Source: Antedon mediterranea
Lineage: Eukaryota; Echinodermata; Crinoidea; Comatulida; Antedonidae
Assembly: GCF_964355755.1 (NCBI RefSeq)
Contig: NC_092674.1
Location: 27,640,001 to 27,704,000 of the forward strand
DNA length: 64,000 bases
Direction: 5' to 3'
Positions 1 through 64,000 of this stretch are shown here, piece by piece. A model generated the notes under the pieces. That model had not been told where the DNA came from and did no database searches. It worked only from the letters and a program-made list of their open reading frames with translations. The first letter of the stretch is position 1, and each line of letters opens with the position of its first letter. The translations under genes and the position numbers were made by a program.

Positions 1-242
1 TCAAGTTAAGTTTAGTCCTGCCCATACGTATCCCACAACCTGTTAGTATTATAATGGAACTTAGGCCTACCAGATATTCCATTTTATTGCTCTGTATTTG
101 TGCTATTGGGCTAGACCACGCCTTATTAAATCTGACTCAGCAAATACGCAAAGTTAGTAGTTACTGTATGGCCTGTTATTCTACTGTACTGGAAGGTATA
201 TTGCTATAATTTAACTCATTATGATTATTATTTCATCTTTAG

Positions 243-5136
<4,894 letters not shown>

Positions 5137-6040
5137 AAACAAACACATCTGTATGATCGATCCAGGAAATAATCGATTCGCCTGGATATTCAATGATAAT
5201 TAATTGATTACATATTTCTTGATTGTGTTTTATGTTAGTTTCTTACTGCCCATCGTATCTACTAGTATTTCCGCAAACAGTAATCTACTATAAATACTAT
5301 CTGGAATGATTCACTACATTAATACACGATACGCGCTTACCGAAAATAGTCGATTCCTCCCCAGGTTTTGATGAGTAGCCGAAAACAGCATGGATGTATA
5401 TACTAATTATACCAAGAATAATTATGCATAATTATTTGTGTTTACCATAATAACGTCATGTATTAACTAACCTACGCCTGATATTGATATATTCCTGAGT
5501 ACAGAACGTAGTAAGGAAAAAAAAATATTAACGCATGTTGGATTAGCAAGTTTTCCGTAAATGATGTTTCAATTCTTCTGTGTTTTTTATTTTTAAATTA
5601 ATAATACATTTCAAATGTTAGAGGAACCAATGCATACAGTGTATTTTCATTTTAAGATCAGTGCCGAGACATTTTTTAGCTTTCACACCGGTCCCACACT
5701 ATTTCACTTATATTCCCAGTTTCCTGGAGTGTCTGCATTCTCACTCCTGAAGTGACCACCAAAGTATATTGATCGAAAGGTCGATAAACTGTTCTTTTCA
5801 GTTTTTTTTAACGAAAGTTCATCAACCTTTTTGTTTATATGTTACAAGAAACCATGTTGGAATCATGCGAAACAAGTACTTTCGGTTATCAAACACTATT
5901 CGCTCAATTCGCAGCAACTGTCCTGTATGTTTTTAAGCAGTAGAAAACCTAGCAGTAGAAAACCTACCCGTGCATAATATTTTATTGCTGAAATTATGAG
6001 AAATTGTTTTAACCGGAACGCAACAACAACGTTTTTTTTA
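5137..6040. other. Intergenic: ST13 3' UTR and flank
   Basis: No supported gene or clear repeat apart from a short direct repeat, AGCAGTAGAAAACCTA, near 5936-5967. The segment 5950-6040 is the left part of a local duplication whose second copy lies near 6364-6460. Confidence 0.5.
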
Positions 6041-6183
6041 AGCTTCCCACTAGGACGCAACGCAAGGACGTAAACGCAAGCATGTGACCAATGACAAGCG
6101 ACAGTTCGAATAATCCATCGCATGTGATTGGTCAACTCACTTGCATCTACGTCCTTGCGTTGCGTCCTAGGGAGAACCAAGCT
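6041..6183. mobile_element. PIF/Harbinger-type MITE, 143 bp, target duplication TTA
   Basis: Near-palindromic element. The left end AGCTTCCCACTAGGACGCAA is matched on the other strand by AGCTTGGTTCTCCCTAGGAC at the right end; both continue into CGCAACGCAAGGACGTA. TTA occurs directly outside each end (6038-6040 and 6184-6186). A related copy of the flanking DNA at about 6360-6490 lacks the element and has a single TTA at the matching point, so this is a filled site beside its empty paralogue. Too short to encode a protein. Confidence 0.8.
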
Positions 6184-6186
6184 TTA

Positions 6187-7629
6187 GGTTTGTTTGATCG
6201 CCTTTGGTTAAAACACGTAGCCTATACCCAAATTGAAATAAGAATACAGTCAACTAAAAACTGGACACCCATATTTGGAAATTAGTTTCGTTATTTATTG
6301 TTCCTTATTTGTTTCTCGTGTTTTCATGTCTTGGAACAAAATCAATCAATGTTTCCAACGGAAGAAAACATACCCGTAAATCGATTCATACATAATACTT
6401 TATTGGTGAAATTATGAGCAATTTATTAAACCGGGAATGCAATAACGTTTCTTTAGGGTTGTTTGATAACCTTCGTTAAAACACACACGTACATCTGTTT
6501 TTTACACATTATCGTCGCGTTAAGTGTTTAATATGTTATTAAATTCACGTAAGAAAGATATTGTGTTTAAATATAGAAATCATACATTATTTACCAAGTG
6601 CTCCTGGACATCAGAAAGCAAACATATAGATGGAAAGAACATTAGTAGAACATTAACTTAAGATATTCACAAAAGCTATAATAATAATAATGTTTAACAA
6701 AATCTTTCAATTTGCATACTTGAAACATGCACTTCTCGATGCTTTGTTGCTCATATGTACAACTACATTTATTTTAAAAGTAAATAGACATGTCTTTGTT
6801 AATTAAAGTTATCCCAACCGGCACCCCGTATTCTGATACATGTTTCTATTTAATTCCAAAGTACACTGTTGAATCATTTTTCGTTCGATTTCTCCAACCC
6901 TGACTTTCAAAACTCCGGGTATATGATTATTCCCATTATGTTCATGTGTGTTAATTATCATAAATACGTCACAACAATTTATTCACCCGTGACATGCCAT
7001 GTTATTATTTCAGTGCGTTTCTGTGAAACTAGGCATTGAGACGTGTGCGTTTGTTTGCCAGTATAGTATAAGGTCTATACATTTTAAGTGTTGACACTTA
7101 TAGTTTAAAATTCGAATTTTTAACGGTAAGTACTTGTTCAATGGCTTAAATTTTATACGAATCAGTCAGTGGGAAATGGCAAAAGGCTTTCTACTTTCTA
7201 AGAGTTTTATGTGGTTAAGCTGACAACTCACTTTGTAACACTAACATGACCACATCCCCCAACTGGAATAGATTATTTAAATGCATTTATTTGAAATTGT
7301 CTTCGTAGGTTCGTTAACATTTTTAGCGTTTTTAGAATCGCTGATTGTTTAATGAACCATTTTTGTATTATAAAAATAAATACCTTTAGAACATATTTCT
7401 GGAAAACGGAGTAAATTTGAACTAATGAAATGAGGTGCAAAAAGGGGATCGAATTTACTAATGCCGTGTCTTCAATGTTTAAATTCAATTTCTCTTTTAT
7501 TAATCCCTTCGGAAATTCATCGCTCGTTTTACAAATAGATAAAAATGTGTATTAATATAAAAAGGTAAAAAATCACAAAACAAGAAGAGAATGTCACAAA
7601 AAAATGAGTAAAATTTAAACAATAAACTT
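6187..7629. other. Intergenic, AT-rich
   Basis: 6360-6490 is the empty-site copy of 5950-6230. The rest shows no gene or repeat I can support; open frames here are short and have no recognisable content. Confidence 0.5.
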
Positions 7630-7793
7630 TAGGAAACATTTTCGCCAGTGTAGCATAGCAAAAAGCTATATAAAACAACCTTATTGCTACACAAAATAAT
7701 TGTGTAGCAAAAAATACAATATGTTTCTCGACTTAAAAATCTGTTTGATTAGCAACATTGCAAAACAAAATTTGTAAATGAAATGTTTCCCTG
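7630..7793 (+). mobile_element. CAGGG-ended MITE, copy 1, 5-bp target duplication AACTT
   Basis: Begins TAGGAAACATTTTCGCCAGTG and ends GAAATGTTTCCCTG, giving inverted ends of the type CAGGGAAMATT. AACTT flanks both sides (7625-7629 and 7794-7798). Inside is a hairpin-like stretch with TGTGTAGCAAAAAATACAAT. Homologous copies are at 56387-56561, 58407-58568 and, inverted, 60201-60373. Confidence 0.75.
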
Positions 7794-8378
7794 AACTTAT
7801 TGCAATTAAGTTTAAAATTTTTGTTAAAAAGTTGAATGACTTGAGGAAGGAAGGAGATTGATTGAAACCCTACAATACACAAGACATACTATAATTATAT
7901 GAATTATACAGTATTTCTTTTTTAGGTCCCTATACTAACTAGCAACTATAATCCGTAACACTACAAAAATAAAACATGGCGACTTGGGATCAGGCGGTTT
8001 ACTGTTTCTTTTTCGTTAGTACTACACATCTTACTAGTAATCCTGTGTTATGATTTGACCAGGATTGTCTACGACCCTCAAGATCTAGAGAGTTTGAACT
8101 TGCTTTAAATTTTAAATTGATACTCTTAAAATTAGTTTTATCTTAGTTTCCTTTATACATAGTATATTCCGTTTATGTTGTTTTGCATGGAATTTCGTTT
8201 TGCATTGGGCCTTTGAAAACCACTCGTTACGATCAACTTGTTTATTATTTTTCCTAAATGGCTTTATCCAATTAGTAGATGGTTCTTCGTTAAATTTGTC
8301 TATAAAATTTGTTTTATTTAAAATATCTTTAGTTAATATAGACTAGTAATATTATTACAAAATCTTGGCATTCCCTAA

Positions 8379-8651
8379 AGCTGCTTTCACATCGCGCCCG
8401 GATTCGGTCCGGTGGCCTGAGAAAATTATCGTGGAAAATGGGTTCAGTGGTAAAGCATAAGGTCGTTCACACCAAATTCGTACGATTTGAATCCGTACCT
8501 GATTCGGGCTCCGAATTCGTAGCGATGGATCACGAAGCCATTTCTTTTCTGAAATCGTAAGAGAGAGGAGGAGAGGTTGTCTGCTCTTTTCCGCGCCACG
8601 ATCAAATCAATGTGCGACGTGAATTTTGGTGGGCGCGATGTGAAAGCAGCT
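8379..8651. mobile_element. MITE, 273 bp, target duplication TAA
   Basis: Terminal inverted repeats AGCTGCTTTCACATCGCGCC on the left and GGCGCGATGTGAAAGCAGCT on the right, with TAA immediately outside each end (8376-8378, 8652-8654). Markedly GC-richer than its surroundings. The 3-bp TAA duplication fits PIF/Harbinger-like non-autonomous elements. Confidence 0.8.
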
Positions 8652-9146
8652 TAACACAGCACCTAATGATAACATGCCTTATAAAAAGTACATGCATTGC
8701 TAGTTTTGGATGTTTTGTATTGTTACTTGTAGTTTGTACTGTAGGTTACATAACAGAACAATTGTATTGTCTTCCCATTTAATAGACACCCTTCTCTACA
8801 TAAAACCATGGAGAAATTTCTCCATGATAAAACATAATACACCACACCCCTATCATAATAATGGTATAGTCCATATAAGTCGAGGTGATCCCTATTCTTT
8901 TTAAATATGCCTATTGTGTTGTATCATTCAATAAAGCATATTCCGCTTCTCTATAATCTTTTGTGAACATAACCCTACAGTGACCTGTCTGAGGTTACAA
9001 GCAGCCGCTACTGTTTACTCGAAAATATAGGCCTACACCTTTATATTGGTAAGGGTTATCGAAATTGTTCTACTAGATTGGACGTTAAAACCTTATACTT
9101 AATTTTAGTCTACACAAAATGTATCTTAATGTCAGTCCAATCATGT

Positions 9147-9231
9147 AAAGCTCTGTCTACACAATCAAACTAGTTTGCCAACAAATTATTTTGTTTGTCA
9201 CATAAAGTTTGATAGTGTAGACAGAGCTTAA
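9147..9231. mobile_element. AAGCTCTG MITE, short copy
   Basis: Both inverted ends are present (AAGCTCTGTCTACACAATCA and its complement near 9211-9230), but the usual central part with TATGGTAGTGATATGACATC is missing. Lies just upstream of the ACSF2-like gene. Confidence 0.75.
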
Positions 9232-9294
9232 GGTAGGGAGTGGAACACAGTGACATACACTCAAATTGTTAATATTCGTTAGATCTTACTAATA

Positions 9295-12200
9295 GTGTAT
9301 AGAATGGAAATAGCTCGTAACATAAGCTATACTCATGGCGCCTGTGACGTCCCATACATTGGGTTAACCTGCCATGAGATACTGGAGAAAAGAGCCGAAG
9401 AAATTCCAGATCAACCGATGTATATCTTCTACAGCGACCAGGAAAGAGTCACATTCAGTGAGTTTAAGATTAAGGTATGATAGTTAACGTTCTTATGTAA
9501 ATTATATGCTAGTAAATCTCTGTCTATATCGAACTAGATTGACAACAACAAAATATGATAGTGATATGCCCAAATATGGTAGTGATATGACATCATCGTG
9601 TCCATATATGGGCACATCACATTTTTTTGTCACATAAAGTTTGATAATGTAGACAGAGCTTAAGAAAACAAATTTGAGCTGAATGAAAACTGCCGTAATA
9701 TAGATCCTGTTACAGTGACTCCATTATTATTTTTTGTTTACTAAGACAATTTTAACTAAACTTTGCTGTTTCTTTTAGGTTGAAGGATTGGCCGCTGGTC
9801 TGTTGGGACAGGTTCTAAAGAAAGTTCATAATTTTTACTAAAACATACTTAAACATTGGTGTTTTTTTAGGTTGAAGGATTGGCCGCTGGTCTGATGGGA
9901 CAGGTTCTAAAGAAAGTTCATAATTTTTACTAAAACATACTTAAACATTGGTGTTTTTTTAGGTTGAAAGATTGGCCGCTGGTCTGTTAGGACAGGGTCT
10001 AAAGAGAGGAGATTGTGTTGCAGCATTGGGAAGTAATCATATGGAATGGCCCCTTCTCATTGCAGCAACAAGGGCTATTGGGGTGATCATGGTGAGTAGG
10101 CCTATGGTTGATATTATAGGAAATATGCCTATCTTTCTCACGTAAACATTTATATTTCTAACCTAAGCCTTTCTCTACACTATAAAACTTAAAGGTCTGT
10201 CTACACTATAAAACTAGTTTGACAAACTGATGTGCCTAAACATGGTAGTTATATGCTTAAATATGGCAGTGATATGACATCATCGTGTCCATTATGGGTA
10301 CATCACATTTCTGTCACAAAGTTTGATAGACTGTGTAGACAGCACTTTAGTTTGCAAACTCTGCGTTCCAAAGTGTGTAAGAAGCCTCCACTGTGCTACG
10401 TGGCACTAACTTCTCCAAACACTAATCGTGGTACACAAGTTTGCTAGTAGCATAGACTAGGCTTACGATCGTTTTGCTATCGTATTTATTGAATAGATAT
10501 TGTTGTAAATTGTTAAACTGATTCTATTTCAGATCAGAATGCAAACGGGCTATACAATTCAAATAATGAAAAAGACCATGATAAAGGTATCTAAAATACA
10601 GAATTTATATGTGGTTGCTGTAATCTTTTGTACTTATGATGGCCAACATAATGAAAAAGATATGTAATCATTATATAAACTAGGTTAAGTTGCTATATTG
10701 GAGCTAGGCCTACACATGTAACGATACGATTCTAAAATAAAGTGTTAGTATAAATGAAAATAATAATAGTTCATTCTTATATAGCGCATTATAAACAAGC
10801 TTTCAATGCGCTGCACATTATTACCCCGGTCCTAATATTATTTTCAGACTTCATGTAAAGCATTGTTCCTCATGCGAAGTCCCGAAGATTTATACACGAA
10901 AGCTTGTACCATAATACCAGAACTAGAGAAAAGTGAACATGGAAAAATACAATCGGATGAGTAGGGAATCTGTATTTTCTTTTATTAGCATTATAGTATT
11001 TGTGTACCTTAGTATGCGTTTATGGAGTAAGCTCTGTGTACACTATCAACTATAGTAAAAAAAAGAAAAATGATGTGCCCATTTATGGACATGATGATGT
11101 CGTATCACTACCATATTTGGGCACATAACACTTGTCAAACTAGTTTGATAGTGTAGACAGAGCTTAAGTATTTGTGCGACGTGTGATTTGATGATAAAAT
11201 GAAAACATTTTGGTGATAGTGTGGTGTAAAATGAAAATGAAAAAGAGGCATTGTTTGATGGTGGTGAATATGACAATTTACAATACAATGTTTCGAAAGA
11301 TTTATCAATGTAATGTGGCGGTGTACTAATATCACTTTATAATTATTACATTTAATTAGAAGTATTTTTATTTTCACATCTATGTCGATTTTCAGAGTTG
11401 CAAGAGTGCAGTTTGTCGTAGCAGTAGGCGCCAATAACAAACGGTAAGTGATGCAATTCGTCAATTACTCGAAGACGTTAGCGCACGCGTTTGAAAAGTA
11501 GGCCTAGTCGGGGGCCTATAGTACAATCATCAGTTTTTAAACGCGCGCAGGCCCGTTAAACGTATTTTGCTCTGAGATAAAACATATAAAAATACCAGTA
11601 CCCAGACGTCAATACGGGTTTATAGTTCAGAAAGAAGGTATTATTTTTCGAAAAGTATGGTTAAAACGGTAACTGTTTTCTTAGGGGAACAATTAATCTT
11701 GAACACCTAGTTGAAGTTGGAAATGAAGAGAGATTCATGACCGCATTCAAGCAGGCCAGGAAGTTGGTATCAAATGACGACATTTCACACACAGGGTTTA
11801 CCTCAGTGAGTTTTTATATTAAATATTGTACCACATCGTCACATTATAGATACGCTACACTCTGGAGTTTGCTATGCGATTAAATTACCGTACTATTGCA
11901 TGCCATGTGACCCACAATCGTCCAATCAAATGACAGAAATTCATTAAGGTGTTATATAATAAATGTTGCACCACTCGTCACATTATAGATATGCTATACC
12001 AGATGTGGGTTAAACTCTACTACGTGAGGAGAAAAGATTTCATATTATTCAAGATGTTTAGTTACCATATTTGGCAATAATAACAACATTAAGATTATAA
12101 TATATAATTATATTTGTTATGATTTTTTTTCTACAGGGTTCTACCGGGGAACCAAAACTTGTTCCGTATACGCACTTTGCAAGTTTGAATAGTTCATATT

Positions 12201-15200
12201 TCTCTCTTGATTATCTTCTAAAAGTAAAGGAAAGGAATGTAAGTATCACGAGTATTGTTCCTAAAAAGAAAGTAAAGAAAATGCTGTGACCCGTAAAGCT
12301 CTCTTATCCTACCATAAGGGAAAAAAATGAGAAAAAAAAAGAGTAAAGTATACTTTCACTTTTGATTAAAACACTTTGTTTCAGCGTCGTGCTAATTTAC
12401 TTTTTATTAGAGGTCACCGTTGCCGTTGCTGTCTGCAAATTTCTATGAGTTGCGAAATGAATAGCCTATTTTCACCTGAAATGCATTTTAGTCCCTGAAT
12501 GTAACATGATATTGACGCGTGTATCGTACCCATACTCGGGGCACGAACTATTTGTACAAAGGCCATACAACCGCGTAGGCATACCTATTGTTTAGATCGC
12601 TGGCAGTCAGCAATCATAAATAAAAGGGGTGTCACGAAACCTAAGATCACGAAAGCTAAGACCCCCTAAGACCTAAGATCACGAAAGCTAAGACCCAAGA
12701 CCTAAGATTACAAATTCTAAGATATACTACAGCTTAAAAACAATACTTGTTTATCCATACATAATTTTAAACACAGTAGGTTTCATTTATTACCATAAAT
12801 ATAATTTAATACTACCGCAAAACACAGATAAACTCACATTATTTTCGCCCGTTGAGTAAATGTATATTTTTTCTTTACAACAAACAAACTTGACGGGTTG
12901 TTTGTTGGTATATATTTACTCCAATGTGTTGGTTCAGAGGATGTTTTTCTTACGCACCTGCCTTTCTTGTATTTTGACTCCAAATTTGTTTACTAACTTT
13001 ATCCTGAATACCACACTTTAAAATTAGGACTTATAAGTACTTTCAGAAGGAGAAACACATAATAACAAATAAATAAATCCTTTAAATTGATGATTTTACA
13101 GACGTGTTTCTTTGTATACAGCACTGTAATGTAACTCCTCGAGCTCCCCATGCTCAATGTTTTTGTTTCTATGGAGCGCCAAAAGAGCAACAATAATTGT
13201 ACAAGTATAAAAACAGAAAGAAAACGAAACAAAAAAACTTCTAATGATTTTTAAGTTAAAATGTATTTGCCAGTATTTATTTCTTCGTACTTGGATGATT
13301 ATACTATTATCATTACAATTTTAATTTTACATTATTGTTCCTTCCACACTTTAGATGGACTCCACAGAGTTTTCAGCCCTCTATATAATTTTTGCTCTTT
13401 TGACGTTCCATAGAAACAAAAACATTGAACATGGGGTAGGCCTACCAGTGTACTGTAGGCTAGTCATTTTGTGTGCGAGAAAAACGTCTGTAAAATCATC
13501 AATTTAAAAATGTATTTGTTACTTTTTATGTGATTCTTTTTCATGAAAGTGCCAATTCTAAGGTGTGGTATTCAGAATGAATGTTGGGAGTTAAAATACA
13601 AGGCAGGTGCGAAAGATAAATATTTGTAATCTTAGGCCTTGGGTCTTAGCTTTCGTGATCTTAGGTCTTAGCGGGTCTTAGCTTTCGTGTTCTTAGGTTT
13701 CGTGACACCCTAAATAAAAGTGTATATATGTCAAAAATGGAACGCCGTGGTTACAGATAATCATCATATAGAGGATAATAATGTTAATAATAATGGTACA
13801 CTAACTGTGGTAACTGTGTACTGTGGTAGTATACATTAGCAACCGATTTTTTTTCCTAGGTCACCCACCTAACTGTATCAATACCTATTTATATTTAATT
13901 TCTTCAAGAAATTGATGTAAATAAATATTGAGCTATAATAAGCATTACATTTTCGCTTTTTTGGGGGCTTCCCCTTGATGTACGTTCGCATTGAACTTGA
14001 ACGCAACGCAATCAAAACTGAGTGAATGAAATCGGCAAGAAAATGTTATATTGTCCTGTAATTAGTCACGTGTGTTTATTGGAGGGAAAGGGTATGATCG
14101 TTTTGCACATTGGCCGCATGCTACATATGAGAGTGTTTTTTTCCTGCAAATTAGAGGTGCCATTTATCATGAATTTTATGTGCGACAGTAACATTTCTTC
14201 CGGCCATCTGGGGCGTCATTTAAAAAAGTTCGCTTCGCCACAGGTCATGTCGACGGCCCTAGACAAGCACTTTTTTCCGCCATGTACGTGCAAACGCTGA
14301 CTTGCGCGAAACGCCAAAAATGTCACCCTTTAATAGGCTAGTACCTCAGTTTTCATAATTTAAAATATCAATTTTTAATACATTTATTTAACGTGAGATT
14401 GCCATTTCCGACCATCTGGAGGTGTTACATTTTCAAAATCACCTCGTTGGTGCGGACTCTCTACAGTTGCGCTCCCCCCCCCCCCTCCTTCATAAAATCC
14501 TGGATCCGTCCTGGTGATGCGCCCAAATATTGTAGTAATGTGCCCAAATATGGTAGTGATGTGCCCAAATATGGAAGTAATGCGCCCAAATATGGTAGTG
14601 ATGTGGCCAAATATGGTAGTGATGTGCCCAAATATGGATTTTTGACGACTGTGTTGATAGTATGAATAATTCCATATACTGTACTATATTTCATAGACCT
14701 ATTGTGATGTGGGCCAACCGCACCGTATAACCGCATCATAAAATCGTCTCTTTTAGACACGCCGAATGATTTGCGGTGCAAACATGGCGTATATTGGCGG
14801 TGAATTTACCGGAGTAGCAGCACCACTCGTTTTTGGGATGACCACGGTGTTCCCATCACCGACGTACAACTTTGAAAAAATGCTACAGGCAACACAAGAT
14901 GAAAAGTAGGCATAGGTGCTATGAGAGCTTTTATAGTTATTTAACATCTTTAAGGCCAAGTTAGACAGCGTCATACGATAAGGACCGACAATTCTGGTCG
15001 GGAAAAAATTAAACATGTTTAAAGTTCTCGCGAGACGACCACAATCTACGTCTGACAATAGAGACTTTTAGATTTTCTTTAGACTCACTTGTGTTTTGAT
15101 CGAATGCAGCGCTTGATCTTTCTTGAAAGGGGATTAATAAGTAACTAAATAATAATACTAGCCCTACCCATTGTTAACAATCAATTCTGTGAATTCGTGA

Positions 15201-18200
15201 ATGAAAGTTCATTGACAAAATTAATTCTGTTAAACAATTTAATTTGTGATGTAGGCCTATCCTTTTCTTTGTTTATCTAGGTGTACGGATATTACTATGC
15301 TGCTATTTGGCTTATTTGATTTAGTCAACAGCTCGGTGTCTGACAAATACGACCTAAGTTCTCTGAAAAATGGTAATATATTTTGGCTCTAAAATTTATT
15401 TTTTTTACCTACGAAATGAATTTATTTCATATCAAGAATAACAAGACAATCGAAACCGCGTAAATACCAATTTACACGGTAAAGCGCGAGCTTGTCCCAC
15501 GTATCTGTAGGCCTATCTATCTCGTCTGTGTAAATTGGTCTTACATTTTCTACACTGATATTGTTTGTTGTTGTTTTTGTAATAGGTCTAACTGGAGGTT
15601 CTCTTGTACCGTTACATCTCCTTCAAGAAATTGACAAGAAATATGGAATTAGAATTCTGGTTTGTTGATCCCCTTGCAAAATATAGGCCTAACTAGCGGT
15701 AATTATAGTGCTGATGATGCCTATGGTTTGTGTTATGATGACGAAATATAGGTCTAGTTATCAACGGCGCAGATCTAGTTATTAGGGACTTTTGATTGAG
15801 TGCTACTACCGGAAGTACACGGGCTTAGGCCAGGCCAAGTGTGTAGCTTAATTTTCTGAACGAAGGCTAGCGTCTTAGTGATAAGTCCCATTCCATAACC
15901 TGTATTATTAAAAGCTTTATTTAAAATATAAAACACAAATCAATAATTCACAGTTTGCAAATATAATTTGACTTAGAATGCTTATGGGATGTCAGAGACC
16001 GGTTTAGCTATGTCACAACTTCCAAGCGACTCGTTTGAGTACAGCGCCACCACCGTTGGCACGATCGTGCCACATGCTGAGGTAATGTCAACATTATTAT
16101 TTTGTATGATGGTTTTATTTTATTATTTTTTTATTTTATGTCTTTATGCAATGTAGCCAAGGATTGCCAATAGTAAATTAATCACTGTCCTATCAGATAG
16201 GTGGTAATCCCCCTGATGCAGGGGCTATTTTGTAATCCAGTTCACCGGGGTAACCCCCTACTCATTTTTTAATAATGAACTGGGTTCTTTAAAGTGCACA
16301 TATGTTATAACTGTGTACACTGGACATACGGTTTATATTATAGTCCTTATCCGAGAAGACTTGTTACACCACAAGAACTAGGAGCAAGTCGGTCTCGAAA
16401 CCTTGCCGATGTTGTTGGCTCTTTAGGTACGATAAACGGCGCCCCTGCCTTAACTGCTCGGCCATTTGACTCGCTGTAATGGTTAACACGTTGCTGTAAA
16501 AGCTATCACAACGCCAATTTGGTTGTAGGCATGCGTAGAATTGTTTTTAAAAGTGTACCTTAACTTCGCGTCGTGTCACCTCAATCCGATAAAGAATGCT
16601 GTGTGAAGGTTTTGTAAAGACAAACTCAGACAGCGTCGTATTACAAGGCCCGACGAATCGTCTCGTCGAAAGAAACATGTTTAGCATTCTCACGACGACC
16701 TAAACTCTACGCCCGAAGCTATCTCAAGGCGACTCGTCTCGTCGGGTTCAACTCTGACAGCACCGACGAGTCAAGACGTTTCGCATTAACTTGCCGATAT
16801 AGAATGAAATAAAAAACACGACTTTAATTTTCTTTAGTTGAAGATCGTCAACAAAAACGGAATAACTGTAGAAGTTGGAGAAGAAGGTGAACTATGGGTT
16901 CGAAGCCCTTTCGCTTGTAGGCGATATTATCTCAATGACGTGGCTACACAAGAGGCATTTACGGATGGTGGTTGGTTTAAAACAGGGTATCGTTTAAGTT
17001 TTTAAATCTAAAATTTGCATACGAATTGAAATATATGAGCGTTTTGTTTATGTTAATTGATTATAAACGAATTAATAATTGTTGTCTTCTTTAGAGATGT
17101 TGGAATACTGAACAAGGATGGATATTTGATAATTAAAGGTAGAATAAAGGTACGTTTCGGTCTTTACTCAATGCTGGACATAGCAGACAAATTACAAAGC
17201 AACGATGTGATACTGTACATCTACGCAACTCCATCGATATTAACTGTATGTTAACGTTTTATAAAAAAAATCATAAATTATGAGAACTTTTATTACATTA
17301 ATATTGCTTTTTTAAATCGTTTTATTTGTAATGTGGTATTTTAGAATATTATTAATAAATTCAGCCGCACCATTCATCCAATTGAAGTTGAAAACGTTCT
17401 TGCGAAGAATCCAGCCGTTCAGAAAGTTCAGGTAATAATATCTTCGCATTAACGGTTTGCGTTTGTAGTAGGATGTTCCCAGGCACTGTCTGGTCTTACG
17501 ACTAGGCCTGTACACCCTTGGTTGTTATCTTTAAGTTGAAAATATTCATGTAGTGTCCAAAATGTATTATTGCTGGGTGTTCATAGTATTAGAGAGCTTA
17601 TTAAGGGACCACCAACACAGAACCAACACAATTCCCCCATTAATAGGGATGTTCTCTGAGTTGGGGTTTGCCGTAATATTAAAAAATATTGTCCTATTCG
17701 TGTCATGTAAAAGTGTCCCCTGAATAGAGGTGTCTCAATAAGAGCTTTACTGCGTAATTTGTGATTCTGCGAACAGTTAGTCATCCATATATTTCACAGT
17801 TTAGATGTTATTTATTACCGTGTGTGGTTTATTTTGTGTAGGTTGTTGGAGTGCCTGATACGAGAGCCGGTGAAGAGGTGTGTGCTTGTATCATGTACGT
17901 ATCTTGCCGACGATTGTTAGATAATAATTTGGTATACATTAAAATGAACGTTTAACCTTTTGTGTGCGATTTGTTTATAGAAAAACCACACTATTGTGGT
18001 AAATTAGGTGGCAAAATTTAGTACTTCTTACGAGAATAAAAAGAGATACGAGTATTCACAATGGATAACGTCAATACTTAAATTGTTTATAGGCTAAAAG
18101 AAAACTGCACATTGACATTAGAAGAAGTTCAGAGCTATTGTGTTGAAAAGGTAAACAATTAAATGTTTTGATTATAGGACTTATTTACGTCATGGGGCGT

Positions 18201-18751
18201 ATCTCAGACAATGCGTCGTCGGCGCTTTTGTTGCTTCTGAGTACATGCACGCTAGCCCTTCTTTCATCTCTCACTATTTTCAACTACCTATCCATACTCT
18301 TCTTGATTCTGGTGTGATTATTGCCAATAAAACGTCGTTACTGTAGGTCTAAACTCTTTTACAGGTCAATGCGAATTCAATGCCTGGACATATTGTAATA
18401 TTCGATCAATTTCCGTTGACTACGTCTGGAAAGGTAGGCTAACATTACCTGCTCGCGATATTTCTTTTCATACATAATTTGGAGACCTCTCTCATGAAAC
18501 GTCACAAAATAAACATGAATATTCACTAGTCATATCCATAAGGTGTTACGTAAGAATTGACGTACCTGCTCCCAAATATTCAAACCACCTTTATGATAAT
18601 TATAATTAACGTTAATTTGTGATTCTACTATCATAATTTTGGGGGAACTTATACATTATAATGTATTTATTATCTATTGATATATTTTATTTTAAAGTTT
18701 GCTCGTGCACAAATCAAGAAGATTGCAGAGGAAAGATTACAGAAAAAATAA
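9295..18751 (+). CDS. ACSF2: ACSF2-like acyl-CoA synthetase (adenylate-forming enzyme), 18 exons, 563 aa
   Basis: Activates fatty acids to acyl-CoA through an acyl-AMP; vertebrate ACSF2 is mitochondrial. Exons: 9295-9474, 9963-10091, 10533-10586, 10848-10960, 11396-11443, 11685-11805, 12137-12238, 14757-14905, 15281-15372, 15586-15659, 15977-16081, 16838-16986, 17095-17149, 17345-17431, 17842-17894, 18093-18150, 18365-18433, 18698-18751; every phase matches. N-terminus RNISYTHGACDVPYIGLT resembles ACSF2 SYVHG. Motifs: phosphate-binding TSGSTGEPK (214-222), AYGMSETG (356-363), TGD (438-440), catalytic-lysine motif PLTTSGK (540-546). The hinge region after GRIK reads NIINKFSRTIHPIEVE and lacks the usual GGENIYP, so this is a divergent member. 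It is about 50 aa shorter than human ACSF2, and no clear transit peptide is seen; an upstream exon or a later ATG (9304) is possible. Exon 2 is preceded by two partial tandem copies of its own 5' end. Confidence 0.87.
9513..9662. mobile_element. AAGCTCTG MITE in ACSF2 intron 1
   Basis: Full-length copy with degenerate left end (AAATCTCTGTCTATATCGAA) and good right end (GTGTAGACAGAGCTT-type). Centre carries two CCAAATATGGTAGTGATATG-type units and the palindromic TCCATATATGGGCACATCA. Confidence 0.8.
9779..9962 (+). repeat. Two tandem 92-bp partial copies of the ACSF2 exon 2 acceptor region
   Basis: Units 9779-9870 and 9871-9962 each start at a 3' splice site with GTTGAAGGATTGGCCGCTGG and end with intron sequence leading to the next acceptor. 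The true exon 2 begins at 9963 with the same sequence. Each copy keeps an acceptor and about 44 nt of exon-like sequence, then runs into AAAGTTCATAATTTTTACTAA with an in-frame stop and no donor. They are therefore broken pseudo-exons. Confidence 0.9.
10188..10350. mobile_element. AAGCTCTG MITE in ACSF2 intron 2
   Basis: Left end AAAGGTCTGTCTACACTATA, right end GTGTAGACAGCACTTTAG. The centre has the TATGGTAG / ATGACATCATCGTGTCC block. A short fragment of a second left end lies just upstream near 10168. Confidence 0.75.
11027..11168. mobile_element. AAGCTCTG MITE in ACSF2 intron 4
   Basis: Complete copy: TAAGCTCTGTGTACACTATC at the left and GATAGTGTAGACAGAGCTTA at the right. The centre is in the opposite orientation to neighbouring copies (GGACATGATGATGTCGTATC). 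Confidence 0.85.
12627..13710. mobile_element. Foldback element, 1,084 bp, with perfect 10-bp target duplication, in ACSF2 intron 7
   Basis: Ends GGGTGTCACGAAACCTAAGA and its complement at 13691-13710. TAAATAAAAG lies directly outside both ends (12617-12626, 13711-13720). The terminal ~90 bp contain direct subrepeats of CTAAGATCACGAAAGCTAAG. Inner arms also pair (about 13080-13195 against 13390-13510, sharing CAATGTTTTTGTTTCTATGG), so nearly the whole element folds back. No transposase. The long target duplication and subrepeat arms fit a non-autonomous Mutator-like or foldback element. Confidence 0.85.
14516..14637. repeat. Tandem repeat of a ~21-bp unit related to the MITE core
   Basis: Six units of GTGCCCAAATATGGTAGTGA type. 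The unit is the central motif of the AAGCTCTG MITE, but no MITE ends are seen here, so the core appears to have expanded on its own. Confidence 0.8.
14958..15058. repeat. Interspersed repeat in ACSF2 intron 8
   Basis: Resembles 16626-16770 in intron 11. Both share GACAGCGTC near one end, an AAACATGTTTA core and a GACGACC segment. The family is unidentified. Confidence 0.55.
15466..15542. mobile_element. Short MITE with ends CCAATTTACAC
   Basis: Inverted ends ACCAATTTACACGG and GTGTAAATTGGT. Related copies with GGCCAATTTACACAGA ends are at 33229-33422 and 61722-62030. Confidence 0.65.
16310..16485 (-). repeat. tRNA-derived SINE-like repeat
   Basis: On the minus strand TGGCCGAGCAGTTAAGG matches a Leu/Ser-type tRNA A box, and AAGGTTTCGAGACC resembles a B box. 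A non-tRNA body with TCGGATAAGGAC follows. The spacing and trailing body fit a SINE rather than a working tRNA gene. Lies in ACSF2 intron 11. Confidence 0.6.
16626..16770. repeat. Interspersed repeat in ACSF2 intron 11
   Basis: Second, longer copy of the repeat at 14958-15058. It contains several CGTCTCGTCG units and GACAG at both ends, unusually GC-rich for this window. Confidence 0.55.
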
Positions 18752-18756
18752 TAGCA

Positions 18757-18957
18757 AATTTGAATGACATAATGTTATTACTTATAACATTTAGAAGACA
18801 AATATTTTTACTAGAATTATACGTTTTCGCGCGTGTTACGGTGGAGGTTTATAATAGAAAATACACATATTTGAATGACATAATGTTTTTACTTTTAACA
18901 TTAAAAAGCAAAATAGCTTTACTAGAATTACACGTTTCCGCGTGTTACGGTGGCGGT
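18757..18957. repeat. Two tandem ~105-bp direct repeats downstream of the ACSF2-like stop
   Basis: Each copy has TTGAATGACATAATGTT and later TTACTAGAATTA, ACGTTT and CGTGTTACGGTGG. The copies differ by small substitutions. They begin a few bases after the stop codon and so probably lie in the 3' UTR. Confidence 0.75.
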
Positions 18958-19564
18958 TTTCTTGTTAAAATGTGTATCATATTTTAAGAACGTTATCTGT
19001 TCATTGTAAATACAACATGTACCATTGTGTGTGTGTGTTGATTGCCTCACCACAGTGTAGCAATCCCAAGAGGACACCTCTGGGACCGACCCAACAAAAT
19101 GTCTTCTGAATAGGGGTTGGACATAGTATCAATGGTATTGCCAAGTGTTCGGGGTTTTTTTTGCTTTTAATTGATCTACCGCACCAACATGGTTAATTAA
19201 ATGTTACTAGAAATAAATATATACCACAACAGATATGCAACAGTATAATGTTTATTACGTCCGATCGTGTAAATGCGTAGTGAACTCATAATACAACCTG
19301 TGAGCTGCTGTATTTTAAATAGGCACATCGTTCAAGAGAGAAACCAATAAATATAAATAATAAACAATATGTAATCCATTCAGTTACTGATTATAGAAAG
19401 AACAAGCGAGGAGAAGAACGTAACTTCGTCTATGACCTTTATACGCAAGTTTGTTATGAAGGAAGTTGGACCGTCTGCGTCTTTTTTTCGACACTTTCGT
19501 CACAAATGAAATTAGCGCCCTCTTTTTTGTGTTAAAAGTAATAACAAGAGAGAAACGAAACAAC

Positions 19565-22500
19565 ATGGATGACTTGCCTACTGAATATGACGAAATTATA
19601 ATAGGAACAGGTAAATTTAGTACTTTGTATTCTAAATTATTAGATATTATTAGTTACTGATAAATAACTAAACGTTTGTATGTGAGGTTGATTAATGAAA
19701 TGGCTTACTAGGCGTACTATTATGACGTAAGACTACTACTTTTAGCTAGGCTAGGCCTACTGTCGACTTTGCGATGGGGCGACTTTGCGATGGGGCGACT
19801 GTGTCGGGGCGACTCACTGTGCGATGGGGCGACTGTGTAAGGGGCGACTTTGTATGGAGTGATGGGGCGACTTGACTAGCATCCCCTAGGCCTAGCCTAG
19901 GCTGTTTATTTTGCAATCAAATTATTTAATAATTTTAAAATTAATATTGTGTTTTTTAGGTTTACAGGAAAGCATCCTTGGGGCTGGACTGGCCAGGATA
20001 GGTCGAGCAGTTCTTCAAATTGACAGGTAAGTGACTCTGGGCAGGATTTGAACCAATACCATGTACCGTATCCTAACATCCGTTTACTAAAGATACGGTA
20101 AAATTGCATTACGTGTGTGACGTCATCGTATAAGGACTTTGGATTTTGTTCACATCGCGTCTGTAGAGAGAATGCCTATCGGCGGCGCCAGGCTGCATGG
20201 ATGTGTGCGCTTATGATTCTTTGAATCGGCCTCGAGGCTAGACCTAGTATTACTATGATATCTCTATGGTTTTATTTTATTCCAAATTGCCTATTTAGGC
20301 CTATATTTTTTAATAAACTTTGTTTACAGATGGTGACCATAAACAAAAAGCAAATGCGGACAATAAAGGGGCCCTCAAATACTATGATTTAGACAATATG
20401 CCTAGCCCCAGGTCTTAGTCACAGAAATCAGCGCACACATGAAGCTGGCCCCAGCCTGTTAAACAAACTGATATACCGAGCCTGGCTATAGCATGGTTAT
20501 AGACTATAGTACGTAGTAGGCCTCTTTTGAAACGGTAAATTTCTGTATTCTAGAATTAAAATCAACATATTTTAGCCTATCAATAATAACAGACGTAGGC
20601 CTAGGCTACATTTAGTTTTGTCACACAACGGGGATAATAGCGATAAATGAAGCATAATAAAGAAAATGTTAAGCCGCCGGTTGATCACTGTTTTTGCGAT
20701 ATGAAAAAAAATCCCAAGTCCTTATACGATGACGTTACACACGTACCAGCACCCCATTGGCTGACTATGACGTAATGCAATTTTACCGTACCTTTAGCAA
20801 ACAGAAGTTAGGATACGGTACCGTATTTTTAGCCACACATTAATAAATACTTTGTACTGTATTTTTAGTAATATATGATTGTATTGTATTTTTATCTTAG
20901 AAATGAGTATTATGGCGGTGATTGGGCGACCTTTAACCTAAATGGATTAGAAACATGGATTGAATCCAACCGCCAGGTAATCTACTCATACAATTAATTG
21001 TTTCTTCTTTAACTTAACTTAATTATCTTTCTTTATGTTAAACGTGAAAAATTAAGATTAATAAAATCTGAGTTTGAATAGGTCATTTTTTGTAGTTTTA
21101 ACAAAGTTAATCACTTCCATAGAAAAAAAAACCCATTGGCTGCCAGAAATTACAGTTTTTTCCAGGTAAAAACTTCTTTTTTTCGGCCCAATTTTTGGTC
21201 AAAGTGAATAACTATTATGTGACATTAAAATGGGATATTCTACAAAAAACATTTTACAAATTATGTTTCAGGGGGACAATACATTTTTAATGTTTTTTGC
21301 TGTGTTTTTATATTGTAAATACTGTGTTTTACTGTGAGAAATTTGATCAAATGATTGTATTTTGTCATACAAATGAAATTTAATAATAAAATCAAATTTT
21401 TAATAGAATGAATCTAATGATAACGACGATGTCATGTCTGTTTCTGCGGACTTACTGGAAGATGGAGAGAGAATAGTGTACTTACCAAGATATGGCGATA
21501 CAGTATCAAATTTAGAGGTTCAATGGTTTGTTAGGTATGTGTTTCATTACTATAATTGTGAGTTTTGTTGCGGCAAACATTTCACCCGATAGTGAGAAAC
21601 AATTGTTTTGATTTCTAACCTAAGCAAACATATGTTGTACAAAGCTTCCATATCACAAATATGGTTTACTTATTTATTAATCAATTCTGCTTAAAATATC
21701 TCTTTTAAAATTATTTTTAAGTGAGGGAGAACCAGTTCCAGAAAGACGAAGACTTTTTAACAGACTTCCTGAAGCACCTGCAGTATCTCCAGACTTGCCT
21801 GGAGATGGTGCTCCTCCAGAAGATAATGATGATTCACAACAGGTACCAGTGCCTCAAGAGGGAGCCAACCTGCCAGAGGAACCAGTAGCAAATATGGCAG
21901 AACCTCAATCTGCAGATGTTCCCACAATGGCAGATCAATCTAATGCATTAGAGAATGTGGAAGATGGCAGTATTGGTAGTTCTACAGATGCTGGTGTTTT
22001 CTCTGCACAGCCAGAGGATTCCAATGATGTAAGTGATGCTGAAGCTCTTGCACAGGATGCTGCAGAGGAATCTGTACCAGCAGCATCAACACAGGATGCT
22101 GAAAAGGAACCTGCAGCAGCAGCACCAACACAGGATGCAGCATCAGAAACAGTAGATCCAGTTCCACAAGAGTCTCCAGGTGTGGAAGCCGCAGCAGGAG
22201 AACCTGTAGCAGTAGACCCTGCAGCAGTAGATGGTGTCAGCGATGGCAATGAAATTAATGAACCCAGAAAACAATGGACACAAAATCTTATAAAACATGA
22301 ATGGAGAAAGTTTAACATTGATCTTTCACCAAAGGTATAAAGCAGTAAATAGTTGTAATATTTTAGCTATCTAACCATGACTGGTTCTTGGTAATAGAGC
22401 CACTGTGTGCCCTGTTGTGTGTAAATTATGACTGTTTGATAAGCAATGTGAAAGGGGTAATACTAAAGCTCTGTCAACACCATCAAACTAGTTTGACAAA

Positions 22501-25500
22501 ATAAGTTTGATGTTCCCAAATAATATGGTAGTGATATTACGCTTAAATATGGTAATGATATGACATCGTCATCTTATTATATGGCCACATCAAATTTTGT
22601 TGTCACATAAAGTTTGATAGTGTAGATAAGACGAGGCTTAATAGAGAATATACCCATAATTATTTCATCAACAAAATTAATACATTTTGTATTATAGTAC
22701 TGTATTTAGTTTACAGCATCACATTCAAGTTACTTAAATAAATCATTTTGTTTGACAAATCCAAATGAAATTACTCACATTCTTTAGCTTTCGCCATCTT
22801 GGCTGATGGCTTGATCACAGGTGATCCGGTCCACTGCTACAATCCTACAAAATGCACTTATTCACGGACATCTAATTATTGTTTTTATACAGCTGATGTT
22901 TTGTAGGGGTTCGTTAATTGAAGCCTTGATTGAGTCCAGAGTCAGCCGCTATGCTGAATTCAAAGCTATAACAAGGACATTGACATTTATCAATGGAAAA
23001 ATAGAAAAGGTGCACATTTATTAAATACTATATTTATAGATAAAGTTTAATTTATTTTATTTTACTAGTAATCTATCCAATATTTCATATGTTATTACAC
23101 CTCATTATTTTTTTACTGAAGGTTCCATGTTCTAGAGCTGATGTATTCAGTAGCAAATATGTGACAATGTTAGAGAAAAGAATACTGATGAAGTTTATAG
23201 AATTTTGTTTACACTATCAAGAAAGACAATTAGAATATGAAGGTAAGATGTTATAACGTGTATGTTAAGCTCTTTTTACACTATCAAACCAGTGGCGTAT
23301 CCAGGATTTTGAAGTTGGGGGGAGGGGCCACGAATTGCCAATTTGCCGACAAAATTGGTGTCATTATCTGTACATACACCTGATCAATACATGTTCTAGG
23401 ATTGCATAGTCATAATTGTCTTATATGGGATAACGATGCAAAATTAAAACCAAACCAACATTATCTGTTAGTATGTTGTATTCATATTACAATAAAGGAA
23501 GAATTAGGAAAATCTGATTTGTAGTTAAGCTCTGTTTACACTATCAAACTACTTTGACAAAAGAAAAATGTGATGTACACAAATATGGTAGTGATATGAC
23601 ATCACCATGGCCATATATGGGCACATCAAATTTTGTTGTCGCATAAAGTTTGATAGTGTACTGTAGACAGGACTTATTCAGGTTTAATAATACCAGGACC
23701 AAGTATGTTATATTTTGTACCATGGTACATCCAGACTAAATCAAATCTGTGTCTTAAGCTCTGTCTACAATACCAAACTAGTTTGACAAAAAAAGTATGA
23801 TGTGCCTAAATATGGTAGTGATATGCCCAAGTATGGTAGTGATATGACATCATCATGTCCATATATGGGCACACCATGTTTTTGTCACATTGATAAGATA
23901 AGCTTTATACAAATCTTGTTTTGCAGAATATTTGAACAAACCATTTGTAGAGTTTTTAAAGTTCAAGAAGCTTACCAGCACATTACAGCATTTTGTTATA
24001 CACTCCATTGCCATGGTAACGCAAGATACACTAACAGAAGATGTAAGTTAAAATATTTATTTCCACATCCAACAGTGTGTGAACTTATCAATTATAGAAA
24101 AAACTAAGCATGTGTCTTATTATAATGATGATAGACCTACTTTTAAAACTATTGTCTAGCAATATTTGGCCACATAATATTATTAATTATACAGCGTGAA
24201 CAGTATATTTCTTAATTATATTTTCAGGGGTTGAAGGCCACGCATCATTTCTTGAAATCACTTGGTCGCTATGGCAATACAGCATTTCTATGGACGCTCT
24301 ATGGAAGTGGAGAGCTCCCTCAATGTTTCTGTAGAATGTGTGCTGTTTTTAATGGAATCTATATGTTACGATGTACAGGGAAAGGACTGATTGTTGATGC
24401 CGAAAATAAGTGAGTAGGATTTAATTTAGTTCAGAAGATGGCTTCAGAGATGTCCAGGTTTAATTAGCTAAATGTCTTGCAGAACCTCTGTAGCTTTAAA
24501 GGTCTGGAAATCAAATCCATTTCTTTACTAACTACACTACCTATCAAGCTAGTTTGAAAAGTGTGATGTGCCCATATATGGTAGTGATATGCCAAAATAT
24601 GGTAGTGATGTGACATCATCATGTCTATATATGGGCAAATTAAACCAATTATTGGTAGGCTGTATATCCTGTAATCACACAATACTGTACTATATCTGTA
24701 GGAATGACATAATTTAATTTGTTTACTAGATGTAAAGGCATCATCAGCTCAGATGGAAGAAGATTGATCTGCAAGAATATTATTATGGATCACAGCTACA
24801 GGCCATCGCTGGCGTCTGCTGCCACTACCTCGTACGTATTAGATTTTGTTTTCATACAAAAGCTTTAAAGCTCTGTCTACACTATCAAACTTAATGTGAC
24901 CAAAAAATGTGATGTGCCCATATATGGACATGATGATGTCATAACACTACCATATTTAGGCACATCACACTTCCTTTATCAAACTAGTTTGATAGTGTAG
25001 ACAGAGCTTAAGAGAAATTACAATATGTTAAAGGAAGTGTGATGTGCCTAAATATGGTAGTGTTATGACATCATCATGTCCATATATGGGCCCATCACAT
25101 TTTTTGGTCACATTAAGTTTGATAGTGTAGACAGAGCTTAAGAGAAATTACAATATGTATAAACTGTGTCAGGCTTATAATCTATTAAGTTAGTACAGTT
25201 CTCCATTCTGCAGTAGGTAATTTATTTTATTACAACACTAGTAATTTTAACCATATTTGATTACATTTAGACTTGTTTCCAGAGCAGTGTTTATGACTGA
25301 CCGATCTATATGGCCAACCGGTCAAGAGGAGGTAAGATAATAATCATTTTATTACTATTATTTTAAAAATTATAATATTTATACAATTTTAATATGATAC
25401 TGTATTAATTCAGTAATTGTTATTACTGTATTTATAACATTTCAGATATCTTTACTGACTGTTCCTCCACTTGAAGGGAGCCCTCAAACTATCCAAGTTA

Positions 25501-27389
25501 TTGAGCTTCCGTATGGTACTTATGCGTGTCCAAAGGATTTATGTAAGTTCTGTGTGTTATATTTATTTTACTGTTATATTTATTACTTCTTTCCCCCTGG
25601 AGAATAAGGTGCTAGTATTTAAGTCCTCCATACTTCCCTGTATAAGGCTGCAGTCTCTGCCTCTGTCCATGTTCTGTATCCCAACGTGTTCCTTTCCTTT
25701 TCTCCAGTTCTCCAGTTTTCTTTTGCCTTCAGGTGCCCATGTCAATTCATTGGTGTATAATTTTGATTCATACCTAATACATGTCCAATCCAGTTTAATC
25801 TCCTTATCTTTATGCATTCATTCATTCATTTTCCATAGTATACAAAATAAAACAAGTTGATCAAAACTTTGAGATTAAAATGAAATAGTATAAAATGAAA
25901 GGATGTCTTTATAGGAGAAAATGTCACTTAAGCTAAGGCCACCGGTGAAACGCAAGACATTTGAATGGCTAACCTATTAGTAAACAATATGAAGTAAATG
26001 AAAGGAAAAAAAAAGATAAATGGCAGGATATCATCAATGATTATTTGATTGGATTTTTTCTATAGTATGTACTAAATGAATGTATGTGTAGGAAGCATGT
26101 TTGTTAAAATAATAATAAATTTCTCTTAATAATTTATTTGTTTAGTTATAATACACCTGACATGCAAATCACACCATAAGACTGCAAAAGAAGACTTCCA
26201 GCAAGTCTGTAAGCTACTATTCCAGCCTACAGACTCTGAAGATGATGCTAACTGCACTAAGCCTAGGATTATTTGGAGTATGTACTTCAACATGGTTGAT
26301 ATGACTGGCGTTGAAGAGGAGGAGTTAAAAGAAGGGCTTCCTGGTAACACAGAGGTAACCAGTGGGCCTGGCTGCAGTATAGGCTATGAACATGCTGTTC
26401 AACAGGTAAACTGGGTTCTGTAAATCTACAAGAGGAGGTCATAGTCACATCCAGGGGCATCCCCAAAATGTTGAAAATTGTAATGCAAAAGATGGGCTTA
26501 ATTTTAGAAATTAATTTTAAAGCTTTTAGTTGTACCTGTCTTCCCTAAGACACAGACAAAGTTTCTGATTTTTTTTACAAGGATTTACAGTTAAACTCTG
26601 TCTACACTATCAAACTTTATGTGACAAAAAGATGTGATGTGCTCATTATTACATCATATCACTACCATATTTGTGAACATCGCACCTTTTTTTCAAACTA
26701 GAGTGTAGACAGAGCTTTATTAGTCATGCTACCACCTTAGTACGGGAATCATATTTTACAATGTTTCTGTAAAAAACATACCTTTAAATGTGGTATTTTT
26801 TTAATATTTTCAGGCCAAAAGCATTTTTGAAAGACTTTGTCCAGGGGAGGATTTCTTACCTGCTGTACCAGACCCTGATGACATCATCATAGAAAACCAG
26901 TCACATGACAATCCAGGTCACAAGGTACTGTTAACAAATATCACCCAATCTCTGCAATGCATATTTTATGTAAACATTATTATGTTTGTAGATTTGAGAA
27001 GGTTGTAAGTTGGAAATGTTACTGTATTTAAACTGATATATTTGATATATATGCAGTATTTTTAACTTAAACTTCAATATACTAATCGAAACCATGAGAG
27101 GAAAATGTTTTCACTGATATATTTGATATTTTAGCCCGGGTTTGAAGACAATGCATCTGAAAATAATGAAGAAAGCAAGACTCCACAAAATGAAGATATC
27201 AAATCACCAGAAAATGAAGATATATGTAAAGAGAATAAAGAAAAACCACAAGATGAAAGTGGTGAGAAAATTGATACAGGAACGATAGAAGGAATGACAG
27301 AAGAATTAAGTATAGAAGAAAAGAAGGCAAATACATCTGAAATAAATGCAGAAAAAGAGTGTGACAACACTTTCGATGAAAATTCATAA
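19565..27389 (+). CDS. CHM: Rab escort protein (REP1/CHM), component A of Rab geranylgeranyltransferase, 15 exons, 783 aa
   Basis: Presents newly made Rab GTPases to geranylgeranyltransferase II and delivers them to membranes. Exons: 19565-19610, 19960-20026, 20901-20976, 21407-21534, 21722-22334, 22893-23009, 23122-23242, 23927-24042, 24228-24409, 24730-24831, 25271-25331, 25446-25542, 26146-26405, 26814-26924, 27135-27389; phases all match. GDI-superfamily signatures: IIIGTGLQESI near the N-terminus, [39 protein letters not shown]. The C-terminal half follows vertebrate REP closely ([35 protein letters not shown]). It exceeds human REP1 (~650 aa) because exon 5 (residues 106-310) encodes a long Ala/Pro/Glu/Asp-rich linker. 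The last exon (residues ~700-783) is an acidic, Asn/Glu/Lys-rich tail. The start at 19565 aligns with family N-termini; an in-frame ATG lies upstream at 19466. Confidence 0.94.
19763..19872. repeat. Minisatellite in CHM intron 1
   Basis: About six imperfect units of GATGGGGCGACTTTGC type, 15-20 bp long, GC-rich. Confidence 0.75.
20063..20820. mobile_element. Inverted-repeat element, ~758 bp, in CHM intron 2
   Basis: Ends TACCGTATCCTAACATCCG and, complemented at the right, TACCGTATCCTAACTTCTG. The arms continue through CGGTAAAATTGCATTACG and TCATCGTATAAGGACTTGGG-type sequence for about 90-120 bp. The middle (about 20160-20690) has no open frame. No clear target duplication. Confidence 0.7.
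21055..21330. repeat. Interspersed repeat in CHM intron 3
   Basis: Shares TTTTAACAAAGTTAATCACTT, CCCATTGGCTG, AATTTTTGGTCAAAGTG and a GGGACAATACATT-type end with 59455-59760, and in part with 39930-40060 in the opposite orientation. Family not recognised; AT-rich and non-coding. Confidence 0.6.
22463..22640. mobile_element. AAGCTCTG MITE in CHM intron 5
   Basis: TAAAGCTCTGTCAACACCATC at the left, GATAGTGTAGATAAGACGAG at the right. Centre includes ATTACGCTTAAATATGGTAA. Diverged but full length. Confidence 0.75.
23267..23340. mobile_element. MITE fragments in CHM intron 7
   Basis: A lone AAGCTCTG-type left end (TAAGCTCTTTTTACACTATC) runs into CAGTGGCGTATCCAGGATTT. The latter resembles the CAGTGGCGTA ends of hAT-type elements. 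Neither has a visible partner end. Confidence 0.45.
23524..23672. mobile_element. AAGCTCTG MITE in CHM intron 7, first full copy
   Basis: TTAAGCTCTGTTTACACTATC and, at the right, GATAGTGTACTGTAGACAGG. The centre has TATGGTAGTGATATGACATC and CCATATATGGGCACATCA. Confidence 0.85.
23755..23910. mobile_element. AAGCTCTG MITE in CHM intron 7, second full copy
   Basis: TTAAGCTCTGTCTACAATACC at the left with two TATGGTAGTGATATG units. The right end is degenerate (TGATAAGATAAGCTTTA) and lies only about 17 bp before exon 8. Confidence 0.75.
24530..24645. mobile_element. AAGCTCTG MITE, truncated, in CHM intron 9
   Basis: ACTACCTATCAAGCTAGTTT at the left, two TATGGTAGTGAT units and CTATATATGGGCAAATTA. 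The right inverted end is missing. Confidence 0.7.
24866..25011. mobile_element. AAGCTCTG MITE in CHM intron 10
   Basis: Both ends are intact (TAAAGCTCTGTCTACACTAT; GATAGTGTAGACAGAGCTTA). The centre is in inverted orientation (GGACATGATGATGTCATAAC). Confidence 0.9.
25012..25160. mobile_element. AAGCTCTG MITE in CHM intron 10, adjacent second copy
   Basis: Lacks its own left end. The block ending AGAGCTTAAGAGAAATTACA and AATATGT occurs at both 24988-25027 and 25119-25159, so the pair looks like a local duplication or recombination product between two copies. Confidence 0.75.
26591..26720. mobile_element. AAGCTCTG MITE in CHM intron 13
   Basis: Left end TTAAACTCTGTCTACACTAT, right end AGAGTGTAGACAGAGCTTTA, with a shortened centre (ATTACATCATATCACTACC). 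Confidence 0.8.
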
Positions 27390-27654
27390 CAATGCATCAA
27401 ATCTGTGTGATTTATTGTAATTATTGGTGTACTGTACTGTAACATTTGTAAAGAATTTAATCAATGTAATTGAATTGTTTTAGAGCTGTTAATGCAATCA
27501 TGTTTTAAAACTAAATTGTATATTGATTTAGTAGATATGGATAAACCAATCAAATTATTATAAATTAAATGTTGGAAAATGGATAGGAGGGGAATAGAGA
27601 GAGGCACATGTTATTCTGTATTTTGATTGGTCGGTTGTAGACCTGGCTGACCAA

Positions 27655-29171
27655 TCATACTAGCGATACTATAGTCGTACGCTTATGTTAAATATTATAA
27701 GTGAGAGAGTTTGTCTGTTTGTTTGTTTGTCTGTTTGTTTGTCTGTTTGTTCGTTATACAAAATTTTGTTACTGCACATAATCTTACATATGGGGTATCA
27801 AAATGACCGCAATTGTACCGGGAATGTTCTAAGCTATATTTCAACATCATCCGCCACCTAGGATCCAAGTTAGGGACCAAAATGTGGTCAAAACCCCCAC
27901 TTTCGATGTTTGTTCGTTATAAAAATTTCTGTGTCTGCACGTAACCATACGTATGGGGTATCAAAATGATGGCAATTGTACCCGGAAGGTTTGTACCCGG
28001 AAGGTTTTAAACTAAATTTAAAAAAATTCCCCCGACTCCTGGGGTTTTTGTGGAATGGGTGGGGGGGGGGGGGGTGGTTGTGTGGTGGTTTGTGATGTCA
28101 TTTTTGCTAGGGCTCGGGGTTGTAGGCTATCGAATTGTAAAATTATACTACAAAAGTTTTACAGTATTTGAATTATCCTCAGCAAGGCGTTTGGGGAAAT
28201 ATAGATATAGATATACATATTTTATTCATTAAACAATATGACACCTATTCAATTACACATTTAGCAAAGTACTTTAACCATATCCAGCTATTTATTGGTC
28301 TCTTGGATTGCCTCATTACAGACATCCATACCTGTGTGAACATACACATGTTGGTTACTGTTACTGTGTTCAACTACATCACCAATCCTCCAAGGAAAAA
28401 AACGTACATTGTGGGAGAGTGGGGTTGGGAGATAGGGTTTGGGAGTTTGGTTTCAGGAGAGAGTGGGGATTTTGCTTACACCAGAATTGTGGTTGGAAAC
28501 TTTTAAAGTATTTAATCATCCCTGGGAAGCAGATGGGAGTTTGGGGTGGGGATGTACATGTAGGCCTATCACCATGACCGAAACTGTATTTGGAATGTTT
28601 TAAACTACATTTGAAAACTGCCACTGAGGGATTATGGGTTGGGAGTGATAATAATATAAATTGTACTGGAACCGGCTTCAACAGATCACCCAGTGTATCT
28701 GCGGTGTGTTTTTTGTAGGGGGAGGAGGAGCGAAAATACTAGCGTAATGAAGTAGCCTATATGATTCGATTGTACTAGGAAAAGTTACTAAATTTGAACT
28801 GTCCAGGGGAGGAGTTAAGGTTTGTTGATGGTGGCTGGGGTGGTGAAAGGAGAAAGAAGGCTGGGTGCCCGCAGTATCTAAATTACAAATTTTAATTATC
28901 AGCCAATATGACACCTATTCATTTACACAATTTACAACGTACTACAACCATTATTAGACCCGTCGTAGTTATGAATACTCCTCTCAATTCGAAGCTTAGG
29001 TTGAATTGAATTTGTCCATCACTGGGAAGATTTTGTTTTTAAGAAAGAGTATGGGGTGTTATTGAGGGGTGGATGTTGGTGAGTATAGACAGATACTGGC
29101 GTTGGGTGTTATGTACTGAGAAGGCTGTAAACTAATTTTCAAACCCGCCCTGGGGCGGGTATAATTGCTAG
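27655..29171 (+). mobile_element. Non-autonomous Helitron-like element downstream of CHM
   Basis: The right end has the Helitron hallmark: hairpin ACCCGCCC-TG-GGGCGGGT at 29143-29160, then seven bases and CTAG, followed by T. The left part has GTGAGAGAGTTTGTCTG and a (TTTG/TCTG)n tract (27706-27752), as in many animal Helitrons. A TC preceded by A is at 27655, fitting insertion between A and T, but the exact left end is uncertain. Inside are degenerate repeats of GGGGTATCAAAATGA type, a G tract near 28060 and no helicase or Rep gene. Confidence 0.6.
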
Positions 29172-29257
29172 TGTTAAATAAATTGAGAATGACAATTTAG
29201 AATCGTGCATTATTATATGTTCATTAATGCAATTAAGTTATTTTGTATTAATATTTA

Positions 29258-29351
29258 AAGCTCTACACTATCAAATTAGTTTGAAAAAAAAAGTGTGATG
29301 TGCCATCATGTCCATATATATATATATTTGACAGTGTAGACAAAGCTTAAG
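29258..29351. mobile_element. AAGCTCTG MITE, short copy
   Basis: TTAAAGCTCTACACTATCAA and CAGTGTAGACAAAGCTTAAG ends surround a reduced centre with an (AT)n run. Confidence 0.75.
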
Positions 29352-29764
29352 ACAAGTTATGTATATTGTATATATAAACAATTGTTTTATTAGTCAATGT
29401 GCGAGGATAAATATTTAATATTCAAAACTAAATTAATTGTTTCACCGATTTATTATATTCAACTTGACATAAAACAAAAACAAAGCTAATAGTATACTAA
29501 TGGATATTTGCATGAGAACTAGTACCTTAATTAAATACACTGATCTAAGCTCAAGTCAGAAGCCTGACCTTTGTCATTGACCTGGCTCTAGTCTCCAGCC
29601 AGACATCTTCATAAATTGGACATGATTCACTTAATTACTTTTGAATACCACCAAAGTTAGTACTGGAACGTTAATTTTATATGCGTCCAACAGCGAGAAA
29701 CTCGCCAATTACAGGATGGATAAACTATTATCGTGCTTATAAACTACGTCTCATTTGAGGTTTA

Positions 29765-29872
29765 GAGAGTGAGTGGAAAGAGTTGTGAGTTACAACACTA
29801 GCACAAGGTCAGGATTGAACCTTGAGATTGGAAGGCAAGGATGTTATTGTTAAGCACCAAGCTACAGCTCCA
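29765..29872 (-). repeat. tRNA-derived SINE-like repeat
   Basis: Minus strand: GGAGCTGTAGCTTGGTGCTT resembles an A box region and AAGGTTCAATCCTG a B box (one base short). No clean cloverleaf, so a SINE remnant is more likely than a tRNA gene. Confidence 0.5.
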
Positions 29873-30339
29873 TTTTTTATTCACAATCTGTGTTTATATG
29901 CATATTTCTTAAATACTATATAAAGTAAATTTATTGGTACATGATTGTTCAAAATTTGTTGGAACCACATCATAATATAAAGGGCTTTTTAACGATTGAA
30001 TTGAAAACATTTATAAATATTTTATTTCACCATATATCTTTTTAAATGTTAACTTATACATGATTATTGAATAGATTCACTATGAACACATAGACTAGAT
30101 GCTTTTGCATAGATGGGGACTTTAAATACATTCTTTTTAACAACAAACACATTTATTATCAAATACAGCATACACACATAAAGAAAATCCCAGAAAAATA
30201 AAATACAAAAATTGGAAGATTTACCAAACTAGGTAAAAGAAATAAATAGAATTTAAAAAATAATGGACCTACTGTTTAAAACCGTTTTATATTTCAGCAG
30301 CCAGTTAATTAACACCAAGTTAAATTAACAAATATAAGA

Positions 30340-30415
30340 AATGACACCAAGTTTGGTACCATGGTAGGAATTGAACCAAACCTTAGAGGCATGCTAAGTA
30401 CCAACCCACAGTACC
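30340..30415 (-). repeat. tRNA-derived SINE-like repeat
   Basis: Minus strand: GTGGGTTGGTACTTAGCATG (A-box-like) and a perfect B box GGTTCAATTCC. About 130 bp beyond the CWH43 stop codon, in its 3' flank. Confidence 0.45.
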
Positions 30416-30546
30416 ATTAGTGTAATTTTTATACTATTTTCATGCAATCAGGTTTGATAAATTATACTGTTTATTAATGCAAGGTGTCTTGAGAAATTCC
30501 AGTAACATAGGTACTCTTCTGAATATGTACGTGAAAATTGAGTGAC

Positions 30547-33500
30547 TTAAGGACTTTCTTGAGTGAAGTACTTTGGTGTGCCCATGTGATAACGATGATC
30601 GCTGCCTAAATGGTGTCCATTGTAGAAATTACCAAACCTTAAAAAAAATACAAAAAAAAAGTGTCAATGATCTCTAGTAGTCTTGACCTTTGTGTCGTTA
30701 ATTCAAATTATGGTAATTAATGTAACATTAACACCTTTATAATGGTTATTTCATAACATTTACATCTTTTGAAACATACAAATGTTTACTCATTAGAAAA
30801 TTAGATATAAAATCATGCATTTGCATTAGCCATTTAATGGCTAATGCAAATGCATGTTTTTATATCTAATTTAGGTTGAAATGTGAGAGATGTGACCCAT
30901 GCTACACAGTGTGCACTTAATTTTATTGTACTCTATTTATTCAGTGAGTCACTTCTACAACAAATTATCAAACTGAAGAATGTCCCAATGATCAGTTCTA
31001 CATAAAATGACAACCCCATCATTTTCTCTTTATCCGAATGTGACACATTTTCCAATAATCAAGAATGTGTTTAATAGCACTATATTTTTTGTCAATGAGT
31101 CACTTGGAAGCTTACCTTTGTGGAAAGTGGACAGACGGGTCAACCTTATTTTTGTCTATAACAACTACATTATTATCTTGTTGTGAATCTTTAGCCAGGA
31201 TGTTGAATTTAGCAAGCTGTGCTTCTGTGTCACTCAGCTCCCCATGCGATATCCTGGCATATCCAACTCTACACCAAGAATAAAAGGTAAAATTAAAGTC
31301 ACAATAGTCATCCATACAAACTGTATATTAACAAAATGTGTAGTTTTTTAATATTTCATGTATTTGAATAATGTATTTGTGGATACCTTTTCATCCTTTA
31401 AGCTCACACTATCAAACTTTATGTGACAAAAAATATGATGTGCCTATATATGGAAATGATGATGTCATACCACTACTATATTTGGGCATATCACTTCCAT
31501 ATTTGGGCATATCACTTCCATATTTGGGCATACCACTACATATAATGGAAATGATGATGTCACTAACATATTTGGGCACATCATACTTCTTTGTCACATA
31601 AAGTGTGATAGTGCAGACAGAGCTTTAGACTAATGTACGTGTGGGTACTTGGTTAAGTTTAAAGCTCTTTCTACACTATCAATCTAGTTAGACAGAAAAA
31701 GAGCGATGTGCCCAAATATGGTAGTGATATGACATCATCATGTCCATATATGGGCACATCACATTTTTTTGTCACATAAAGTTTGATAGTGTAGACAGAG
31801 CTTAAGACATGATATATCTCACCATGTTTATATAATTTTGTCAGACATAGAAGAAATTCTATACTGTCCAGTGATACAAGAAATTAAATTTTGTAATTGG
31901 TAAAGATGCCTTTACCAATTACAAAATTTTGCTATAAAAAATGTTAAAAATTATTAAGTTTTAAAAATAGCTGGAATACGTAAAACATTCTTTCACTTTC
32001 TTAACAAAAGTGATAACTTATCTATCAACAAAATCATTTTCCCACTTTTAATTTCCTCTATTGTTTTATGATAACAAATATAAATACAGGGATTACAATG
32101 CAGTTTTGTGATAATTTATTAAAATGTAATCATACCTTTTAAGACGATTATAAAATATATACTGGCAGAATCGGTCAACATCGGATGAGTCAATATCCTT
32201 TAGAAGAAAAAATGAATAAGATCACAGAAAGGTCAATTTAATATTTCTTATTAATTCATTACAGTGGCTAATTCTGAGAAGAAAGTTATTAGAATTTAAT
32301 TGAGGAGATATAGGGTGAAAAGAGAGCAGAATTACAAATGACAGACAGCTCATATTTTGGTATTGTATGCTTGTAAGTTGGAGTTCAAATATTTTCAACA
32401 TATCATCATCTTGAATGTGTGTGTACTTGTATCTACTTACTGTAAGTATTGTTTACAATGACTAACCAATCAAATGCAAGCGACCTTTCACCAGAAAACA
32501 TTTAGCAGGAAACAGGTGAAAATTTCTATATGCTAATTATACAAACTAATTTGCATAATACAGATTTTGCTGTAGACACAGCTTACAGTACATAGACTAT
32601 CACTCTGGATATTTGTATCAGTGTTTGTTACTGAAGAATTTTATTCATTAGAGACTGTAAAGTTGGAACTTAATTTGATCAAGTTGATTCTGTACATAAA
32701 GTAAATAATTAACATGGACCCCTACATGGGTTAGTGTGTGAAGGATATATCTACCAGTACCTATGAATGGATGGCCAGTACAAAAAGGATCTAATGTAAA
32801 TGTAAGTACTGTCATTTATATTTATGTAGTCTAGAGAAATGATGTTGCAGCAGGAATCTACCTGTATTTCTATGCTAGCATAAAAGGTACAGTAAGTAAA
32901 TCAGATGTTAGGGAACTTTTGATTTTTAATAACCTAGGACCAAGTTAGGCCGTATTAATTGATTGTTATCCAGACTACGGAGAATGTGCAGAGACGTATC
33001 GAGAGTATTCAGACGAACATCCTGCCTACCTTGAGTTTACCAATGTATCTTATGCGGTTGTAATCACGACTGTCTGGTTTTGAAACTATGTATCCCATAA
33101 AAACAATCGGACGATTACTGCAAGAAAAAATACATTATAAATTTATCTTTACTATTTAAACAATCCAATAGTTATATACTATAAACTTTCATTTACAGAC
33201 TATGGTACTATAATGCTAAAATATACTCTTAAAGGCTAATTTACATAGACGAGCGGTAATGTTAAGCGGAAAACTGCGTAGCTCGTCCCACGTAGAATCT
33301 GTATCTATCCTGAGTGATAAATGCCCGTCCGCTCCGTGTTGTGTGTAAATGGTCATATGGAATAACATTGATTCTATATTTTTATTACCGTTACCGCTTA
33401 TCTGTGTAAATTGGCCTTTAGTCATAAATGATAGTACAGTATATATAATCAGTTCTCCCATAATGATTGCTGGGTGTGCTTTTACAATACAACATGTATT

Positions 33501-36500
33501 CTAGTCCACTGTGTACTGTATATTATAAAGAGAATTATAAATTTGCACTATTGTGAAACCCGTTGATAAAAGCTCTATTATTATTATAAGCGACAATTAT
33601 TATTATTGATAACGCTAACAAATAAAATTAATGAGCTGTTGAAAAAGAAATTTATACTACACATAATTAGAATTTTATTCCGTAATCCTCAAGGTCAATG
33701 AGTTACTCTCAGAAAGGGTTATTACTAAGATGGGGATATGCTTATATTTTATGTTGAGGTAGGTTTATAATTAGGCCAATAATAGGGCTATAGTAATAAT
33801 AAAACATGCATTTAATCTCATACCTGGCTTTAGTAATATTAGCTAGATACTCGGCCTGTAGTTTGCGATCTTCGTCGTCTCTACTGTAATGTGAAAAAAA
33901 AAATTAATTTTAAAGTAAATTTTATAATTTTAAACAAGTTTGGTGCTTAATAACAAACATGCTTGTCCAACAACCTGGGTACAAATCTTTTTCTTGTCTC
34001 AAGTGTAAATTATATAACAATAATCTGCAAGCATTTATATTAATTTAATATTTCTATCAAGCATTTCACAATCAGGCATACAAAAAACATAAAGATTATG
34101 TAATGTATTAATAAAAACATTGCTTATTATTTACAATAATGTAAAACATAATCTTGCAAACAAATTATATAGCCATATAGAATTTCTTATTAACAAGTAT
34201 ATCCACTACATTCTCAATGCAAAATATATCAACTATATCAACAATACAACACGTTCTTAGTAGTACACAGAAGCGCAAAATATCGATAAATCTCACCTCA
34301 GTGAAAGTAATATATAGAATAAATAGAAAGGGAAAACAAAAATAGGAAAATTATATATCAAATATTGTAACAGTGGTTATATGTACAGATAACTATATAA
34401 GAATGCATACATAGTTTATAAATTTTAGTTTAATTTTAAAACCATAAAAGTAAAAGAATTAACAATATAATTCCCATGTAAAATCATTTACATAAAGTAC
34501 CATCCATATATATTGTATATTTAGAGCAAAATATGAATTTTTAACTTAAGTTAACGTATGCTATTTTCCATAATTATGAATATTAAAACTGTATATAAAT
34601 GAATAATTTGTATATTAACTGAGACAAGTATGAATATTTTCATACTTTTTATAAAATATTAAAACCATAAAAAATAGTAAGTATTTAAATTTATTTCTAA
34701 TGAATTATGTAAATGAAGAATATACATATATTAATTGTAAGTTATCCTTTTGATAATCAGAGCATGGTAAAACAGATGTATATCAAATAACGTGATGATA
34801 TTGAAACTGTATTGTCAAAATTCAGATTGGCTGATAACATAGCAGGTTCTGGCCATTTATACAGTGTACATAATATTCAAAAACAGTTATAGCAGTTTGC
34901 ATTAAGGTAAGTATTTACATTGTTTGTGGTGTTGCTTAAAAATGTTTTGGATATCTTTTATTTTAAAAGATTTTTAAATTTAATAACTTTTTCAATTCAA
35001 TAACATTTAATAATACAAGAATAATAAACAATAAGAAACAGTAATTTTTTAAACCAATTAAGGACAATTTTATGGCCCTGGTACTTAGTGTGTGATGCAT
35101 ACAAGGATCTCACTTAATACAAGGAGATAATAATTTTGTATGTAAATAACAATACATCACACTTAAAAAGCATTATTGAGTTAAAATAATTAATCATAAA
35201 ATATGACACAAAAAAAATGTTGTGAATTTTTCTAAATAACCAGAGGAATAAAGGAAAAAATAAATAAAATAAAAAATGATGACATTATAGTTGTGTAATA
35301 ATTCATTTTAAGTTCATTTCGAGTTTGTATGTGTTTCCTTTTAATCTCCATCGACCTATTTTCTGATTCTTAATGATAAATTAATGACTTTTTGATGATG
35401 AATAATTAAATAATATATTTGAATTTGAAGTATGTGTGAATACCTTCCTGTGAATTTGATGTACATTAAAGTAGATCATTATAAATGTGTCAGGAATGTC
35501 AGTGTTTATAAGTTAATTATAATAAGTCTGTTCCAATATGATGTTCACACATAGTGTTATCAGTATACAAAATAAGCATTTAGGAAATCTGTTTTAGTCA
35601 TTGTAGAAATTCTTGTAAAATTAATATTGCCAATGAGATAACTTTATGAAACGTAATAGAGATAAGAAGTAGAGTCAATTGTCCTAAATCCGAACTAAGT
35701 CTGAAACTTTCCCAAAACGGAAACCAGACTGTATTAAAATTTAAAAACAAGCAAAATTTTTAAAATTGCGCAAGTTTAGAGAAACATTTTGACATTTTTC
35801 TCGCAATACGCCAGTTTCCTTTAACAAACATAAAATAAGACAATCTTCAAATTAAAATTAAATTTATTGTTATCTTAGTTATAGTATCAATAGTGCAGTA
35901 TAAATATCTTAGTATCAATAGTGCAGTATAAATATCTTAGTATAAAAAACGCAGTATAAATATCTTAGTATCAATAGCGCAGTATAAATATCTTAGTATC
36001 GATAGCGCAGTATAAATATTGTAGTATCAATAGTGTAGTATAAATATTATAGTATCGATAGCGCAGTATAAATATTATAGTATCGATAGCGCAGTATAAA
36101 TATCTTAGTATCAATAGCGCAGTATAAATATCTTAGTATCAATAGCGCAGTATAAATATCTTAGTATCAATAGCGCAGTATAAATATCTTAGTATCAATA
36201 GCGCAGTATAAATATCTTAGTATCAAAAGCGCAGTATAAATATCTTAGTATCAATAGTGCAGTATAAATATCTTAGTATCAATAGTGCAGTATAAATATC
36301 CTAGTATCAATAGCGCAGTACAAATAGACAATACAAATATCAAAATATTCAAAAAACATCCCCAAGATGATCGCAGTATACAAATGAGATAAATGCAAAT
36401 ACATAATTGAGTGAATTAGAACAAATCTATATTTGCTACTGTGTATACATACCCTTCATTTCCCATGTGACCTGTGACAACGTCTACGAGCGTGCCCGAG

Positions 36501-39500
36501 ATGTTGAGTGTTGCGCTTATGGCAGGTGCCAATTCCCCGTTGGGTGAGGGCAGTAAGTGGTGCGTTGAATTTACGATGCGATACTTAGACAGCAGGAGAT
36601 TTCTAGACATGGTGCAAAGAGGAAATAATTGGGAAATTATTATTATTTCAATAGGTTGAAAAATTAATGTGATATGTTATAATATGCTTTTGGAACTAAG
36701 TTTGATGTTATTTATTTAATAGTCACACAGTAGCTATCTTTAATCTCTAGTTAGTTTCATAAACTTAGCAGTTAACAGCTATCCATAAATAACAGAACCT
36801 CCTATATTGTATATAATAGAACACACCAACTAAATTAAAATTGTTTGATTTTATTCATAGACCAAAAAAAAATATAATATAAGGTATTAAGAAGTTTTAA
36901 TAATTATAAATATTAATATCCATATAGAACCTTCTTAAAGCTCTGTCCACACTATCAGAATTTATGTGAAAATGTGATGTGCCCATATGGATATGATGAT
37001 GTCATATCACTACCGTATTTAAGCATATCACTACCATTTGGGCACATCAAACTTTTTTGTCCAACTAGTTTAATAGGGTAGAGAGAGCAAACATGTATAT
37101 ACCAATGTTAGATTTTATTCATTAGACCAACAATAAAATATTAATAATGTGTATGAATTTTAATAAAATTACTATCCATATAGTAATCAAGGTCAACTTT
37201 GAATTAACGCTTTTTGTTAAATTTAATTACAACAAGATCAAAGCCATACATTGTGAAAACAAAGGACTTTGTGAAAGGGGATAATCACTATTTATTCATT
37301 AAGCAGGGCTTGACCTTTTTCTAACGAGCTTCGCTGATCAACTAATCAAAATTAATGAAAATACCTCTATAGTTCACGCGCTGTGGATTACCAATCAATA
37401 ATTTATTATTAATTTTTTGTAATTACTAAGTAAAAATCAATAATTCTTATAATGAAATTGTTAGGTAGTGAATGACAATTTGTGAAATGATATCTATCAA
37501 TAGATTAAATAGCATTATTTTTTCAAAATATTTTTTATGAAGTCTATTCAATATGATAGAATAAAAGAATGCAATAAAACACATTTATCACAATGGGATT
37601 ATAATATCTGTAATGATTGCAAGTAATTTAATCAGTTTAATTTCTATATTTTAATACAACATATTCCTGTAGAGAAATAAGAAATGTATTTTACTATAGC
37701 TGTCTGAAACCAAGTATTTATTATGTATTAGAAATGTTTTATATCCCTAGGAATACTCTTTATATATAGAATCAAAAGATGTAACCTTACCCCCAAGTGT
37801 GGTCCTTAGTAGATGGCCCAAAATCGTGATACATATGTAGTTTTTCAGATAGGTACATCGCTATGTCATTGTTGCCTAGGAACGGCCTTGATGCATCACT
37901 CTCAAGCACTGTTATCACATCAGCATCTAAGGTCATTTTTTGGGAAATTAATAAAAAACAAATAAAATGTGTTATCACTAGCCATATCACCATTCACAGT
38001 TAGGCTAAGGGAAACACCCTTAAAATCTTCTATCTATTAGTTAATACAATTTAATAGAAATACCTAAATAATTATTAAGTGAAAAACTTAATACTTAAAG
38101 GAAATATCTCACTTAAGTGTGATTGGTGAATACGGCCACTGGTTGTTAGTATGTTACTTCAAAGTATTTAAATAGAATCTAAAATATTACCTGTTTCATT
38201 AAGAAGTTTTGCAACTCTCTCAAAGCTAGGCTTGCCCTCATTGTCATACATAAAATGTGCCGTAAATATCAGTGTAGAAAACTCATTTGGATTAGCCTTA
38301 TTACTGGCAGGACTTCTAATATTCTGTCCCCGGTACGCATAACCACCAATACCAATGAATAGTAAAAACATTAACACTATATTAAAAGAAAAAAAACATA
38401 CTGTTTATAGTACAAATAACGTAGAATGCCTTATTTCAGTATATTTATTAGTTAAACATGTGGGCCTACAAGAATGGTTTTACAAGACTTCCATGGGGTG
38501 TCTGATTCTAAGCTCTGTCTACACTATCAAACTAGTTTGACAAATAAAATGCGATGTGCCCAAATAATAAATATGGTAGTGATATGACATCATCATGTCC
38601 ATGGGCACATCACATTTATTTGTCACATAAAGTTTGATAGTGTAGACAGAGCCTTTAGAAGAGTGACTTCTTAATAGACTTACACAGCTTGACATCAGCG
38701 TGTACCGATATTGGTCCAGTTCCGTCCAGATTGCGGAAAGCCATGTGCTTACTTGTGAATTTGGTAATGTCACGACCTTTACCAAGTAATAAAGCAAATC
38801 CAATATACAGTATTATGAATAAAAGGAGGTAGAATGTCCCTTCCCTGAAAAGAAAATCAAAATAGTTGATTGTTTAGAAAATAATAATAATTGAATAAGT
38901 AAATGTATTATTACTTTCTCAAAAACCGGATTTTGAAAATACAAAAATATTAGACAAAGAACAACAATACTTATCAAGAAAAATAAACGAAGCCATTTGG
39001 ATAAGAAAAACGAATATGAACATCAACAGAGACCAGGGAGGACATGAACTGAGCCACATCTACGATGAATTAATAAAAAGGGACACCCGAGCATCTAAAG
39101 GGGGACACCAGCAGAAAGCTGAACATCAGACGAGAGGTGGCGCAATTCACCGAACTATGACGAATGACAGAACATCATGTCAACGTCATTTGCGTGAACA
39201 AGGCTACTGAAAGTAGCTGAAACGTAGCAAGTAAGTACTTGTCAACTGGTTTAACTAAAAGTTAACCTTTATTTATGTATCATTACTGTTCCTCAAGCTT
39301 AACTGGAACCTAGGAAATTCGGATTAGGCCTTCCATGGACCCACAGCCGCCCAGCAGTAATAATAATCCTCAGCTTATTTCACTTGGAGCTACTCCATTT
39401 TGGATTATCATTCATTTTAAAATCACTAACCTGGTTATCCAACCACCAGGAACAAAATTATAAGCTACTGTCCAGACACAGAAGAGCATTTCAATGAGAT

Positions 39501-41910
39501 AAATACCCATCGCAAATGTTAGAGTCTTGACCGGTGGACAACTAGTCAGTCGGTCACTTATCTCTGGCCAGATTGACATGGTGTAAAGTGCAGAAAGAAG
39601 ACCGAACGCAAATGCGGTGTAAGCATCAAAGTAATACATAGCGATGATGCAATGGCCGCCAATAAACCACGTCCAAAGAAAGTGAGTAGCTAGGCCAGCT
39701 TTGGAGGCGATCATTAGTCCTGTCACAAGTTCAATAAACACTCCACAACTGAAAATATATAAAAAGTATTTATCTATACAGCATGGCTAACCTTTGTAAA
39801 ATTGTAATCTACGAGTGCTGAGGTATATTTGGAGGGATGAGAAAAGCACCTTATCCATGGGAAGCATGAAATAAAGTACACCAATAGGCTTTCATTTCAA
39901 TCTTAATATTTTTTTGGGACTTAAAGATATTGGCCCCTTGAAACAATAATGTTGTACATTTTTGTTGTTGAATATGCCAATTTAATGTCAAATAATGGTT
40001 ATTCACTTTGACCAAAAATTAAATGGAAAAAAAACCCAATTATTTACCTTAAAAAACTGTAGCTTAAAGAAATTGAACCGTTTACTTTTTATAACAAACT
40101 TTTTTTCCATGAAAGATTAGCTTTATTAATCTGCAAAATGATCTATTCAATGTCTTTATGTAACCTTTTGATATTTTATTATTCAAGTCATTTTTGCCAT
40201 ACCTAAATGGGTAAGGGCTAGGCCCAGTATAAGGATATCCCTTTCCAATCCAGCGACACAACACAGCCACATCACCAAATAAACAATGAGTAATGAATAA
40301 CAGGCTCCCGAAACCTGCGGCTATCTTCTTCCAATGAGTGTTGACCTTTGTGTTAGGCTTAGCTTCAGGCAGTGGAAACTCAACTACAAAAGTAATTATA
40401 TTAATTCGGTTTACTTTTAAAAGCTTCATATATTTAATTTTTATTAAAGATAGTCTTTCAAACAATTGATTTTTAAAATGTTAGTCAACACTATATGGCA
40501 ATATATGCAGCTTTGTTATACTGTAGTAGTATAACATTTCATTGTACAAATTTTCCTTTTTTTAAGTCATGGGCCATTTTTGGTTTATCCAGGTAAGTGG
40601 GCAAATATATTGACCTATAGATCTTACCTGCTATGTACCTATCGATTACAGCAATAACACCAAGAGCAATGACAACGTTATTTGACGTAACATTGCTCCA
40701 GGCTGGCGTGATCGAAATGAACCATACTCTTGATGCTAAAAGTGCTATAAAGCCCAACAGATGGCCCCATAAAGACATACATCTGGTGAAATAATAAACA
40801 TTCAATGAATAAAATTTTGTTTATAATATATGCACAACAGACGGTAAAGAATAAATTTACATTTTTTTAATGAAACTATTGTTTTTCTTGTTGAAGTTCC
40901 ATACCTTTGATAAGCAGACATTAAATTTACATGTTTTTTTTAAACAAATATTCTGAAACTTTGTTTTCGTTTCTTTGACGTTCCATACCTTTGATAAGCA
41001 GATTTGTGCCACCACGTTGCCAACAACAACAAAATCGCAAAGAAATTACCACCAGCTAGAATCTGTAGTCGCAGCAACGTTGTTGGCGCCTGAAATGAGG
41101 CAACAGACGCTACACATAATAATCGCAGGATTAAAATTCCTGATTTACTTTGAATGGCATTTAGGAAGCGCGTTGAAATGCAGAGTAGAGGGCTGAACCA
41201 GACGAGTGCGTAGGCTTCGTATCCTGATATTTCCAACTGGTTGAGGGGGTAAAACCATACCATAGGTGCTAGTGCATGAAATATGGACCAAAACACATAT
41301 CCTGAAATATTAAACAAATGACATATTAGATGAAAAAATCATAACAAACATTAATTATAAAAAAAAAAAAATTAAACAAATCCATAGTAGGAAAGCTGTC
41401 GACTGTGCCGATGGAAAACAACCAATTACATGCATGGTTAACCTCCATGCGGATAGAAAATTAATAAATTACACGCATGATTGACCACAATGGAAAAATA
41501 TTGTAATGTAATAAATGGTAAATTCGGTTCATCTATATTACATTAATAATTGATAATATCATAGGCCTACTCATAAGATATATTTTTGTATAATTAATCA
41601 ATAAAAGAAATCTAGGCCTATAACCAGCAGGCTGAACTGGAAGGCAAGTGATTTTGAGCTGGTGGGACTGGGTGTGTGTCGCCTGTCTGTGTCACTGTGA
41701 CACACACAATCGACGCTTACCGATCACAGCCTCAGAAATCAAAGGCCTTATATAGCTTCTTGGGTGCCCGTACACCTCTATTTCTTCTTCCTCCTCCTCT
41801 TCTTCTTGTTGTTGTTCAGGTGTTACCTCATCGGGAATCTTTTGATCTTCTTTAGTATCTTCTTCTTTAGTTTTTGTTTCTTTCTCGTTTTTCTTTGTGC
41901 GAGCTGCCAT
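30547..41910 (-). CDS. CWH43: CWH43 / PGAP2-interacting protein, 14 exons, 747 aa
   Basis: ER/Golgi multi-pass protein of GPI-anchor lipid remodelling (yeast Cwh43 puts ceramide on GPI anchors). Exons in coding order: 41910-41721, 41301-40989, 40782-40628, 40383-40203, 39748-39431, 38844-38684, 38376-38191, 37926-37791, 36602-36453, 33883-33824, 33117-33030, 32197-32136, 31268-31116, 30637-30547 (stop TAA); all phases match. Residues 1-60 are charged with an eight-Glu run. Then a multi-span FRAG1/PGAP2-like membrane region ([37 protein letters not shown]). The C-terminal endonuclease/exonuclease/phosphatase-fold half has [56 protein letters not shown] and ends [13 protein letters not shown]. 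It aligns along its length with human CWH43 (~699 aa). A polyA signal on this strand lies near 30470-30475. A 12-kb repeat element ends 97 bp upstream of the ATG. Confidence 0.95.
30798..30872. repeat. 75-bp near-perfect palindrome with paired ATGCAAAT motifs, CWH43 intron 13
   Basis: AAATTAGATATA ... ATGCATTTGCATTAGCCAT, a TTA loop, then the complementary ATGGCTAATGCAAATGCAT ... TATATCTAATTT. The stem is about 35 bp with one small bulge. The two ATGCAAAT octamers match the POU-factor site consensus, but no function is shown. Confidence 0.8.
31398..31629. mobile_element. AAGCTCTG MITE, expanded copy, CWH43 intron 13
   Basis: Left end TTAAGCTCACACTATCAAAC, right end GATAGTGCAGACAGAGCTTT. The centre holds three or four CCATATTTGGGCATATCACT units, making it longer than the usual ~145 bp. 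Confidence 0.8.
31658..31806. mobile_element. AAGCTCTG MITE, CWH43 intron 12 side
   Basis: TTTAAAGCTCTTTCTACACTA and GATAGTGTAGACAGAGCTTA ends; typical centre GATATGACATCATCATGTCC. Lies 29 bp from the preceding copy. Confidence 0.88.
31886..31929. repeat. 44-bp palindrome in CWH43 intron 12
   Basis: AAATTTTGTAATTGGTAAA pairs with TTTACCAATTACAAAATTT across a six-base loop. No function evident. Confidence 0.75.
33229..33422. mobile_element. MITE with ends AAAGGCYAATTTACA, CWH43 intron 10
   Basis: AAAGGCTAATTTACATAGACG at the left; at the right GTGTAAATTGGCCTTTA. Contains GCTCGTCCCACGTAGAATCT, also seen (diverged) at 61970-62030 and 15490-15510. Confidence 0.75.
33900..35870. other. AT-rich part of CWH43 intron 9
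   Basis: The 2.57-kb intron 36452-33884 is extremely AT-rich here. I see no coding segment, RNA gene or recognisable repeat in this part. Confidence 0.5.
35879..36325. repeat. 28-bp minisatellite, ~16 units, CWH43 intron 9
   Basis: Unit AGTATCAATAGCGCAGTATA AATATCTT, with variants (AATAGTG, GATAGCG, ATTATAG). Every unit contains TATAAATA. The array ends about 130 bp from exon 9. Confidence 0.92.
36936..37089. mobile_element. AAGCTCTG MITE, CWH43 intron 8
   Basis: TTAAAGCTCTGTCCACACTAT at the left; the right end is degenerate (AATAGGGTAGAGAGAGC). Centre in inverted orientation. Confidence 0.78.
38509..38657. mobile_element. AAGCTCTG MITE, CWH43 intron 6
   Basis: TAAGCTCTGTCTACACTATC and GATAGTGTAGACAGAGCCTT ends with a typical centre. 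Its edge lies only about 26 bp from the donor of exon 6. Confidence 0.88.
39930..40060 (-). repeat. Interspersed repeat fragment, CWH43 intron 4
   Basis: In reverse orientation shares TCAAAGTG-type and GGGTTTTTTTTCC sequence with 21055-21330 and 59455-59760. Fragmentary. Confidence 0.45.
40896..40918 (-). repeat. Copy of the CWH43 exon 2 splice donor
   Basis: The 23 bases at 40896-40918 are identical to 40980-41002, which span the end of exon 2 and its GT donor. The duplicate lies 84 bp into the intron and keeps an intact donor-like TCAAAGGTATGG on the minus strand. Confidence 0.85.
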
Positions 41911-42006
41911 CTTGTATCTAACGCCCTCGTGTGAAATGAAAACAAACTGTATAAATTAGTCTTGGAGGAACCAGACACCGATAATCGATAAAAGTACGGA
42001 ACTCTT
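41911..42006 (-). promoter_or_regulatory. CWH43: Short CWH43 5' flank between the start codon and the 12-kb element
   Basis: Only 96 bp separate the ATG from the inserted element, so the 5' UTR and any promoter are either within this segment or inside the element's left end. No TATA box is recognised. The last bases (41999-42006) are the left target duplication GAACTCTT. Confidence 0.4.
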
Positions 42007-42260
42007 GAGCTATATTGTGTAGTCGTTTTTTGATAACTGAGAACTATCAGTGTGTATCATCCTCGTACATAATTGTTTCTTAGTTGTAATAAAGATCACA
42101 TTATTATAACATCTAGCATGTTATTATAATATATAAATTTATAGGTATCAATACTAATATTTTTATTTTCAAAAAAATTCGATAAGTAATTTAATAACAC
42201 TAAAACAACATTCTTAATATAACAAATGATATGCAGTACTACTAAATCAATGTCTAATTG

Positions 42261-45200
42261 CATTGTACAGTATTATGATCAGTGTAGTTACAATTTGATA
42301 ACTGAGCACGGATCTTTTAATATCTACCTCATCAATAATTAGCATTGATATCATATATCACATTGTTGGATATGATCAGTGTAGTCATAATTTGATAACT
42401 GAGCACGCATCTTTTAATATCTACCTCATCAATAATTAGCATTGATATCATATATCACATTGTTGGATATGATCAGTGTAGTCATAATTTGATAACTGAG
42501 CACGCATCTTTTAATATCTACCTCATCAATAATTATTTTTAATAATCTATATCACATTGTTCGATATGATCAGTGTAGTCATAATTTGATAACTGAGCAT
42601 GCATCTTTCAATATCTACATCATCAATAATTATTATTATTAATCTATATCACACTGTTGGATATGATCAGTGTAGTCAGAATTTGATAACTGAGCATGCA
42701 TCTTTCAATATCTACATCATCAATAATTATTACTAATAATCTATATCACATTGTTCGATATAATCAGTGTAGTCAGAATTTGATAACTGAGCACGCATCT
42801 TTCAATATCTACATCATCAATAATTATTATTAATAATCTATATCACACTGTTGGATATGATCAGTGTAGTCAGAATTTGATAACTGAGCACGCATCTTTC
42901 AATATCTACATCATCAATAATTATTACTAATAATATATCACATTGTTGGATATGATCAGTGTAGTCAGAATTTGATAACTGAGCACGCATCTTTTAATAT
43001 CTACCTCATCAATAATTATTATTAATAATCTATATCACATTGTTGGATATTATCAGTGTAGTCAGAATTTGATAACTGAGCACGCATCTTTTAATAGCTA
43101 CCTCATCAATAATTAATGTTAATAATCTAAATCACATTGTTGGATATGATCAGTGTAGTCAACATTTGACAACTGAGAACGCATCTTTTAATATCTACCT
43201 CATCAATAATTATTACTAATAATATATCACATTGTGCGATATGATCAGTGTAGTCAGAATTTGATAACTGAGCACGCATCTTTTAATATCTACCTCATCA
43301 ATAATTATTATTAATAATCTATATCACATTGTTGGATATGATCAGTGTAGTCAGAATTTGATAACTGAGCACGCATCTTTTAATATCTACATCATCAATA
43401 ATTATTAATAATAATCTATATCACATTTTGGGATATGATCAGTGTAGTCATAATTTGATAACTGAGCACGCAGCTTTTAATATCTACCTCATCAATAATT
43501 GTTATTAATATCTTATATCACATTGTTGGATATGATCAGTGTAGTCATAATTTGATAACTGAGCACGCATCTTTAAATATCCACCTCATCAATAATTATT
43601 ATTAATAATCTATATCACATTGTTGGATATAATCAGTGTAGTCATAATTTGATAACTGAGCACGCATCTTTCAATATCTACATCATCAATAATTATTATT
43701 AATATCTTATATCACATTGTTCGATATGATCAGTGTAGTCATAATTTGATAACTGAGCACGCATCTTTAAATATCTACCTTTTAATAATTAATATTAATA
43801 ATCTATAGCACATTGTTTGATAGGATCAGTGTAGTCATAATTTGATAACTGAGCACGCATCTTTCAATATCTACCTCATCAATAATTATTATTAATAATC
43901 TATATCACATTGTTGGATATAATCAGTGTAGTCATAATTTGATAACTGAGCACGCATCTTTTATTATCTACCTCATCAATAATTATTATTAATAATCTAT
44001 ATCACACTGTTGGATATGATCAGTGTAGTCAGAATTTGATAACTGAGCACGCATCTTTTAATATCTACCTCATCAATAATTATTATTAATAATCTATATC
44101 ACACTGTTGGATATGATCAGTGTAGTAAGAATTTGATAACTGAGCACGCATCTTTAAATATCTACCTCATCAATCATTATTATTAATAATCTATATCACA
44201 TTGTTGGATATGATCAGTGTTAGTAATAATTTGATAACCGAGCACGCATCTTTCAATATCTATTTCATCAATAATTATTATTAATACTCTACATCACATT
44301 GTTGGATATGATCAGTGTAGTCATAATTTGATAACTGAGCACGCATCTTTCAATATCTATATCATCAATAATTATTAATAATAATCTATATCACATTTTG
44401 GGATATGATCAGTGTAGTCATAATTTGATAACTGAGCACGCATCTTTTAATATCTACCTCATCAATAATTGTTATTAATATCTTATATCACATTGTTGGA
44501 TATGATCAGTGTAGTCATAATTTGATAACTGAGCACGCATCTTTAAATATCTACCTCATCAATAATTATTATTAATAATCTATATCACATTGTTGGATAT
44601 AATTAGTGTAGTCATAATTTGATAACTGAGCACGCATCTTTCAATATCTACATCATCAATAATTATTATTAATATCTTATATCACATTGTTCGATATGAT
44701 CAGTGTAGTCATAATTTGATAACTGAGCACACATCTTTAAATATCTACTTTTCAATAATTAATATTAATAATCTATAGCACATTGTTTGATAGGATCAGT
44801 GTAGTCATAATTTGATAACTGAGCACGCATCTGTCAATATCTACCTCATCAATAATTATTATTAATAATCTATATCACATTGTTGGATATAATCAGTGTA
44901 GTCATAATTTGATAACTGAGAACGCACCTTTTAATATCTACATCATCAATAATTATTAATAATAATCTATATCACATTGTTGGATATGATCAGTGTAGTC
45001 ATAATTTGATAACTGAGCACGCATCTTTTAATATCTACCTCATCAATAATTAATGTTAATAATCTATATCACATTGTTGGATATGATCAGTGTAGTCATA
45101 ATTTGATAACTGAGCACGCATCTTTAAATATCTACCTCATCAATAATTAATGTTAATAATCTATATCACATTGTTGGATATAATCAGTGTAGTCATAATT

Positions 45201-47212
45201 TGATAACTAAGCACGCATCTTTTAATATCTACCTCATCAATAATTATTATTAATATCTTATATCATATTGTAGGATATGATCAGTGTAGTCATAATTTGA
45301 TAACTGAGCACGCATCTTTCAATATCTACATCATCAATAATTATTAATAATAATCTATATCACATTTTGGGATATGATCAGTGTAGTCATAATTTGATAA
45401 CTGAGCACGCATCTTTTAATATCTACCTCATCAATAATTGTTATTAATATCTTATATCACATTGTTGGATATGATCAGTGTAGTCATAATTTGATAACTG
45501 AGCATGCATCTTTAAATATCTACCTTTCAATAATTAATATTAACAATCTATAGCACATTGTTTGATAGGATCAGTGTAGTCATAATTTGATAACTGAGCA
45601 CGCATCTTTCAATATCTACCTCATCAATAATTATTATTAATAATCTATATCACATTGTAGGATATGATCAGTGTAGTCATAATTTGATAACTGAGCACGC
45701 ATCTTTCAATATCTACATCATCAATAATTATTAATAATAATCTATATCACATTGTTGGATATGATCAGTGTATTCATAATTTGATAACTGAGCACGCATC
45801 TTTTAATGTCTACCTCATCAATAATTAATGTTAATAATCTATATCACATTGTTGGATATGATCAGTGTAGTCATAATTTGATAACTGAGCACGTATCTTT
45901 AAATATCTACCTCATCAATAATTAATGTTAATAATCTATATCACATTGTTGGATATGATCAGTGTAGTCATAATTTGATAACTAAGCACGCATCTTTTAA
46001 TATCTACCTCATCAATAATTATTATTAATATCTTATATCACATTGTAGGATATGATCAGTGTAGTCATAATTTGATAACTGAGCACGCATCTTTCAATAT
46101 CTACATCATCAATAATTATTAATAATAATCTATATCACATTTTGGGATATGATCAGTGTAGTCATAATTTGATAACTGAGCACGCATCTTTTAATATCTA
46201 CCTCATCAATAATTGTTATTAATATCTTATATCACATTGTTGGATATGATCAGTGTAGTCATAATTTGATAACTGAGCACGCATCTTTAAATATCTACCT
46301 CATCAATAATTATTATTAATAATCTATATCACATTGTTGGATATAATCAGTGTAGTCATAATTTGATAACTGAGCACGCATCTTTCAATATCTACATCAT
46401 CAATAATTATTATTAATATCTTATATCACATTGTTCGATATGATCAGTGTAGTCATAATTTGATAACTGAGCACGCATCTTTCAATATCTACCTCATCAA
46501 TAATTATTATTAATAATCTATATCACATTGTTGGATATGATCTGTGTAGTCAGAATTTGATAACTGAGCATGCATCTTTTAATATCTACCTAATCAATAA
46601 TAATTATTAATAATATCTATATCACATTGTTCGATATGATCAGTGTAGTCATAATTTGATAACTGAGCACGCATCTTTCAATATCTACCTCATCAATAAT
46701 TGCTATTAATATCTTATATCACATTGTTGGATATGATCAGTGTATTCATAATTTGATAACTGAGCACGCATCTTTAAATATCTACCTCATCAATAATTAT
46801 TATTAATAATCTATATCACATTGTTGGATATAATCAGTGTAGTCATAATTTGATAACTGAGCACGCATCTTTCAATATCTACATCATCAATAATTATTAT
46901 TAATATCTTATATCACATTGTTCGATATGATCAGTGTAGTCATAATTTGATAACTGAGCACGCATCTTTCAATATCTACCTCATCAATAATTATTATTAA
47001 TAATCTATATCACATTGTTGGATATGATCTGTGTATTCATAATTTGATAACTGAGCACGCATCTTTCAATATCTACCTCATCAATAATTATTATTAATAA
47101 TCTATATCACATTGTTGGATATGATCTGTGTATTCATAATTTGATATAACGCATCTTTTAATATCTACCTAATCAATAATAATTATTAATACTTAATGTT
47201 GGATATGATCAG
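42261..47212 (+). repeat. Satellite A, left arm: 97-bp monomer, ~51 copies
   Basis: Monomer core GATCAGTGTAGTCATAATTT, then GATAACTGAGCACGCATCTT, TAATATCTACCTCATCAATA and an ATTATTAATAATCTATATCA stretch ending CACATTGTTGGATAT. Successive GATCAGTG positions (42277, 42374, 42471, 42568, 42665) are 97 bp apart. Variant monomers recur about every 970 bp, showing a higher-order pattern. No open reading frame. Confidence 0.95.
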
Positions 47213-47879
47213 TGTGATTTTGTTAGATTTACTGTATACAAGAGATCGAGTCGATGGGTTTTGAAAATGTGTTATTCTTTTGTTCCTAATTACCCTATTG
47301 ATTTGTATCCGTTTGCTGTTTAAATTTATACTTTTAAGAACGCATCGTTTATGATGAACGTGTGCCGTTGTAAAAATAAAAATATTCCATATCTTTTTAT
47401 GTTTGATATGTATTGTAGGGGCCATCATGAGACATGCTTTGGCTTCTATTGAGGGTCCCAGTTCTTCTTAACAGAATAAATGTGCAGTGAATAAATAATT
47501 TGATAAATGAGGACGTGTGTTTTAACATCGATCTATACAGACCGTAATACTCTTCCAGAAATGATATGTTGCTATAATAGGCCTATGACCAATTTCCATT
47601 ACATTAATAATTCAATTAAGATTGGAAATGTGTCAGAAATACTAAAGAAATCCAGTAATCTTATTGATTAATAATTATTTATACCATTTCAGAAAACTAA
47701 ACTTGCAGCCAATCAAAAAGCTGCTGTACTGTATAAGTAGGGAATTTTAAGTAGGAGTTGTTTTAAATGTCATTGGTCTCGGCTAATCAGTTATTGCCAT
47801 TTATGATAGGCATCTTTATTACCAAACAATATTAAAATATAATTACTTCCTTCACATTTTACAACCTAGTTTGTGTTTT
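47213..47879. other. Spacer between satellites A and B
   Basis: Single-copy-looking AT-rich DNA with no supported gene. A short minus-strand open frame here shows no recognisable content. Confidence 0.5.
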
Positions 47880-50760
47880 AAAATGTCAATTTTGGATAAA
47901 TTTACAGATTTTACCATTTAAACTGCGTAAACTTAATGCAAACTTTAAAAAAACACCCACAAACATCATCCAAACAACTTAATATTGATTATACCACTAC
48001 AAGAACTATAAAAGAGGACAATTTATGAAATAATTTCATTGAAATAGCTCTAGGTTTGATATTTTAGGGTAAAAAATGTCAATTTTGGATAAATTTTCAG
48101 ATTTTACCATGTAAACTGCGTAAACTTAATGCAAACTTAAAAAAACACCCCACAAACATCATTCAAACCACTTAATATTGATTATATCACTACTAGAACT
48201 GTAAAAGAAGACAATTTTTGAAATCAATTTATTGAAATAGCTCTAAGTTTGACTTTTTAGGGTGAAAAATGTCAATTTTGGATAAATTTACAGATTTTAC
48301 CATTTAAACTGCGTAAACTTAATGCAAACTTTAAAAAAACACCCACAAACATCATCCAAACAACTTAATATTGATTATACCACTACAAGAACTATAAAAG
48401 AGGACAATTTATGAAATCATTTTATTGAAAAAGCTCTAGGTTTGATTTTTTAGGGTGAAAAATGTCAATTTTGGATAAATTTACAGATTTTACCATTTAA
48501 ACTGCGTAAACTTAATGCAAACTTTAAAAAAACACCCACAAACATCATCCAAACAATTGAATACTGATTATACCACTACAAGAACTATAAAAGAGGACAA
48601 TTTATGAAATCATTTTTATTGAAATAGCTCTAGGTTTAAATTTTTAGGGTAAAAAATGTCAATTTTTGATAAATTTTCAGATTTTACCATGTAAACTGCG
48701 TAAACTTAATGCAAACTTAAAAAAACACCCCACAAACATCATTCAAACCACTTAATATTGATTATATCACTACTAGAACTGTAAAAGAAGACAATTTTTG
48801 AAATCAATTTATTGAAATAGCTCTAAGTTTGACTTTTTAGGGTGAAAAATGTCAATTTTGGATAAATTTACAGATTTTACCATTTAAACTGCGTAAACTT
48901 AATGCAAACTTTAAAAAAACACCCACAAACATCATTCAAACAACTTAATATTGATTATACCACTACAAGAACTATAAAAGAGGACAATTTATGAAATAAT
49001 TTTATTGAAATAGCTCTAGGTTTGATTTTTTAGGGTGAAAAATGTCAATTTTGGATAAATTTACAGATTTTACCATTTAAATTGCGTAAACTTAATGCAA
49101 ACTTTAAAAAAACACCCACAAACATCATCCAAACAATTGAATACTGATTATACCACTACAAGAACTATAAAAGAGGACAATTTATGAAATCATTTTTATT
49201 GAAATAGCTCTAGGTTTGAATTTTTAGGGTAAAAAATGTCAATTTTTGATAAATTTTCAGATTTTACCATGTAAACTGCGTAAACTTAATGCAAACTTAA
49301 AAAAACACCCCACAAACATCATTCAAACCACTTAATATTGATTATATCACTACTAGAACTGTAAAAGAAGACAATTTTTGAAATCAATTTATTGAAATAG
49401 CTCTAAGTTTGACTTTTTAGGGTGAAAAATGTCAATTTTGGATAAATTTACAGATTTTACCATTTAAACTGCGTAAACTTAATGCAAACTTTAAAAAAAC
49501 ACCCACAAACATCATCCAAACAACTTAATATTGATTATACCACTACAAGAACTATAAAAGAGGACAATTTATGAAATCATTTTATTGAAATAGCTCTAGG
49601 TTTGATTTTTTAGGGTGAAAAATGTCAATTTTGGATAAATTTACAGATTTTACCATTTAAACTGCGTAAACTTAATGCAAACTTTAAAAAAACACCCACA
49701 AACATCATCCAAACAATTGAATACTGATTATACCACTACAAGAACTATAAAAGAAGACAATTTATGAAATCATTTTATTAAAATAGTTCTAGGCTTGACA
49801 TTTTTGGGGTGATTATAAAATAATTTTATTGAAATAGCTCTAGGAATAAATTGACACATTTTACCATTTAAACTGTGCAAACTTTTAAAAAACACCCCAT
49901 AAACATCATCCAAACCACTTAATATTGATTATATTATTATTAGAACTATAAAAGAGGACAATTTATGAAATAATTTTATTGAAATGGCTCTAAGATTTTT
50001 TTAGGAGTGAAAAATGTCAATTTTGGATAATTGACAGATTTTACCATGTAAACTGCGTAAACTTAATGCAAACTTTAAAAAATACCCCACAAACATCATT
50101 CAAACAATTGAATACTGATTATACTACTACTAGAACTATAAAAGAAGACAATTTATGAAATCATTTTATTAAAATAGTTCTAGGTTTGACATTTTTGGGG
50201 TGATTATGAAATAATTTTATTGAAATAGTTCTAGGAATAAATTGACACATTTTACCATGTAAACTGTGCAAACTTAATTAAAAAATACCTTACAAACATC
50301 ATTCAAACAATTGAATACTGATTATACCACTACTAGAACTATAAAAGAGGACAATTTATGAAATAATGTTATTGAAATGGCTCTAAGATTTTTTTAAGAG
50401 TGAAAAATGTCAATTTTGGATAATTTACAGATTTTACCATGTAAACTGCGTAAACTTAATTAAAAAACACCCACAAACATCATCCAAACAACTTAATATT
50501 GATTATACCACTACAAGAACTATAAAAGAGGACAATTTATGAAATCATTTTATTGAAATAGCTCTAGGTTTGATTTTTTAGGGTGAAAAACCACTTAATA
50601 TTGATTATCACTAAAACTATAAAAGAAGACAACTTATGAAATGATTTTATTGAAATAGGTCAGTTTGACCTTTTTGGATAAATTGACAGATTTTAAAGTT
50701 TAAACTTTACAATGCAAAAAAGGCCATCTGCAAACATCCTTCAAACCACTTATTATATTA
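47880..50760 (+). repeat. Satellite B: ~193-bp monomer, ~14-15 copies
   Basis: Monomer contains AAATGTCAATTTTGGATAAA, AAACTGCGTAAACTTAATGC, ACACCCACAAACATCATCCA, CTATAAAAGAGGACAATTTA and TTATTGAAATAGCTCTAGGT. Starts at about 47882, 48075, 48268, 48461 and 48654. A variant with CACCCCACAAACATCATTC recurs every third monomer (48124, 48717, 49297). Units after ~49780 are increasingly deleted and diverged. Confidence 0.94.
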
Positions 50761-50779
50761 AGACAATATTAATATTTGA

Positions 50780-52625
50780 AGCAGATATAAAATGATGCAT
50801 GCTCAGTTATCAAATGACTAGGCCTACACTGATCATATTTGATATTGGTATATAGACAATTAATATTAATTATTGTTGAGGTAGTTCAAACTATGATTAC
50901 ACTGATCATATCCAAAATTGTGATATAGAATATTATTAATAGTTATGGAAAAGGTAGATATTAAAAACCTAAACAGATCATATCCAACAGTTTGATATAG
51001 ATTATTAATATTAATTAATGATGATGCAGATATTAAAAGATTTTTGCTCAGTTATCAATTTATGACTACACTGATCATATCCAACTATGTGATATAGATT
51101 ATTAATAATAATTATTGATGAAATAGATATTGAAAGATGCGTGCTCAGTTATCAAATTATGACTACACTAATCATACCCAACATTGTGATATAGATTATT
51201 AATAATAATTATTGATGAGGTAGATATTAAACTATGTATGCTCAGTTATCAAACTATGACTACACTGATCATTTCCAACATTGTGATATAGGATATTATT
51301 AATAGTTATTGATAAGGTAGATATTAAAAAACTAAACACATCATATCCAACAGTGTGATATAGATTATTAATATTAATTATTGATGAGGTAGATATTGAA
51401 AGATGCATGCTCAGTTATCAAATTATGACTACACTGATCATATCCAACAGTGTGATGTAGAGTATTAATAATAATTATTGATGATGTAGATATTAAAAGA
51501 TGCGTGCTCAGTTATCAAATTATTACTACACTGATCATATCCAACAATGTGATATAGATTATTAATAATAATTATTGAAAGGTAGATATTTAAAGATGCA
51601 TGCTCAGTTATCAAATTCTGACTACACTGATCATATCCAACAATGTGATTTAGATTATTAACATTAATTATTGATGAGGTAGATATTAAAAGATGCGTGC
51701 TCAGTTATCAAATTCTGAATACACTGATAATATCCAACAATGTGATATAGATTATTAATAATAATTATTGATGAGGTAGATATTAAAAGATGCGTGCTCA
51801 GTTATCAAATTCTGACTACACTGATCATTATCCAACAATGTGATATAAGATATTAATAATAATTATTGATGAGGTAGATATTAAAAGATGCGTGCTCAGT
51901 TATCAAATTATGACTACACTGATCATATCCAACAATGTGATATAGAATATTATTAATAGTTATTATTGATAAGGTATATATTAAAAAACTAAACAGATCA
52001 TACAGTATCCAACAGTGTGATATAGATTATTATTAATAATTATTGATGAGGTAGATATTAAAAGATTTTTGCTCAGTTATCAAATTATGACTACACTGAT
52101 CATATCCAACAATGTGATATAAATTATTAATAATAATTATTGATGAAATAGATATTGAAAGATACGTGCTCAGTTATCAAATTATGACTACACTAATCAT
52201 ATCAAACATTGTGATATAGGATATTATTAATAGTCATTTATAAGGTATATATTAAAAGATGCGTGCTCAGTTATCAAATTCTGACTACACTGATCATATC
52301 GAACAATGTGATATATTATGATATTAATATTAATTATTGATGAGGTAGATATTAAAAGATGCGTGCTCAGTTATCAAATTATGACTAACACTGATCATAT
52401 CCTACATTGTGATATAGGACATTATTAATAGTTATTGATAAGGTAGTTATTAAAAGATGCGTGCTCAGTTATCAAATTTTGACTACAAAGATCATATCCA
52501 ACATTGTGATGTAGATTTATATTAATATTAATTATTGATGATGTAGATATTAAAAGATGCATGCTAAGTTATCAAATTTTGACTACACTGATCATATTTG
52601 ATATTGTGATTGATGATATATTCAT
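50780..52625 (-). repeat. Satellite A, right arm, inverted: ~19 copies
   Basis: Reverse-complement monomers (GATGCGTGCTCAGTTATCAA, then ATTCTGACTACACTGATCAT, ATCCAACAATGTGATATAGA). More diverged than the left arm and interrupted by variants such as AAAAAACTAAACAGATCATA. Confidence 0.93.
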
Positions 52626-52649
52626 ATAAATAGTGTACAATACTCACAG

Positions 52650-52742
52650 TATTTTTTAATCCATCCACATGAAGAAGAGACACAAGAAGAGTTGTTTGAA
52701 ATTGTGAAGCCTCACAACCTTACTAATTGTGATGACATTTAA
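52650..52742 (+). pseudogene. Possible captured terminal-exon fragment inside the 12-kb element
   Basis: After an acceptor-like ACTCACAG there is an open frame of 30 codons ending in TAA: YFLIHPHEEETQEELF, then EIVKPHNLTNCDDI. Its composition looks protein-like against an AT-rich repeat background. I do not recognise the source, and chance is a real alternative. Confidence 0.25.
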
Positions 52743-53009
52743 TATAATATTACAGCCATACACAAACAGTAAGGTAGTTAGGGTCACTACAATCTATTAA
52801 AATAATTAACAATAATTAACTGGAAACATTGTTAATTATCAGTTTGAGTTTGACTTTTGTCTCTTTTGTTGTAGAATTGAATCTCTGTTTATCCATTGCT
52901 TTCAACCTGAAAATAAACAGGCCTAATACCTTGGCATTAGCAATGAAATCAACTTACACACTGATGAATCTTAATACTCCTACCTACCTATCCAATATTT
53001 TATATAGAT

Positions 53010-53650
53010 AGGCTGTCTATGACCCCCCAGCCTATCCCTAGCTAGGCCTATGCCTCTCTAGACCATTCTGCTGGCTAGCTAGCAAGGCCCTAGGCCTAGT
53101 CCTATAATTAATAGCACAGGTCTCATATAGATAGGCCTAGAGTGTTTAGACTGAGCCTGGTTATATGCCTATTTATTTAACTAGGACTAGGCAGGCCTAA
53201 TCAGCCTAAACTAAGGCCTAATAAACTAGTCTAGGCCCTAACTAGAATACATAGAGCTAGCTAGTTAGGCAGCCTAGGCCTAGGCCTAGCTACTTATTAG
53301 CTAGTAAGTAGGCCTAGCTAGCTAGCCTACCAATTCCCTAGTAAGGCCTAACCAGGTGGGCCTAGCCTAGTAGCAGTAGTAGTACGTCATAGTAGTCTAG
53401 TAGTAGCCTACTATGCCAGGGTACTTCTTTCTATTTCTAGGCCTAGCTAGACTAGGCTAGCCCTAGTAGGCCTAGCTAGACTAGGCTAGCCCTAGTAGGC
53501 CTAGCTAGGCTATAGGCCTAGTAGTACTAGGCCTACATAGGCCTAAACTACTAGCTAGAGTAGAGAGATGCTAGCCTAACTAGGCCTAGGCCCTAGCTAG
53601 CTAGCTAGACTTCTAGGCTAGAGGCTAGTAGGTAGGCCTAATCTGCCCTT
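53010..53650. repeat. CTAGGC-rich low-complexity tract
   Basis: Hundreds of bases made of overlapping TAGGCCTAG, CTAGCTAG and GTAGTAG words. GGCCTA words also occur sporadically throughout the window. Lies in the right spacer of the 12-kb element. Confidence 0.9.
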
Positions 53651-54130
53651 TTTGTTTGGCGGCTAAAATATTGTCTGAAATAAGCTATATGACCTACAAA
53701 TATAGCTTAACTATCTGTTAAGGGTGACACTGATGATGGGTAATCAATAAAATATGCTTCTAAATCTACCTTTTTGGCTTGCAATCATAATATCCAGTCT
53801 AGCCTAGGCCTGCACGGATCAGGTAGCGAAACGAACGAAGTGAGAGCAGAGAGAGGAGGAGGAGGCCTGGAGGCCTAGGGCCTAGGTTTCAGGCAGAAAA
53901 GAACATCTTGAGTTTGTGTAATTATATATCTATTTATAGTTATTTTAAAATATATGTCTAACATTTAAAAAATTATATATATTAGTGATAATTAACTATA
54001 AGAATAAAACTCTACCTAATGATATAATCAATTAAATGTATTTTCCGTACAAAATTAATTATATACGAGGATGGCATAAGTGATAGTTCTCTGTTATCAA
54101 AAAACAACTACATACTATACCTGAACTCTT

Positions 54131-54809
54131 CACCGGTTGTGGTTTTATTCAGTGAGCGTGCAAAAGAAAAGCAATAAAACCACAATTCATGGCTTACGCA
54201 AAATTATTGGAAGAGTTTATTGAATAAAAATGTGTCTAACAAGTCATATATCTTACAACGGTAAGAATGAATATCATTATTTTAGTTATTTCAGCTGAAA
54301 AATATCAGGCCCATCTTCAATCTTTGATCCTGTCCCGTGAAGACATCCATACAAAAGGACTTTGCCTCTGATGAAAGATCAGATAACGATAGGCTGTACA
54401 TTAGTTTAGTTAGTCGGGTACAGCATAGAGATATTATAATATCTCTATATGGGTACAGTAAGGCCTGACAGCTATATTAAAACATTATTTATCTTGAGGA
54501 AACGGCGGAAACAATATTTGCTGTAATACCAAACATATTGAACAATAAGGTGACTTTTTTTCAGTCGTTTAAATATGGCTTTCAACAGTGTTGTTGTAAT
54601 TGTTTTTTTAAGGAAATGTTTTTATTACTAGTTACTAACACAACTATATGGATGGGTTGTATTTATTGTATTGTACCTTATAACCTTATATTAATAGTTG
54701 AAACTATTTATGAAACTATTATTATGTACAATATAATTATTTCTGTAACTGTATTAATGTTCTGGTTGTTTATTTATAACACTAACAGTAATATTTTCAA
54801 ATCCTCTTA
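54131..54809. other. Intergenic segment right of the 12-kb element
   Basis: No supported gene. The longest open frame (starting near 54538) runs into the next MITE and has no recognisable domain. Confidence 0.5.
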
Positions 54810-55147
54810 TGCACTTGTCAATTGTATGACCCACTATACGACCCCCGGGAGAGGTGCGTCATGGGTGCGTCATTTACAAATAATTACTGACGCAGGGGTG
54901 CGTCAAAAAACCTAGATGGTATGTCACATCAATGAACAAGGTGTGTCAATGTCCGTCACTTTACCACCCACCATATCATAAACAACATGGTCACAGTGCG
55001 TCAAAATGGGTGCGTCATGGTCACCTAAAGGTAAGTCACCTTTTTGACGCACCCATGCGTCATGGTATTCAAAAGTATGACGCACATCGGACAAATGACG
55101 CACCTCTCCCGGGGGTCGTATAGTGGGTCATACAATTGACAAGTGCA
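54810..55147. mobile_element. MITE, 338 bp, target duplication TTA, with GGTGCGTCA subrepeats
   Basis: Perfect inverted ends of about 50 bp (TGCACTTGTCAATTGTATGA, continuing CCCACTATACGACCCCCGGG). TTA is outside both ends (54807-54809, 55148-55150). Internal TGCGTCA / TGACGCA words occur about ten times in both orientations. Confidence 0.85.
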
Positions 55148-55150
55148 TTA

Positions 55151-56026
55151 TTTCGACATACACATGTTTTATTATTAATAAAGGGACAAGAAGTTTAGAT
55201 TCTTTGATATTGCTCATTTTGTTTGTGTCTGTCATAATATTTTAATACAAATACAATATTTTAAAATGTTATGTGGTGATCAGGTGGGGAATTCCAGATG
55301 TATTGTGAATTCCTCCAGATCAAAATTGATTGTGAGACTACAAATTCAAGATCATGTCGGCTAAAAAGTGCATAAGATTGGTACAGTATACCTGTTTTAC
55401 TAGTACAGTGTAGACATTATTTTAATTTTCTCTTTAATCTATTAGTGGATCCATTAAAGTGAGACAGTTACTTATTAACATTGCTAATGATGTCACATCC
55501 TCTTCTCAATGCAATACGTTTATTCAACTTGCATTTTGTAATGCCCTAGTTATAATGTTAGGTTAAAGGTAAAAATCATCTAGCAGTTTATTGTATCTCC
55601 TCTTTTTATGTCCGGCTTAAATGACGTAAAGGAAATAGGCATAACATTGCTTGGTGAATGTTAAGAGATTTAACTGTATTGAAAGTAAGTGTCAAGAGAT
55701 TGAAAGTAAGTGCCAAGAGATTGAAAGTTAGTGTTTTTTGGCATAAAAAATGTACAGTACAATACTATAGGAATGATATGAACATTAAACACAATAAAGT
55801 TTAAATATATTTTAAAAGGGTGCCTGAACATGCATAACCTTAAAATAATTACAGTGCTATTTAATTTTAGATAATTCTCTTAACATCTGGTTTTCCTGTT
55901 GAAGGTAGCCATTTCAAGGTAGCCATTTCCTGGTTATAGTAAATAGTTTACTACTTGAAAATGGATGGTTGTAAAACAATTACAGCTCTCAGTCTCAGAA
56001 CTAATTCCATACACTTTTATTCACAA
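55151..56026. other. Intergenic, nothing recognised
   Basis: AT-rich. A small tandem AGAGATTGAAAGTAAGTGY repeat occurs near 55668-55730; otherwise no gene or repeat I can support. Confidence 0.5.
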
Positions 56027-56162
56027 GCTCTGTCTACACTATCAAACTAGTTGGACAAAAAAGTCTGATGTGCCTAAATATATGGTAGTGATATGACATC
56101 ATCATGTCCATAAAAAGGCACACCCTTTTTTTTTGTCGCATAAAGTTTTGTAGTGTAGAGAA
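56027..56162. mobile_element. AAGCTCTG MITE
   Basis: CAAGCTCTGTCTACACTATC at the left; right end reduced to TTTTGTAGTGTAGAG. Typical centre GATATGACATCATCATGTCC. Confidence 0.8.
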
Positions 56163-56354
56163 ATAAAGTATAGGTACTGTAAACACAGTACAGTACAGGT
56201 AATCGTATTATAAAAGAACATCTTCCCTCTAAATTTATCAAGTATTAACCTTTATTTACTGTATCATTGTGTTTTTAAGGTCAAGTAGAATTCTGCTTTT
56301 TCCGTTTACATTACCAAAGTCCAGTTGAGAAATACATACAGTACTTGTGGTGTA

Positions 56355-56729
56355 TGTTTGTCTACACTATCAAAGCGTACAGTCAGGGAACATTTTCGCC
56401 AGTGTAGCGTAGCAAAAAGCTATACAAAACAACCTTATTGCTACACATTTTGAAAATTGTGTAGCAAAAAATACAATACAAAACTATGTTTCTCGACTTA
56501 AAAATCAGTTTGATTAGCAATATTGCTAAACAAAATTTTTAAATGAAAATTTTCCCTGAGCAGTGCTGTATGTGTGACAAAAAAGTGTGATGTGCCCTAA
56601 TACGGTAGTGATATGCCCAAATATGGTAGTGATATGCCCAAATATGGTAGTGATTATGACATCATGTCCATGGGCACATCACATTTTTTGTCACATAAAT
56701 AAAGGTTTGATAGTGTAGACAGAGCTTTA
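56355..56729. mobile_element. AAGCTCTG MITE interrupted by a CAGGG MITE
   Basis: Left end TTTGTCTACACTATCAAAG (56366 on), then the CAGGG element, then the rest of the AAGCTCTG copy with three TATGGTAGTGAT units and right end GATAGTGTAGACAGAGCTTT. Confidence 0.85.
56387..56561 (+). mobile_element. CAGGG-ended MITE, copy 2, nested
   Basis: CAGGGAACATTTTCGCCAGT to AAATGAAAATTTTCCCTG. Inserted in the outer MITE, so it moved after that one. No clean target duplication at this copy. Confidence 0.85.
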
Positions 56730-57100
56730 GTTAAATAGTTTTAGTATAAATTACGAATACCACTAGACTATTACTACTACTAGCGTCTTTACACGACACA
56801 ATTTTAATATCGGTAGTGAGTCATTATTATTATTTGTACTATGAGCTTCTAACCTACTGTAACAATGTCATTAGCTCCTATAGTGAAGTAAAGTAAGTTT
56901 ACATTGCTATGGAGCTAAAGAGCACTTATTATAATATGTTCTACAGAGACTTCCATTCTGATGGCCTTTGTCACATTTCATGTGTGCTATTACTGTATAA
57001 TTATATATTCCTTGCTGATGTCACTCCTCGTCTGAGGAAGTTATAAGTTCTATTGAACTGGTCAGTAATGACATTACTGATTGACATAATGATTTATTTT

Positions 57101-58004
57101 GGGTATTGCTAAACACCGCAAACCCCGCAAACCTCCAAAAAAACATAGCAAACCCCATCGAACCAACATAAAAGTGATTGAATCATGTAGTGTACAACCC
57201 ACTGGGTATATCCATGTAAAAAAAATAATACATTTTTACTGTTAACTAATTATTTTTGTGGTAAAACATCATTTTTTGGTCAAAAATGATTGCTACTGTA
57301 AACCCTGCAAACCTCCAAAAAAATATAGCAAACCCCATCGAACCAACATAAAAGTGATTGAATCATGTAGTGTACAACCCACTGGGTATATTCATGTTAA
57401 AAAAATATTAAATTTCTACTGTTAACTACTTGTTTTTGGGGTAAAACATCATTTTTTGGTCAAAAATGATTGCTAAACCCCGCAAACCTCCAAAAAAATA
57501 TAGCAAACCCCACCGAACCAACATAAAAGTGATTGAATCATGTAGTGTACAACCCACTGGGTATATCCATGTAAAAAAAAAATTAAATTTCTACTGTTAA
57601 CTACTTATTTTTGGGGTAAAACATCATTTTTTGGTCAAAAATGATTGCTAATTTTTAACCAAAAAATGATGTTTTATCCCCAAAAAAGTAGTTAACAGTA
57701 GAAATTTAATAATTTATATACCCAGTGGGTCGTACACTACATTATTCAATCACTTTTATGTTGGTTCGGTGGGGTTTGCTATGGTTTTTTTTAGGTTTGC
57801 GGGGTTTAGCAATCATTTTTTGACCAAAAAATGATGTTTTACCCCAAAAATAAGTTGTTAACAGTAGAAATTTAATTTTTTTTTTTACATTGATAAACCC
57901 AGTGGGTTGTATACTACATGATTCAATCACTTTTATGTTGGTTCGGTGGGGTTTGCTATGTTTTTTTGAAGGTTTGCGGGGGTTGCCAGTGTTTAGCAAT
58001 ACCC
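57101..58004. mobile_element. Foldback element, 904 bp, perfect 8-bp target duplication
   Basis: Ends GGGTATTGCTAAACACCGCA and complement ... TGTTTAGCAATACCC, flanked by TTTATTTT on both sides (57093-57100, 58005-58012). The left arm has three ~185-bp direct repeats (CCGCAAACCTCCAAAAAAAT, AACATAAAAGTGATTGAATC, GTACAACCCACTGGGTATAT). The right arm has two in inverted orientation, meeting near 57650. No transposase. Confidence 0.88.
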
Positions 58005-58406
58005 TTTATTTTTTCGTTACAGTTAAAATTTGAGCAAAGTTTATAAATGTGGTGGTGTTATTGTAGATTACTATTTTGGAGTTCAGTTAGATCGTTACTA
58101 CATGATCATTAGACTTGTTGCCCCAAGTCTGTATTTTTTTATGTTAGTTAGTCCACCAGTCGACGTTTCGATTTTTGAAATTGTACTGTAGTATTATATT
58201 ATATACGTATGAAACGCCATATGTGCCAAAATATTTATCTTTACTAATTACGGGCTAGTCTACTAAAACATCAGCTAGTATAATTATGAACAAATACAAC
58301 ATTGGAAAACATTAGTTAAACATTCAACAAGATGAATAATGAATGTATAGTTTCATTTTTGTGATTAATTACCTTATGGTTGTACTGTATTTGTTGTATA
58401 TAATAA

Positions 58407-58568
58407 TTTCGCCAGTGTAGTATAGCAAAAAGCTATACAAAACAACCTTATTGCTACACATTTCTAAAATTGTGTAGCAAAAAATACAATTCAAAACTAT
58501 GTTTCTCGACTCAAAAATCAGTTTGAGCAATATTGCTAAACAAAATTTTATAATGAAATTTTTCCCTG
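58407..58568 (+). mobile_element. CAGGG-ended MITE, copy 3, left end lost
   Basis: Starts within TTTCGCCAGTGTAGTATAGC and runs to TTTTTCCCTG; the first ~12 bases are missing. Confidence 0.8.
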
Positions 58569-60200
58569 ACATCTACTTTAATTTAATTCAAGGACCATTA
58601 TTAGAAACCATTTAAATAGTGATGAAGACCTGTGTAATGTTTAATTTAAACCATTTCTTAAGACTGCTATTAAAACAACAACAAAATGTCTGTAATTATT
58701 ATTTGAAAATATAGAGAGGAAGGTACAGTACAGCAGTACAGGGCATAAACAGTGAGAAATCTTTTGTTCTTATTTATAATACCTTTCCGTTCTTTCCCAC
58801 GCCCCTACAATTTTTAAAAATGTTTTCCTGTGGAAAGTACAGTACAGTAATATTTTAAAATTATAAATGGTTACAAATAAATAGTGGTATCATTGGTTGG
58901 ATGATATGACAAAGTCTATGAAGTGTACTTATTTCTGGGCACATACAGTTAGTAGTACTATACTACTGTACTATAGTAGTGAGTAGTACAGTAGTAACAG
59001 TACTGTAGGTTAGTAGCTCAGTAGTATTATTAGCTAGCAGTAATAATACAGTAGTACTATATGTACTGTATTGAATATTATTATACTGAATCAACCAGAT
59101 GTCAAAAGTTGAGAACAAAGTAGTTTGCTGGCTGGCTAGCATGTTTGCCAATGAATCGAATCTTTCTTTTATGAGAGAACAGTAATATATAATAAATGTT
59201 TATTTGTGCGTAATGCTCACAAAGAATTGTGGTATATAGGTCTTAATATTGATTCCTATTGCACGTGACAAGTTACTGTGTCACAAACTATGCTGTATTA
59301 AGGATATTTAATAACTACATACAAGATATTGTATCCAGTTATTATTGAATCTTATTAATAATTAATCATTCTATTAAAGAAATCTTGTTAATTTCTAATT
59401 AGAAACATGCTTCTCCATTGACTTTATTCTATTAATTCAAAGTTAAAGATGTATTGTCCCCTAAAAACATGAAAAAATAAAGATTAATAAAACCAGACTT
59501 TAAATAGATTATGTTGTAGTTTTAATAAAGTTAATCACTTTCGTAGAAAAAAAACCCAGAAAAAACTAATTTTTTCACTTTATTAAAATGACAAAATAAA
59601 TGGTTAAATTCAACCAAAAATTCATTGGCTGGCAGCAATTATTTTGCTTTAAATTACAGTTTTTTAAGTTAAATACTTTTTTTGCATTCCAATTTTTGCT
59701 CAAAGTGTATCTATATAGGTGACCTTAGAATGGATTTTGTTTCGCAGCTAAAAAATGTTACCACAGATACTATACAATACCCGATCATCAATACTGATCT
59801 GAATTGAGCACCACTAGTTTTGCCAGTTTTTCGTGTTGCGCCTTTAGGACAGAATCATTACAAAACAGTATCAACGCAGAAGCTATTACTTACGAAGTTT
59901 GAAAAAAATGGGAATTTGTAAACTCGGATTTTACCAGTAGAAAACCTGTCTTGCGTATATTGATTCTGTGTTGTCTGTACTTTAATGTCATCAATCTAGT
60001 CAATATTATCAATTTCCTGTTGTTTTCTTCTTTACTTAAATTAAATAGTCCCCACTTGTCTTTAAAAAAAATCCTTCACTTGGATCCGGTTTAACTGAAC
60101 CAATCAAAGATCTTTGCATTTTTTTTCAGAATAGACACAACATGGATTATTTTATATCCTTTTAATACAGAATCCTTACAACATTCTATTGTCTGTTTTG
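58569..60200. other. Intergenic with repeat fragment 59455-59760
   Basis: 58930-59060 is rich in AGTAGTA/TACTGTA words. 59455-59760 is a copy of the repeat family at 21055-21330 (GTTTTAATAAAGTTAATCAC, CATTGGCTGGCAGCAATTA). No supported gene. Confidence 0.5.
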
Positions 60201-60373
60201 CAGGGAAAAATTTCATTTAAAAATTTTGTTTAGCAATATTGCTAATCAAACTGATTTTTAAGTCGAGAAACATAGTTTTGTATTGTATTTTTTGCTACAC
60301 AATTTTCAAAATGTGTAGCAATAAGGTTGTTTTGTATAGCTTTTTGCTGCTACTTTGCCGAAAATGTTCCCTG
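60201..60373 (-). mobile_element. CAGGG-ended MITE, copy 4, inverted, 5-bp target duplication TTTTG
   Basis: CAGGGAAAAATTTCATTTAA at the left and GCCGAAAATGTTCCCTG at the right. TTTTG directly flanks both ends (60196-60200, 60374-60378). Confidence 0.8.
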
Positions 60374-60378
60374 TTTTG

Positions 60379-61042
60379 TGCTTAGCTTTAGATAATGCCG
60401 ACAATATCCCTGTATCAAAAGAGAGGATACATTTTTTTGTCGTTTGTGAAGAACGCTCTTTATTTCAATTTCAGACCATTTTATTTTGTTTATTCTTTCA
60501 TTTCAATAAAAAGCATTTACAAAAAGGCATTGTTATTGTTATTATTCCGCATTGATTTTTATCGCATATTGTTTTCATTTTACAAGTTTCTGTGATTTGA
60601 ATTCTGTGACTACACCCCTATTGAATCTGTCAATACTGTAGTAATTGTCAATATGCTTTTAGTGTATCAATTCACAAACTATCAAATTCAATGTCCGGGT
60701 TGTTTTTTCTGCTAAATAAAAGTATTATATTTTAGTTGGATTGTAATCGCTGCATTTTTTTGCTGTATATATTATTATGTATTACTGGTATATTAATGTG
60801 TGAACAGAATTAATTTTAGAACATAGTCAAGTAAGTTCTTAGTAATCATTTTAGCCCAACATTGATCCGTCAGTTGAGAATGGCCTTTAAAGTGGAATAC
60901 GGTAAACCCTTTGTGTGTGTAGGTTTATAAATTGGTTCGTTGTAAAAATGTCATTATAGAGTAAAGTGCGGTAGATTATTAGATTTTAATAATTGTTGTT
61001 TTTTGTATTTCTTGCATAGACTGAGTTGTAGTGACTTTCAGC
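60379..61042. other. 5' flank of the sialyltransferase gene
   Basis: AT-rich, no recognised repeat or gene. A 5' UTR intron may end at the CTTTCAG just before 61042, so the transcription start could lie further left. Confidence 0.45.
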
Positions 61043-63096
61043 ATGGAGAAGTCGTCAGTTCAAAGTAATGCAGAATATTGTGGGGTATGTATGAAATAAG
61101 CACTTATTATTGTACTGGCCCTGACATGAAATGTTTGTAAAGGCCCTCTGGGCTAGCCATTCAAGATAATGTTTATCCTTTTTTTTTTATAATTTTCTCA
61201 GGGGCGACGGACATTGCTGTTTATATTAATAGTTTATACGCTACTGCTCGGTATGTTTATGTCGAAATACTTGTATCACCAAGAAGGACGCATGAAACCG
61301 CATAACATGTCGACATATGTACACATGCAGAACATTCGCAACATCATGCGGCTACAAACTGAAAAATTTCAAAATAAAAAAGCAGAGTATGGTGGAAAAC
61401 CAGATATGAAAAACAATTCAACAAATATTATTAATGATAATGTAACGAACAATAATACTTCATTTCCAAAGTTAAGTAAAACTACAAAACGTCTTGAAGT
61501 AGATCTGATGCAAAAGAGTAGTATTGAAAATATTAGTTCAAAGGTTATACAAACTAAAAAGTCACCAACAAGAAAGACACCAACAAAAAAGACACCAACA
61601 AAAATGTCACCAACAAAAAAGCCACCACCACCGGTGACACCGGCACCACGTCCACATGTTTTATTCCGTTATAAATCAATGCGAACTGGCAAGGTAAGAT
61701 ATCTTTTTATTTTATTTAGCCTTAAGGCCAATTTACACAGATGATTGGTAACGATAATACAAATCTAAAATAAAATCTAAAATAAAAATATAGGATTTAT
61801 GTTATTCCAATAAATTTGCCACCTCTATTTAAACTTCAACTTGAAACTTTTCTTTTTAATTAATAATGCTAGTATTGTTGGGCGCTTTGTAGGGCGTTAT
61901 ATACTTACATAGATGGTTAGATAACCATTTACACAAAGCGCGGATGGGTGCTGCAGATGGATACAGATTCTACGTAAGACAAACTATGTGGTTTTACGCT
62001 TACCGTTAACGCTCGTCTGTGCCAATTAGGATTTACTGAAGATATCCAACAATCACACTAGCATCTCCTTTGAAACAGCACAACCGATACTTGTGTCATT
62101 TCCCCTTTAGCCATTTGTTAGGACAGCAATTCTCTGCAAAAATTTAATTTTTTAGACCTATTTCAGGTTGCAGTCATCATGAATTCACTAATTATATGAA
62201 CTTAATAGTTTACCCTAAATTTAATTTAATGTCATATAGAAAGATTTAAAAACAAGTTTAATTCAAATTATGTGTGGGTCCAATATTGTTTATACTTGCC
62301 GAGTATACACATTTATTAAATGGCGTTTTAAATATTAAATGTTCTATTGACTGTATAAGCTAAAAATATGACGCATGTGAAAATTCAATTTGATAAAGGA
62401 TATTTAAAATTGTTTTGTATTTGTTAAATGATCGGTATAGTATTTCATTAGATGAAAGATCAAATGTTCTATTTAACAAAGCAGAGTCAAGTGAAACAGA
62501 CAAATAGTGAGTTAGAGGTTAAAGGTCATTATAAACATTTTAACCTCTAAAATCAGCATGGATTTCCTCTCATTCATTTCATGTATTATAGTATTAACCA
62601 TTATTCAATTGCATTCTATATAGTTAGAAGTTACTTAAAATATTTTTTCTATTTATAGTATATACAGTACCCTTTAAATTTATTGAATTTTTTTTTAGTC
62701 TTTTGAAAGCCACTGTAAAAAATGTGCAATTGTTTCAAGCTCCGGCCAGCTACTAGGAAAGAACCTTGGCTCTGAGATCGACAGTTATCCTTGTGTGTTG
62801 AGAATGAACACCGCCCCCGTAAGGGGCTTTGAGAAAGAGGTTGGACACAAGACGACTGTTCGTGTATCATGTTTTATATCCACGAAAGGCTTAATGTCGA
62901 CATCGTCCTTATTTGCTGGTACGGGGAAGCCAGAGAAGGTCCTTATATGGGGCCTACATCATAGGAAAAATGCATGGGCTATGAGAAACGCTAAAGCTTT
63001 GAATGCAAAATATAAAGATGTTGAATTCTTTGCGCAAGAAGAATCTGGTGAGACATATGCAGGAGAAATATTCAAACAAGAAACCGGTCAGGATAG
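61043..63096 (+). CDS. ST6GalNAc-type sialyltransferase (GT29), 5' part; gene runs off the right edge
   Basis: Golgi type II enzyme transferring sialic acid to glycans. Exons 61043-61084, 61202-61693 and 62699-63096 join in frame (311 aa plus two bases so far). A short cytosolic tail (MEKSSVQSNAEYCGGRR) precedes a membrane anchor at residues ~18-36 (TLLFILIVYTLLLGMFM). A long stem follows, with a Lys/Thr/Ser/Pro-rich repeat (TPTKKTPTKMSPTKKPPPP). Exon 3 opens the catalytic domain with sialylmotif L: CAIVSSSGQLLGKNLGSEID, then RMNTAPVRGFEKEVGHKTT. The CAIVSSSGQ form is typical of ST6GalNAc III-VI. The next exon, which should carry sialylmotif S, is not in the window. The exact subfamily cannot be decided here. 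Confidence 0.85.
61722..62030. mobile_element. MITE with GGCCAATTTACACAGA end, in sialyltransferase intron 2
   Basis: TTAAGGCCAATTTACACAGA at the left; at the right GCTCGTCTGTGCCAATTAGG. An internal AGATGGTTAGATAACCATTT hairpin and an inner copy of TTTACACAAAGCGCGG suggest two overlapping copies. Related to 33229-33422. Confidence 0.6.
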
Positions 63097-64000
63097 GTAT
63101 GTATCGTAGCGCTTTTCAACACTACAAATTATACATTTAAAAATAATAATAATTAAGAATTTCAATCTTATATACTGTAGCGCTTATTGCACAATACTTC
63201 TAAGCGTGCGCTTCACAACACATTATTACCTCTGTCATTTTTTTTTAATAAAAACATTTATGGAAACACACTCCCATATGATAGTGCAGCTAGTAATAAA
63301 CACTAAGTTGTGTCTTGATCTAACTGAGTGCCGATATAATAATGTTATATTGCATGATAATGCATATAACCTAATTATAGCATTGTTTCAAAGCATTTAT
63401 GTACAACAATTCTATAATGTAATGCATTTCCTACTTGAGAGAGGCCAACCTCCCCTAGGCTCTGACTTTAGTAATCAGGTTATTTCCCCAAAGAAGCCTA
63501 ATTTATCAAGGTCTGTTGATTTCCCTAATTTCCACTTTGAAACGTTTCTTCAGTTTAGATGTGATGGCATTTAGCCATACAAAGCCTTATAGTAATACAT
63601 TAATGTATTTCTGTTCATTATATGAAATTTATTCTTCCAATTGAAAAAATCTGGGTAATGAGAAAGCTGTAGAGGATCAAATGAATGAGTGAATATATTT
63701 TGCTAAGACCCGCTGTTCTTTGGTGCATTTATTATGTATAACAGCTGAACATATATAAAAATATACTAATTTTAATTTAAAAAAAAAAAAATTACTAGAA
63801 AAAAAAAAATAGGTAAAATGTTATTCAATAAAAGAATTGTCCATATCATGAAGATTTTCTGTTCTTTATGAATGAGACTTTTTTTATAACAAATTTCATT
63901 AGTGATATTAAAATAACATTAGATTTTATTATTTAAAAAACACATGATTCATGTTTACAATCTCAACACCATCTGCCGTTAAAGTCAAATTATTGATATT
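63097..64000. other. Sialyltransferase intron, nothing recognised
   Basis: Follows the exon 3 donor (AGGTATGT). The open frame near 63206-63574 has no GT29 motif or known domain. No further exon is seen before the window ends. Confidence 0.5.

Follow-up and report, generated by a model that had tools for sequence, protein, structure and literature searches.

The window analysed here, a 64,000-nucleotide stretch of the Antedon mediterranea genome (G000:C5:27640001-27704000, from an assembly of 354 Mb in 18 contigs), contains two opposed satellite arrays set between short direct repeats, and it raises the question of whether the whole is one transposed unit and, if it is, what moves it. The first-pass annotation had described a foldback element of about 12.1 kb, and most of the organization that it proposed is borne out. 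The single inserted unit occupies positions 42007–54123 (12,117 bp, plus strand, GAGCTATATTG...ACTATACCTG), and paired copies elsewhere have the same ends. The left terminal inverted repeat (TIR), the GAGC end (42007–42074, plus strand), is 84% identical across 66–67 bp to the right TIR, the CAGG end (54057–54123, minus strand), which is delimited by right-end matches and the shared termini. Inside the left TIR lie about 200 bp of unique subterminal sequence (42075–42273), followed by the left arm, an array of 50.8 units of a 97-bp satellite (42274–47191, plus strand) with 92% matches between units and with a TIR motif, GTGTAGTC..TTTGATAACTGAG, within the unit. A non-coding spacer (47192–47879) leads into a loop made of a different tandem array, with a 193/387-bp repeat (47880–50590), which is also found in three further copies described below (A, B and L086). 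The right arm, identified by repeat analysis, is an inverted and more degenerate array of the same 97-bp satellite (about 50886–52597, minus strand), and is separated from the right TIR by about 1.5 kb of unique subterminal sequence (52598–54056), as defined by right-end matches and comparison with copy A. The inverted arms are complementary at 93%, over up to 498 nt.

Genome searches with the two ends recover many further insertions, as the single-unit reading anticipated. The left 263 bp, which include the subterminal unique sequence, have at least 28 long matches at 91–100% identity among the best 40 of 56 candidates, the window included and at least 27 of them elsewhere; the right 223 bp have at least 26 near-full and three partial matches among the best 40 of 50 candidates. 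Left and right ends pair into at least 26 spans of 9.1–73.2 kb on ten contigs, and their median length, 12.1 kb, agrees with that of the window element. A 26-base end pattern allowing up to three mismatches was found at 56 places, against two for the reversed control, and 53 of the 56 are copies or fragments already known; the three others, each with three mismatches, were considered as diverged relatives and look like chance at that control level. An 18-base pattern with two mismatches, used for diverged relatives, gave 949 matches against 706 in the control and is dominated by chance. A 38-bp fragment (C3:15272968) and two right-end fragments (C4:23839556 and C1:34232584) are not counted as two-ended copies, and L088, on C2, is an internal fragment without ends. 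Inverted tandem-repeat arms, a loop, a target-site duplication (TSD) and many dispersed copies with common ends are together the features of a foldback-type TIR transposon.

The duplication is one base shorter than first thought. It had been read as 8, possibly 9, bp, from the direct repeat GAACTCTT; the element begins G|AGCTATATT on the left and ends ACTATACCT|G on the right, and because both of these outermost G's are found again at the intact ends of other copies, the TSD is the 7-bp AACTCTT (42000–42006 and, by flank comparison, 54124–54130), with GAACTCTT being the conserved terminal G plus AACTCTT. The G/C mismatch at the supposed ninth base pairs a base of the element with a base of the flank. 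Among the paired spans, 24 of 26 entered a TSD test, which left out C5:26697039, whose right end lacks 11 bp, and C1:20397698, where the ends are damaged; also left out were C3:10890101, whose nearest right end is in the wrong orientation, and C4:16385945, with no right end among the best 40 of 50 right-end candidates. Perfect 7-bp duplications flank 22 of the 24 tested copies, whereas mispaired left and right flanks agree at 7/7 in none of 552 combinations and at 6/7 or better in two, so the direct repeat is not a product of chance. The exceptions are C7:27530592, with an 8-bp repeat, AGGTAAAC, and C1:4755600, whose right end is missing its final bases but which has ATATAAT on both sides. Base counts at the 24 target sites, judged by eye, reveal an A/T at the centre only (23 of 24) and no palindromic motif like the GTANTAC of Galileo.

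Uninterrupted versions of the target were found for three copies, whose two flanks meet, with a 7-bp overlap each time, at six paralogous places: in L077 for C1:27182633 (overlap at 1765–1771); in L088 (358–364), L072 (646–652 and 2066–2072) and L085 (7218–7224) for C9:13105048; and in L004 (3026–3032), close beside the insertion itself, for C5:6318161. The flanks of these three copies are repeated DNA, and the six places are uninterrupted paralogues within the stretches of the genome that were examined. The comparison with an empty site that had been suggested therefore succeeds with paralogous sites, not with an allelic one. Long satellite arrays in inverted orientation challenge an assembler, and single array lengths, such as one of 53 kb, may be wrong; nonetheless, that an assembly artefact or a chance repeat explains the element is exceedingly improbable, and for the element as a unit this is already refuted by the 26 paired spans on ten contigs, with their independent evidence from 7-bp TSDs and empty sites, and by the excess of end-pattern matches over the control.

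We note that a putative minus-strand start codon at 41910 has the insertion about 90 bp upstream. Downstream minus-strand exons match PGAP2IP domains (PF23022 and PF23021), and from its position the first exon would belong to the same PGAP2IP-domain gene.

The copies differ greatly in array size. In the window, as in copy A (C5:6295203-6318161, 22.96 kb), the left arm comprises about 50 of the 97-bp units; the 9.1-kb copy L086 has about 36, and copy B reaches about 548. The 73.2 kb of copy B include a 53-kb satellite array and two frames that by eye resemble those of a LINE (879 aa) and of a gypsy element (1,220 aa). A 24-base stretch of the monomer, with at most one mismatch, matches 1,812 places genome-wide and none in the control; four copies counted in full account for 59, 53, 466 and 39 of these, and the remaining 1,195 would, by our estimate, amount to about 50 per copy if spread over some two dozen further copies. 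Of 100 such places that were listed, paired copies contain 89 and the internal fragment L088 the other 11. Two groups among the left ends less like that of the window, one with seven members and the other with four, are each identical across 250 bp. The nearest relative of the window element (C2:16450549-16463015) has one difference in the left 263 bp and none in the right 223 bp, yet across the first 1.76 kb, largely array, their identity is 94.7%; the arrays thus change faster than the ends. That the GAGC end always has the longer array is true of the window and copy A but not of L087, a copy of a second family described below, and the rule was dropped.

The left TIR (GTGTAGTCGTTTTTTGATAACTGAGAAC) agrees with the 97-bp unit (GTGTAGTCATAATTTGATAACTGAGCAC) at 24 of 28 bases in the same orientation, and matches as good were found in none of 500 shuffled units for the left TIR and in four of 500 for the right. 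The TIR-motif stretch is more conserved than the remainder of the unit in all seven arrays compared, ranking 10, 12, 6, 32, 12, 35 and 17 out of 96 possible 28-bp stretches, and in six of the seven the best-conserved stretch begins 2–11 bases to the left of the motif. In Galileo, tandem repeats in the long TIRs bear extra THAP binding sites according to the available text of PMC3688188; on this ground, and from the motif tests, it is plausible that the 97-bp array acts as a transposase-binding platform. It is also possible, if not the reading to which we lean, that the satellite arms are passive, having arisen by tandem duplication within a transposon, varying in unit number by drift and contributing nothing to movement. 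The wide variation in array size and the divergence of the arrays between the window and its closest relative, with its near-identical ends, would fit passive arms, but the result of the left-TIR shuffles and the conservation of the motif in every array speak against them, as do two unrelated satellites that occupy equivalent positions inside shared termini.

The second of these satellites came to light in copy A, which consists of the element plus a nested foldback of 9,970 bp with inverted arrays of a 101-bp satellite unrelated to the 97-bp one. The nested foldback has the ends CAGGTATATAAAC and GAGCTATATATCC and the TSD CCTCCTC, and its host site is in the right unique region of the 97-bp element (near 53870–53880 in window numbering). 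The window has no interruption there, although copy A and the window disagree at about ten bases of the junction. The end pattern of this 101-bp family has 164 matches (82/82) and none in the control, and those listed pair into at least 40 spans of 5.2–22.8 kb (median 8.8 kb), the family having more copies than these. A further copy examined in full, L087, has the TSD CTGTATG, so that the duplication is 7 bp in both copies examined. A TIR motif in the 101-bp monomer was considered and dropped, as 61 and 129 of 500 shuffles were as good, a result that sits well with passive arms.

In the 97-bp family as in the 101-bp family, a CAGGTATA end is paired with a GAGCTATA end. The SAGSTATA start of these termini has a frequency of 6.5e-5 per base across 14 other loci of the genome, and because of this rarity a common recognition sequence is the simplest reading. 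Since the families have the same asymmetric termini and a 7-bp TSD, they probably use one transposase. A broader proposal is that a single transposition system moves satellite cassettes, unrelated satellites of 97 and 101 bp having been recruited or grown behind the same CAGGTATA/GAGCTATA termini, with the arrays serving as a transposase-loading platform whose amplification would raise mobility and spread arrays of up to tens of kilobases; we offer this as speculative and think it, on balance, doubtful.

No transposase was found within the element, in agreement with the first-pass annotation. The window element has no stop-to-stop frame longer than 93 aa and L086 none longer than 94 aa, and no DNA-transposase frame was seen in copy A (23 kb) or copy B (73 kb); these four, out of 26 paired copies, are those covered. 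A 211-aa repetitive frame in the nested element of copy A matches no Pfam family, and the longest frame noted in L087 is 202 aa. No autonomous partner came to light, either through the end patterns or among the P-type loci and the one MULE described below. Transposase domains are nevertheless present in the genome, with 35 matches to PF21787 (the P-type RNase H), 12 to PF21788 and 36 to MULE transposase domains; among the matches listed, none is inside the 66 paired copies of the two families taken together; an autonomous copy with diverged ends may nevertheless exist.

The P-type transposons of this genome offer the closest comparison. PF21787 and PF21788 domains occur together in a 794-aa ORF, present in three copies that score equally, and this ORF matches the solved P transposase 6p5a (E 1.5e-14). 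Eleven P-type loci were examined as partners (L077–L085, L089 and L090), and four have two ends with 7-bp flanking repeats, belonging to three families: P794 (L077 and L078; TIR CTGAGACAAC..., TSDs CGGACAC and TATAAAC), P590 (L082; ends CATGGAGGTATAAAA..., TSD GATACCG) and P253 (L089; ends CAAAGATCTTAT..., TSD GTTTCAG). The end scan for two of the three families required identical 7-mers outside the ends and is blind to duplications below 7 bp; for P794, aligning two copies gave the ends independently as well. L090 has P253 ends with a 6-of-7 repeat, L079 and L080 have one recognisable end each, and no clear ends were seen in L081, L083, L084 or L085. None of the P-type transposons with definable ends starts with SAGSTATA; the CATGGAGGTATAAAA family has GAGGTATA four bases inside its end, which we regard as a lead only.

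We favour, with moderate confidence, the reading that this is a non-autonomous foldback DNA transposon served in trans by a P-type, Galileo-like transposase, its 97-bp arrays probably providing extra binding sites. The element would move as one unit, from the GAGCTATA end to the CAGGTATA end, presumably by a cut-and-paste route, with the transposase cutting the target at a 7-bp stagger. The 97-bp arrays would have grown by tandem amplification, perhaps through unequal exchange or slippage, of a unit containing the TIR's own subterminal motif. A P-superfamily partner, working like that of Galileo, is suggested as most likely because of the TSD length and the P-type background of the genome: TSDs of 7–8 bp are typical of P/Galileo elements, and here 22 of 24 are 7 bp and one is 8 bp, with 7-bp TSDs also in the three P-type families. 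Not every P element gives 7 bp, as zebrafish Pdre2 and Drosophila P have 8-bp TSDs (the available part of PMC10983969).

We judge it improbable that such an element is moved instead by a transposase of the Mutator superfamily (MULE). MULE transposases are encoded in this genome, including a 651-aa ORF in five equal-scoring copies, and most foldbacks seem to be Mutator members, as stated in the accessible part of PMC4079207; against this, the same source gives TSDs of 8–10 bp for the Mutator-type foldback Tetris, and MULE domains are missing from the paired copies among the matches listed. The single readable end of the 651-aa MULE, GGGGTCAGTC, is unrelated to SAGSTATA, and this MULE was rejected as a partner on that difference.

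Another or undescribed superfamily that makes 7-bp target cuts could also be responsible, which we regard as rather unlikely. Dada elements, for instance, have TSDs of 6–7 bp. The partner transposase has not been found, and the asymmetric C/G terminal base and SAGSTATA start are absent from the P-type transposons with defined ends, both of which favour such a source, but in a comparison of P-type transposons and one MULE, the ones that combine a transposase domain with 7-bp TSDs are P-type.

The P-type reading accords with the resemblance to Galileo, a P-superfamily transposon of Drosophila. In the portions available of PMC4168063, PMC3688188 and PMC3573991, Galileo has long TIRs with internal tandem repeats in some copies and subfamilies, many copies lack the transposase, and some tandem units carry secondary transposase-binding sites, a role that is only proposed for the present element; its TSDs are mostly of 7 bp, with a few of 8 (PMC4168063). 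In the same sources Galileo differs in having few repeats per array, the longest D. willistoni copy being 9,021 bp with at most nine repeats of about 140 bp per array, against 36–548 units in the left arm here. It differs too in having transposase-coding copies, none of which was found here, and a palindrome in its target sites, which by eye those of the present element lack. The terminal 40 bp of Galileo are conserved, and the likeness drawn here is one of structure and TSD. Tetris, a foldback of Drosophila virilis, is likewise non-coding and has no known autonomous partner, its TIR tandem repeat TIR-220 has a 37-bp stretch in common with the terminal domain, and TIR-220 is linked to satellite DNA (all from the accessible part of PMC4079207). 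Its TSD is 8–10 bp, its authors assign it to Mutator, and long TIR-220 arrays occur as satellite-like arrays (PMC4079207), whereas here all 100 listed monomer places (of 1,812) are in copies or the internal fragment.

The 7-bp TSD sets the present element apart from Mutator-type foldbacks such as FB and Tetris, with duplications of 8–10 bp. The foldbacks TU of sea urchin and FB of Drosophila have the same shape, with tandem repeats in the arms, but shorter repeat units and TSDs of 8–9 bp, compared with units of 97 and 101 bp and 7-bp TSDs here; in particular, the 8-bp TSD and short outer repeat unit of TU are not those of the Antedon element. The size and design of the element had been called unusual, and in the literature on foldbacks, Galileo and the P superfamily, TU and satellite arrays, consulted in part and mostly in openly accessible journals (including PMC6431247), we found neither a foldback with arrays of this size nor a case of two satellites sharing one pair of termini. 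With a second family that combines another satellite with the same termini, it is no single curiosity. On sequence grounds it appears to be a known kind, a foldback transposon, that is new, as far as these sources extend, in its array size and in having two satellites associated with a single set of termini.

The scattering of satellite arrays is a common phenomenon with few good explanations, and here the vehicle is visible in its termini, 7-bp duplications, empty sites and signs of recent spread; the element represents one way for long satellite arrays to travel around a genome. The long and similar inverted arms on ten contigs would be obvious substrates for inversion, as reported for Galileo in the sources available, and the presence of two unrelated satellites behind the same termini makes possible a direct test of whether such arrays are binding platforms or passengers.

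The window element, a foldback transposon with arms of 97-bp satellite, is inserted approximately 90 bp upstream of the putative start codon of a PGAP2IP-like gene (window 40082-41910, minus strand). Elsewhere in the window there is a 28-bp tandem array (35882-36326; 15.9 units, 93% matches), and a 21-bp minisatellite, GTGATATGCCCAAATATGGTA, is dispersed at many sites in both orientations, including 14514-14637, 23798-23846, 24563-24612, 31466-31543, 56587-56654, and others; the same minisatellite is present in the flank of another copy of the element.

One copy of the 97-bp family, on contig C1 (27182633-27255840; loci L069-L076 and L065), spans 73 kb, of which the 97-bp array occupies 53 kb (~548 units); the 7-bp target-site duplication matches on both sides, and LINE-like and gypsy-like frames, named by eye, are nested within it. 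On contig C3, a left end (10890101) and a right end (10878429) of this family lie ~11.7 kb apart in the same orientation, which suggests an inversion or a rearranged copy.

P-type transposons with CATGGAGGTATAAAA ends are found at locus L082 (257-6580), with one end each at L079 and L080, and carry GAGGTATA four bases inward of the end, a sequence similar to the terminal SAGSTATA of the satellite elements. A MULE on contig C2 (loci L091 and L092) has a 651-aa ORF, with five copies of equal score, long internal repeats, and a right end, GGGGTCAGTC, followed by short tandem repeats.

A second foldback family, represented at C5:6295454-6305423 (loci L066/L067), has arms of inverted 101-bp satellite arrays, a seemingly non-coding loop, and the same termini as the window element. 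Two of its GAGC ends face inwards at C10:7470327-7470879, separated by only 553 bp, as if forming a miniature element built from one end present twice. There are 164 end matches to this family genome-wide, and its spread is recent, since the 40 right ends scored are 99-100% identical.
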